Shown: positions 1 through 46,536 of the stretch, one piece after another
Position numbering within the stretch: the first letter of the stretch is position 1
Layout of the letters: the number at the start of each line of letters is the position of its first letter
Assembly (NCBI GenBank): GCA_913062975.1
Contig: CAJXZO010000007.1
Span: 1 to 46,536, forward strand
Direction of reading: 5' to 3'
Source: an uncultured Micrococcales bacterium
Lineage (GTDB): Bacteria; Actinomycetota; Actinomycetes; Actinomycetales; Microbacteriaceae
DNA length: 46,536 nucleotides
Translations under genes and position numbers: made by a program
The notes under the pieces: generated by a model
Told to the model about the DNA's origin: nothing
Databases searched by the model: none
The model's input: only the letters and a program-made list of their open reading frames with translations

Positions 1-52
1 AGAGCATGTTGTAAACAACGTTGTAGCCCTCCATTGAAATGCCATTCAACAT
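1..52 (-). CDS. 5' end of an unidentified gene, truncated by the window edge
   Basis: On the minus strand an ATG at 52 opens a reading frame that runs off the left edge, giving 17 residues that begin MLNGISMEGYNVVYNML. An AAAGG element sits about 8 bases upstream of this ATG, which is good ribosome-binding-site spacing. A second in-frame ATG lies six codons further in. The fragment is too short to assign to a family. It would be divergent from the ABC exporter genes starting at 286, so the ~230 bases between them would hold both promoters. The call depends only on the start/RBS pair and an open frame. Confidence 0.35.
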   Translation of the reverse strand, partial: MLNGISMEGYNVVYNML

Positions 53-285
53 TTGTAATGCCTTTCATCAATTGACTATAGCCGCAGGGCGAATCGAGAG
101 AGACTCAGCTCAGTCTGCAGAGAGCTTTCTCGCCCTCGAGACGCACTACTACTTACATCCAACCTTAAGATTCCCTGACAATTCCTCTTTTCATCCATTT
201 TTTTCAAAAATTATTTTTCGTCCCCCAAATAGACGGGAACATTAGTGGATGGGAGTAGGTTGGGACAGTTGAAAGTGAGTGTCAA
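53..285. other. Non-coding stretch between divergent genes
   Basis: No convincing gene is seen here. A plus-strand frame at 39-245 is open but has low-complexity, non-protein-like content and would collide with the minus-strand start at 52. The right end (244-268) is G-rich with repeated TGGG/TAGG words just upstream of the ABC transporter start. I see no clear -35/-10 pair, tRNA or hairpin terminator. Confidence 0.4.
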
Positions 286-1248
286 TTGAGCTTTATTCAA
301 GCAAACGATTTAGTGAAAACCTATTCCGCCAATAAGCGCATAGTTAAGGCCCTGGACGGGCTTAGCCTTGATGTGCCCAAGGGAACGGTCAAAGGTTTGC
401 TTGGTCCCAATGGAGCGGGTAAGACAACAACGGTGAAGGTTCTCACCACGCTAATAAAGCCTGATTCAGGGCGTGCCACCATTGATGGCGTTGATGTTTT
501 GAAAGAGCCAGAGACCATTAAGCGCATGATCGGTGTGAGTGGTCAGTATGCTGCGGTGGATCAAAAGCTAACCGGTTATGAGAATTTGGAAATGGTTGGA
601 AGGCTTTATCACCTTGGTGCCAAGCGGGCCAAGCAAAGAGCCACCGAGCTAATTGAAATGTTTGATTTGGTTGAAGCTGCTAACAGACCGGTGAAGGGCT
701 TTAGTGGAGGAATGCGCAGGCGCATTGACTTGGCCGGAGCACTTGTCATCAATCCACCAGTTTTGTTTTTGGATGAGCCAACTACGGGTTTGGACCCAAG
801 AAGCCGACTGGGACTATGGAAGGTGATTAAGGATTTAGTCAGCGATGGAACAACTGTTTTGCTAACCACGCAGTATTTGGAAGAGGCAGATCAGCTAGCT
901 GACTCAATTGCAGTTATTGACCAGGGCAAGGTGATTGCTGAGGGAACAGCAGATGAGCTGAAGTTGCAAATTGGTGGTCAAAGAGTTGAGCTATCACTTG
1001 TTCGCCTGGAAGATGTTGAAAAAGGAATGAGCTTGCTTGCGGGCATGGCGCAGGGTGATGTGAGTGTCGGAAATGATGGCAGGACCATCTCTGCTCCTGT
1101 TGACAATGCAGCTTCAACTTTGCAACAGGCACTGAAAACCTTTGCTGAGGAAAGCATTGAATTGAATGACGCTGGCATGAGAAGACCAACACTTGATGAT
1201 GTGTTCATGGAACTCACCGGCCACAAAACAGAGGACGTCAGCGCATGA
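286..1248 (+). CDS. ABC exporter ATP-binding protein, DrrA-like
   Basis: This is the cytoplasmic ATPase subunit of an ABC-2 type exporter. Walker A GPNGAGKTT is at residues 40-48, followed by a Q-loop region, the signature FSGGMRRR, Walker B with VLFLDEPTTGLD, and an H-loop-position substitution (LTTQYLEEAD). This DrrA/daunorubicin-resistance style includes a ~90-residue C-terminal extension after the nucleotide-binding domain. The TTG at 286 is the only start that includes the full N-terminal strand of the domain, since in-frame upstream codons offer none; its ribosome site is weak. The last four bases overlap the start of the permease gene (ATGA), so the two are translationally coupled. Family membership is clear; the substrate (drug, lipid or glycan precursor) cannot be told. 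Confidence 0.9.
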   Translation: MSFIQANDLVKTYSANKRIVKALDGLSLDVPKGTVKGLLGPNGAGKTTTVKVLTTLIKPDSGRATIDGVDVLKEPETIKRMIGVSGQYAAVDQKLTGYENLEMVGRLYHLGAKRAKQRATELIEMFDLVEAANRPVKGFSGGMRRRIDLAGALVINPPVLFLDEPTTGLDPRSRLGLWKVIKDLVSDGTTVLLTTQYLEEADQLADSIAVIDQGKVIAEGTADELKLQIGGQRVELSLVRLEDVEKGMSLLAGMAQGDVSVGNDGRTISAPVDNAASTLQQALKTFAEESIELNDAGMRRPTLDDVFMELTGHKTEDVSA

Positions 1249-2075
1249 GTAGTGTTTTGAAGCCCACCATTGAAGCAACTGTTGCCAAAACCGTCTCTGA
1301 TGGCTGGATTGCCACCAGAAGAAACATTTATAAGCTCCGCAGAGACCCAGAGATCTTTGTTTTCAGTTTGATTCAGCCAATCATGTTTGTGTTGCTGTTC
1401 AACTATGTGTTTGCAGGGGCAATCCAGGTTGAGGGTGGCGATTACACTCAGTTCTTAATGGCCGGCATCTTTGCTCAGACCATTGTTCTATCAAGCACCT
1501 ATTCTGGATCTGCGATGGCGCAGGATCTGAAAGACGGAATCATTGACCGCTTCAGAACACTGCCCATGTCTAGCGCTGCTGTTTTGATTGGTCGCACCTT
1601 TGGTGATCTGGTGATTAACGCAAGCTCACTGATTGTGATGATGATCACAGGATTCGTAATTGGCTGGAGAATCAACAGCTCCATCCCAGAGGCGGCTTTA
1701 GGAATTTTGCTTTTATTGTTTTTCAGTTACGCATTCAGTTGGGTGATGGCACTGATTGGCATGAGTGTTAGAAGCCCAGAGATCATCAATAACGTCAGTT
1801 TCTTGGTGTTGTTCCCAATGACATTTTTATCCAATGCCTTTGTTCCATCAGAAACACTTCCTGGACCATTGAGAGTGTTTGCTGAATGGAATCCGGTGAG
1901 TGCTTTGATTCAGTCCACAAGAGAGCTCTTTGGCAATGTTCCCGCAGGAATCCCAGCGGGGGACAGCTGGTTGCAACAAAACCCATTGACGACAGTATTT
2001 GCCGCATTGGTGTTGATGCTGGTTGTTTTCATCCCGCTATCAATTCGCAAGTTCAAATCAATTAGCTCGCGGTAG
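1245..2075 (+). CDS. ABC-2 type exporter permease, DrrB-like
   Basis: A 276-residue integral membrane protein with about six hydrophobic segments (first near residues 40-60, last near 245-265) and the ABC-2 permease layout. It contains the loop region 'SPEIINNVSFLVLFPMTFLS' (approx. residues 170-190) typical of the DrrB/NodJ family. It overlaps the upstream ATPase gene by ATGA and should form an exporter with it. A hairpin follows the stop codon (2076-2102), consistent with the end of a two-gene operon. Confidence 0.88.
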   Translation: MSSVLKPTIEATVAKTVSDGWIATRRNIYKLRRDPEIFVFSLIQPIMFVLLFNYVFAGAIQVEGGDYTQFLMAGIFAQTIVLSSTYSGSAMAQDLKDGIIDRFRTLPMSSAAVLIGRTFGDLVINASSLIVMMITGFVIGWRINSSIPEAALGILLLLFFSYAFSWVMALIGMSVRSPEIINNVSFLVLFPMTFLSNAFVPSETLPGPLRVFAEWNPVSALIQSTRELFGNVPAGIPAGDSWLQQNPLTTVFAALVLMLVVFIPLSIRKFKSISSR

Positions 2076-2102
2076 TTCAGGCGGAGTTGAACCCGGCCTG
2101 AA
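2076..2102 (+). terminator. Stem-loop after the DrrAB-like operon
   Basis: TTCAGGC (2076-2082) and GCCTGAA (2096-2102) form a perfect 7-bp stem around a 13-base loop, with two further G:C pairs possible inside. It starts immediately after the permease stop codon. No T-run follows, so if it is a terminator it is of the U-poor type often proposed in actinobacteria. Confidence 0.4.
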
Positions 2103-2400
2103 ATTCGAAAGCCAAAAACAGGAATGTTGAAACAGGTGGAATATCGTCATGAGGAGCCAGATATCGAGGCGCTGTTTTGGATACCGGACTCAATAGCTTG
2201 GGCTAATGCAAGAGGAGGAGATTGGAGAAAACACATTTCAGGTTTAGAACTGGTTGTGTGGGAGCATCGTTAGACGCGAAACCTGGAACGACGATCGTCT
2301 GAAAGTCCCTCCAGGCCCACTACCTCAAGCTATTGCTATCGATAAGCAAAAGAGCAAATTCACCCTTGGACATTGTCAACAGATTCGCTGCCGTTTTTGA
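2091..2400 (+). pseudogene. Short protein-like remnant, probably a decayed gene
   Basis: In the 362-base gap between the exporter and the aldo/keto reductase, the frame 2091-2273 (internal ATG at 2124) encodes a protein-like stretch ending 'IPDSIAWANARGGDWRKHI...WEHR'. It has several tryptophans and no low complexity. Shifting one frame at about 2255 continues with 'RRETWNDDRLKVPPGPLPQ' until a stop near 2400. Two adjoining protein-like segments in different frames suggest a single gene broken by a frameshift, with its 5' part missing. The WIPD-x-AW-x-GGDWR pattern resembles small uncharacterised actinobacterial proteins as I recall them, but I cannot name a family. It may instead be a genuine 49-residue ORF. 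Confidence 0.3.
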
Positions 2401-2437
2401 ATTCGCAAAATCTCACCAACAGGGCCAATATGTAGTT

Positions 2438-3358
2438 ATGAAGAAAATTGAGCTAGGCCCCTGGCTGGTCAACAACGTTGGACTTGGTTGCATGAATTTC
2501 ACTATCCCCGGAGGCGTTGGTCTAACAGACCCTGAAAAGGGAATTCAAGCCATTCACAATGCCATCGATAGCGGTGTTGAACTTCTGGACACAGCAGACA
2601 TCTACGCCCCTTCCTGGGACGATTTTGGAAGAAATGAAAAATTCGTCGCAGAAGCACTTGCCAGCTACTCGGGAGATAAATCAACCTTGGTTGTTGCAAC
2701 TAAGGGTGGAATCACCAGACGCCCGGGTGAGCAATCTGGTCGAAATGCAAATGTTGATTACCTACTTCGCGCAGCGGAGGCTAGCTGCCTCCGACTGGGT
2801 GTTGACAAGATTCAGTTGTGGCAGCACCACAGATTAGATCCATCAATGGAGTTTGAGACTCAGGTTGAAAACCTGATGGTTCTGAAAGAGGCGGGGTTTG
2901 TTGAACACCTGGGAGTCTCCAACTACAACGCAGAGCAACTAACTAAAGCCATTGAGATAACCGGTGGTGAGATTGTCAGTGTTCAAAACCAGTTCAATCC
3001 TTATTACCGTCAAGACTTTGAGGTTTTGAGTGTTTGCTTGGCTAACAACGTTGCGTTTTTGCCATGGTCACCTTTTGGTGGTTCTAACAGAGCGAAATCT
3101 GCTGAGACAACTAAGGCCTTTGATGATCTCGCTAATGATCTTGGTGTCAGCTCTCACGCTGCAGTGATTGCATGGCTATTGACCATTCCTGGTTGCATTC
3201 CAATTCCAGGAGCGACCAAGAGTGAAAACATCACAGATGTTTTATCAGCCAGTGAGATTGAGCTAACGGAGGAGCAGAAGCAAGCCATTGCCGATGCTTT
3301 GCCTGAAACTGAAGCTTTGCATCACGAGCTAGTCAATCAGCCAGCCTTTAGAGCGTAA
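2438..3358 (+). CDS. Aldo/keto reductase
   Basis: A 306-residue NAD(P)H-dependent oxidoreductase of the aldo/keto reductase superfamily (TIM barrel). The catalytic Asp and Tyr are visible as D51 and Y56 in DTADIY, followed by Lys in ATKGG and a His-containing QHHRLDP. The cofactor end is GATKSENI near residue 265. The open frame extends upstream to a TTG at 2333, but the extra 35 residues are not family-like; the ATG at 2438 begins the canonical first strand, so it is chosen. Its 3' end overlaps the convergent methyltransferase gene by 11 bases. The physiological substrate is unknown. Confidence 0.88.
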   Translation: MKKIELGPWLVNNVGLGCMNFTIPGGVGLTDPEKGIQAIHNAIDSGVELLDTADIYAPSWDDFGRNEKFVAEALASYSGDKSTLVVATKGGITRRPGEQSGRNANVDYLLRAAEASCLRLGVDKIQLWQHHRLDPSMEFETQVENLMVLKEAGFVEHLGVSNYNAEQLTKAIEITGGEIVSVQNQFNPYYRQDFEVLSVCLANNVAFLPWSPFGGSNRAKSAETTKAFDDLANDLGVSSHAAVIAWLLTIPGCIPIPGATKSENITDVLSASEIELTEEQKQAIADALPETEALHHELVNQPAFRA

Positions 3359-4535
3359 GTCTCGCCACTGCCTCAAAGTGGTGAGTGTTTGGAAATAGGT
3401 CATAACCTTTGATTTCCGCAAGCTGATAACCAGACTGCATGGCATATTCAACATCTCTGGATAGCGCTACCGGATCACAGGCAACATAGATGATTTGCGA
3501 TGCTTTCATCGATGTCAGGTTTTTCATGACATCTTTTCCCGCACCTATTCTTGGCGGGTCCATCACAACTGTTGCGCCTTGAAGACTTGCAGAGTTAGCC
3601 ACCAAAGTTTTTAGGTAATTATCTACTTTGGATTCAACTGACCTTGCGTAGGGTGCGAAGGACAGATTCTCTGATGCATAATCAACAGCTCCCGCATCAC
3701 TTTCAACACTGATTACCTTTGTGTTTTCAATGTCTTTATTGGCAATTGCTGCAGCCAGCAGGCCAACACCACCATAGAGGTCATGGTTATCTGCTTTCGG
3801 GTCAAACAGGTTTTCATCAATCAGCTCACTGACCGCTTCAAACAAAGTGGTTGCTGCATGGGTATGCACCTGCCAGAAACCAGTGTCTGCAACCTTGAAT
3901 TCAAACTGAGCAAACTCAGTGATGGTTGTTGGCTTTTGCTCATCGATTACTAAACGAATCTCCCCCTGGTTATCAATGACTCGAACCGTTTCTGCCCCAG
4001 CGAAGTTTTCATTATGAAGGCCAGCTTTGTTGATGGCTTCTGTTGCAAGGGGCAGTGACTGCACCTTGATGACATTATTGGTTCTCTCGGCAAATGGGCC
4101 AATCACACCCTGTTCATTCACGTGCAGATCAACTCTGGTCCTCCAGCCAAGTTCATTCTCTGAGATTGGCATTATGAGGCCGTCGGGGATTTCTAATTTT
4201 GCAAACTTCTGCATCGACTCTTTGAGAATCTGTGATTTATACCTCAGCTGGGCAGGATAGGAGATATGACCATAGTCAGCACCACCTGGTCTTGAGCTTG
4301 GTGGGTTTTTTATATCTGCCTCTGGCCAGATGTGTGATCGTCTGGTGGGGCTTGGTTCAATAACTGAAATTGCATCGGCCTTGGCAAAATTCTTTTTTGA
4401 TTGAAACACCTCAGCATCAACAGTATCCCCTGGAATTGCGCCTGCAACAAAGATGACCTTGCCTTCAACTCTGGCGACACCCCATCCACCATGGGCAATG
4501 TTGATAATTTTTAGGTTTTTAGCTGTCTCAATCAC
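3348..4535 (-). CDS. TRAM-domain, TrmA/RlmD-family RNA uridine C5-methyltransferase
   Basis: An S-adenosylmethionine-dependent RNA (uracil-5-)methyltransferase. A TRAM RNA-binding domain lies at residues ~1-60 (motif VEGKVIFVAGAIPGDTVDA), followed by a Rossmann methyltransferase domain with DLYGGVGLLAAA (SAM site) and VMDPPRIG. The catalytic Cys is in YVACDPVALSRD and the general-base Glu in HHFEAVARL. The four cysteines that bind a 4Fe-4S cluster in RlmD are absent: the region reads RPGGADYGHISYPAQ. The start is ambiguous between GTG 4535 and an adjacent TTG at 4538; GTG is preferred for its spacing to the AGG upstream. It follows the DoxX-like gene by 6-9 bases. Whether the target is tRNA or rRNA cannot be told. 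Confidence 0.85.
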   Translation of the reverse strand: MIETAKNLKIINIAHGGWGVARVEGKVIFVAGAIPGDTVDAEVFQSKKNFAKADAISVIEPSPTRRSHIWPEADIKNPPSSRPGGADYGHISYPAQLRYKSQILKESMQKFAKLEIPDGLIMPISENELGWRTRVDLHVNEQGVIGPFAERTNNVIKVQSLPLATEAINKAGLHNENFAGAETVRVIDNQGEIRLVIDEQKPTTITEFAQFEFKVADTGFWQVHTHAATTLFEAVSELIDENLFDPKADNHDLYGGVGLLAAAIANKDIENTKVISVESDAGAVDYASENLSFAPYARSVESKVDNYLKTLVANSASLQGATVVMDPPRIGAGKDVMKNLTSMKASQIIYVACDPVALSRDVEYAMQSGYQLAEIKGYDLFPNTHHFEAVARLTL

Positions 4536-4544
4536 CAAGTCAGC

Positions 4545-4940
4545 CTAGCTGGCTGTTGCCTTTGGTGCCTTGAAATAAACCTCCACAGGTGATTTCCACG
4601 CGAAGTAAAGAAGTGGTAGTTGCAGGGGAAGTCTTGCCCAGGCAATGATTGCTGCTACTAAGTCATCTCCTGCTGTTGCTTCGATTGCCATCCACCAGTT
4701 TCCTGGCCAGACTGCAAGCAGTGTCACAAAGGCCAAAAGTGGCCCTCCCTGGATCTTCATAGCCAGCAGCAATGCGGCTAATAGCTCCATTGCCCCTGAG
4801 ACATAGATCCAGTTCAAAGGCTCTGGGAAAATCGGTGGCATCAGCGGCAGGAAGGTTTCAGCTGCAAACAGATGCGCAAATCCAGAGACGGTGAAGGCAA
4901 CAATCAGGATTATCCTGCCAACTTTTACTGCATCACTCAT
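4545..4940 (-). CDS. DoxX-like small membrane protein
   Basis: A 131-residue protein with four predicted membrane segments (approx. residues 7-27, 45-62, 67-85, 95-115). The pattern GFAHLFAAETFLPLMPP and YVSGAMELLAALLL matches the DoxX/DoxD-like family. The ATG overlaps the aldehyde dehydrogenase stop by one base (TAATG), so the two are translationally coupled. Members are often linked to redox or thiol stress, but no residue here proves a specific role. Confidence 0.75.
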   Translation of the reverse strand: MSDAVKVGRIILIVAFTVSGFAHLFAAETFLPLMPPIFPEPLNWIYVSGAMELLAALLLAMKIQGGPLLAFVTLLAVWPGNWWMAIEATAGDDLVAAIIAWARLPLQLPLLYFAWKSPVEVYFKAPKATAS

Positions 4941-6478
4941 TATGGGTTCTCTGGGTAGAAACTACCGCCGGGGAAGTTTCCATAAAGTGGTCCATCACCT
5001 GTGGTTACTGACTGAACTAACAGATCTCCACCAACGAATGCTCCTCGCCAGCTGGCGCCACGACCACCAAATGCTTCTTGCTTGTCACCGCGACTGCGAG
5101 GCTTATTGATTCCGAATTTGAACGCCTGTGATTCTTCGCGAACACGGGATGCAAAGTCCTCATCATCAGTTGCAACTGAGCTCACTAGGTTTCCGTTCGA
5201 AACATTCATGGCAGCAATCAGTTCAGCTTCGGAGTCAGCCAAAACAATGCTGTCCAATGGCCCGAAGGGTTCGCTGTGGTGAATTGACCAGTTCTTGGGC
5301 GGTTCTAGCACTGCCATTGGAGCAACATAGGCTGATTTGTCCTGGCCTTCTAAGAATCTGCCATCATCCAGTGACCCCACATACATCGGAACTCCCGCAC
5401 GAGTGACAGCCTCATTGAAGATGTTTTGCAGGTCATTGGCCTTTGAAGCAGAAATCACCGGACCGAAGTGAAGGTCTGGGAAGTCATCATCTTCGTGTTC
5501 AACCGCTAGCGGGTGACCGAAGCGCAGGTTTTTCACAACATCCAGGTAGGTTTCCAAAAACTCTGGGAACAGCTCTCGCTGGACAACGTATCTTGGGTAG
5601 GCGGTGCAACGCTGCTTGGCGTATTCAAAACCTTTGGAAAGATGCGCACTCAGGCCATCCCAATCTGAGTAGTTCCAGATTCCCCATGAGTTCAATCCCT
5701 CTTGCTCCAACATGTAGCGCATGGAGAGATTGTGAAGTGAAGAGGCTGCCGCACGACCGTTGTTTCTCCCACCAACAAAAGCCAGTGCCCCCAGCTGGTC
5801 ACTGGAAACAAGTGCTGGTGAAAGCTCACCACCGGAACCACTGACCAGTGTGACTGGCAAACCAGCTCGGTGCATCATGGCGTGGGCCAGAGTTAGGGTG
5901 TGGAAACCACCCTGGGTTGGGGTTTTTGCAATCACTGCGTTTCCAGCCAGCATTTGAACAAGCTCAGCATGCACCAAAACACTCATTGGGTAGTTCCAGC
6001 TGGCAATGTTTGAAACTGGTCCATGAAGAGGGTCACGTCCCTCCATCTGACGATCAATCTCACCTATGTACCACTCAACACCTTCAAATGCACGGTCAAC
6101 ATCAGCACAGGCTAGCTTCCAGGGCTTGCCGATTTCCCAGACCAACAGCAACGCCAGCGTGTCTCTGTGCTCGCGCATTAGCTCAACTGCTTTTTGAACT
6201 TTTTCCTTGCGCTCAGCCAAGGGTGTGTTGCCCCAAGACTCATCTTGTTTCTTGGCGGCATGAACTGCTTCCATCACCCTGTCAACTCCAAGCATTGATG
6301 GACCCAAAATTGGCTTTCCATCAACTGGGTTCACGTGGTCTTTGATATCCCCTTCGGCCACCCACTCGCCGTCGATTAGGTTGTTCAGGCGCTCAACGCT
6401 GATTGCCTCCGGGGCAGCCTGAGCTGCCTTTTCCAATACCGTTTGCCAGTCTGTGCCAGCTTTCAAAACTAATGTCAT
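4940..6478 (-). CDS. Aldehyde dehydrogenase family protein
   Basis: A 512-residue NAD(P)+-dependent aldehyde dehydrogenase-fold enzyme. Visible residues are Asn162 in SWNYP (oxyanion), Lys185 in AKTP (cofactor), Glu258 in MLEQEGLN at the place of the usual LELGG, and nucleophile Cys291 in QRCTAYP where most families have GQxC. The C-terminal part has the SEPFGP motif. These deviations (LEQEG, RCTAYP) put it away from the well-studied branches. The frame extends 22 codons upstream to 6544, but the ATG at 6478 begins the conserved protein and avoids crowding the divergent promoter. It is the first gene of a minus-strand unit with the DoxX-like gene and the methyltransferase. The substrate is unknown. 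Confidence 0.85.
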   Translation of the reverse strand: MTLVLKAGTDWQTVLEKAAQAAPEAISVERLNNLIDGEWVAEGDIKDHVNPVDGKPILGPSMLGVDRVMEAVHAAKKQDESWGNTPLAERKEKVQKAVELMREHRDTLALLLVWEIGKPWKLACADVDRAFEGVEWYIGEIDRQMEGRDPLHGPVSNIASWNYPMSVLVHAELVQMLAGNAVIAKTPTQGGFHTLTLAHAMMHRAGLPVTLVSGSGGELSPALVSSDQLGALAFVGGRNNGRAAASSLHNLSMRYMLEQEGLNSWGIWNYSDWDGLSAHLSKGFEYAKQRCTAYPRYVVQRELFPEFLETYLDVVKNLRFGHPLAVEHEDDDFPDLHFGPVISASKANDLQNIFNEAVTRAGVPMYVGSLDDGRFLEGQDKSAYVAPMAVLEPPKNWSIHHSEPFGPLDSIVLADSEAELIAAMNVSNGNLVSSVATDDEDFASRVREESQAFKFGINKPRSRGDKQEAFGGRGASWRGAFVGGDLLVQSVTTGDGPLYGNFPGGSFYPENP

Positions 6479-6534
6479 AGCAATCCCAACTGTTTCTCTT
6501 GGATGATTGTTCCCAAAACATCTGTTGCCTAAGG

Positions 6535-6540
6535 TATATT
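6535..6540 (+). promoter_or_regulatory. Probable -10 box for the DivIVA-like gene
   Basis: TATATT lies 26 bases upstream of the ATG at 6566. An AGGATTG ribosome site lies between them. No good -35 match is seen at 17-18 bases, so the assignment rests on the -10 alone. Confidence 0.35.
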
Positions 6541-6565
6541 GCAAGTGGAAGAAAAGGATTGATTT

Positions 6566-7660
6566 ATGTCAGAGGACAACCAGCAACCCCAGTTTGGGTC
6601 GGCTGTTGGCGGTTATAGCCGACGTGAGGTTGATTCCTATATCAGCCAACTGCTTGCCAAAATCACAGAGTTAGAAACCTATAACTATGGTGCAGTCCGT
6701 GAACAGCAGGCTTTGAGAGAAAAAGTTGAAGAGCTTACAAACAATCTAAAATCAGCTCAATCACCTGGTTATGCAAAGCTTGGGCAGCAGTTTGAGGAAA
6801 CCTTGAGACTTGCTGAGGGCGAAGCCGGCAAGCTCGTTCAGGATGCCACCAAAGAGGCACTTCGAGTTCGTGAAGAAGCTCGTGCTGAGTCAGACAGAAA
6901 AATTTATGAAGCAGATCAGTTTGCAAATCAAGTTCTGGTAAAAGCAGAGCGTGAGGCAAAAAGCCTCACCCGCAAGGCTGAAAAAGAAGCTAAAGAGCTC
7001 AAATACGAATCAGAAGAAATCCACAAGCAGGCCAAGGATGAGTTGGCAAAAGCTCAGCAGAACGCGAACCTGATCCGCAATGAGGCTGAAAACCAGATTG
7101 CCAAGAAAAAAGCTGAAGCTCAGAAAGAATTTGAAAAACTAAGCAATCAAAAAGCAGAGTTGGAATCAACACTTGCAAACCTAGAAGCTGAGATTCAAGA
7201 CCGCCGTGAGGTTAGCGAGCAAGAATTCGCTGATCGCTCAGATGCGGCTAGGACTGAGGTTGAAAAGATTTATGCAGAAGCTGAAGAGCGTTTGCAGTCA
7301 GCAACTGACGAGGCAAGCAGTTTGCTCGAAAAGGCTGAGAACACCTATAACGATTCGGTGGATGCGGCTGACCAGAGAACTCGTGAGGCGGAGAGCATGG
7401 CAACCGCATTGATTCAGGACGCCCGCTACCGTGCAGAGCAACTTGCAATGAAGTCACTTGATGTGACAAAGAATGCCATTCAGGACGCCGAGAGACTTCT
7501 TTCACAGCTTCCAACTCAGAAAGCAGATCTAGAAAATTTCTTAGCTGACACTCGAAATCTGCTTACACCTGAGCAGGAAGCATTGCTCAGAAGAAAAGAG
7601 ATTCAGGAAAACGCGTATAGGTCAATCGAGGGCGAAACCCTTCCTCCTGAGAAGGACTAA
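6566..7660 (+). CDS. DivIVA-domain coiled-coil protein
   Basis: A 364-residue cytoplasmic protein. The N-terminus carries the DivIVA membrane-curvature motif GGYSRREVDSYISQL (residues ~14-28). This is followed by an almost unbroken Glu/Lys/Ala-rich coiled coil from ~30 to ~320 and a short Pro/Glu tail. It differs from the polar-growth DivIVA/Wag31 by its very long central coil with alanine-rich EAE/AEK repeats, closer to secondary DivIVA-like proteins of actinobacteria (for example SepIVA-type). A role in septum or envelope organisation is inferred from the domain only. It is monocistronic and its stop overlaps the convergent copA stop by four bases (CTAA). Confidence 0.82.
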   Translation: MSEDNQQPQFGSAVGGYSRREVDSYISQLLAKITELETYNYGAVREQQALREKVEELTNNLKSAQSPGYAKLGQQFEETLRLAEGEAGKLVQDATKEALRVREEARAESDRKIYEADQFANQVLVKAEREAKSLTRKAEKEAKELKYESEEIHKQAKDELAKAQQNANLIRNEAENQIAKKKAEAQKEFEKLSNQKAELESTLANLEAEIQDRREVSEQEFADRSDAARTEVEKIYAEAEERLQSATDEASSLLEKAENTYNDSVDAADQRTREAESMATALIQDARYRAEQLAMKSLDVTKNAIQDAERLLSQLPTQKADLENFLADTRNLLTPEQEALLRRKEIQENAYRSIEGETLPPEKD

Positions 7661-9744
7661 CTCTTCAACCTCATTGAGTTCAGCACCACTGAAATCGAAC
7701 TAAAGCCCATGGCAGCTCCTGCCAGCATTGGGTTTAGAAAACCCAAAGCTGCAACCGGAATCAACAAGATGTTGTAACCAAAGGCCCAGCCGAGGTTTTG
7801 CAGGATGTTGTTCCAAGTCTTTTTAGCTAGCCGCATGGCATAGGGGATTGACTGTGGGTCATCATCCAGAATCGTGATTGCCGCAGCGCTCTGAGCAGCT
7901 CTGGTTCCTGACCCCATTGCAATTCCAACATCAGCTCCAGCCAATGCAGCCACATCGTTCAGGCCATCTCCGACCATTGCAGTCTTTGCTTCGACTGAGA
8001 GTGCCTTCACCTGAGACTGCTTGTTTTCGGGTGAGACATCACCAAATGCTCGCTCGATTCCCAGCTGAGAGGCAACGCTATCCACTTGTGCCTGGTTGTC
8101 CCCAGAGACAATAATTGGGTTTATCTGTTGCGACTTGAGATCTTTGATTGCCGTCATTGCACTGTCCCGAATGGTGTCGGTGAGAGTGATTACCCCCTGA
8201 GCCATTCCATCCCAGCTGACCACAACTAAAGATTTAGCCTCAATGGAGTCAATCACCTTGGCAAGCTCGGCAGCATTGCTAACTTCAGTGTTTTTGGAAA
8301 CCGTAATTTCTTTGCCATCGACCATTGCTTTGATGCCAAAACCTGCAATCTCTGATCCATTTTCTGCTTGCTTGGAATCATCCAGTGCAGCAATTGCCTT
8401 GGCAATTGGGTGAGCGGACAGCTTTTCTACAGCAGCAGCATAGGAGGTTATCTCCTGCTTGCTAGCTTGAATTTCAATTACTTCATTGACCGCCAATTTG
8501 CCATAAGTGAGTGTTCCAGTTTTATCCAAAACGATTTGCTTTATCTTGGACAACACCGTGAGGCTGTCAGGATCACGAATGATGATGCCTCGCTTTGCAC
8601 CATTTCCAGCACTCACCACCAAACTCATCGGAACCGCTATCCCCAAGGCGCATGGGCAGGCAATAACCAGCACCGCGACTGCCGCCTGGAAAGCAGTTTG
8701 CTGATCACCAAAGCCAAAGGCCCAGACAACATAGGTGATGATTGAAATCACAATAACTATTGGCACAAACACAGCACTGATGCGATCAGTGATTCTGGCG
8801 ACCTGAGTTTTTTGACTTGTTGCTTCGCGAACCAGATCTGCAATGCGACCAAGCCTGGAACCGGTTGAATTGGAACTTGCGACAATAACCAAGGTTCCGT
8901 TCAGATTCACCCCACCACCGCTAACGACACTGCCAACGGCTATCTCCTCGGGCACTGATTCGCCTGTCAGTGCTGAGTTATCAATGGTTGCGTTTCCATC
9001 AATGACTTCACCGTCAACTGGGATTGTTTGACCCGCGGGGATGACCACCTGGTCGCCAATTTTGATTTCACTGGTGGAGATTTCTAATCTTTCGCCACCA
9101 CGAATAACAACTGAGGTTTCGGGGATGGCAGAAAGCAGAGCCTTCACAGAATCAGTTGCGGACCGTCTGGCCCCGAGTTCTATGTAGCGTCCGAGTAATA
9201 CAACTGTTGGAACAACTGCGGCAACTTCAAAATAGACCTGCTCGGGGTCACCAAAAAACAGGTTATAAACCGAATACAAATAAGCAACCAGTGAACCGAG
9301 GCTAATCAAAGTGTCCATGGTGGTTGCACCAAAGCGCAGGTTTTTGATTGTTGCTTCATGGAAGGGGTAGCTGACATAAAACATCACTGGCGTTGAAAGA
9401 GCCAGCGCCCACCACTCCCAGCCTGCAAATCTGAAGGCAGGGATCATTGAAATAAGGACGGTCAGAGTTCCAAGAATTGCACCTGTAATCAGTTTTGGCC
9501 TGATGGATTTTTGTTCGCTTTTGCCCTCGCCGATTTTATAGCCGGTGGCCTCAACTGCTGTTTTTAGCTCATCAAGGTTTGGCTCTTTGGTTTCTGTTTG
9601 CCCGGTGTAGGTGAGGTGCGCGGTTTCGGTTGCAAAATCAACATAGGCGCTGACACCCGGGAGCTTATTTAGGGATTTTTCAACTCTCCTCGCACATGCA
9701 GTGCAAGTCATTCCCTCAATGTCTAGTTCGAGCTCCGAGCTCAT
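7657..9744 (-). CDS. copA: Copper-exporting P1B-type ATPase
   Basis: A 695-residue Cu+-exporting P-type ATPase of the inner membrane. It has one N-terminal heavy-metal-associated domain with GMTCTAC (residues ~11-17), eight membrane segments, the TGES actuator motif, ACPCALG in TM6, the phosphorylation site DKTGTLT, the HP dipeptide of the N-domain and GDGLNDV. TM7 carries YN (GYNILL) and TM8 MGFSS, the combination that marks Cu(I) specificity in the P1B-1 group. The ATG overlaps the copZ stop by one base (TGATG), so the chaperone and pump are co-translated. Its 3' end overlaps the convergent DivIVA-like gene by four bases. Confidence 0.95.
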   Translation of the reverse strand: MSSELELDIEGMTCTACARRVEKSLNKLPGVSAYVDFATETAHLTYTGQTETKEPNLDELKTAVEATGYKIGEGKSEQKSIRPKLITGAILGTLTVLISMIPAFRFAGWEWWALALSTPVMFYVSYPFHEATIKNLRFGATTMDTLISLGSLVAYLYSVYNLFFGDPEQVYFEVAAVVPTVVLLGRYIELGARRSATDSVKALLSAIPETSVVIRGGERLEISTSEIKIGDQVVIPAGQTIPVDGEVIDGNATIDNSALTGESVPEEIAVGSVVSGGGVNLNGTLVIVASSNSTGSRLGRIADLVREATSQKTQVARITDRISAVFVPIVIVISIITYVVWAFGFGDQQTAFQAAVAVLVIACPCALGIAVPMSLVVSAGNGAKRGIIIRDPDSLTVLSKIKQIVLDKTGTLTYGKLAVNEVIEIQASKQEITSYAAAVEKLSAHPIAKAIAALDDSKQAENGSEIAGFGIKAMVDGKEITVSKNTEVSNAAELAKVIDSIEAKSLVVVSWDGMAQGVITLTDTIRDSAMTAIKDLKSQQINPIIVSGDNQAQVDSVASQLGIERAFGDVSPENKQSQVKALSVEAKTAMVGDGLNDVAALAGADVGIAMGSGTRAAQSAAAITILDDDPQSIPYAMRLAKKTWNNILQNLGWAFGYNILLIPVAALGFLNPMLAGAAMGFSSISVVLNSMRLKS

Positions 9745-9962
9745 CAGTGAACCGTGATAGCGGTGATTTCGTAGCCTGCTTCACTAACTGCATTTCTTAT
9801 GTCTAGCTCTGGAACGAATTCCGTCATTGAAACATCTGCTTTGCCAGTTTCGTGGCTTACAACCACTTCGGTGACACCGTTCAGCTTCTTTAGCTCCTGG
9901 GAGACACTTGCTTCACAGTGTCCGCAGGTCATTCCTTCAATTGATAGTTCAACAAATTCCAT
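9744..9962 (-). CDS. copZ: Copper chaperone (HMA domain)
   Basis: A 72-residue single heavy-metal-associated domain with the Cu(I) site GMTCGHC (residues ~10-16) in the usual beta-alpha-beta-beta-alpha-beta length. It delivers Cu(I) to the N-terminal domain of the CopA pump encoded directly downstream with a one-base overlap. A CsoR-type inverted repeat lies 12 bases upstream of the start, so copper-induced derepression is expected. Confidence 0.93.
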   Translation of the reverse strand: MEFVELSIEGMTCGHCEASVSQELKKLNGVTEVVVSHETGKADVSMTEFVPELDIRNAVSEAGYEITAITVH

Positions 9963-9973
9963 GTCTTCACCCT

Positions 9974-9990
9974 ATACCCTAGGAGGGTAT
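9974..9990 (-). promoter_or_regulatory. CsoR-type copper operator upstream of copZ-copA
   Basis: ATACCCTAGGAGGGTAT is a 17-bp near-perfect inverted repeat (7 of 8 half-site positions match) of the TACCC...GGGTA form bound by CsoR copper-sensing repressors. It fills the 28-base gap between the pckG stop (9991) and the copZ start (9962). On the minus strand TATAGG overlaps its left edge and could be the -10 box. The regulator gene itself is not in the window. Confidence 0.7.
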
Positions 9991-11781
9991 CTAGGAAGAG
10001 ACCAGATTATTTTTCTGAAGCTCCAATTGGCTTCTCAACCAGTGCAGTTGACGAGTCATTTCCTTGGGAAGGGCAAGTCCAAAACCATCAAAGAAGGACT
10101 CAATCATGTCAGCCTCGGCAAGCCATGAATCAGAATCAACAGCCATGATTTTGTCCATGGTTGGTTGATCCAGACCCAAGCCTTCAATGTTTAGCTCATT
10201 GGTGGCAGGGATTCGACCGATGGGTGTTGCCTCGCCTTTGGCTTCGTTTTCAAGCCTTGAAATAATCCAGTCAATCACCCTTGTGTTTTCACTAAACCCA
10301 GGCCACATGATTTTGCCGTTTTCATCCTTGCGGAACCAGTTCACCTGGAAGATCTTTGGTGGGTTTGAAAGCTTGCCACCAAGTTCTAGCCAGTGGTTCC
10401 AGTAATCGGCCATGTTGTAGCCACAGAAGGGCAACATTGCAAAGGGGTCTCTGCGCAATTGACCAACTGGACCCTCGGCAGCCGCAGTTTGCTCACTGGC
10501 AATGGTTGCACCCATGAACACACCGTGGTTCCAGTCTCTTGACTCGGTGACCAGCGGAACATTGGTTGCTCTCCTGCCACCAAACAAAATGGCATCCAGT
10601 TCAAAACCTTCTTTGCTCTCCCAATCCGGAGAAACAGTTGGAGCCTGACTCATCGGAACACAGAATCTAGAGTTTGGGTGAGCGGCAGGAGTTTCAGATT
10701 CAGGAGTCCAGTCCTGACCCAACCAGTCAGTTAGGTGATCGGGAGCTTCTCCCAAACCTTCCCACCAAACATCACCATCATCGGTCATTGCAACATTGGT
10801 GAAAACCGCATTTTCCTTCATGGAATCTAAAGCGTGTTGATTGGTGTCGGGTCCGGTTCCAGGGGCAACACCGAATAAACCAAATTCAGGGTTGATAGCC
10901 TTCAACTTCCCACTCTTGCTGGGAGCAATCCAGGTGATGTCATCACCGATGGTTTCAACTTTGTAGCCAGGCAGTGATGGCTTGAGCATGGCCAGGTTTG
11001 TCTTCCCACAAGCCGAGGGGAAGGCCGCCGCCACGTTGTATTGTTTGCCGGTTGGAGCGGTGATGCGGATAAGCAGCATATGTTCTGCAAGCCAACCTTC
11101 ATCGCGGGCCATGGTTGAACCAATTCTTAGGCTCATGGCTTTTTTGCCAAGCAGGCTGTTGCCACCGTAGCCACTGCCATAGCTCCAGATCTCTTTGGTC
11201 TCTGGGAACTGCACCACGTGGACGTCTTCCGGAGCACATGGCCATGGAACATCTTTTTCACCAGGAGCCAGCGGAACACCAACTGAGTGAACAGCTGGCA
11301 CCCAATCGGCACCGTTGTTGATTTCATCTAAAACTTTGTCACTGACGCGGGTCATGATCATCATTGAGCTCACCACGTAGGCACTGTCTGTTAGCTCAAC
11401 CCCATAGCGGGTCATGTCTGAACCAATGGGGCCCATCGCAAAAGGAATCACATACATGGTTCGCCCACGCATGGAACCTTCAAACATTGAGTTCAGCTTG
11501 GTTCGCATCTCAGCAGGTGCTCGCCAGTTGTTGGTTGGCCCTGCATCCTGCTCACGCTCTGAGCAGATAAAAGTTCTTTCCTCAACCCGAGCAACATCGG
11601 CTGGGTTGGTGCGGGCCAGGAAGCTGTTTGGGCGCTTCTCTGGATTCAGTTGAGTGAAGGTGCCGTGAGTGACAAGCAGTTGATTCATTTCATCCTGCTC
11701 GGACCCATTAATCCAACGAATCTTGTCCGGCTGAGTCAGTGCCGCTATTTCTTCGACCCAATTCTGAATAGCTGTCGTCAT
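9991..11781 (-). CDS. pckG: Phosphoenolpyruvate carboxykinase (GTP)
   Basis: A 596-residue GTP-dependent PEP carboxykinase that interconverts oxaloacetate and PEP (gluconeogenesis/anaplerosis). The GTP-class P-loop FPSACGKTN is visible, with the reactive Cys near residue 258. The [10 protein letters not shown] and CGYNMADYW motifs are also present. Length is typical for bacterial GTP-type enzymes. The ATG at 11781 is preceded by AAGGGGATA at slightly long spacing. The gene ends one base before the CsoR-type operator region, so the copZ promoter must lie partly in its 3' end. Confidence 0.97.
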
Positions 11782-11844
11782 TTTTTATATCCCCTTGGAT
11801 GTTAGGTCTAAGTGAACACTCTTGCCTAGAAGGTTATCTTCCAC

Positions 11845-11855
11845 CACTCAGAGTG
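11845..11855. promoter_or_regulatory. Short palindrome upstream of pckG
   Basis: CACTCAGAGTG is a perfect 5-bp inverted repeat around one base, 64 bases upstream of the pckG start. It could be a repressor or activator half-site pair, but no known operator is recognised. The rest of the 185-base gap (11782-11966) shows no gene. Confidence 0.2.
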
Positions 11856-11966
11856 ATTGGAAGGGGACTGTTTTTGCAGTCAATGTTTCTGGGGCTGTTT
11901 GCCCGGTTATTCGAGGGAGGTGTTTCTCGATAAGTACAAGCCTAGCGGCTAACTGAAAATTCCGTT

Positions 11967-12482
11967 TTAGTGCTTTATTTCACAAACGCCGCCTGAACAG
12001 AGTCTTGGTGGAGTCTTTGAAAACCGCATGTGGAGCCAGCACCCCGCACAAAAACCAAACGCTGATTCAAAAAACAAAAAGCTGATGCAAATCCCACAAA
12101 GCGCCAGTGGCACCGGCCCACTAAGTGCCAACCAGCCCATTGTGAAGCAAGCTGTGACGACCATCCCAAACCCGATATACCAAGCTGTCTTTTTCGGTTG
12201 TGCATCCACCCACTCTGGTATTTGGTTTCTCGTGACAAAGCGACCGATGATCATTGATGGGGCAAACCTGTGATTGACAAACAGTCTGAGAAACATATCC
12301 AGCATGAACAAAACACCAAAGCCACGCATTGGCTGAAAATCATCTGTTATCGCCGCATACATCCATGCTGCAAAGCCAACCAGGAACAAAAGTCCTGCTG
12401 ACGCTCTGATTTCTCGTTCGTTGAAAACTGGGAAGTCGTGCTCAGCTGTTTTCTCCCCGAATTCATATGTTTTGGTGCCCAC
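11967..12482 (-). CDS. DUF4395 membrane protein
   Basis: A 171-residue protein with four hydrophobic segments (approx. 27-45, 55-70, 100-120, 122-142). Its cysteine-rich C-terminus has GFCAGCWLH and, further on, LCSGGVC. This matches the DUF4395 family, whose members often sit beside rhodanese or thioredoxin genes; none is adjacent here. The start is GTG at 12482. The paired cysteines suggest a thiol or sulfur-related role, but that is inference. Confidence 0.75.
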   Translation of the reverse strand: MGTKTYEFGEKTAEHDFPVFNEREIRASAGLLFLVGFAAWMYAAITDDFQPMRGFGVLFMLDMFLRLFVNHRFAPSMIIGRFVTRNQIPEWVDAQPKKTAWYIGFGMVVTACFTMGWLALSGPVPLALCGICISFLFFESAFGFCAGCWLHMRFSKTPPRLCSGGVCEIKH

Positions 12483-12534
12483 CGCTTCAGCCTAGCTTTT
12501 GGGAAATATTTTCGTTGGTTGTTGAAAACCACTC

Positions 12535-13353
12535 TCAGGTAACTGTGAAGTTGCCAATCAGGCTCTCGGTTTGTTCCCAAAGATCTCTTGCTGATTCCAT
12601 GTTTTTGCTGTCCTTGCTTCCAGAAATCAACTTAGGCTTTCCCCAGAGTTCAAGGCTTGGTCCAAAAAACTCTCCACCAGAAACATCTGTCAAAGATGCC
12701 AGAATCTGAGACCTGGCACCTTGGCTTGGGTTTTGGGCAAGGAAATGAAAGCTTGATGGGTAGTGAACCTGCAATCCGGTTCTGGCCCAACCGGGGTGAG
12801 CAATGATGCTTTTCACGCTGCTTCCCGCCTGCTTGGCTCGGTTGTCTAATTCCCTGCCAAACAAAGCACACGCAAGCTTGGTGTCTGCATATCTCTGCCA
12901 GCGGTCATAACCGTCCTCGAAACCAGAAAGCTCAGCCGCTGACATCGTTGGTTTGCCTTTGCGGTGAACGGTGGAGCTTAGGTGAATCACCCTTGAAGAG
13001 TCATTTAGCTTTGCCCACAGGAGTTTGGTCAGCAGAAAATGACCAAGATGATTGGTGGCCATCTGAAGCTCATGGCCCTGCTTGCTGCGCTCAAATGGTG
13101 GCCCCATCTGACCTGCGTTATTAATCAACACGTCAAGTGATTCAATTTTGCTCGCGAGGGTTTCAACCTGTTCTAGGTCACTGATGTCATTCTGAATCCA
13201 CTCGAGGTTTTTTGAATTCAGTTTGTTCTCGGCATTCACAAGCTTCTGACTGCTTCTGCCAGTGATGATGACTTTGTAGTTCTGGGCTAAAAGCTCTCTG
13301 GCAGTCTCTAGACCAAGACCAGATGAGCCACCCGTTATCAGTGCTGTTTTCAT
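12535..13353 (-). CDS. Short-chain dehydrogenase/reductase
   Basis: A 272-residue SDR-fold oxidoreductase. The NAD(P)-binding motif TGGSSGLG is at residues 7-14, NNAG near residue 79, the catalytic Ser region HLSSTVH, and YADTK provides the active Tyr and Lys. The layout resembles the retinol-dehydrogenase/WWOX-like SDR branch. It is coupled to the preceding hydrolase gene by a one-base TAATG overlap. The substrate is not inferable. Confidence 0.85.
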   Translation of the reverse strand: MKTALITGGSSGLGLETARELLAQNYKVIITGRSSQKLVNAENKLNSKNLEWIQNDISDLEQVETLASKIESLDVLINNAGQMGPPFERSKQGHELQMATNHLGHFLLTKLLWAKLNDSSRVIHLSSTVHRKGKPTMSAAELSGFEDGYDRWQRYADTKLACALFGRELDNRAKQAGSSVKSIIAHPGWARTGLQVHYPSSFHFLAQNPSQGARSQILASLTDVSGGEFFGPSLELWGKPKLISGSKDSKNMESARDLWEQTESLIGNFTVT

Positions 13354-13955
13354 TACCTTCTCAACAGATCTTGAGGGTCAGCTGATTCCACCCAGTCAAT
13401 CAATCCCTGCCAACGACCGAGGCCATCTTCCAAACTGAAATGCCCGGCGCCTTTGAGAATCAAAGGCTGCATGTTCCAAATCTCTCCATAGGTTTGTTGA
13501 ATGCCTCTTGGAAGCCAGTGGTCGTTATCGCCTGCGATGATGTTGAAATCTTTTGCCTTTGCGGCAATCGCAGGCAACACTGCAGGGTGGGTGAGATCAA
13601 CGGGATCACCTTCAATCCCATCCGCCTGATCGGTCAATTGGGTGTCAGGAGGTGCCACAAACAAAACTCGATCAAAACTTGTGATGCGATTGGTCATGGC
13701 TGAAACCAACCAGTTCAAACAACCCAGTGAGTGGGCAATGGCAATTTTCTCCCCACCCTGAACCTCATCCATCATGTTTGATTCTTGAACCAATAGCTCT
13801 TGCCACTGCTCTGCTTTGGGCTGATCGGGGTCAGGGAATTGTGGATACCAAACCTGATGTCCACGCTGCCTAAGTTCAGTTGAAGCAAGTCTGTGCCAAA
13901 TGCCTTCGGGTCTTCTATTGGTCCAACCGTGGAGCAAGATAATTTTTTTCACCAT
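13353..13955 (-). CDS. RBBP9/YdeN-family serine hydrolase
   Basis: A 200-residue alpha/beta-hydrolase of the RBBP9/YdeN type. LLHGW lies at the N-terminus, the nucleophile elbow is AHSLGC, the acidic residue sits in AGDNDHW, and the catalytic His is in GAGHFS. The frame is open up to a TTG at 14000, but the ATG at 13955 begins directly at the first beta strand (VKKIILLHG) and is chosen. There is no clear ribosome site, so the mRNA may be leaderless. It is followed by the SDR gene with a one-base overlap. Confidence 0.82.
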   Translation of the reverse strand: MVKKIILLHGWTNRRPEGIWHRLASTELRQRGHQVWYPQFPDPDQPKAEQWQELLVQESNMMDEVQGGEKIAIAHSLGCLNWLVSAMTNRITSFDRVLFVAPPDTQLTDQADGIEGDPVDLTHPAVLPAIAAKAKDFNIIAGDNDHWLPRGIQQTYGEIWNMQPLILKGAGHFSLEDGLGRWQGLIDWVESADPQDLLRR

Positions 13956-14044
13956 TGAAAGATAACTGATTCGGTGTGGGCGTTGCCAGAGACAGGCCAA
14001 ATTGAATAGTGCGATAGTCTAGAAAAAGACTTAGGGGAGAAGCA

Positions 14045-15379
14045 TTGAAGCTTAAAATTGCACTTTCATTAGCCATTTCATCGGCATTCATCGCCCAAGC
14101 ATCACTTGCTGCTCCAACCGGAGCACCAGGGTTTGATCTGGTCAATCTCGGTGAGGCCAGAGAGCTGAACCTAACCGGAAACGGGATGTCAATTGCATTC
14201 ATTGATGTCGGCCTAACAGCCAGCCACCCTTATTTCGAGGGCCGAGTTGTCGATGGTGTCTGTGTCTCAAACACTTCAAGTTGTCCAAATAAAAGCAACT
14301 ATCAGACAGGTGTTGAAGCTGCCGAGGCACCACCCGATGTTTTTACCAATCCAGCTGAGGATTCAAACCACGGAAACATGGTGGCAGGCATCGCAGCCGG
14401 AGGCTTAGACGTTGATGTTCAAATACCGGGCGGTGTTGCACCAGAGGCGAACATCATCATGGCTCGCGATGACACCAGGACAGTCCGCGGCATGATCAGG
14501 TCACTGGATTATTTTTATGAGGTCCGTGAACAACACAATCTGCAGGCTGTCAGCATCTCCATGGGAAGATTCCCCTCCAGGGCTAACATGCTCTCTTGCG
14601 AAAGTGATTCGCCAGCCCTTGCCACCAGCGTGCAAAGACTAGTTGATGCAGGAATCCCGGTTTTTGCAGCTGCCGGCAATGAGCAAAACCCATATGGAAT
14701 GCTGCTTCCAGCATGTTTACCAAATGTGATTAGCGTCGGTGCGGTTGAAAACAGCGGGGTGGTGGCGAACTGGACTAATGGTGGTGAATCCTTGGACGTG
14801 TTTGCGCCCTACTACCTGCCAACCGCTGATTACTTTGGCTACATGCAGGGAAGTGGAACAAGTGCTGCAACACCTTTGGTGGCTGCAAGTTTCTTATTGG
14901 CAAGAGAAATAAACCCCGAGGTGACAATCAATGAGTTCAAAACAGCAATTGATCAAACCGGATTTCTAACCAAAGATGTACTGTCAGATGCCTCCCGCAT
15001 CGACATTGGTGGGATGGTCAATGCGGTTGCTGATTTGGCAGATGGTGACACCACGGCAAACCTTGGAAACATTGGACCAGATGATGGCGAGCAAAAGGTT
15101 TGGATGAGAAGAATCAGTGACTCCCAGGTGAAGTTTTATGCGAAGTATCCTCAGCTGAATCAAAAGATTCAATTCATGGCACAGGGGGACAGTGGTGAAT
15201 ATGAGGAGTTTGCATGGGTTCGCATTGAACAGTCAGATCTCTACGGCAATGGTGACTACCGAAATCTAACCAATGATATTTATTTTGTTAGGACCTACGA
15301 GCTAGAGCTTGGCAAAAACAGACTACGAATTTACATCGACGGTGAAGATGCGATCGGCACTAAAACTTATAGCCGTTAG
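14045..15379 (+). CDS. Secreted subtilisin-family (S8) protease with a novel C-terminal module
   Basis: A 444-residue exported serine protease. A Sec signal peptide occupies residues ~1-23 (cleavage near ASLAA). The S8 catalytic residues are all visible: Asp54 (AFIDVG), His109 (NHGNMVAG), oxyanion Asn212 (AAGN) and Ser273 (GTSAATP). There is no recognisable I9 propeptide; the catalytic domain starts almost at once. Residues ~350-444 form a separate module (W353, VKFYAK 362-367, KIQF 374-377, WVR 391-393, VRT 415-417, GKNRL 423-427) that recurs at the end of the giant surface protein starting at 43456. The TTG start at 14045 has a strong AGGGGAG ribosome site. The last 32 bases overlap the lipoprotein gene, which suggests joint function. 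Confidence 0.9.
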   Translation: MKLKIALSLAISSAFIAQASLAAPTGAPGFDLVNLGEARELNLTGNGMSIAFIDVGLTASHPYFEGRVVDGVCVSNTSSCPNKSNYQTGVEAAEAPPDVFTNPAEDSNHGNMVAGIAAGGLDVDVQIPGGVAPEANIIMARDDTRTVRGMIRSLDYFYEVREQHNLQAVSISMGRFPSRANMLSCESDSPALATSVQRLVDAGIPVFAAAGNEQNPYGMLLPACLPNVISVGAVENSGVVANWTNGGESLDVFAPYYLPTADYFGYMQGSGTSAATPLVAASFLLAREINPEVTINEFKTAIDQTGFLTKDVLSDASRIDIGGMVNAVADLADGDTTANLGNIGPDDGEQKVWMRRISDSQVKFYAKYPQLNQKIQFMAQGDSGEYEEFAWVRIEQSDLYGNGDYRNLTNDIYFVRTYELELGKNRLRIYIDGEDAIGTKTYSR

Positions 15380-16133
15380 CTTGCTCCTCACTGGCTGCGC
15401 GGCGGAAGAGACTGTGATTGAACCAGCAGTTGAGGAGCAGCAACCCAAGGTTGTTGAGCCCATCACTTTTTCTCAGTTGCAGGATGCTCAGTATGAGGTC
15501 TTGGGTTGTGAGGATGGGTTCTCAGTTTCCGAGGGGGATCACGAGACCCTAGTTTGTGAAGCGGGGGTAATTAGATTTTGGGAAGAAGGTCTAACAACAG
15601 AGGCGTTAGCTCCATGGTCAATTTGGTGTCAACCTGCCCTGGCAGCAGGAAACGAAGCTGAATTTAGTGTTTTTTCGGGAGAGAACTTCATCATCGAAAA
15701 CCACTCGGGGCAAACACTTGCCAACCAATCTGAGTTTGAAAACCTGTGTATTCAGCTATCGGAACAACCACTGCCAGCAGTTGAGTTAGAAAGTAACAGC
15801 AGTTACGGCATGCTGACTGGATTGAGTGAATCAGGATTGTGTTTTGGGCCACCAAATATTGCCCGTCAGGAACCACTTTTGCATGTTTGTGAGGGGTTTG
15901 GTCTAGAGGGAAGAGAGTTTCAAATCTGGTTGGAAACAGGGGATATTGATCAAACCAGGGCCAGCTACGCAGATGAATGTGGGGCGGGGATTGTTGCAAC
16001 CTTTGGAGAGAATTGGCTAATCAGCAGTTTTGACACAGATGTCATCATCTCCGGGGAAAAACTCAGTGATTTCTTGCCACTGGTTTCACCGCTTCCCTTC
16101 TCAGACCTTTGTGAATTGGAAGAAACCAGCTAG
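15348..16133 (+). CDS. Lipoprotein with tandem four-cysteine repeats
   Basis: A 261-residue predicted lipoprotein: signal peptide with lipobox LLTGC (Cys17) followed by an acidic linker. The mature part is two tandem repeats. Repeat 1 has C54, C70, C94, C134 and repeat 2 has C165, C181, C211, C255. The first pair is 16 residues apart in both, each VC is followed by EG/EAG, and a GEN motif (111-113 and 220-222) precedes the last Cys. This suggests two small disulfide-bonded domains from a duplication. The family is not recognised. The ATG at 15348 begins the signal peptide directly; an in-frame start at 15309 would bury it. It overlaps the S8 protease gene by 32 bases, and its 3' end overlaps arsR on the other strand by 33 bases. 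A partner or inhibitor of the protease is possible but speculative. Confidence 0.75.
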   Translation: MRSALKLIAVSLLLTGCAAEETVIEPAVEEQQPKVVEPITFSQLQDAQYEVLGCEDGFSVSEGDHETLVCEAGVIRFWEEGLTTEALAPWSIWCQPALAAGNEAEFSVFSGENFIIENHSGQTLANQSEFENLCIQLSEQPLPAVELESNSSYGMLTGLSESGLCFGPPNIARQEPLLHVCEGFGLEGREFQIWLETGDIDQTRASYADECGAGIVATFGENWLISSFDTDVIISGEKLSDFLPLVSPLPFSDLCELEETS

Positions 16134-16454
16134 TTCTTGCCAGGCGGAGCTGTTCAGGCGATACCAAGACCAGGTGCCACGCTTTTGTTTTTCCAATATC
16201 CCAGCGGACACCATTTTGGCTAGATGGTGCGAGACGGTTGGCTGGGTGAGGTTCAATGGTTCCGTTAGATCACAAACACAAACCTCCTGATCTTCACTGG
16301 ATGAAATGATGGCCAAGATTTGCAATCTGTTGGGATCAGCCAAAGCCTTTAGCATCCCAGAGATTTCGCTGGCAGTTTCTCGGGCAATCGCGGGTTCTGC
16401 ATTTGTTGGGCAGCATGCCTGAACCTGGCTGGAGAGAGTCAAAATTCGGCTCAT
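16101..16454 (-). CDS. arsR: ArsR-family arsenic-responsive repressor
   Basis: A 117-residue winged-helix ArsR/SmtB repressor. Two vicinal-type cysteines C59 and C61 in the recognition-helix-side motif VCVCDL are the classic As(III)-binding pair; C14 and C15 near the N-terminus could add ligands. The DNA-binding helix is LTQPTVSHHLAKMV. An AGAAGG ribosome site precedes the ATG. It is divergent from the aquaporin-arsC unit across 41 bases, so it should repress both directions. Confidence 0.9.
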   Translation of the reverse strand: MSRILTLSSQVQACCPTNAEPAIARETASEISGMLKALADPNRLQILAIISSSEDQEVCVCDLTEPLNLTQPTVSHHLAKMVSAGILEKQKRGTWSWYRLNSSAWQELAGFFQFTKV

Positions 16455-16470
16455 TGTTAACCTTCTATCG

Positions 16471-16489
16471 ATAAACGTCTATTTATAAT
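16471..16489 (+). promoter_or_regulatory. Divergent ars promoter/operator with consensus -10
   Basis: TATAAT (16484-16489) lies six bases before the GTG at 16496, so transcription would begin at or next to the start codon and the aquaporin mRNA would be leaderless. The inverted repeat ATAAA (16471-16475)/TTTAT (16482-16486) overlaps this -10 box and is a candidate ArsR site. The -35 region is weak. Confidence 0.55.
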
Positions 16490-16495
16490 AACCAG

Positions 16496-17149
16496 GTGAA
16501 AACGATTTCTTATCCATTGCTACTTGCAGAGTTTTTGGGGAGCCTGATTCTCACAATGGCTGTCATTGGCTCAGGCATCATGGCAACCCAGCTAACAGAC
16601 GATGTTGGTCTGCAGTTGACCATGAACATGCTGACTACCGTGATGGTCCTATTTTTGCTTATCAGCATGTTGGGCCCAATCTCTGGAGGGCATTTCAACC
16701 CAGCGGTTTCAATGATTTTTTACATCACCAAGGGAATCAGCCTCAGCTTGTTTGCAGGCTTTGCCTTTGTGCAGATTGTTGGAGCGATCACCGGGGCGGT
16801 TTTGGCAAACCTGATGTTTGACCTGCCAACGGTTTTCTCAACAACTGAACGCATGGGGGCAGGCTTAGTTGTTTCTGAATTGATTGCCACCAGTGGTTTG
16901 ATCCTAACAATCCTGCTTTTGATCAAACACAACCGCTCACTCGTTGCAGTCGGTGTTGCCAGCTGGATTGGAGCCGCCTACATCTTTAGCTCTTCAACAA
17001 GTTTTGCAAACCCGGCAATCACAGTTGGAAGAGTGTTCAGTGAAAGCTTTGCTGGCATTAGTGTTTCCAGTGCAGGGGTGTTTATTGGTTTGCAGTTAGT
17101 GGCAGCCGTAATTGGTTTAGGTGTCTATAAATTATTGGAGAGGGAGTAA
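16496..17149 (+). CDS. Ars-operon aquaporin (MIP family), likely arsenite channel
   Basis: A 217-residue MIP-family channel with six membrane segments. The two pore motifs are intact: HFNPAVS (NPA 1, ~residues 67-69) and FANPAIT (NPA 2). The selectivity-filter Arg follows in ITVGR rather than directly after NPA. Its position between arsR and arsC matches AqpS of Sinorhizobium-type ars operons, where arsenite made by ArsC leaves the cell passively through the channel. The GTG start is placed by the -10 box and its probable leaderless mRNA. The stop is immediately followed by the arsC ATG. Confidence 0.85.
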   Translation: MKTISYPLLLAEFLGSLILTMAVIGSGIMATQLTDDVGLQLTMNMLTTVMVLFLLISMLGPISGGHFNPAVSMIFYITKGISLSLFAGFAFVQIVGAITGAVLANLMFDLPTVFSTTERMGAGLVVSELIATSGLILTILLLIKHNRSLVAVGVASWIGAAYIFSSSTSFANPAITVGRVFSESFAGISVSSAGVFIGLQLVAAVIGLGVYKLLERE

Positions 17150-17551
17150 ATGGTAAGCGTTTTGTTTGTTTGCGTGCATAACGCAGGAAGATCACAAATG
17201 GCTCAGGGTTTTATGCAACAACTGGCATCAGATCGGATTGAGGTTAGAAGCGCTGGAACTGCACCTGCCGATTCAATCAACCCAGCAGTTGTTCAGGCCA
17301 TGCAAGAAAAAGACATTGATCTAAGCGCTAACTCTCCCAAGGTGTTGGAGGATCAAACGGTGAGGGACAGTGATTATGTGATCACTATGGGTTGTGGGGA
17401 TGAATGCCCGTTTTATCCAGGAAAGACTTATCTTGATTGGGCTTTGGATGACCCGGCAGGTCAAGGCATTGAATCAATCAGACCTATTAGAGATGAAATC
17501 GAGCATAAAGTCAGAGAGTTACTGGCAGAAATTGAAAAAAAACATTTCTAA
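17150..17551 (+). CDS. arsC: Arsenate reductase, low-molecular-weight phosphatase type
   Basis: A 133-residue arsenate reductase of the LMW tyrosine-phosphatase fold. The P-loop is CVHNAGRS (Cys8, Arg14) and the acid loop is LDWALDDPAG. Two more cysteines, C82 and C86 in MGCGDECP, fit a thiol-relay cascade as in the thioredoxin-coupled class. It reduces As(V) to As(III), which would leave by the aquaporin encoded directly upstream (no intergenic base). The ribosome site GGAGAGGGAG is strong. Confidence 0.92.
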   Translation: MVSVLFVCVHNAGRSQMAQGFMQQLASDRIEVRSAGTAPADSINPAVVQAMQEKDIDLSANSPKVLEDQTVRDSDYVITMGCGDECPFYPGKTYLDWALDDPAGQGIESIRPIRDEIEHKVRELLAEIEKKHF

Positions 17552-17580
17552 TTGACAAACTAGTTAGGGTTACCTAACCT
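17552..17580 (+). promoter_or_regulatory. Promoter of the ferric-iron ABC operon
   Basis: TTGACA (17552-17557) and TAACCT (17575-17580) are separated by exactly 17 bases, a near-consensus primary-sigma promoter. It drives the three-gene iron uptake operon. The iron box below covers the spacer and -10. Confidence 0.7.
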
Positions 17581-17582
17581 AT
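17564..17582 (+). promoter_or_regulatory. IdeR/DtxR-type iron box
   Basis: TTAGGGTTACCTAACCTAT closely matches the 19-bp IdeR/DtxR consensus TTAGGTTAGSCTAACCTAA in position and symmetry. It overlaps the -10 box of the iron-transport promoter, so Fe(II)-loaded IdeR should block transcription when iron is plentiful. Confidence 0.75.
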
Positions 17583-17612
17583 TCCTTGTCACTTATTACG
17601 ACAAGGAGAAAA

Positions 17613-18593
17613 ATGCTCAAAAAGTCCGCAGCAATTTTGGCTGTTTCCATGCTTGGCCTGACCGGATGTGTGGCCGAGGAAGAAGCTTTGACCCTTTATT
17701 CGGGTCGCAAAGAAAACCTGGTGCAACCTTTGATTGATCAATTCACCGAAGACACCGGGATTGAAGTCGATGTTAGATACGCGGGCACAAGCGAAACTGC
17801 AGCCCTGATTTTAGAAGAGGGTGACAACACCAACGCGGATGTGTTTTACGGCGTTGGCGGTGCAGCCCTCGGTGCTTTGAGCGCAGCCGGTGCATTTGTT
17901 GAACTTGACCAAGATGTGCTGGATTTGGTTCCCGAGGCTTATAGATCTGCGGATGATGAGTGGGTTGGAACAAGCGGCCGGGCAAGAATCTTGGTCTATA
18001 ACACAGAGACCGTTGCAGAGGTCCCCGACAGCGTGCTGGATTTGGCCAACCCCGAGTGGGACGGTCGCGTCGCGATAGCACCAAGCTATGGCTCTTTTCA
18101 AGCCTTTGTAACCGCGATGAGAGTAGTCGAGGGGGAGCAGGTAGCCAGGGATTGGCTGAATGCAATGAGTGAGCAAGCGGTGATATTTGGGCGAGACGAG
18201 GAAGTCATGGAAGCTGTTGAGTCTGGTCAGGTGGACACCGGGATGGTCAATCACTATTACTGGAACCGCCGGGGCATAGAGCAGGGATATGACAACCTGA
18301 CAAGTGCTGCTGCTTTTTTCGGAACCACTGATGTTGGAAATCTGGTAAATGTTGCTGGGGTTGGGATCGTGACTGATTCGGAGCAGGCCAGGACTTTCGT
18401 TGAGTATCTACTCTCTGATTCCGCACAGACCTATTTCGCTGAGACCACCATGGAATACCCACTGGTGTCAACGGTGGAGGCGGCTGAGGAATTGATCCCC
18501 TTGGATGAGATTCCAACAGCTGAGCTTGACCTTAATGACATCGACCAGTTGGATAGGACTTTGGAAATGATGCGTGAAGCAGGACTTCTTTAG
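17613..18593 (+). CDS. Ferric-iron ABC transporter substrate-binding lipoprotein
   Basis: A 326-residue extracytoplasmic iron-binding protein of the FbpA/FutA/IdiA type. Lipobox GLTGC ends a short signal peptide. The mature part begins with LTLYSGRKE, the classic N-terminal strand of this family, and contains VNHYYWNRRG with adjacent tyrosines at the usual Fe(III) ligand position. The ATG at 17613 is chosen because AAGGAG is correctly spaced and the signal peptide follows directly. It is the first gene of the iron-box-controlled operon with permease and ATPase. Confidence 0.92.
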   Translation: MLKKSAAILAVSMLGLTGCVAEEEALTLYSGRKENLVQPLIDQFTEDTGIEVDVRYAGTSETAALILEEGDNTNADVFYGVGGAALGALSAAGAFVELDQDVLDLVPEAYRSADDEWVGTSGRARILVYNTETVAEVPDSVLDLANPEWDGRVAIAPSYGSFQAFVTAMRVVEGEQVARDWLNAMSEQAVIFGRDEEVMEAVESGQVDTGMVNHYYWNRRGIEQGYDNLTSAAAFFGTTDVGNLVNVAGVGIVTDSEQARTFVEYLLSDSAQTYFAETTMEYPLVSTVEAAEELIPLDEIPTAELDLNDIDQLDRTLEMMREAGLL

Positions 18594-18601
18594 GAGTTGA
18601 T

Positions 18602-20113
18602 TTGAGGCAAAAGCCGCCAGCAGTTTTAGTGCTACTGGCGGTTTTTGCAACTCTAATTTCTTTAGTTCCGATTGGCTATCTGCTTTTTAGAGGCTCGCAG
18701 GCGGCAGATCAACTGTTGGCCGAGTTTGTTCGCCCAAGGACATTTGAACTTCTCACCAACACCACCCTTTTGGTTGTTTCGGTGACGGCAAGTGCGCTGC
18801 TGATTGGTGTTTTTCAAGCATGGCTGGTTGTCAGGACCAACCTGCCATTCAGGAACTTTTTTGCGGTGGCGGCTGCTTTACCACTTGCAATGCCCAGTTA
18901 TGTTTCGGCCTTTGGCTGGGTCAGCCTATTTCCAGGTTTCTATGGGTTTTGGCCATCCTGGTTGGTGATGACTTTGACCACCACCCCGTATGTTTATTTG
19001 GCGGTTGCTGCCTCTCTGGCAAGTGGAAATTTTCAGGCTGAGGAGGTTGCCAGGTCATTAGGAAAAAACCGAAAACGAGTATTGTCCGAAGTTACCTGGC
19101 CAATCATTAGGCCTGCAGCCACGGCAAGCTCCCTATTGGTCGCCCTTTATACCTTGAGTGAGTTTGGTGCGGTTGCGACTCTAAGGTTCGAAACATTCAC
19201 AATCGGTGTTTACAACGCCTATCGCTCAAGTTTTGACAGAAACGCAGCTGCCGCAATAGCGATTGTTTTGGTGGTTTTCACACTTGTCATTTTGTTCGCG
19301 GAGCGAAAAAGCAGGGGTCGTGTTGGCAATCTTGAACCACACTCTGGAAGACGAGGACGAATCAACATCCAGGGGCGTTTTGGCTTTGCCGGCGGATTAT
19401 TTGTTTTTGCAGGTCTTGGTATTGGAGTGCCGGTGGCAGCACTGATCCGTTGGAGTTTTATCGGAACCAGCTCAGCAGAGGTTCAAAGATTATTTGATGC
19501 ATTGATTGCCACAATTGGCTATTCAGTGGCAGCCGGGGTGATTATTACCGCTTTTGCTTTGGCCATCGCTTTGATCACCCTCAGGTATCGCTCAACTTTT
19601 GCTCGTTCAATTGAAACTAGCGTCTGGGTGGGGCATGCCTTGCCAGGGATAGTGGTGGCTTTATCGTTGGTGTTTTTGGGAGCAAACGTTTTTCCAGCTA
19701 TTTATCAAACTGCCTGGTTGGTGATGATTGCCTATGTTGCTCTGTTTTTGCCAAACGCACTGGCCGGTATTAGAAATCCAGTTTCACAGATTCCCATTGT
19801 TTTGGATGACGTTGGCAGGTCGTTAGGTCAAACCAAAATTCAGGTTTTGCGAAAAATCACGCTACCCATCGTCAGCCCCGGAGTCATGGCGGCGTTGGCT
19901 CTAGTGACGCTGACGGTTATGAAGGAGCTTCCAGCAACACTGTTGCTGCGCCCAACAGGTGTTGACACCTTGGCCACCAGGTTGTGGGCATTAACTGATG
20001 CCAGTTTCTATGCCGCTGCTGCTCCCTACGGTTTATTACTTTTCTTGCTGGGGGGAATTCCAGCCTGGCTATTGAACAGACAGATTCGTAAAACTATTGA
20101 TGCAACCACCTAA
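18602..20113 (+). CDS. Ferric-iron ABC transporter permease (duplicated)
   Basis: A 503-residue membrane protein with two copies of the binding-protein-dependent permease domain (about 12 membrane segments in all), the FbpB/SfuB/ThiP-type fused permease. The two EAA loops are visible as EEVARSLGKNRKRVLSEVTWP and DDVGRSLGQTKIQVLRKITLP regions. The TTG start at 18602 has AGGAG overlapping the upstream stop codon. It forms the channel of the iron importer. Confidence 0.9.
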   Translation: MRQKPPAVLVLLAVFATLISLVPIGYLLFRGSQAADQLLAEFVRPRTFELLTNTTLLVVSVTASALLIGVFQAWLVVRTNLPFRNFFAVAAALPLAMPSYVSAFGWVSLFPGFYGFWPSWLVMTLTTTPYVYLAVAASLASGNFQAEEVARSLGKNRKRVLSEVTWPIIRPAATASSLLVALYTLSEFGAVATLRFETFTIGVYNAYRSSFDRNAAAAIAIVLVVFTLVILFAERKSRGRVGNLEPHSGRRGRINIQGRFGFAGGLFVFAGLGIGVPVAALIRWSFIGTSSAEVQRLFDALIATIGYSVAAGVIITAFALAIALITLRYRSTFARSIETSVWVGHALPGIVVALSLVFLGANVFPAIYQTAWLVMIAYVALFLPNALAGIRNPVSQIPIVLDDVGRSLGQTKIQVLRKITLPIVSPGVMAALALVTLTVMKELPATLLLRPTGVDTLATRLWALTDASFYAAAAPYGLLLFLLGGIPAWLLNRQIRKTIDATT

Positions 20114-20126
20114 GCTTGGTTAAGAG

Positions 20127-21155
20127 ATGAAGAAACTTGAACTAACTAATATCAGTAAGCACTTCGGCGAAGAGCTGGTGCTGGATGGGCTAAACCTAGA
20201 AATTTCTGAAGGTGAATTGGTTGCGGTTTTGGGCTCAAGTGGTGTTGGCAAATCAACACTGATCAGAGCATTGGCAGGTTTTGAATCCATTGATGGTGGA
20301 GAAATCTATTTAGACGAGCAGTTGATTGCCAGCAAAGATTTCGAGGTTCCAGCAGAAAAGCGGGGAATTACATTCGTACCCCAAACAGCATCACTTTTTC
20401 CTCACCTAACGGTCAGTGAAAACATAGCCTTTGGCATCGACAAACATGACACCGAACGTGTCACTGAGCTTTTGAAGCTGACTCAGCTGGAGGCTTTGGC
20501 TGACCGCATGCCCGAAAATCTCTCCGGTGGTCAGCAGCAGAGAGTTTCATTGGCCAGAGCGCTTGCCCCAAAACCAAAACTTATTTTGCTGGATGAGCCA
20601 TTCAGTGCTCTGGATCCTGAACTTCGCGAGCAGCTAAGAAACGATGTTAGAAATGTCATCAAAGCTGATGGTGCGACTGCTCTGATGGTCACCCATGATC
20701 AAGAAGAGGCTTTGTCAATGGCTGATCGGGTGGCGGTTATGCGCTTAGGCGTGATTGCCCAGGTTGGCGACCCAATGGAGATTTATTCAGCACCCGCAGA
20801 TGTTGGGGTTGCCACCTTCTTGGGTGACTCAGTGATTATTGCTGGACGGGTTGAAAACGGAAAGATTGTCACCGACCTTGGAAAGCTAAATGCCCTAAAC
20901 AATGTCACCGAGGGTTCCATTGGTCGAGTTGCGATCAGACCAGAGAATTTCTATCTGCAGCCAAACCCGAAGGCTGAGAGCTTCGTGGTGGGGCGGACCT
21001 TTTTTGGTCACGATGCCCTGTTGGAGGTGCAAACACCTAAACTTAGAATCAAAGCTCGCTCAAACGGACCCTTTGCTCCAGAGATCGGTATGCCGGTGAC
21101 AGTTTGGGTTAGGGGTAGTGTGAACTTCTACGCCGACGGTGCCTCGGTCAGTTAA
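20127..21155 (+). CDS. Ferric-iron ABC transporter ATP-binding protein
   Basis: A 342-residue ABC ATPase. Walker A GSSGVGKST is at residues 36-44, signature LSGGQ at 132-136, Walker B LILLDEP near 152-158, and the H-loop His in VTHDQEEA. The C-terminal ~100 residues form the regulatory TOBE-like domain (IRPENF) seen in FbpC-type importers. It closes the iron operon and is separated from the permease gene by 13 bases. Confidence 0.92.
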   Translation: MKKLELTNISKHFGEELVLDGLNLEISEGELVAVLGSSGVGKSTLIRALAGFESIDGGEIYLDEQLIASKDFEVPAEKRGITFVPQTASLFPHLTVSENIAFGIDKHDTERVTELLKLTQLEALADRMPENLSGGQQQRVSLARALAPKPKLILLDEPFSALDPELREQLRNDVRNVIKADGATALMVTHDQEEALSMADRVAVMRLGVIAQVGDPMEIYSAPADVGVATFLGDSVIIAGRVENGKIVTDLGKLNALNNVTEGSIGRVAIRPENFYLQPNPKAESFVVGRTFFGHDALLEVQTPKLRIKARSNGPFAPEIGMPVTVWVRGSVNFYADGASVS

Positions 21156-21184
21156 CCTGACATTCACCCAAAGCTAGCGAGTTC

Positions 21185-21190
21185 TATAGT
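21185..21190 (+). promoter_or_regulatory. Probable -10 box for the GT4/DedA unit
   Basis: TATAGT lies 27 bases before the ATG chosen at 21218, giving a short leader with a GGAG ribosome site at 21207-21210. The -35 region is weak. Confidence 0.4.
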
Positions 21191-21217
21191 TTTGCCAAAT
21201 AGATTCGGAGAATGAGC

Positions 21218-22357
21218 ATGAGAGTAGCCATTGTCACCGAATCCTTTCTTCCATCAGTCAACGGTGTTACCAACTCGGTTTTGAGAATCTTGGACACCTT
21301 CAAGCAACGTGGTTTTGAGGCCTTAGTAATCGCACCAACCAGAACCAGTGATAAACACAACGGATATCCGGTGCACCAAACTGTTTCAGTTCCTTTTTTG
21401 CAATTTCCAGTTGCCTTCCCGGGACCCTCAATTCAACGAGAACTTGATGAGTTTTCGCCAGATGTTGTTCACGTGGCGGCACCCTTCATGATTGGTGCCC
21501 AGGCAATTGCATGGGGCCATAAAAACAATGTTCCGGTGGTGGCGGTCTATCAAACAGACCTAAGCGGTTATATAGAGAGATACGGGCTTAGCTTTGCTCG
21601 TCCCGTGGTTGATCGAATGATGTCCAGCATTCACGAAAAAGCAGACATTAACCTGGCTCCAACACCTGAGGCCGCCGAATATCTAAAAGACATCGGAGTT
21701 GAAAACGTTTATGTCTGGGGCAGGGGGGTTGATTTGGATCTTTTCAACCCAAATCACAAAAACTCCGAAGAGGTGAAGGCCCTAAGAAAACAAATTGCTG
21801 CCAATGGTGAAACCATCATCGGTGTTGTCGGTCGCTTGGCTGCTGAAAAGCAAGTTCATCGAATGTCGGAGCTTTTTGGTTTGAAAAACACTCGGTTTGT
21901 GGTGGTCGGGGATGGTCCCGAGCGATCAAGACTAGAAAGTCAGTTTCGAGGAAACGGTGTTTATTTTGCAGGCAGAAAAACTGCTTTGGATCTGGCGCAT
22001 CACTATGCAGCCTTGGATATCTTTGTTCACTTTGGAACTGAGGAAACCTTTGGCCAAACCATTCAGGAGGCACAAGCAACCGGGCTTCCGGTGGTGGCTC
22101 CCAATGTAGGTGGACCTAAATACTTGATTGAGCATGGCATAACTGGCTTTTTGGCAAACCCAGAGGGCCAGGGTGGTTATCAGCGTTTGGTCAGGTCTGT
22201 TTTAGAGGATGAGGTCTTGCGAAGAAAGATGGCAGCAAAGGCCCGCGAGGCAGTGGCCTCAAAGTCCTGGGAGGCGAATAACGCAAGGCTAATCGGGTTT
22301 TATGAACAGGCTGTGAGAGAAATGGCCACTAAGGAAGCGCGTATTGAATTGGCTTGA
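21218..22357 (+). CDS. GT4 glycosyltransferase, MgtA/PimB-like
   Basis: A 379-residue GT-B glycosyltransferase of family GT4. The N-terminal domain opens with ESFLPSVNGVTNSV, typical of the mannosyltransferase MgtA/PimB group, and the nucleotide-sugar domain has the E-x7-E motif in EETFGQTIQEAQATG. An ATG at 21212 is also in frame, but the GGAG at 21207-21210 is correctly spaced only for the ATG at 21218. The likely role is transfer of mannose from GDP-mannose to a membrane glycolipid; the acceptor is not shown by sequence. It overlaps the DedA gene by 14 bases. Confidence 0.85.
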   Translation: MRVAIVTESFLPSVNGVTNSVLRILDTFKQRGFEALVIAPTRTSDKHNGYPVHQTVSVPFLQFPVAFPGPSIQRELDEFSPDVVHVAAPFMIGAQAIAWGHKNNVPVVAVYQTDLSGYIERYGLSFARPVVDRMMSSIHEKADINLAPTPEAAEYLKDIGVENVYVWGRGVDLDLFNPNHKNSEEVKALRKQIAANGETIIGVVGRLAAEKQVHRMSELFGLKNTRFVVVGDGPERSRLESQFRGNGVYFAGRKTALDLAHHYAALDIFVHFGTEETFGQTIQEAQATGLPVVAPNVGGPKYLIEHGITGFLANPEGQGGYQRLVRSVLEDEVLRRKMAAKAREAVASKSWEANNARLIGFYEQAVREMATKEARIELA

Positions 22358-23045
22358 TGCCCAAACAATCATCGATGCATTTGGCGACTGGGCAGTTTTA
22401 GCGGTAGTTGCTGTTCTGTTTGTGGAGACCGCTTTCATCTTCACGTCTTTTTTGCCAGGGGATTCGCTTTTATTCATCATTGGCCTAACCCTCAGTGTTG
22501 GCACAGGAGCGATTCCTGACTGGTTGGGCTTTTTGCTGATTTGGCTGGCCGCTTTTGCTGGAACCCAGGTTGGTTGGTTTGTTGGATATAAAATCGGGCC
22601 ACCTTTATTTGAAAGACGAGAGAGTTGGATTTTCAACAAAAGAGTTGTTGAGACCACCAGAAAGTTTTTCGATAAATACGGCGTGCGGGCAATCATCTTG
22701 GCTAGGTTTGTGCCAATAATTCGTGCGCTAGTCCCGATGTTTGCAGGCATAAGCAAAGTTGATATCAAGCGATTCACGGTTTTGAATGCAATTGGTGCAA
22801 CCCTTTGGCTAATGGTTTTCATGGTTCCAGGTTATTTTTTGGGAAACCTACCCCTGGTCAAAGAAAATCTAGAAACAGCGGTGTTGATTGTCATCATTGT
22901 TAGTTCACTGCCTTTCCCAATTGAGATTCTTCGGAGCTACATTCAAAACCGCCGAGAGAAGAGAAAGCAAGAAAAGCGGGATCAAGAATACGAGATTGCT
23001 GAGGGCTACACAGACCCTGCAAAGCTTCCTAAAAAAGAAGACTAA
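22344..23045 (+). CDS. DedA/SNARE-associated family membrane protein
   Basis: A 233-residue DedA-family protein (VTT/SNARE-associated domain) with about five membrane or re-entrant segments. The family motifs FxPGD (SFLPGDS) and RFVPIIRALVPMFAG are clear. The C-terminal ~25 residues are highly charged and cytoplasmic. DedA proteins are implicated in undecaprenyl-phosphate or phospholipid flipping. The TTG start inside the upstream gene has a GGAAG ribosome site. Its stop overlaps the convergent SGNH hydrolase stop by four bases (CTAA). Confidence 0.87.
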   Translation: MNWLDAQTIIDAFGDWAVLAVVAVLFVETAFIFTSFLPGDSLLFIIGLTLSVGTGAIPDWLGFLLIWLAAFAGTQVGWFVGYKIGPPLFERRESWIFNKRVVETTRKFFDKYGVRAIILARFVPIIRALVPMFAGISKVDIKRFTVLNAIGATLWLMVFMVPGYFLGNLPLVKENLETAVLIVIIVSSLPFPIEILRSYIQNRREKRKQEKRDQEYEIAEGYTDPAKLPKKED

Positions 23046-23851
23046 CTAGAAATCATTTCCCAGTAGGGGCTGGTGATTGGCATAAAACTCTCAAGCCGTT
23101 GAGACTTTGGGTGCAGACCATCGCCACTGGTGACCCCCTTAAGTTTTCTGGCCGTGAACGGAATCACATCTCTTTGAATCCAGCTGATGGTTTCCAGCAA
23201 GCCTCGGGCTGGGCTTAGACGCTCGTGCTCTGGGGCTTCTTTGAAGCGGTATTTCAAATCAAGAAGCTGGGCAGCCTCGTTGGCAACTCGAACGTGACCG
23301 TGACCGGAGAAGTGAACCATGTCCTCTGCCCAGTAACAGAGGTCAGCAAAGCTCTGGATTCCAAACAAATCTAAAACTGGAATGCCATAGCTATCGGCAG
23401 TGTCGACAATCATCTCGCTCATCCGCTCTGCGCGGTAGCGAAGGGGTTTGAACACTTGCAGATGAAGTGGATTGATGGTGTTTACCAAAATCACATCACT
23501 ACCTGAATCCAATAACCTCTGAATTCCTGCTCGATATTGCTCTCTCAGCCTTGGCAGGTGTTCGGGATGAGTCATCAGATCATTCGACCCGGCCATCACC
23601 GTGACTAGTTCCGGCCTCAATTGCACCGCACGGTTTAGTTGCCAATCCATGATTACTGAGAGCTTTGATCCACGCAGCGCCAGATTGGCATACTCAAAGT
23701 TCGCTGACTGTTCGGCAGCCTGTTTTGCCAAAAGCCCCGCCAGTCGATCGGTCCAACCGTTATAGCGTCGGGTTTTGTGAAAGGTGAAATCCCCTAAACC
23801 CTCGGATAAAGAATCACCGATTGCAACATAAGAACGATAGTTTGTGCTCAC
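23042..23851 (-). CDS. SGNH/GDSL-family hydrolase
   Basis: A 269-residue hydrolase with all four SGNH blocks: GDSL with the nucleophile Ser near residue 14, a Gly in block II, GSND (MAGSNDLM) and DMVHFSGHGH giving the catalytic Asp/His. There is no signal peptide, so it probably acts in the cytoplasm as an esterase or deacetylase. The start is GTG at 23851. The extra ~60-residue C-terminal tail is of unknown role. Confidence 0.85.
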   Translation of the reverse strand: MSTNYRSYVAIGDSLSEGLGDFTFHKTRRYNGWTDRLAGLLAKQAAEQSANFEYANLALRGSKLSVIMDWQLNRAVQLRPELVTVMAGSNDLMTHPEHLPRLREQYRAGIQRLLDSGSDVILVNTINPLHLQVFKPLRYRAERMSEMIVDTADSYGIPVLDLFGIQSFADLCYWAEDMVHFSGHGHVRVANEAAQLLDLKYRFKEAPEHERLSPARGLLETISWIQRDVIPFTARKLKGVTSGDGLHPKSQRLESFMPITSPYWEMISS

Positions 23852-23970
23852 GGAACCATGAACTCGCGGCTGCTGAAAGATTATGCAAAAACAAGGTTAA
23901 GTGTTGCTGGCTATTGCGTGAACTCAAATTTGCCAACGAGCCTATGCGGGTCAAGTTTGAGCACACGCTC

Positions 23971-23976
23971 TAGACT
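23971..23976 (+). promoter_or_regulatory. -10 box close to the DUF3048 lipoprotein start
   Basis: TAGACT ends seven bases before the ATG at 23984, so the transcript would start at or one base before the AUG (leaderless). No ribosome site precedes the ATG, which agrees. No -35 is obvious. Confidence 0.4.
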
Positions 23977-23983
23977 TGCAATC

Positions 23984-25165
23984 ATGCCTTCTAAGCTTTC
24001 AAAACCGCTGAGCTTGCTTGCCCTGCTTACCCTGATCCCAATTGGGCTAACCTCGTGTGCAACTGAGGCTGAGCCTGAAACACCAGACACCACTGACACC
24101 GGTGCCTCTGAGCAACAACCAGAGCCCGAACCGGAGCCGGAGCCTGTGTATGTGCAGGCACCGCTTAGCGGAATTAGCTACCTAGAGGACTCAAACCCTT
24201 TTTTGGAAGGTCCTGCGCTTACTGCAAAGATTGATAATTACCCACCAGCCCGACCACAAACCGGCATTGGCAGTGCAGACATTGTCTATGTTCAAAGGGT
24301 TGAGGGTGGAATCACCAGGTTTGTAAGCATTTGGCACTCCTCGATTCCTGACACCTTTGGGCCGCTTCGCTCAATCAGACCAATGGATCCAAACATCGTA
24401 AGTCCCTATGACGGCGTATTTGCCTACTCCGGCGGACAAGACCCATTCGTGTTTGCAAGTCTGGAAACAGATCTATATAACGCTTATGAAGACAGTGAAG
24501 TTGGAGCTGAAACACTTTTTCGCAACGAGGGAATTGGAAAACCCTATGAACACACGTTGTATGGAAGGGGAACGCTGCTGATTGAAACTCACTCCGAACT
24601 CCCCGCCCCCACCCCTCACCTGAATTACATAGACCTTGAAAACCGTTCAGAACTGTCAACTGCCAATGGCACCGAGTTTGATTATTTTGAGATCACCTAT
24701 GAAGAGGCAACATCGAGATGGGATGTTGGTTCTGGTGAATTTAGTTTTGACACCCAGGGGATGGCTTTGCCAACCGGTGAGATGAGTGTTCAAACAGGAT
24801 TGCTCAGAACGCAGGATGAGGAAATCATGGTGGATGAGCGCACGGGTGTTCAGATTGCTGCCAAGAATTTGATTGTCATGAACACCACCTTGGATTTCAG
24901 CTTTAAGGATCCGAAATACGGATCCGTGCCAGAAACGGTGTTGCTCACACAGGGTGATGGCTGGGCATTCAGTGATGGCAAATACATCGAGATTTTGTGG
25001 TCAAAGGAATCAAGAACTGACCACATTCAATTTACGACCCTAGATGGTGACCCCCTCAAATTACTCCCCGGCCCCACCTGGATTGAATTTAGAGACATTG
25101 GTAATTCAAATGAAGCTGGCATGGATATCTATCCAAAACCAGAACCTGTGGAGCCAACTGAGTAA
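23984..25165 (+). CDS. DUF3048 (YerB-like) lipoprotein
   Basis: A 393-residue predicted lipoprotein. A signal peptide with lipobox LTSC (Cys near residue 26) is followed by an acidic linker with a Glu-Pro repeat (EPEPEPEP). The DUF3048 domain then begins at TAKIDNYPPARPQTG, with ADIVYVQRVEGGITRF and FGPLRSIRP as the conserved core. The frame is open 42 codons upstream to 23858, but only the ATG at 23984 places the signal peptide at the N-terminus. The function of the family is not established. It is coupled to the DUF2256 gene by TAATG. Confidence 0.87.
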   Translation: MPSKLSKPLSLLALLTLIPIGLTSCATEAEPETPDTTDTGASEQQPEPEPEPEPVYVQAPLSGISYLEDSNPFLEGPALTAKIDNYPPARPQTGIGSADIVYVQRVEGGITRFVSIWHSSIPDTFGPLRSIRPMDPNIVSPYDGVFAYSGGQDPFVFASLETDLYNAYEDSEVGAETLFRNEGIGKPYEHTLYGRGTLLIETHSELPAPTPHLNYIDLENRSELSTANGTEFDYFEITYEEATSRWDVGSGEFSFDTQGMALPTGEMSVQTGLLRTQDEEIMVDERTGVQIAAKNLIVMNTTLDFSFKDPKYGSVPETVLLTQGDGWAFSDGKYIEILWSKESRTDHIQFTTLDGDPLKLLPGPTWIEFRDIGNSNEAGMDIYPKPEPVEPTE

Positions 25166-25302
25166 TGCCAAGGGGGGTAAAGAAGCAAAACCTGCCCGAA
25201 AAAGACTGTCAGCGTTGTGGCAGGAAGATGGTCTGGCGGAAATCTTGGGCTAAAAACTGGGATGAGGTCAAATACTGCAGCGAGAAATGCAAGCGGGCCT
25301 AA
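25165..25302 (+). CDS. Small DUF2256 zinc-ribbon-like protein
   Basis: A 45-residue protein, too short for most gene finders. It has KNLPEK-like QNLPEKDCQRCGRKM, then WRKSWAKNWDEVKYCSEKC, which is the DUF2256 signature: CxxC at 15-18 and CxxxC at 39-43 (YCSEKC), probably a single zinc site. The ATG overlaps the stop of the DUF3048 gene by one base. Function is unknown. Confidence 0.8.
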   Translation: MPRGVKKQNLPEKDCQRCGRKMVWRKSWAKNWDEVKYCSEKCKRA

Positions 25303-25311
25303 GCTTAGAAA

Positions 25312-26322
25312 ATGATCGTGACGATAACTGGCGCCTATAAAAACGCAGGCGATCACCTGATTGGTCTCAGGGCGAAAAAGCTATTGGAAACCTTTGTTGA
25401 TGCCGATGTAATCAACATGGACAGAAAACAAACTATTGATTATGAGCTTCTAAACTCCGCTCGGATGGTGTTGCTCACCGGGGGACCAGCACTGCAACCA
25501 GCAGTTTTCCCCGATGTCTATAGTCTCGATCTTTCCAAAATCAATGTTCCCGTCACAATGTTTGGTCTTGGTTGGAAAGCAGGGCTTGGCAAGACAGTTG
25601 GTGAGTTTGCATTCAAACCAGATGCCAGTGTTTTTCTAGATTCGTTGGCTCAACAAGAGTTGCCGGTTTCGGCAAGAGATTTTTCATCGGCAGAGCTTTT
25701 GAAAACAAAGGGGTTTTCAGAGGTTTTGATGACTGGATGTCCCGCTTGGTATGAAATAGAAAAAATAGAGGCTGATTATGACCTACCTGCAGAAATCAAC
25801 TCAGTGGTCCTCACCGCACCTGCAGTCCCCAATCAGCAAATGTTGAAAATTGCCAAGGATATAAAAAAGCAATTTCCCAAAGCCGAAAAAACACTGCTGT
25901 TTCAATCCGGCTTTAGCTCAACTCATTCAAAAAAATCAGTCGAATACTCAAAAACACTAAACAGATTTAGATCTAAACTTGCGCGCGCTGGTTGGCAAGT
26001 GGTTTCCTCTGAATCGGAGGTTACCAAGATGATGAGTGTTTTGACTGAGGCTGACCTGCACGTTGGCTACCGCGTCCACAGCCATCTGTTTATGCTCAGC
26101 CAAAGAAAGGCCTCTTTGTTGATTGCGGAAGATGCTAGAGGGGAAAGCCAGAACAAAACCCTCGGCCTTGCAGATCTGAACACCTTGAGCTCAGCGGCTG
26201 AGATCAAAAACCAAATGATAAATGTGATTGAGAATCCAGAGGTTATAAACAGTGCCATTGGCCAGATGCGGCAGAGTTATCAGCAGATGCAGGAGTATTT
26301 GGCAAAACTAAAGGTTTTGTGA
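25312..26322 (+). CDS. Polysaccharide pyruvyl transferase-family protein (1)
   Basis: A 336-residue protein of the polysaccharide pyruvyl transferase superfamily (CsaB/WcaK-like GT-B fold). It opens with GAYKNAGDHLIGLRAKK, has the MVLLTGGPALQP segment and ends with HVGYRVHSHLF, where the family carries its conserved Arg and His. Members add ketal-linked pyruvate from PEP to glycans. The gene sits at the left end of the polysaccharide locus, nine bases after the DUF2256 gene, and overlaps the convergent galU by 15 bases. It may modify the glycan made by the genes to its right. Confidence 0.75.
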   Translation: MIVTITGAYKNAGDHLIGLRAKKLLETFVDADVINMDRKQTIDYELLNSARMVLLTGGPALQPAVFPDVYSLDLSKINVPVTMFGLGWKAGLGKTVGEFAFKPDASVFLDSLAQQELPVSARDFSSAELLKTKGFSEVLMTGCPAWYEIEKIEADYDLPAEINSVVLTAPAVPNQQMLKIAKDIKKQFPKAEKTLLFQSGFSSTHSKKSVEYSKTLNRFRSKLARAGWQVVSSESEVTKMMSVLTEADLHVGYRVHSHLFMLSQRKASLLIAEDARGESQNKTLGLADLNTLSSAAEIKNQMINVIENPEVINSAIGQMRQSYQQMQEYLAKLKVL

Positions 26323-27189
26323 AAAGCCCTTCAGCCATTCTCTGAGCTCATCTCCGATGTCCTCGCGGTCAACAGCAACTTGAATTGTTGATTTTAGATA
26401 ATCCAATTTGTCACCGGTGTCATAGCGTCTTCCCGAGAAAACCACTCCGAAAACCTTGTCCGCAGCTGCCTCGTGAGCAAGCGCATCTGTCAGCTGGATT
26501 TCATCACCTCTGCCGGCAGGGGTGTTCTCTAAAGTTTCAAAAATCCTTGATTTCAAAACATAGCGACCAATCACGGCCAAGTTTGAAGGAGCCTGATCGG
26601 CAGTCGGTTTCTCAACCAGCGCCTTGACTCTGACAACACCCTCATCCTCGGTTTTTTCAACCGCGGCTGAGCCATAAAGATGAATCGACTCCATGGGGAC
26701 TTCCATAAGCGCCACCACGTGGGCATCGTATTTTTGGTGAGCATCAAGCATTTGAGGCAAAAGCTGATCTCTCGCATCAATCATGTCATCACCAAGCAAC
26801 ACTGCAAATGACTGTTCGGCAACGTGAGCCTTGGCTCTGAGCACCGCATGCCCTAAACCCTTTGGGTCACCCTGTCGGGTGTAGTGGATGTTGGCAAGGG
26901 AGTTTGAAAATGCCACCTGGCTCAACCTGCCAACATCGCCCTTGAGCTGCAAAGCTGATTCAATCTCGGTGGCTTTATCAAAGTGATTTTCCAGGGCATT
27001 TTTGTTCCTACCCGTGATCATTAGCAGATCCGCCAGTCCCGCTCTGGCAGCTTCCTCCACCACATACTGAATCACTGGTTTGTCAACAATGGGAAGCATC
27101 TCCTTGGGCATGGCCTTTGTTGCAGGAAGGAATCTTGTTCCCAACCCGGCAGCGGGGATTACCGCCTTGTTTACTCTTTGATTGCTCAT
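26308..27189 (-). CDS. galU: UTP--glucose-1-phosphate uridylyltransferase
   Basis: A 293-residue nucleotidyltransferase that makes UDP-glucose from UTP and glucose-1-phosphate. The N-terminal signature AVIPAAGLGTRFLPATKAMPK, then the active KPVIQYVVEEA and VEKPT with GRGDEIQLTDAL, are all typical of bacterial GalU. Its product feeds UDP-glucose 6-dehydrogenase at 41949 and glycosyltransferases of the locus. The ATG overlaps the upstream flippase-like gene's stop by one base (TAATG). Confidence 0.95.
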   Translation of the reverse strand: MSNQRVNKAVIPAAGLGTRFLPATKAMPKEMLPIVDKPVIQYVVEEAARAGLADLLMITGRNKNALENHFDKATEIESALQLKGDVGRLSQVAFSNSLANIHYTRQGDPKGLGHAVLRAKAHVAEQSFAVLLGDDMIDARDQLLPQMLDAHQKYDAHVVALMEVPMESIHLYGSAAVEKTEDEGVVRVKALVEKPTADQAPSNLAVIGRYVLKSRIFETLENTPAGRGDEIQLTDALAHEAAADKVFGVVFSGRRYDTGDKLDYLKSTIQVAVDREDIGDELREWLKGFSQNL

Positions 27190-28091
27190 TATTTTCCAAG
27201 CCTAGCCAGTAAGTAGAAAATCAAGTCCCAAATGATGCTCATTAGCCTCATCATGACTGTGATTGCCAAAGCTAACTCACCTGAAACAATCAGGCTTAGC
27301 CCGATTATAAGAACACCTTCTCTGACTCCCAACCCCGCGGGGGCAATCACCACCAGAATGCTCAAAGCTGAGGCAAGTGCTGAAATTCCGAGAATCAGAA
27401 ATCCATTTGAAACAAGGTCAACATCAAACGAAACTGCTACCAGCAATAAACTCAGAGCATTGAGAATGCTGGTTATAAAAAACAGCCCGCTGGTTTTTAG
27501 CACTGTTTTCGAATCCAATAGCTCATCAGTGTTGATGGCTTTTTTGCGAATGATCTTATGTGTGAATGAGACCACGGAGTTGAAAACCTTGGGAGCGATT
27601 GAGATGAGTCCAATGATTGAAACAATCACCAGCAAAACTTGATAGCCACCTGCAAGCTCTGCAATGGTTGGATCAAATAGCAACAGCAGTGAGGCCAGTG
27701 ACATCACAATCACCAACTGTTGCATTGCCTCCATCAGCGAGGAAACGGCTAGTTTGGTTTTTGTAATGCCGAGGTTTGATGCAAAGTAAATCTTCCCAAT
27801 CACCCAGCCGGCTGAGACTGGCAAATACCTGCCAAGCCAAGCCTTTGCATAAACAGCCAATAGCTCGGCAGATAGCTTTTGATCAATCTCCGCACCCATG
27901 CCTGAAAGAAGCACTCTCCAAATAAGAGCGAAGATAAACCTGGCGGCGATTGCAACCAGACTGGCAAGAGCAATCAAAAACCAGTCGATTTCAAAGCTGA
28001 AAATCGCTGTTAGGTCCAGGGTTGTGGCGAAGGCGACCAAAAATCCAACGACCAGGATGTAAAAAACCAGCGAGAGGATTTTTCTGGTCAT
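27189..28091 (-). CDS. LPG-synthase TM/flippase-like membrane protein (UPF0104)
   Basis: A 300-residue protein with about eight membrane segments. It matches the lysylphosphatidylglycerol-synthase transmembrane (UPF0104, AglD-like) family: the segment YLPVSAGWVIGKIYFASNLGI and the motif APAGLGVREGVLI near residue 250 are characteristic. Only the flippase-type domain is present, without a tRNA-dependent synthase domain. In a glycan locus this suggests a lipid-linked intermediate handler, but the function is inferred. It overlaps the upstream pyruvyl transferase gene by ATGA. Confidence 0.75.
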   Translation of the reverse strand: MTRKILSLVFYILVVGFLVAFATTLDLTAIFSFEIDWFLIALASLVAIAARFIFALIWRVLLSGMGAEIDQKLSAELLAVYAKAWLGRYLPVSAGWVIGKIYFASNLGITKTKLAVSSLMEAMQQLVIVMSLASLLLLFDPTIAELAGGYQVLLVIVSIIGLISIAPKVFNSVVSFTHKIIRKKAINTDELLDSKTVLKTSGLFFITSILNALSLLLVAVSFDVDLVSNGFLILGISALASALSILVVIAPAGLGVREGVLIIGLSLIVSGELALAITVMMRLMSIIWDLIFYLLARLGK

Positions 28092-29278
28092 AGACCGATT
28101 TCCTGAAAAGCCGCGTTTAGGTCAATCAGCAATTGAGTTCGCATTTTCTCAACTTCATTTTCCTGCTCTTTGGAGATAAACATCGCATCATCTTGAAACT
28201 TCACTAAGTCCCTGGTGATGATTGCTGGAAACTCTTTCTCCTGCATGCGCTTGATTGGATAGCTGAATTCCTCCAATCCAAGCTGTTCGAAAAACAATCT
28301 GCCCTTATCAACGTAATAAACCACCATTGCCGGCACCTGCGCCACGGTTGCCAATATGGTGCTGTGTAGTCGGCTTCCAATAAACCACTCTGCTCTGGCA
28401 ACCAAAGCTAGAAAATCATCAGGGGAGAGGTTGTCCTTTTCCACCACCTTGGCCACCTCTGGATGTTTCATCTTGGCGATTACCTGTTTGGCAAACTCAA
28501 CGTCTCCCTCGGATGGGTGAGTGTGCATTGGGAAAAACACCACGTGTTTTTTCTGGCGGATGAATATTTTGTCTGCGATATCAGCCCAAGCTTCTATGTA
28601 GCGAAGCTCAGCGTCAGACTGAGGTTGTGTTTTTCTAAACCTGTTCGGCAAAAACCCACCGGGTTGATAGTGAAACCATCTCCTGAGACCAAGACCAACA
28701 AAGCCTCTGCCGTATTTCTCCAGCTCTGGGTTGGTGGAAACATCAGCTGCAAAAGAAGAGACAAACACCGCAGGGTCGAAACTTGGAATCAGTGTTGTTT
28801 CCGCCCCCCAGTGGGTGAGCTTGTGAACAGACTCTTGGTCACGGGTTATGAAAACCTTGCAAAGGTTCACTGTTTTTGCAATCAGCTGCTTGGAGTGCTC
28901 TGAGTTGGTTGGACCAATTCCCTGAAAAGCACCAATGATGTTTTTGTTTGCAAGCCTGATGGCAGTCAATTTCAGCAACCAGTAATAAAGCGAGAGTCGA
29001 TTGGTGTAATCTTTCAGCAGTTCACCACCCCCCCACATCACCACATCTGCTTTTTTAGCGGCAAGCATTAGTCGAATCAATGCAAAAGGTGAGGTTGAGT
29101 AGGGGCTAAAGGGCAAAAACTTGATTCGAAACCATTCTGTGTCTCGCTCTGGGAACTGACTCAGGGCCGTGATTTGAGAATCAGGTCTAACGGATTGAAT
29201 TAATTCAATCAGCCCAGCCAGAATTGCCCGATCACCTCGGTTATGAGGTGAATCGCTATTCAATATCAGCACCTTCAT
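28088..29278 (-). CDS. Polysaccharide pyruvyl transferase-family protein (2)
   Basis: A 396-residue second member of the polysaccharide pyruvyl transferase family. It begins VLILNSDSPHNRGDRAIL, carries VVMWGGGELLKDY, FITRDQESVHKL and FIGSRLHSTILA, which are the family's glycine-rich and Arg/His motifs. It is longer and better conserved than the paralogue at 25312. The ATG at 29278 is preferred to a TTG two codons upstream; TAAGTT at 29292-29287 on the same strand ends eight bases before it. It leads a three-gene unit with the flippase-like gene and galU. Confidence 0.82.
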   Translation of the reverse strand: MKVLILNSDSPHNRGDRAILAGLIELIQSVRPDSQITALSQFPERDTEWFRIKFLPFSPYSTSPFALIRLMLAAKKADVVMWGGGELLKDYTNRLSLYYWLLKLTAIRLANKNIIGAFQGIGPTNSEHSKQLIAKTVNLCKVFITRDQESVHKLTHWGAETTLIPSFDPAVFVSSFAADVSTNPELEKYGRGFVGLGLRRWFHYQPGGFLPNRFRKTQPQSDAELRYIEAWADIADKIFIRQKKHVVFFPMHTHPSEGDVEFAKQVIAKMKHPEVAKVVEKDNLSPDDFLALVARAEWFIGSRLHSTILATVAQVPAMVVYYVDKGRLFFEQLGLEEFSYPIKRMQEKEFPAIITRDLVKFQDDAMFISKEQENEVEKMRTQLLIDLNAAFQEIGL

Positions 29279-29286
29279 CGCCAATA

Positions 29287-29321
29287 AACTTAGCTTAGAA
29301 ACAGTTCAAGCGAGTTAGGGT
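29287..29321. promoter_or_regulatory. Compact divergent promoter region
   Basis: Only 49 bases separate the divergent starts at 29278 (-) and 29328 (+). On the plus strand TAGGGT (29316-29321) is six bases before the GTG; on the minus strand TAAGTT (29292-29287) is eight bases before the ATG. Neither start has a ribosome site, so both mRNAs are probably leaderless with back-to-back promoters. Confidence 0.4.
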
Positions 29322-29327
29322 GACTAA

Positions 29328-30461
29328 GTGGGTGAGAAACCGAGGCTGTTGGTGTTGGCCACCACCTTCCCTAAATCACTCAACGACGGCACCCCAAGTT
29401 TTGTTCTAGACATCGCTCGAGAACATGCAAAAAGCTTTGATGTTTGGGTGTTGACCCCGATGGTTCCAGGAGCCAAAAGATGGGAAACCATCGATGGTGT
29501 CCGCATCTCCAGATTTCACTATTTGTTTCCAGCAACCGAGGACTTGGCGGATGGCTCCATCATGGACAACCTGCGCAAGTCTTTTTACCAAAAACTACAA
29601 CTGCCCTTCATGATCGCCAGTTTTAGCTATCGGTTCCTGTTCAGAGTGCTTATCTGGAAACCAGATGTCATCCATGCACACTGGATTATTCCTGGCGGGT
29701 TGGTCAGCAAATTAGCCCCATGGGTGCCAAGGGTGATAACAACCCATGGTGGGGATGTTTATGCACTGAATAGCAGGTTCATGCTGGCTCTAAAAAGATT
29801 CATACTGAATTCAGCTTCGGTAACTGCGGTCAATGGTGAAATGTCTGAGAAGTTAATCTCTAACTCATTGACCGACCAAGCAGAGGTGATTCCAATGGGG
29901 GTCAAATTGGACAACCTAGATGTTGAAAAAACACCCGGGCAAATAGTATTTGTTGGCAGGTTGGTTGAGAAAAAGGGTCTGAAGTATTTACTGGAAGCGG
30001 TGAAAAACCTGGATTGCCAACTAAAGGTGATTGGCGATGGACCACTAGCTGAATCACTAAAACCGAATGCAGCAGACAATGTTGAGTTTCTGGGACAGTT
30101 ATCAAAAGCAGAGGTAATGCGGGTGATTGCTCAGAGTGAGCTAATGGTGATTCCAAGCGTTATTGCCGAAAACGGTGACCGGGAGGGACTTCCGGTGACA
30201 CTTATGGAGGCAGCCAGCAATCAAACAGCTGTAATCGCCAGCAATCTCAGTGGCATAAATGAAGTGGTGATTGATGAGGAGACAGGACTACTCACCGATC
30301 AAAGAGACGTCGAAGCTTTGAAAACTGCAATTAGTAGATTGCTTGATGATGATGAAACAAGAATCAGGCTTCAGCGAGCACTTTATGAAAAGGCAAAGGA
30401 TTTTGACATCGAACAGATAGCCCAGAGATATCGGGATGTAATCATGCGGGAGTTGAAATGA
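29328..30461 (+). CDS. GT4 glycosyltransferase
   Basis: A 377-residue GT-B glycosyltransferase of family GT4. The N-terminal domain has TTFPKSLNDGTPSFVLDIA and HAHWIIPGG; the C-terminal domain has VFVGRLVEKKGLKYLLEA and the E-x7-E motif in REGLPVTLMEAAS. The GTG start follows a -10 box by six bases. It leads a three-gene plus-strand operon with the next gene and the nonulosonate synthase, each overlapping the last, so it probably adds a sugar of the same repeat unit. Confidence 0.85.
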   Translation: MGEKPRLLVLATTFPKSLNDGTPSFVLDIAREHAKSFDVWVLTPMVPGAKRWETIDGVRISRFHYLFPATEDLADGSIMDNLRKSFYQKLQLPFMIASFSYRFLFRVLIWKPDVIHAHWIIPGGLVSKLAPWVPRVITTHGGDVYALNSRFMLALKRFILNSASVTAVNGEMSEKLISNSLTDQAEVIPMGVKLDNLDVEKTPGQIVFVGRLVEKKGLKYLLEAVKNLDCQLKVIGDGPLAESLKPNAADNVEFLGQLSKAEVMRVIAQSELMVIPSVIAENGDREGLPVTLMEAASNQTAVIASNLSGINEVVIDEETGLLTDQRDVEALKTAISRLLDDDETRIRLQRALYEKAKDFDIEQIAQRYRDVIMRELK

Positions 30462-31729
30462 AGCTTGATGAGTTTTGGGAAAGATTTCAAAGTGTTGAAA
30501 GAAAGACAAAGGCTCTGGATTTCAAGGTTTTAGGTTTTCAGATTTGGCCGCTTTTGAGAACCAAAATGTTTTATCAAATTTCAACTCAGATTGGAATCTT
30601 CGATAATCCTCACCCCAACCCAGAACCGCAAGAGCCGGGGATTCCATTTGAGCCAACGAAGGCAAAATCAATAGTGGTTCCGTTTTCTCGCAAGGTAAAC
30701 GGTGAAGACCCCTACTCCTCTTGGCTAATGGGTTATTTGGATGATCCTGTGCTTATTGAGCACTCGGGCGATGGTGGTCTTGATTCGCATAAACCTAGTT
30801 TCAATGAGAAATACGAGGAGCATGTTGCAAGAGCCATGCGCAGGCTCACCAAAAAAGACCTGCCAGATAAATGGCGAATAATCATGGAGGGTTTTGAAAA
30901 AGAGTTTGGTGTTGAAATTAACTCTTATAAAGAATACCCAAAATGGTTTATTCGTCGCTCCATTGTTGAAGCAATTGGTTTTAGGTCACTTTTTAGAAAA
31001 ACAAAAGCCAAGAAGCTCTACATCGTAAACGCATACTCTCACCCAACGGTTGTGCTGGGGGCAAAGCTTGCAAACATCAGGGTTTATGAATTGCAGCATG
31101 GGTTTGTGAGTGAATTGCATCCCGCCTATTCATACCCGGATAACAAGAAAATCCAATCGTTACCTCATGTCTTTTTGTGTTGGGGAGAGTTCTGGAAAGA
31201 AAGCCTGCACCCTGCCAAAAACATGTTGGTGAAGGTCTTGGGTGCCCCCAAGGGCTTTATGCAATACATGCGAAAGCCCAGGCCCAAGCAAGAGCAAGTT
31301 CTCTTCACCAGTCAGGGTGCTGTTGGGAAGAAGCTGTTTGCATTGGCTGAAAGTGTTGCCATGAGTGATAAAAACCTCAAGGTGATCTATCGCCTGCATC
31401 CGAATGAAGATCCGGTGAATTACCTCTCTCATGTTCCCAATCTAGAGATAAGCCATAAGACCCCTTCCTTTTTAGATCTGGTTGGCTCATGTGAATATCT
31501 GGTTGGAGGGTTTTCCACCACACTGTTTGAAGGAGCTGCCCTGGGATGCAAGGTGATAGTTGCAGATGTACCGGGAATTGAAAACATCAAAAGAGCAATT
31601 GAGTCCGGTGAATTTGTTCTGTTAGAAGATCACAGTCCTCGATCAATTTATAAGGCTTTGAACCAAGCTCGGACAGTTGATGCCGAAAAGTATTACTCTC
31701 TTCAGAGACTGGAGGCATTGAATGCTTGA
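30458..31729 (+). CDS. Probable GT-B-type surface-glycan transferase, unassigned family
   Basis: A 423-residue soluble protein not confidently assigned. The N-terminal ~150 residues are variable. From ~185 there is a Rossmann-like strand (KLYIVNAYSHPTVVLGAK), then ELQHGFVSELHPAYSYP with a conserved-looking HG...HPxY motif. A second half resembles a nucleotide-sugar domain (YRLHPNEDP, then GGFSTTLFEGAALGCKVIV). The HP/ST-x-x-E pattern is reminiscent of capsule and sialyl/nonulosonyl transferases. It overlaps its neighbours on both sides (ATGA upstream, 8 bases with the NeuB gene), so it may be the transferase that uses the CMP-nonulosonate; that is inference. Confidence 0.6.
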   Translation: MKLDEFWERFQSVERKTKALDFKVLGFQIWPLLRTKMFYQISTQIGIFDNPHPNPEPQEPGIPFEPTKAKSIVVPFSRKVNGEDPYSSWLMGYLDDPVLIEHSGDGGLDSHKPSFNEKYEEHVARAMRRLTKKDLPDKWRIIMEGFEKEFGVEINSYKEYPKWFIRRSIVEAIGFRSLFRKTKAKKLYIVNAYSHPTVVLGAKLANIRVYELQHGFVSELHPAYSYPDNKKIQSLPHVFLCWGEFWKESLHPAKNMLVKVLGAPKGFMQYMRKPRPKQEQVLFTSQGAVGKKLFALAESVAMSDKNLKVIYRLHPNEDPVNYLSHVPNLEISHKTPSFLDLVGSCEYLVGGFSTTLFEGAALGCKVIVADVPGIENIKRAIESGEFVLLEDHSPRSIYKALNQARTVDAEKYYSLQRLEALNA

Positions 31730-32783
31730 TTTCCACCTGAATGAAAAAACCTATGGGTTTCTTAACCCCTACCTGATTGCTGAAATCGGAGTAAATCACG
31801 GAGGGGACATTGAGCTTGCTAAGAAACTCATTGATTTAGCCAAGGCCGGTGGTGCTGATGCCGCCAAGTTTCAGACCTATAAGGCTGACACTTTGGCCAG
31901 CAAGGAGACCGCCCCTGCTTATTGGGACACCTCAGAGGAGCCAACTCAGAGCCAGCATGAGTTGTTTAGTAAATATGATGTTTTTGGTGAAGCTGACTAT
32001 AAGGAACTAAAAAACTACTGTGATCAGCAGGGGATTGATTTTTTATCGACACCTTTCGATTTGGAATCGGTTGATTTCCTAGACCCACTAATGCCCTTGT
32101 TCAAAGTTGCATCAGCTGATCTCACCAACATCCCACTGTTGAGAAAAATCGCCAGCAAGAAAAAGCCAGTGCTGATGTCTGTTGGTGCATCCAGTCATGA
32201 AGAGATTCAACGCTCGATTGAGATCTTGTTGGAACACGATGTTCCGCAACTAACAATCCTGCACTGTGTTTTGAATTACCCAACCCCGCAATCACATGCG
32301 CAGTTAGCTCAAATCCCGATTCTTGCTGAAAAATTCGGTGACAGAGTTTCAATTGGCTATTCAGATCATGTGAGACCAAACCCCGATGGCAGCATGCCCG
32401 CATTAGAAACAGCTGTTTTTGCTGGTGCTCGGGTGATAGAAAAACACTTCACTGACGACAAAACAGCCAAGGGCAACGACCACTACCACGCAATGAACTC
32501 AGAGGATTTATCAAACTTTGTTGCCAAGTTAGAACAACTCAGAGAACTTCAGGGAGAACAGAAGCTGAATCTAGAGATCCAGAAAACTGCCACCATCAAT
32601 GCCCGCAGAAGAATTTTTGCTGCAGCAGACATTGCTGCTGGGGAGAAACTTAGCGAGGATAACCTGATTGCCCTTAGAGGCAATCAGGGCTTGGAGATTT
32701 CTGAGTGGGATTCGGTTTTGGGAAAAACTGCAACCAGAGACATCAGTCACGGTGATGCAATAAATTACTCAGACTTTAGCTAA
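31722..32783 (+). CDS. NeuB/PseI-family nonulosonic acid synthase
   Basis: A 353-residue synthase that condenses a six-carbon amino sugar with PEP to a nine-carbon nonulosonic acid. The NeuB domain begins IAEIGVNHGGDIELAKKLI and AAKFQTYK, with TPFD, GYSDH and VIEKHFTDD as active-site motifs. A C-terminal antifreeze-like SAF domain follows from ~295 (RRRIFAAADIAAGE). Whether the product is sialic, legionaminic or pseudaminic acid is not decided by these motifs, but the PseG-like partner at 32776 favours a pseudaminic-type acid. Its 3' end overlaps that convergent gene by eight bases. Confidence 0.9.
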   Translation: MLDFHLNEKTYGFLNPYLIAEIGVNHGGDIELAKKLIDLAKAGGADAAKFQTYKADTLASKETAPAYWDTSEEPTQSQHELFSKYDVFGEADYKELKNYCDQQGIDFLSTPFDLESVDFLDPLMPLFKVASADLTNIPLLRKIASKKKPVLMSVGASSHEEIQRSIEILLEHDVPQLTILHCVLNYPTPQSHAQLAQIPILAEKFGDRVSIGYSDHVRPNPDGSMPALETAVFAGARVIEKHFTDDKTAKGNDHYHAMNSEDLSNFVAKLEQLRELQGEQKLNLEIQKTATINARRRIFAAADIAAGEKLSEDNLIALRGNQGLEISEWDSVLGKTATRDISHGDAINYSDFS

Positions 32784-34392
32784 AAAGCCTATTCATGATT
32801 TCATCAACGATTTTCTGATTAGAACGGTTTGCAACTGAGCTAAGCGCATTTTCAGAAAGAGCCCTTCTCCTAACTGGATCAATCAAAAGGCTTTCTATGG
32901 TTTTGACCAGGTTCGGCTCACTAACCTCTGAACCAAGACCCAGCATGACAACCCCGTTTTGTTCGGTGGTATGGGAGTGTTTGAGTTCTTTCTGGTTTTG
33001 GGCCATGCAGATTGTTGGAACTCCCAGGCTTGCAAGCTCGGTAATGGTTCTGCCAGCGCTGGAAAAAGCAAGGTCTGCCTGAGCTAAAACCCTGGGCATG
33101 TTTTTTACATTTTTCAATATCTGAACATCAAGTTTCCAGTCAGCGCTGATGGGCTTAGCCCCCATTCCTCTGATGACAATTACTTGTCCCGCAAACTTAG
33201 TTTGCTCAAGTGCTGAAAGAGTTTTCTCGGCAAGCCCTGAGGGATCAGTCCCACCAAATAAAACAACGATGTGTCTAACCTCTGGTTGAAATTCGCTAAT
33301 TCTTGGCAGAGTTTCAAAACTGGGTGCCAATATCGAATACTGCAATCCAGAAAGTTGCTTGTTTTCAGCTATGGATTCATTTGGATAGAGATCACTAATT
33401 ACCAAATCGGCAAGCTGTGCTCCAAAGCCCTGGTCTTCAAAGCTTAGAATCTTGGTCTCCGGGGATAGGGTTTTTAGCTTGTGAACCAGTTGATAATCGC
33501 TATCCAGATAATCAAAAACCAACAGATCTGGTTTATCGGTTTCGATGAGGTTTGCAAACTCTGAGTCGTCAAGCGCTTGGTAGTCAAAACCAAATTGCTC
33601 AAAAAAGTTCTGCCCAAGAGGTCTCTCTGGGCTCAAGATGATTTTGAGCTTATGTCTTGCAAGTTGCTGAGCCATTGCTAACACTCTGTAAACATGACCC
33701 ATGCCCAGTTGTTCGGAACTGTCAGTTCGGAAATAAATAGTCTTTTGGCTAAAAAAGTGCTCAGCCACGGCCAAGTCACTGAAATCATCTATGTCTATTG
33801 CTTGACGCTGATCTAATTCAATTAACTCAACCGGTTGATTGATTCTGGTTTTTGATTTTTCAAAGTCAGATATTTTGCAACCAATGATTGCCCCGGTTTC
33901 CCTAAAAGATGCGGCAAGCTGTTGCCTGTTTAGTCTTTTTTCATATTCAGGCTCATAGCCCGTCTCACTTTTCCGCCAGCGAAGATGCCTGTCATCACTG
34001 ACGCTTAGAACACTCGCTGAATTGTGAAGAACTTCAAATGCGGCTAGCAGGCTTGCAGGTTCAATCAATGGTGAGGTTGGTTGCAGGGTGATCAAATAAT
34101 CATCTGATTCAGCGCCTAGTTGTCGAAGCTGATTGAGGTAGCCAAAGATGACCTCATCCAGAGTTTTTTTGCCTGTGGCATGCTCGGGCTCGATGATTAT
34201 CTTCGCCCCCACCAATTCGCCAACCTCGGCTATTTCATCATCGTCTGTAATCAGCACAGTGTTCGCCGTCACCTCTAAAGCTGCAGTTAGTGCATGCTGA
34301 ACCATTGGTTTTCCATTTAGTAACCAGAGGTTTTTTCGGGGGATGCCAACGGAGCCGCCGCGAGCGGGAATGACAATCCAGTTATTGCTCAT
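32776..34392 (-). CDS. Fused CMP-nonulosonate cytidylyltransferase and PseG-like protein
   Basis: A 538-residue two-domain protein. Residues ~1-220 are a NeuA/PseF-type CMP-sugar synthetase: IPARGGSVGIPRKN, then LQPTSPL, then RETGAIIG and AIDIDD. Residues ~222-538 match PseG, the UDP-sugar hydrolase of pseudaminic acid synthesis: FRTDSSEQLGMGHVYR with the catalytic His, LFGGTDPSG and SSAGRTITELASLGVPT. Two non-consecutive steps are thus joined in one chain. The frame is continuous with no sign of a frameshift artefact. The ATG overlaps the stop of the upstream GT2 gene (ATGA). PseB, PseC and PseH homologues are not seen in the window. Confidence 0.85.
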   Translation of the reverse strand: MSNNWIVIPARGGSVGIPRKNLWLLNGKPMVQHALTAALEVTANTVLITDDDEIAEVGELVGAKIIIEPEHATGKKTLDEVIFGYLNQLRQLGAESDDYLITLQPTSPLIEPASLLAAFEVLHNSASVLSVSDDRHLRWRKSETGYEPEYEKRLNRQQLAASFRETGAIIGCKISDFEKSKTRINQPVELIELDQRQAIDIDDFSDLAVAEHFFSQKTIYFRTDSSEQLGMGHVYRVLAMAQQLARHKLKIILSPERPLGQNFFEQFGFDYQALDDSEFANLIETDKPDLLVFDYLDSDYQLVHKLKTLSPETKILSFEDQGFGAQLADLVISDLYPNESIAENKQLSGLQYSILAPSFETLPRISEFQPEVRHIVVLFGGTDPSGLAEKTLSALEQTKFAGQVIVIRGMGAKPISADWKLDVQILKNVKNMPRVLAQADLAFSSAGRTITELASLGVPTICMAQNQKELKHSHTTEQNGVVMLGLGSEVSEPNLVKTIESLLIDPVRRRALSENALSSVANRSNQKIVDEIMNRLFS

Positions 34393-35360
34393 TTGCGCTT
34401 GAAGATCTTTGGTTGAACACCAATTCTTAGCTCGATGTCCCTAACTCGGTGAAGCGTCTTGGTGGAAAGTGATCTAACTGAATAAATGCTGTCTGCGATG
34501 AAACCAAATAACAAAACTTGAACCCCAGAGATGAAAAACACAGCCCCCAGAATCACGCTCTGCAAATGAGGCGTGGCGGGAGGGTTGAGATTATCAATCA
34601 ACCAGGGAAGCCAAGAAATAAAGGCCAAGAGAATAAACGTTATGCCCATTGGCATGAACAGCCTCAGTGGGCGATATTGGATATAAACACGGATCATGGT
34701 CCAAGCATTGCGCCTGACGTATTTCCAAGTTGAACCAAACAGCCTGCTTGGTCGGACGCTTTCATTTCTTTTCACCGGAACATTAGCCAGTGACAGCGAG
34801 GCATCATCAACTTGGATCAGAGACTCGATTGTGTAGGTGAATTTGCTCACCAGGTTTATCTGCATGGCAGCCTCACGGCTAATGGCTCTAAAACCACTGG
34901 TTGCGTCATTGACCTCGGTTCCAGAAAACTGCTGGGCAATTCTGGTGCCAAGTTTTTGTAGTTGCCTTTTGAGCCAGGAAAACTCATCAACGCTGTCGGT
35001 GTCTCGGTCACCGACAACAACATCTGCAGTCTTATCCATGATTGGTTTCACTAGATCTGGAATTGCGGATGCATCGTATTGATTATCAGCATCTGTGTTC
35101 ACAATCACGTCTGCACCCAGTTTGAGAGCTGCGTCAACACCAGCTTGGAAAGCTGCGGCCAAACCTTGGTTTTCACTGAAGCGAACCACATAGTCAGCAC
35201 CGCTTGCCATTGCCACCTCGGTGGTTTTGTCCTTAGAGCCATCATCTATGACTAACCACTCAACCGAATCAAAACCCTCAACCTCGCGAGGCAGGCTTGC
35301 AAGGGCGTGGGGCAGGTAGTCTGCCTCATTCAAACAAGGAATCTGAATGATTAGTTTCAT
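34389..35360 (-). CDS. GT2 glycosyltransferase, dolichyl-phosphate-mannose-synthase-like
   Basis: A 323-residue family GT2 enzyme. The catalytic domain at ~1-225 has IPCLNEADYLPHAL, VIDDGSKDKT and the DxD-type NTDADNQYD. Two membrane helices follow (~245-270 and ~280-305). This is the DPM1/GtrB-type layout that charges a polyprenyl phosphate with a sugar. The ATG at 35360 is chosen over a TTG at 35378 because GAGGGA is correctly spaced before it. It precedes the CMP-nonulosonate synthetase fusion with an ATGA overlap. Confidence 0.85.
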   Translation of the reverse strand: MKLIIQIPCLNEADYLPHALASLPREVEGFDSVEWLVIDDGSKDKTTEVAMASGADYVVRFSENQGLAAAFQAGVDAALKLGADVIVNTDADNQYDASAIPDLVKPIMDKTADVVVGDRDTDSVDEFSWLKRQLQKLGTRIAQQFSGTEVNDATSGFRAISREAAMQINLVSKFTYTIESLIQVDDASLSLANVPVKRNESVRPSRLFGSTWKYVRRNAWTMIRVYIQYRPLRLFMPMGITFILLAFISWLPWLIDNLNPPATPHLQSVILGAVFFISGVQVLLFGFIADSIYSVRSLSTKTLHRVRDIELRIGVQPKIFKRK

Positions 35361-35396
35361 AGTGTTTTCCCTCAGCAATCCACTACAGAATAGCCC

Positions 35397-36779
35397 TTAG
35401 CTGTTGATTTTTGGTTTAGAGCTAAAGCTGATTGCAATCACCATTGCAAAAACCCCGGTCAAGTGAAGCCACATTCTGTTGAGGCTATCTGCCCAACCGA
35501 CGCGTCCCAGAGTTGGCTCGCCAAACTGGCCACCATCCACCATTTTCAGAATTACATTTCCCAACATCAAGATAAATACCATCGAAGCCAGTCGCTTTTG
35601 ATCTTTTTGGAAATACAAATAGCCAAGCAGGATAGGCATGGCGATTATTACTATTCCCCAGAGTCCCTCTCCTAGGACCAGGTTTTCAAACTGTGCCTGC
35701 ACCCCACCCAGCAGATCTTCTCGGAAAATAACTAGGGCTGCGACCAGTACAACCAACTCTGCAATGATTGCCAGCGGAATCAATCTGAATCTAATGGGGT
35801 CTAATGGCTTGGCTGCGACCAGCAACCCAAGCCCTACCAAGATCAAAACAAACAAAACCCAGTAAATGCCTGTTGAGTTCAGGATGTAGGAGTTGTAAAC
35901 ACTTAGCCAGATTCCAAAGCTGAATGTTGCCGAGCTAACAGTTAGCATGATCTGTTTTCTGCTTATCCAGTTAGCACTAATAACCGTCAGAGCCACCAGG
36001 GCGGCAACTGCTATTCCCTCTGCTCGGGTGGTGGAAATAACAGACAGAGAAACCATCAACAGAATTAGCCTTTGACTGCTGAGAGTTTTCTCGTTTGCGG
36101 CTTCCAAACCAACAGCAAGACCAATAACAACAGCCAAGGCCATCAACACGTGTCCGTTTAGATACAAGCTTGAGCGAATCACAATTGGTGTTGTGAGCAT
36201 CACGGCAAGCGCCAGCAATAAAGCCAGGTTGTGTCTGCTGGTGAATCTGGTTATCGCCCAGTAACTTGCAAAGATCAAAGAAATAAACAGCACTGCGGGG
36301 AAAGCGCTCAGGTATTCACCAGTTGGTCCCAATGAGAGCATTAGCGGAAAAGCAAAGCCTCGCTTGATGCTCACTCGACCATTGAGTGTTTCCATGTCAA
36401 CACCCGATTGCATCATCTCGCTCATGGTGAGAATCCAGCTTGGATCTCCATAAACAGGTGAAGACCATCTTTCAACCCTGGTTATTACAACCGAGACCAA
36501 GACAATCGGAACAATCAGTGCAAGTGCTTTTAGTTGGATGAAGAGCTTTCCCCGAATAACTGCATAAACAATCATCAGCAAGGTGAGTAGAAACCAAACA
36601 GTGATGTTGATACTTAGGACATCAAACAGGTTCAACAGACTAAAGCTGGCGGTTCTCAAAACCACAGCGAACAAAACCCCTGCTGGGATGAGCAGTGGAA
36701 GTTGTCTGATGCCAGTGACCGCCGCCAAGCTCACTCCTGCCAGCAGAGTGATGGAGAGCATCAAAAATTCATAGATCAT
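35397..36779 (-). CDS. Multi-spanning membrane protein of the polysaccharide locus
   Basis: A 460-residue protein with about eleven hydrophobic segments and one larger external loop (~residues 105-150, with WSSPVYGDPSWILTMSEMM). I do not recognise a family with certainty. The pattern of N-terminal helices, an extracytoplasmic loop and dense helices resembles GT39/ArnT-like or polymerase (Wzy-like) membrane enzymes that use lipid-linked sugars. The adjacent GT2 gene encodes a possible maker of polyprenyl-phosphate sugar, which fits. It overlaps the next gene upstream by ATGA. Confidence 0.6.
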   Translation of the reverse strand: MIYEFLMLSITLLAGVSLAAVTGIRQLPLLIPAGVLFAVVLRTASFSLLNLFDVLSINITVWFLLTLLMIVYAVIRGKLFIQLKALALIVPIVLVSVVITRVERWSSPVYGDPSWILTMSEMMQSGVDMETLNGRVSIKRGFAFPLMLSLGPTGEYLSAFPAVLFISLIFASYWAITRFTSRHNLALLLALAVMLTTPIVIRSSLYLNGHVLMALAVVIGLAVGLEAANEKTLSSQRLILLMVSLSVISTTRAEGIAVAALVALTVISANWISRKQIMLTVSSATFSFGIWLSVYNSYILNSTGIYWVLFVLILVGLGLLVAAKPLDPIRFRLIPLAIIAELVVLVAALVIFREDLLGGVQAQFENLVLGEGLWGIVIIAMPILLGYLYFQKDQKRLASMVFILMLGNVILKMVDGGQFGEPTLGRVGWADSLNRMWLHLTGVFAMVIAISFSSKPKINS

Positions 36780-37270
36780 GAGAGCTTCTCCAAAAGCTCT
36801 CTCTCAATCAATGCAAACCGGTAGTCATCAATCAAAACTCCAATAAAGCTCGCCGTCTGCCCAACATCCTCATCCCAAGCAATAACCAGATCGCAGTATT
36901 TACCTTCGGGGTTTATTGCACAAAAAGGCTCTAGTTCGTATTTGGTGTTTTCATCCAATAGTTCAAGGCTTTCTGCACTCAGGTCTGTTAGATCTAACGG
37001 CGCATCTCGGTTTACCTGATAATCCCCAAATCCACTCACCAGCTCTCGCTGAAAACTGAATCCCAGTTCCTGCTCACTGCCGACGTTGGAAACCTCCAAG
37101 TCGGCAAAGTTCTCTGCCAAAAACAAAGGTGCAGATTCCTGCCAGTTTTGACTCATTAGCAACTCGGTGACATCAAAGGGTTGAGAGGTTTTTGTTATCG
37201 GGGCTGAAAACGAAAAAAGGTTGGCAATAACCATCACCGCGGCCACCGCTGCAATGAGCCATTTAGACAT
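36776..37270 (-). CDS. Small exported/anchored hypothetical protein
   Basis: A 164-residue protein with one hydrophobic N-terminal segment (~4-22, signal peptide or anchor) and an acidic extracytoplasmic part. Two cysteines (in PFCAINPEGKYC) are ten residues apart and could form a disulfide loop. No family is recognised. It is the first gene of the minus-strand unit with the membrane protein (ATGA overlap) and may be its partner. Confidence 0.6.
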   Translation of the reverse strand: MSKWLIAAVAAVMVIANLFSFSAPITKTSQPFDVTELLMSQNWQESAPLFLAENFADLEVSNVGSEQELGFSFQRELVSGFGDYQVNRDAPLDLTDLSAESLELLDENTKYELEPFCAINPEGKYCDLVIAWDEDVGQTASFIGVLIDDYRFALIERELLEKLS

Positions 37271-37454
37271 GTATTGCCCTTATCAATTGATAGCAAGAGC
37301 CTAACCCAACCCAACATCCACACTCAGAACAACTGTTCGGCTTGGCAATAGTGGCTAAAATTGAGACTTCATGCAGTGAGTGCAGTTTGTTTGGTAGTGC
37401 GAATAGATTCACCGTGTCAGTTTATTCTGGACTGGATTTGAAAGAGGGTTTGAC

Positions 37455-39374
37455 GTGAGTGATTTCTCGGCTGAGACGATCATCACCAATGCACCCATCA
37501 CCAAGATCTCCTATCGTCGAACTCGCAGACTCAGGTTTCTGTTTGCAAGTTTGAGGACCCGCTCTCTTAGTGCCAGGGAGCAGCTAGCCAGAATCGCCAC
37601 CAGTGATCAGCATGGTTTCGGGGAATTAATCGAGCTTATGAAAAGCAATCTTGGTGGCGAACAGGTGGAGATCACCAGAAACCCCGCTAGAAAAAAAGCA
37701 ATGGTGGATCTTGGTTGGCTTTTACATAACCAAGCTGTCAATGCAGATGAAGACCACATGCAACTGGCCGCAGTGGTTTATCGCTGGGTGATAAAAAACG
37801 ACCCAAAGAGATTCAAATCCATGCATCGCCAGGACCTGGCGATTCTGGCACTAAACATCGGTGACGATGCGCTGTTGGACTTTGCAAAAAAAGGACTTCC
37901 AAGGTTGTGGCCTATGGCGTTGCTGCCCTCGGTGATTCGGACCAAGTTTGCTTTGGGGCTGAGTGAGCTTCTGAACTCAGGATTTGTGTTCGGTAAAGAT
38001 TTTTCAATCTCGCCCAAATTGCTACAAGCAGACATCACAAACCCGTTTAGAAAAAATTCACAGGATGAAAAATGGATTGGCAAGTTTTCAAAAGCAATTC
38101 TGCCCTCCTCGGCATCCCCGCTTGAGCTAGCAACCGGAACTACGGTTTTTGACTCTCTTTTTTCCAAAGCACCTCGCAAAATCTATGATGGTCCGCTGGT
38201 GACAGTTGTGGTGAGTTGCTATAAACCAAACCAAGCACTCATCACCTCTTTGAAATCAATCCTTGCCTCCAGTTATGAAAATCTCGAGGTAATGGTCTTT
38301 GATGACGCAAGCCCCAAGGGTTATAAGGGTTTTTATAACCAGGCGGAGGCTTTGGATCTAAGAGTCCGCGTTTATTACATGAAACAAAATGGTGGCACCT
38401 ATGCCGTTCGCAATCGAGCTTTGGAGCAGGCTCAGGGAGACCTCATTACATTTCAGGACAGTGATGACTGGATGCACCCCGAGAGAATCGAAAGACAGGT
38501 GAAGAGACTTAGGTCTCAAAAGCGCATTGGCAACATCAGCATGTCCACCAGAGTTGATGAAAACCTAGGGTGTGTGGAGAGTGGCAGGAGACTCCGCATT
38601 GGTTTGTGTGAGCCCTCACTGATGTTTTGGCGCAAGCAGGTGGTTAACAAGATTGGCTATTTCGACAGTGTTCGCAAGGGTGCTGACAGTGAATACCGAA
38701 AGCGAATCCAGAAAGCCTTCGAGCAAGACCTGGAGGTGATTGAGCCCTACCGAACTCTCACCCTGCAGAGAGCAGACCATGGAGGTCTTACCGATGGGGA
38801 TATGACCTTTAGGTGGATTGTTGATTATCGTCTTGCTTACAGAGACAGTTATAACCGTTGGCAGAAATCAGCTGAAAGGCTTTATCTAAAACCAGGCTCC
38901 AGGGAGTTTTTTGCTCCAAGGCAGATGCGCTTCAAAAAAGAGCTTGCTTATAAAGAAAGAACCGTGGACCTGCTAATGGCTGCCAACTTCTGTGATCCGG
39001 CACAGGAGAAAAAGCTGTTGGCTGAAATTGAGAAGGCTTTAGAAAAGAAACTATTCATTGGCCTGCATCAGCTCAACACCATGTATCCACTGGCACTGCC
39101 AAGAAGCATTCGCGCAAGCTTTATTGAGATTTTAGAGAAAGGCTATGCCCACCTGGTTTATCCCGATGACAAACTGGAAATTAGAAAACTTAAGGTTTAC
39201 AGCCCAAGTGCTTATCTCGTTAGCTATCAGCATCGGAAGTATCGATGGCTGGTCCGCGGAATGCAGATTACACCGCTTGCTGAAAAAGCAGAGACCTGGA
39301 ATGCCGAGGGTGAGGGTTTGGATGAGTTGTTGCAAAAAAGGCTGGGGTTTAACTTTTCAAATATCGATTCTTAG
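37455..39374 (+). CDS. GT2 glycosyltransferase with long N-terminal extension
   Basis: A 639-residue protein. Residues ~1-240 are an extension without recognised motifs, mostly helical-looking and perhaps TPR-like. The GT2 (GT-A) domain lies at ~245-440: VTVVVSCYKPNQALITSL, VMVFDDASPKG, and the metal-binding DSDD in FQDSDDWMHPERI. A C-terminal region of ~200 residues is basic and helical. There is no membrane segment. The GTG start at 37455 has GAGGG upstream. The gene is isolated on the plus strand between two minus-strand clusters, with a 184-base upstream gap holding no other gene. Confidence 0.8.
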   Translation: MSDFSAETIITNAPITKISYRRTRRLRFLFASLRTRSLSAREQLARIATSDQHGFGELIELMKSNLGGEQVEITRNPARKKAMVDLGWLLHNQAVNADEDHMQLAAVVYRWVIKNDPKRFKSMHRQDLAILALNIGDDALLDFAKKGLPRLWPMALLPSVIRTKFALGLSELLNSGFVFGKDFSISPKLLQADITNPFRKNSQDEKWIGKFSKAILPSSASPLELATGTTVFDSLFSKAPRKIYDGPLVTVVVSCYKPNQALITSLKSILASSYENLEVMVFDDASPKGYKGFYNQAEALDLRVRVYYMKQNGGTYAVRNRALEQAQGDLITFQDSDDWMHPERIERQVKRLRSQKRIGNISMSTRVDENLGCVESGRRLRIGLCEPSLMFWRKQVVNKIGYFDSVRKGADSEYRKRIQKAFEQDLEVIEPYRTLTLQRADHGGLTDGDMTFRWIVDYRLAYRDSYNRWQKSAERLYLKPGSREFFAPRQMRFKKELAYKERTVDLLMAANFCDPAQEKKLLAEIEKALEKKLFIGLHQLNTMYPLALPRSIRASFIEILEKGYAHLVYPDDKLEIRKLKVYSPSAYLVSYQHRKYRWLVRGMQITPLAEKAETWNAEGEGLDELLQKRLGFNFSNIDS

Positions 39375-39379
39375 TAGTT

Positions 39380-40324
39380 TTAACCAACTGGGTGTTTTTG
39401 GGGAATAAACAGCATTCCAATGATGAAACCAACACCCCAGGTGTAGTGCATGATGGGAAGAACCAAAAGGATCCTCGGCTTAGTTGCGGGTTGGTTGTTG
39501 CTAAAGATTGCAATCAGCAAAACAGCAAGCATGTAAATCAAAAAGGGAAATGCAAAAACAGATGCAAACACCAACAGGGGTGGTGCGAAATAACGCAGGT
39601 TGGCATCAGCAAGTCCCTGTCTGGTTAGCCCCCCTCGCCACCTGCCAGTTTGATAAAACTGTTTAGCTAAAGCGATTGCTTTTCCTCTGGGGTGATAGGT
39701 GACTTCTAATCTGGGATCAAACCAAACAACGTGCCCCGCCCTGCGTAATCTGAGGTTTAGCTCCCAGTCCTGGCCGCGGATGAATGATTCATCAAAACCA
39801 CCGACCTCTATTAGTTTTTGCTTATCAAAGATTCCCAAATAAACACTGTCTGCGGGACCTGCTTTGCCACCTGTGTGGAAAACACCACCACCAAGTCCAA
39901 ATCTAGATTGATAGCCCCAAGCAACTGCTTTTTGAAATGGGGTTGTTCCCTTGGCAAGCATCACCCCACCAACATTGGCTGCCCCCGTTGATTTCAAAAT
40001 CTCAATTCCAGTCATCGCATAATTCTCTGAAAGCTCAGAGTGAGCATCCACTCGAATCACAATCTCACCATCCGCATTGGCAATTGCCTGATTCAGCCCA
40101 GCACTTGTCCCGCCTTTGGGGTTTTCAATCACCGTTAGTTCTGAGATTTCTTTTTCGAGCTTTTTCGCTATCTGTTTAGTTTTGTCTTTGGAGGGTGCAA
40201 CTGCCAAGATAATTTGTTTTTCATAGCCGGGCAGTGGTTGATTCAAAATGCTCTGAACAGCCCGAGCGAGATGTCTCTGTTCGTTTTTGACAGGCATCAG
40301 AAAACTGATTACTTCACTCTTCAA
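39380..40324 (-). CDS. GT2 glycosyltransferase, ExoA-like, membrane-bound
   Basis: A 314-residue family GT2 enzyme like succinoglycan glucosyltransferase ExoA. It has FLMPVKNEQRHLARAV, VIENPKGGTSAGLN, the metal site RVDAH, and RGQDWELNLRLRRAG. About three membrane helices close the C-terminus (from ~235). The frame is open to 40393, but that start would overlap the ABC ATPase gene by 80 bases; TTG at 40324 with AGGAA upstream is preferred and overlaps by 11. Start choice is moderate confidence, identity is good. Confidence 0.83.
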   Translation of the reverse strand: MKSEVISFLMPVKNEQRHLARAVQSILNQPLPGYEKQIILAVAPSKDKTKQIAKKLEKEISELTVIENPKGGTSAGLNQAIANADGEIVIRVDAHSELSENYAMTGIEILKSTGAANVGGVMLAKGTTPFQKAVAWGYQSRFGLGGGVFHTGGKAGPADSVYLGIFDKQKLIEVGGFDESFIRGQDWELNLRLRRAGHVVWFDPRLEVTYHPRGKAIALAKQFYQTGRWRGGLTRQGLADANLRYFAPPLLVFASVFAFPFLIYMLAVLLIAIFSNNQPATKPRILLVLPIMHYTWGVGFIIGMLFIPQKHPVG

Positions 40325-41117
40325 TGGTGGTTCCTGCAAACTCGGCGTATGCCTCACATACTTCCAACGCATTGCCATCCATTTTGATTTCACCCTGGTC
40401 TAACCAGATTGCTCGATTGCAAGTTGCAAGGATGGATTTCAGGCTGTGGCTAACTAGGAAAACAGTTCCCGCATTGGAAGCCAGTTGCTTCATTCTTGCC
40501 TCCGAGCGCCGTCTAAATTCACTGTCTCCAACACTCAGTGCTTCATCAACAATCAGAATCTCATGCTCCCTTGCCTGAGCAATGGCAAATTTCAACCTCT
40601 CCACCATGCCCGAGGAATAAGTCCTCATCGGAAGCTCAATGAATTGCCTGACTCCAGCAAAGTCGATGATCTCATCTAGTTTGTTTCTGACCTGGTTTTT
40701 GCTAAGCCCGATAGCAAGACCTCCCAGGATGATGTTTTTCTCACCACTGAGATCTTTCAGCATCGCAGCTCCAACACCCAAAAACGCAGGTCTGCTGGCT
40801 GCAAAGATGGAGCCCTGGTCGATTGGATTCAGCCCAGCTATGGCCTTCATCAAAGAAGTCTTTCCAGATCCATTGGAACCAATGACTCCGATGGTGTCAC
40901 CCTCATAGGCAACTAGTGATACGTCTTTGACAGCTTCAACAGTTCTTAGGTTTCCGGTTTTTTTCACCCTCGACTGGTTTGAGTTTTCAGGAATTGCCTT
41001 ACCTGATGCGAACACGCGGTAGGTGACGAAAGCACCGTCAACAATCACCTTCGGTGTCCTGTTGGCGTTAGGGGGGAGTGTGTTCTCGCCACCCACCGTG
41101 TTAGTTGACTCTGCCAT
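40314..41117 (-). CDS. Polysaccharide ABC exporter ATP-binding protein (Wzt/TagH-like)
   Basis: A 267-residue ATPase of the O-antigen/teichoic-acid exporter type. Walker A GSNGSGKTS, a signature replaced by TYSSGMVERLKFAIA as in TagH/Wzt, and Walker B ILIVDEALSVGD are visible. There is no C-terminal carbohydrate-binding domain, so export is not of the Wzt end-capping kind. The ATG at 41117 has an excellent GGAGG ribosome site; an in-frame start at 41168 would overlap the permease further. It overlaps the permease gene by 17 bases. Confidence 0.9.
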   Translation of the reverse strand: MAESTNTVGGENTLPPNANRTPKVIVDGAFVTYRVFASGKAIPENSNQSRVKKTGNLRTVEAVKDVSLVAYEGDTIGVIGSNGSGKTSLMKAIAGLNPIDQGSIFAASRPAFLGVGAAMLKDLSGEKNIILGGLAIGLSKNQVRNKLDEIIDFAGVRQFIELPMRTYSSGMVERLKFAIAQAREHEILIVDEALSVGDSEFRRRSEARMKQLASNAGTVFLVSHSLKSILATCNRAIWLDQGEIKMDGNALEVCEAYAEFAGTTIEE

Positions 41118-41952
41118 ATTTTTCCTCCGCCAACCAGAAGAAGACAAAGCCTGTGGATAACATCCCAAAAGCCCAAATCACTCCAACAATCCATTCAAAT
41201 GGGGTTGATTCATAACCACTAACAACGCTGCCTCTGGCAAGTTCCAAATAAACACTTATCGGATTAGCCCAGCGCAGAAATTCCAGAAAACCATAGGCAT
41301 CAATCAGTTTCTCAATCGAGAAAAACACCCCTGATGAATAAAACAAAAGCCTGTTCAAAAAAGGAATCAGTTGGCTCAGATCAGTGAAATCAGTGGTTAG
41401 CCTGGCGGAGAGCATGGCCAGCCCAAATGCAAATATCAACGCCAGCACAACAACACCGATAACCCCAAACCAGCTCAGACCAACAGGTTCTCCCAGGACA
41501 ATCAGAGCTAAGAGGGCTATTGGCAGTATCCCGATGAATCTTCCAAGTTGCGAAAAGGTGGAAGAAAAGGGAAGAAGAATTCTCGGGAAATCTAAAGATC
41601 TAACAATGGATGCATTACTGGTGATGGATTTAGTTCCATCAACAAAGCTTCCAGAAATGAATTGGAAAAAAACAACGCCGATGATCAAAAACGGCAAGAA
41701 GTTATCTGGTCTTGAATCTCCCAGCACCAGGCCAAAAATCAAGCCGTAGAGCGCTACCTGCATGGTCGGTGTCAATACAATCCAAATCACACCCAGTCGG
41801 GAGCGTGCAGTGGAGGCAAGCAATGTAAACCGAGCCAGGGCAAAGGCAAAGCTTCTGCGGGCCCAAAAGGATTTTAGGTAATTGCCTATTTTTGGCCTCT
41901 GCCCAACTGGCGTTAGACCGTTTTCAATTGCAAGCTGTGTTAGGTCACTCAA
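41101..41952 (-). CDS. Polysaccharide ABC exporter permease (Wzm/TagG-like)
   Basis: A 283-residue ABC-2 type permease with six membrane segments. The N-terminal cytoplasmic part contains the typical SRLGVIWIVLTPTMQVALY and the external GDSRPDNFLPFLIIGVVFFQF stretch. It is the membrane partner of the adjacent ATPase and would export the assembled lipid-linked polysaccharide. It overlaps the dehydrogenase gene by ATGA. Confidence 0.9.
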   Translation of the reverse strand: MSDLTQLAIENGLTPVGQRPKIGNYLKSFWARRSFAFALARFTLLASTARSRLGVIWIVLTPTMQVALYGLIFGLVLGDSRPDNFLPFLIIGVVFFQFISGSFVDGTKSITSNASIVRSLDFPRILLPFSSTFSQLGRFIGILPIALLALIVLGEPVGLSWFGVIGVVVLALIFAFGLAMLSARLTTDFTDLSQLIPFLNRLLFYSSGVFFSIEKLIDAYGFLEFLRWANPISVYLELARGSVVSGYESTPFEWIVGVIWAFGMLSTGFVFFWLAEEKYGRVN

Positions 41953-43259
41953 TTATGAACATTCCTGCCAAGTGCTATTAGTTTCCAACCTGCTTGTTGC
42001 CAAAGACCAACATCCAAAACATTGCGACCGTCTATCACCGTTTTGTTTTTCACTAGCAACTGATTGGGATCGAGCTGTTTATAGTCTTTCCATTCGGTTG
42101 CCAGAACAACTAGCTCTGCATCTTTAGATGCCTCAATCAAGTCCTCATTCGATTCAAGCTCAGGGGCGACAATTCCCAGTCGGTCGAGAGCCATTGGGTC
42201 GTGAACCACTACTTTGGCTCCGTGTAATTTTAGCTTCCTGGCAACATCAACAGCGGGAGAGTCTCTCAGGTCATCGCTGTCTGGCTTAAAGGCAGCCCCC
42301 ATCACCAGAATCTTTTTGTCATCCAGACTTCCAAATTCGTGCCTTGCAAGATCAACAATCCTTTGGCGTCTTCTGAGGTTGATGGAATCCATATCCTCTA
42401 AAAACTCAACGGCGGAGCCAACACCTAATTGGTCGGCTCTTGCCATGAAGCCTCGGATATCTTTGGGGAGACAGCCACCACCAAAGCCAATCCCACTTCT
42501 CAGAAACTGCTTGCCAATGCGTTCATCCATGCCGATGGCTTCTGCCAACTTAACAACATCACCACCACTTGCTTCTGAAATTTCTGCCATGGCGTTGATG
42601 AAACTAATCTTGGTCGCCAAAAAGCTATTGGCTGCGACCTTCACAAGTTCACTGGTGGGGATGTCCATGACTAGAACCGGGGTGTTTTCGGATGAAACTA
42701 TTGGTTCATAGATCTCTCGAAGGATCTTCTCAGAATGTTCATCCTCAACACCCAAAACAATCCTGTCCGGTCTTAGGCTGTCCTCCAGTGCTGTTCCCTC
42801 CCGCAAAAACTCTGGGTTCCAAGCAAGATGGGCATCAAAGCCCGATAGCTTTGAAAGCTTTGATTTCAGTTCAGCTGCAGTTCCAACAGGAACTGTTGAT
42901 TTGCCAATGACAACACTGTCAGGACTCATATAGGGAGCGAGTGCTTCAATCGCAGAAAACAGATAAGAGGTGTCTGCAGCATTACTGGAGTCAAGCTGCG
43001 GGGTTCCAACACAGAGAAAATGCGCGACTGCATCTTTGGATTGCTCGTCATGAGATTGTTTGAAACTTATGTTTCCCTGCTTGATGACCCGAATCAGGGC
43101 TTTGTCGAGATTTGGCTCATGAAATGGAAGTTCACCACCGGCTAGCTTTTCAAGCCTTGTCTTATCTGGCTCAATGCCAATCACCTCATGGCCCAACTCA
43201 GCCATGGCAACCGCATGGGTTGCCCCCAGGTAGCCAAGGCCTATAACTGTTAGTTTCAT
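41949..43259 (-). CDS. ugd: UDP-glucose 6-dehydrogenase
   Basis: A 436-residue NAD+-dependent UDP-sugar dehydrogenase. The NAD site GLGYLGATHA is at residues 7-16, the central dimer helix follows KVAANSFLATKISFINAMAE, and the catalytic Cys263 lies in FGGGCLPKD. It oxidises UDP-glucose, which galU can supply, to UDP-glucuronate. GDP-mannose or UDP-ManNAc dehydrogenases share these motifs, so the exact sugar is slightly uncertain. It heads the exporter cluster, and a TAGACT -10-like box lies eight bases before its ATG. Confidence 0.9.
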   Translation of the reverse strand: MKLTVIGLGYLGATHAVAMAELGHEVIGIEPDKTRLEKLAGGELPFHEPNLDKALIRVIKQGNISFKQSHDEQSKDAVAHFLCVGTPQLDSSNAADTSYLFSAIEALAPYMSPDSVVIGKSTVPVGTAAELKSKLSKLSGFDAHLAWNPEFLREGTALEDSLRPDRIVLGVEDEHSEKILREIYEPIVSSENTPVLVMDIPTSELVKVAANSFLATKISFINAMAEISEASGGDVVKLAEAIGMDERIGKQFLRSGIGFGGGCLPKDIRGFMARADQLGVGSAVEFLEDMDSINLRRRQRIVDLARHEFGSLDDKKILVMGAAFKPDSDDLRDSPAVDVARKLKLHGAKVVVHDPMALDRLGIVAPELESNEDLIEASKDAELVVLATEWKDYKQLDPNQLLVKNKTVIDGRNVLDVGLWQQAGWKLIALGRNVHN

Positions 43260-43267
43260 CGCATTGA

Positions 43268-43273
43268 AGTCTA
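43268..43273 (-). promoter_or_regulatory. -10-like box just upstream of ugd
   Basis: TAGACT on the minus strand ends eight bases before the ugd ATG. No ribosome site is present in between, so a leaderless or near-leaderless transcript for the exporter cluster is likely. It is the same TAGACT sequence as before the DUF3048 gene. Confidence 0.4.
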
Positions 43274-43425
43274 GTTCGATTGCATCAGTTCAGTCAGGTA
43301 TTGACCCTGCTGTTGGGCTCTAAAACCTATTTCTTGCGGGAGGTCAGTGCAGGTAATCGCTTTGCAGAGAATAGACCACCTAAAACGGGTTTTCCAAATC
43401 TGTAGTTATTAAGACACCATCTGCC

Positions 43426-43431
43426 TATACT
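43426..43431 (+). promoter_or_regulatory. Probable -10 box for the giant surface-protein gene
   Basis: TATACT lies 24 bases before the ATG at 43456, leaving a short leader that includes the ribosome site GGAGG. The -35 region (TAGTTA at 17 bases) is weak. Confidence 0.45.
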
Positions 43432-43455
43432 TTGGACAAAGTAACGGAGGGCCAA

Positions 43456-46400
43456 ATGAGAACACTTGTCTCATCAATCGCGAGTGTAATGCTGGTCCTG
43501 ACAGGATTCCAAGCGGCTAATTCAACATCAATTTTTGATGAAAATTATGCTTTCCTGGAGGAAAGCAATTTTGAATTTGATCATGTTAAGGTCAACGGAT
43601 TTTTGGGCATTGAGTGGGAGGACCTGCTCGAGGATGAGAAGCGTTTTTACATCGATGACGCAGAGCCGCACTCAGAGTCTGGCTATACAGGTGATGCCTA
43701 CGACGATTGGGGTTTCCTGTATGTCTCGGACGATGACTTCCAAACTTTCCAAGAAATTTTAGTTTTTTCACGAGAAACCTGTGTTGCAACTGATGACGGC
43801 AGGCCTGATCGTTCCCCAGATGACGATAATAATTTCCACTCCTCACTTCATTGTTATTCAGAAGAGCTGAATATAGGTGGCGAGAAGGTCCGGTTTGAAC
43901 TAATACATGAGTTCGTTGGATCTTTTTTTAGAACCACGGTCATTCCGATGAGCGGGAACACGCTCAGCAGTTCATTGGATTTTGCTTGGGTTGGCAACCT
44001 AGGTTCTGACTCTGACGCTTCACTATCGGTCAATAGGCAATCATCAAACTACCGCTTCGTTATTCTCTCTGATGAAAGTGAATCAGACCCGGTATTGGGT
44101 TTCAGGTCTCAGCAGGATTTCAACACCATCGACCCCAGTTCAGATCAACCCACTCTTGACCCCTACACTTCGGGAGACGACATTGGTTTCATCTTTGATG
44201 ATGTCATTACATCAGAGCGGGGAATCACTGTTGAAAACTTTCTTGTCGACTACGACATTAGTAACCCTGGCACCACCTTGCCAGCTGCGATTACCCTGGC
44301 CGAGCAACTCATAGATGTTCCCTTTGGTTATTGCATTGCAGGCGTTGATGATGCAACTCCAGATGCGACCAATCAGTGCACCGACAAATACTGGGCGGCT
44401 GTAAACAGTGTCTTGGTGAAGCCCGAAAGAGTGGACCAAAGTGGTTTCCCGGGTTTGTTTGTAAACCTGTCTGTCAATGCTCAAAATGACTCATCCGATG
44501 CCTCTGGTCCAGACTCTCCCATCTTCCCATTGCAAAGCGTCGACGCGGGACAAAAAGATGATGCTGTCGATGAGTTTGGTTTTCTGCATCTAACTGATGG
44601 AAACACCACCAGAATGCTTGCCCTGGATGACTTTGCAACCTGTGAGGCAAAAGCTGATGGAGTCTCCACTAAAGCTGTTTCCAATCAGGGTGTTGAGCAG
44701 TTTGTGATTGATTGCACTGGTGGCAATGTGGCCTTCGGTGGTGACCAATTGGATGTCAGAGCACTAATTGAGATTCAAGGCTCGAGCATTGCCTGGCAGG
44801 TGGATTTGAGTTCAACTTCCACCACAGCTCCTATCTCAGTTTGGGTGGAAGGACTGCTCGGGCTTGATAACGACACAACATCCTCACCTATGGTTTGGGA
44901 ATACACCGATTCTGGAAACACATCCAACGTCAACCAGCTAATCGTCTCTGCAGAAAGTGAGGATGACGATATTCCAGTTACCGTTTGGGAGTTCAACACC
45001 CCAAGCACCGTAACCACCAGAGATGTGACGGTGGAGAACTCAACGCCCACTGTTGGCAGTGGTGAGTTTGGAGTCTTGAGCGAGTCTAAGATCATCGATT
45101 CTGAGGTCGAGAGCTTCAGATTTGAGATGACCACAATTGATTCATATAAGGATTTTGAAGTGCATGCAGTTGAATTGGCGGAGGAGTTTTTGAGTGATGG
45201 ATATTTTGGATTCTGTTTGCCAATTGTTGAGCAACCTCTGAAGCCGATTATGAATGACCAATGCATTGAACTCAACAACAATGCCCTGAACTTTCGTGAG
45301 GTTGAAAAAAGAACACAGTGGGATGTTGATCGTCTAAACGACGCCCAAGAGGGAGAAAGCTATGTTTTCACGGACATCGGCATTCGCGGCGGGGTCACCT
45401 TGGATGCGAGGGTAACCGTTGAGGAAATCGTTGGATTGCAATCCGACATTGTTGCCGACGTCGACGACGGAGAGCAGGCCAGGCAGTCCGATTGGAACGA
45501 TCAATTCATGAGAATAGACACCGTCGCAGAGATTGATTATCCAGAGGGAACCCCAAAGGAGTCTTATGCACAAATCCTTGTTGAGTTTTTGAATAAGGAC
45601 GGAACCTCGGCGACGCTCTCAGATGTTTACCTAAACACCTATGACATTGACGAGTTTCAATACTTCGAGGTTGAGGGGTTCGATAGCTATCGTCTGAGTG
45701 ACACCACCTCTCTCACCGTTGCCCGAACTGAGGGTGAGTCTCTCAGGTTCAAATCTGGCAGCGAGAGTGCCAGCTCATCCGCTAACAATATTGACGACAG
45801 GTCGAATTACCGAATCGAGGTTTATTTCGAGAGGGCCAACGAAGTAAGGCTTCGAGTAGGCACTGATGTAACGAACCTACCGAGCGACTTTGATAATGAC
45901 GATGCGATAGCAAACTACTATTTGGATTTTTCTAGTGGTCCTTTTTGGGTTTCAACTACGAATGTTCAAGCCACGGCTCCAAAACTTCAGAGAAACTTTG
46001 CTAAGCCCGCACCCGCTTTCTCTGCACCAATTGGCTTTAGTGGACCAGTTGTCACAAGCGTTGACCCAGTTGAATTAAATGCAGGAGAGAGCTTTGAGCT
46101 GAATGGACAGAGATTAGATCTAGTCGAGTCAGTGGTAGTGGGTGAGAAAGAGCTTGAGATTGTTGAAAGCTCTGAAAGTAAGCTCACCGTGTCCACTGAC
46201 AGCAACCTGCCCGCTGCCACCTACGAGCTAAAGATCAAATGGTCTGGCGGGGAGCTGGCATTCAGTCCCGAGCTAACTGTTTTGCAGAAAGGCTCTTCAG
46301 AAAACCTCGAGTTCTCCTACTGGACCAAGAAGGTCAGTGAAACTGAGGTAAAGATGTATGCGAAGAACGTAATCGGCGAGGGAAAGATTCAGTTTTTTGA

Positions 46401-46536
46401 AGATGGAGAGGAAGTCGCTTGGATCCGTGCTGAGACAGAAGACGATCCAAAGCTCACCAGCGCAATTGGAAGTTATTACCTGGTAAGAACAATTGATCTT
46501 GAACCTGGCAAGAACAGACTTGAAATCAAAGTTAAC
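43456..46536 (+). CDS. Giant secreted surface protein, open at the right edge
   Basis: The frame runs from an ATG with a strong GGAGG site to the window edge without a stop (1027 residues so far). Residues ~1-22 are a Sec signal peptide. Two tandem repeats follow (about 82-345 and 372-640), with cysteines C109, C133, C293, C308 matched by C396, C420, C587, C603; the first pair is 24 apart in both, and both start with GFL and contain FG[YF]C...QC. Around 862-943 lies an IPT/TIG-like beta domain (VTSVDPVELNAGESFELNG). From W956 a C-terminal module matches that of the S8 protease at 14045. The composition is very acidic and threonine/serine-rich, as in extracellular proteins. No LPxTG or membrane anchor is seen in the visible part. 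The family is unknown. Confidence 0.85.
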   Translation, partial: MRTLVSSIASVMLVLTGFQAANSTSIFDENYAFLEESNFEFDHVKVNGFLGIEWEDLLEDEKRFYIDDAEPHSESGYTGDAYDDWGFLYVSDDDFQTFQEILVFSRETCVATDDGRPDRSPDDDNNFHSSLHCYSEELNIGGEKVRFELIHEFVGSFFRTTVIPMSGNTLSSSLDFAWVGNLGSDSDASLSVNRQSSNYRFVILSDESESDPVLGFRSQQDFNTIDPSSDQPTLDPYTSGDDIGFIFDDVITSERGITVENFLVDYDISNPGTTLPAAITLAEQLIDVPFGYCIAGVDDATPDATNQCTDKYWAAVNSVLVKPERVDQSGFPGLFVNLSVNAQNDSSDASGPDSPIFPLQSVDAGQKDDAVDEFGFLHLTDGNTTRMLALDDFATCEAKADGVSTKAVSNQGVEQFVIDCTGGNVAFGGDQLDVRALIEIQGSSIAWQVDLSSTSTTAPISVWVEGLLGLDNDTTSSPMVWEYTDSGNTSNVNQLIVSAESEDDDIPVTVWEFNTPSTVTTRDVTVENSTPTVGSGEFGVLSESKIIDSEVESFRFEMTTIDSYKDFEVHAVELAEEFLSDGYFGFCLPIVEQPLKPIMNDQCIELNNNALNFREVEKRTQWDVDRLNDAQEGESYVFTDIGIRGGVTLDARVTVEEIVGLQSDIVADVDDGEQARQSDWNDQFMRIDTVAEIDYPEGTPKESYAQILVEFLNKDGTSATLSDVYLNTYDIDEFQYFEVEGFDSYRLSDTTSLTVARTEGESLRFKSGSESASSSANNIDDRSNYRIEVYFERANEVRLRVGTDVTNLPSDFDNDDAIANYYLDFSSGPFWVSTTNVQATAPKLQRNFAKPAPAFSAPIGFSGPVVTSVDPVELNAGESFELNGQRLDLVESVVVGEKELEIVESSESKLTVSTDSNLPAATYELKIKWSGGELAFSPELTVLQKGSSENLEFSYWTKKVSETEVKMYAKNVIGEGKIQFFEDGEEVAWIRAETEDDPKLTSAIGSYYLVRTIDLEPGKNRLEIKVN

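Follow-up and report, generated by a model that had tools for sequence, protein, structure and literature searches.

A C-terminal module of exported proteins in a small aquatic actinobacterium, one of at least two alternative tags that may be matched to surface glycan genes

The window analyzed here is a whole contig (C7) of 46,536 bases, in which two genes for exported proteins end in the same module, referred to below as type B. The first gene (14045-15379, + strand) encodes an S8 subtilase of 444 residues with a hydrophobic N-terminus; residues 45-305 match Peptidase_S8 (E = 5e-29), and what we take to be the S8 Asp, His, and Ser motifs begin at residues 52, 108, and 269. The second (43456-46536, + strand) adjoins the gene for UDP-glucose dehydrogenase (UGDH; 41949-43259, - strand; Pfam, 59-69% identity to relatives) and encodes a giant protein with an ATG start and a hydrophobic N-terminus, the ORF of which overruns the contig end. 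As delimited by BLASTP between the two and by a 12-row profile, the type-B module lies at 15089-15376 (+ strand) in the protease and at 46309-46536 (+ strand) in the giant protein, where its 3' end is cut and it is about a dozen residues short because the contig ends inside the ORF. A TIG-like domain (46045-46248, + strand; 20.6 bits against Pfam TIG, just below the cut-off of 20.9) precedes the module of the giant protein.

In both proteins a tryptophan (W353 of the protease, at 15101, in an ORF that ends at 15379) is followed 9 residues later by VK[FM]YAK and 12 residues after that by KIQF, and VRT is followed 8 residues later by GKNRL. The two segments are 39% identical over 80 residues (E = 6e-16 in one single BLASTP comparison). 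The 12-row profile takes in both segments, so the scores that it gives per genome to the protease module (1.6e-31) and the giant's module (1.9e-33) are not independent; independent evidence comes from the giant's module alone, which retrieves the protease tail at 1.5e-9 together with 10 further places in the same genome. Chance similarity was ruled out by the E value of the pair and these genome-wide matches, and the shared module proposed in the initial annotation stands with its coordinates and spacings.

The genome that contains the window (G000; 1,136,117 bases, or 1.14 Mb, assembled and 78.8% complete) has type B at 12 places when the giant's module is the query, the giant's own included. 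The module terminates the ORF in 11 of the 12 copies; in the twelfth, that of the giant, the contig ends inside the module. In each of the ten carriers whose start is visible the N-terminal segment is hydrophobic, judged here and below by a hydropathy rule with a cut set after the values were seen rather than by a signal-peptide program, and the other two lack a start at a contig end. The cargo is varied (S8 subtilase, Trypsin_2, Chlam_PMP repeats, DUF285, L-type lectin, and Listeria-type repeats). Eight of the 12 proteins have, ahead of the module, a short linker with GP[VIL][VI][TE] at its end and a region of ~90 residues; Pfam, run on part of the eight, identifies this region as TIG above its cut-off in four and just below it in the giant. 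Mean pairwise identity among these eight is 55% for the modules versus 31% for the preceding TIG-like regions. Misbinning of contigs was considered as a source of the copies and rejected: module contigs of at least 7 kb match the window in tetranucleotide composition (correlation 0.88-0.96), all match it in GC content, and the window itself holds two copies.

Outside G000 type B is rare. The 12-row profile found it in no other genome among 197 others of the order, 2 of the genus, 397 of the family, 344 of the class, and 345 of the phylum, draws that overlap; three weak phylum matches of a 20-row profile (E 0.02-0.03) were dropped as chance after reading. One more place came from a pattern scan run over genome contigs; it lies in the MAG Aquiluna sp. 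FCJ.18 (G1208), in agreement with the earlier placement of the host among relatives of small aquatic actinobacteria. Other freshwater actinobacteria may carry such tags as well. G1208 has eight type-B matches, two of which are parts at contig ends or weaker copies, and the module of its subtilase at locus L040 is the closest relative of the protease module (51% over 101 residues). Also in G1208, an ORF of L041 (3-227) has a signal-peptide-like start followed almost directly by a type-B module of the protease kind, cut by the contig end; its product is perhaps a free-standing secreted module. The 22 genomes of this genus yielded one other match (E 5e-7), in G1225 (L129 2709-3017), where an in-frame stop parts the B-like module from the preceding stretch; the copy therefore looks decayed and may be a relic in an otherwise type-A genome (see below). 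Intact type B was found in two of the genomes searched, G000 and G1208. An origin from phages or plasmids was rejected on single-sequence searches, which reach close relatives only and found no relative of one type-B module in viral contigs, of a second in viral contigs or phages, or of one type-A module in viral contigs or plasmids.

Comparisons were made among 25 related genomes, consisting of G000, two others of its genus (G198 and G199), and the 22 of the genus of G1208. With the catalytic domain of the window protease as query, 21 of them gave a match, in 18 a strong one (E <=2e-38, G000 included); the three weak matches are to another subtilase. The subtilases of the 17 strong relatives end in a different module, type A (16 tails extracted); in G1214 the subtilase gene is broken up and the type-A tail is present. 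Type A occurs in 21 of the 25 genomes at 76 matched places, up to 10 per genome, and the counts that follow rest on 55 ORFs read out of the 76 places, two of which run off a contig. No more than 5 residues follow the module in 51 of the 53 complete ORFs, and 14-15 do in the other two; K or R is the last residue in 50/53, preceded by T in 42/53, against a K/R frequency of 19% at the ends of other ORFs (n=214), which makes the type-A terminus an unusually strict one. A search of 236 class genomes found type A in none, in a draw that held no positive genome, so that the tool rates the answer as showing nothing. For type B overall, 18 of 19 complete ORFs end no more than 4 residues past the module and the remaining one 8 residues past, with K or R last in 9/19 and thus without the C-terminal rule of type A. 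The N-terminus is hydrophobic in 41/50 type-A and 14/16 type-B ORFs with a visible start (same rule and post hoc cut).

As C-terminal signals on varied exported proteins, both modules resemble LPxTG sorting signals; LPxTG itself is absent from the last 12 residues, and a hydrophobic segment with a charged tail is also absent at these ends (over the final 40 residues, 12-residue hydropathy peaks at 1.2 in 21 type-B ORFs and at 1.9 in 55 type-A ORFs). A module at the C-terminus of different exported proteins, with neither LPxTG nor a hydrophobic anchor, is what the initial annotation had described, and the wider set bears this out: every copy read is C-terminal, no internal position was met, the carriers mostly look exported by their hydrophobic N-termini, and neither kind of anchor was found at type-A or type-B ends.

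Neither module belongs to a Pfam or NCBIfam family at the curated cut-offs (20 type-B and 16 type-A modules scanned). The best Pfam scores for the 20 type-B modules are sub-threshold (Big_7, E 0.0035; Laminin_G_3, 0.0057); in PHROGs the strongest entry by members, phrog_3540, of unknown function, matches 6/20 modules with a best E of 8e-4 over 22 residues, and the best match among PDB sequences has an E of 0.022. The best Pfam score for type A is to CBM_6 (E 2e-4; 19.8 bits versus a cut-off of 28.9 for the first member), which matches below threshold in 7/16 tails. A known domain was rejected as the identity of the module, since the Pfam, NCBIfam, PHROGs, and PDB sequence searches yielded weak matches only. 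AlphaFold, given the 20-row alignment, predicts for type B an Ig/FN3-like sandwich of seven strands (3-8, 13-19, 27-31, 34-39, 61-68, 73-80, and 83-91; pLDDT 97.6), and for type A strands in the same order (3-9, 12-18, 25-29, 32-36, 48-53, 59-66, and 69-77; pLDDT 96.2). The best PDB match of the type-B model in Foldseek is BhCBM56 (E 0.0023, TM 0.39), with MHC Ig domains next, and its VIA matches are Ig/FN3-type domains, the best of which (Z 7.3, rmsd 2.6, 84 aligned) is within the tool's stated background; the match lists of both models consist mostly of generic Ig/FN3 domains, CBM56 being also among those of type A. The modeled fold is Ig/FN3-like, with no closer kin demonstrated. The module is thus unnamed, as had been suspected; that it is no common Ig/FN3 variant is true of sequence families, none of the known ones having matched, but not of the predicted fold.

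Comparison of A with B by hhalign gives P 0.004 and a probability of 8% over 13 columns (58 columns with larger sets), while comparison with TIG gives P 0.047 for B and 0.085 for A; this is no more than a hint of common descent, without a convincing sequence match. The two types are nearly exclusive. Type B without type A is seen in G000 and G1208, and A without B in 20 genomes; G1225 combines eight A modules with the one broken B-like copy, and neither type is present in G1223 or G1229, so that exactly one type is found in 22 of the 25. That both B genomes should lie among the four lacking A has a one-sided probability of 0.02, or 0.06 if G1225 is taken as a B genome, in a calculation that ignores relatedness. 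The module is one of at least two alternative tags, which form two uncatalogued C-terminal families, and since G198 and G199 carry A and G1208 lies within a genus of A carriers, we infer that the module type changed at least twice.

The tag on the subtilase does not appear to have been exchanged alone. The catalytic core of the G000 protease is 35-41% identical to the 17 type-A cores, compared with 46-62% between the core of G199, from the same genus, and the other 16, which gives no support to a tail swapped in place on an inherited subtilase. The A subtilase was probably replaced or displaced by a divergent homologue bearing B, a reading that fits better. The G000 row, on a very long branch, fell among those of type A, and its placement is unsure. 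Six shared locus genes are 53-73% identical between G000 and G199, and two glycan genes only 22-27%.

In the window, a gene for a DUF3048 protein (23858-25165, + strand; Pfam and synteny) marks the glycan locus, as it does in relatives. Five genes that follow, ~10 kb from the B-bearing protease, form a cassette common to the window and L040 of G1208 and are given here with their identity to L040: polysaccharide pyruvyl transferase 1 (PvyT1; 25312-26322, + strand; PF04230, 41%), an LPG_synthase_TM membrane protein (27189-28091, - strand; PF03706, 42%), polysaccharide pyruvyl transferase 2 (PvyT2; 28088-29284, - strand; PF04230, 49%), a glycosyltransferase-like gene (29328-30461, + strand; 44%), identified by eye and by a weak BLAST match to the Pfam-identified glycosyltransferase at 21212-22357, and a 423-residue protein of unknown family with no Pfam match (30458-31729, + strand; 38%). 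Order and orientation of the five (38-49% identity) are the same in both genomes, with the exception that in the window a GalU-like nucleotidyltransferase gene (26308-27189, - strand; named by eye, 66-70% to counterparts in seven A loci) stands among them. A NeuB-family gene (31722-32783, + strand; PF03102) comes next, and a GT2a-like glycosyltransferase gene, named by eye and kept in A loci (39380-40393, - strand; 52-58% to full-length counterparts), and the UGDH gene lie further on. In the region 31722-34392, NeuB (Pfam) and a cytidylyltransferase-like gene (by eye) hint that the surface glycan may contain nonulosonic acid.

The same framework surrounds the type-A subtilase, which in 16 of 17 loci stands between GalU and GT2b; 14 of the 16 continue with genes for a 256-residue protein, a pyruvyltransferase of ~585 residues, GT2a, and UGDH, and two are cut by a contig end ahead of the pyruvyltransferase (GalU and GT2a in A loci were named by eye; Pfam was used as well). 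GT2b, the 256-residue protein, and this pyruvyltransferase (PvyT_A) make up the A cassette. G199 is the rearranged case, with GalU, a weakly pyruvyltransferase-like (PvyT2-like) gene, glycosyltransferase-like genes, UGDH, the subtilase, and, where the contig ends, a fragment of GT2b. In G1209, G1216, and G1219, genes for a sigma factor and a type-A exported protein come after UGDH; L029 of G1208 has UGDH, the sigma gene, and a type-B protein in the slot of the relatives' type-A proteins, with a toxin-antitoxin-like pair (by eye) between. The window retains counterparts of DUF3048, GalU, GT2a, and UGDH, between which lie PvyT1, LPG_synthase_TM, PvyT2, the glycosyltransferase-like gene, the 423-residue protein, and NeuB. 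The 17 A loci yielded no match to PvyT1, LPG_synthase_TM, or the 423-residue gene; for PvyT2 there is a partial match at 27% in G199, and for the cassette glycosyltransferase there are weak ones in G199 and G1215. The subtilase beside the cassette in L040 is a different one (catalytic part 25% identical to that of the window protease). Glycan genes, noted earlier near the module, are close to it in both B genomes and close to the type-A tag in its own loci. In L133 (G1214) the genes for the subtilase, sigma factor, GT2a, and pyruvyltransferase appear split over several frames, by decay or sequencing errors.

A different tag beside different surface-sugar genes in relatives suggests that tag and sugar are matched, and the reading that we favor, at a probability of roughly 0.5, is that the module is a C-terminal surface-retention tag fitted to the cell's own glycan. 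Carriers would be exported by means of an ordinary signal peptide, as their hydrophobic N-termini suggest, and the folded module, predicted to be Ig/FN3-like, would dock non-covalently onto the polysaccharide made by the nearby locus, which from the enzymes present is probably pyruvylated and uronic-acid-bearing. Module type would fit glycan type, so that a lineage changing its glycan cassette would also change its module, most relatives pairing type A with the A cassette, and G000 and G1208 type B with the B cassette; the subtilase with its cognate module would go with them, probably acting as a protease tethered at the surface. This reading accommodates the 12 copies that one genome has at the ends of ORFs with otherwise unrelated cargo, the hydrophobic N-termini of all ten with a start, the modules that are more alike than the TIG-like regions before them in eight proteins, the strict placement and K/R ending of type A, the single module type in 22/25 genomes, the position of 16/17 A subtilases beside GalU, and the other pyruvyltransferase cassette shared by both B genomes, beside which a different subtilase bears B in G1208. 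Against it stand the presence of intact B in just two genomes, the mixed content of G1225, the rearranged locus of G199, three genomes (G1217, G1218, and G1228) with A-like modules and no strong subtilase match, four (G199, G1213, G1221, and G1226) in which one A module each was found, and the generic fold matches.

Among known systems, the tag would resemble SLH domains in logic and type IX secretion (T9SS) C-terminal domains (CTDs) in architecture. SLH domains and the pyruvylated secondary cell wall polymer (CsaB) are a precedent in which many exported proteins share one repeatable surface module and a pyruvyltransferase gene lies in the glycan locus beside the carriers (PMC6030368, in excerpt). 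Here both the window and the A cassette contain PF04230 genes, with homologues in L040 of G1208 and 14 A loci and a weak match in G199. The SLH domain is a repeated, mostly helical domain with a Pfam family, whereas the modules described here are single, predicted all-beta sandwiches, and Pfam scans of the 20 B and 16 A modules gave no SLH match. Published T9SS CTDs are Ig-like 3+4 sandwiches that can be incompatible between species (PMC11285876, in excerpt); PMC8545088 and PMC4804311 are further papers listed for these domains. The likeness lies in the extreme C-terminal position, seven predicted strands, a conserved end, and versions that differ between relatives; the A and B models were compared by strand number and order rather than by sheet pairing. 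RemA-CTD (8gl6_D) is in the match list of type A (Z 7.1, rmsd 2.5, 68 aligned), where FN3 domains score equally. NCBIfam, which presumably holds the CTD models, gave no T9SS CTD match at its curated cut-offs for the 20 B and 16 A modules, and to our knowledge Actinobacteria differ from the T9SS setting in having no Bacteroidota outer membrane. FN3/Ig-like and CBM56-type beta-sandwiches share the overall predicted fold through generic matches; the modules differ from them in matching no sequence family at cut-off and, in all ORFs read, in standing at C-termini only. No report of such a tag in these bacteria was found in the open-license literature, going by titles and first lines, and the main text of the Luna-1 comparative paper (PMC12422013), as far as available, contains none of the terms surface, peptidase, and adhesi-.

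The T9SS likeness raises the question of whether the module is instead a cleaved sorting signal, which the locus subtilase would recognize and remove, joining the cargo to the glycan in the manner of PorU with the T9SS CTD and anionic LPS. The near-exact C-terminal placement of the modules would fit, as would the nesting of the A subtilase in the glycan locus (16/17), wearing its genome's own module type, and the non-orthologous B-bearing subtilase beside the B cassette in G1208. The only candidate processing enzyme is this module-bearing subtilase itself, yet in G1217, G1218, and G1228 A-like modules occur and no strong match to it does, its own module is the only one found in G199, G1213, G1221, and G1226, inspection by eye showed no conserved cleavage site ahead of the module, and PorU is a cysteine protease; we regard cleavage as quite improbable. 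The same low standing applies to its extension, a Gram-positive counterpart of the T9SS sortase in which the subtilase would link cargo to a pyruvylated glycan and module, subtilase, and cassette would be exchanged between species as one compatibility package.

If the module served self-assembly or docking between proteins, or were a lectin for sugars from outside, it would bind another surface protein or a foreign polysaccharide and its link to the glycan locus would be indirect. Such a role suits the generic Ig/FN3-like fold, CBM56 at the head of B's Foldseek list and among A's matches, and the sub-threshold CBM_6 matches in 7/16 type-A tails; it is unlikely given the conserved place of carriers in the glycan locus, the change of module together with cassette, and a cargo that includes proteases and PMP-like repeats and is not mainly glycan-degrading enzymes. 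The two intact B genomes and an exclusion probability of 0.02 or 0.06 before relatedness would also fit an ordinary terminal Ig/FN3 domain that had expanded in a lineage without a matched partner, with A/B exclusion and the cassette link as accidents of few genomes. Strict C-terminal position, a module more conserved than the neighboring domain, type change within two genera, and a five-gene B cassette whose order is shared by two distant genomes make this account a rather doubtful one.

A retention tag matched to the cell's glycan would suggest a way in which aquatic actinobacteria with small, streamlined cells hold exported proteases and adhesin-like giants at their surface, and it names glycan genes as candidates for testing. 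Neither of the two domain families is in Pfam or NCBIfam, and the contrast of A with B among relatives amounts to a natural swap experiment on the specificity of a C-terminal surface tag.

Regulatory and further glycan genes also lie near module genes. In several genomes a sigma-factor gene with a long C-terminal part stands between UGDH and the module-bearing exported protein (L119 10367-11839, L029 1827-3323, and equivalents), and related LuxR-type response regulators, two of them with a sensor-kinase-like gene, are encoded near module genes in A and B genomes (L013 9707-11981, L029 4926-7806, L107, L112, L113, and L122). In another part of a genome, that of G1210, three genes near type-A module genes (L114 4806-6293, 16067-17155, and 17964-18500) are similar to the window glycan genes at 34389, 35397, and 40314.
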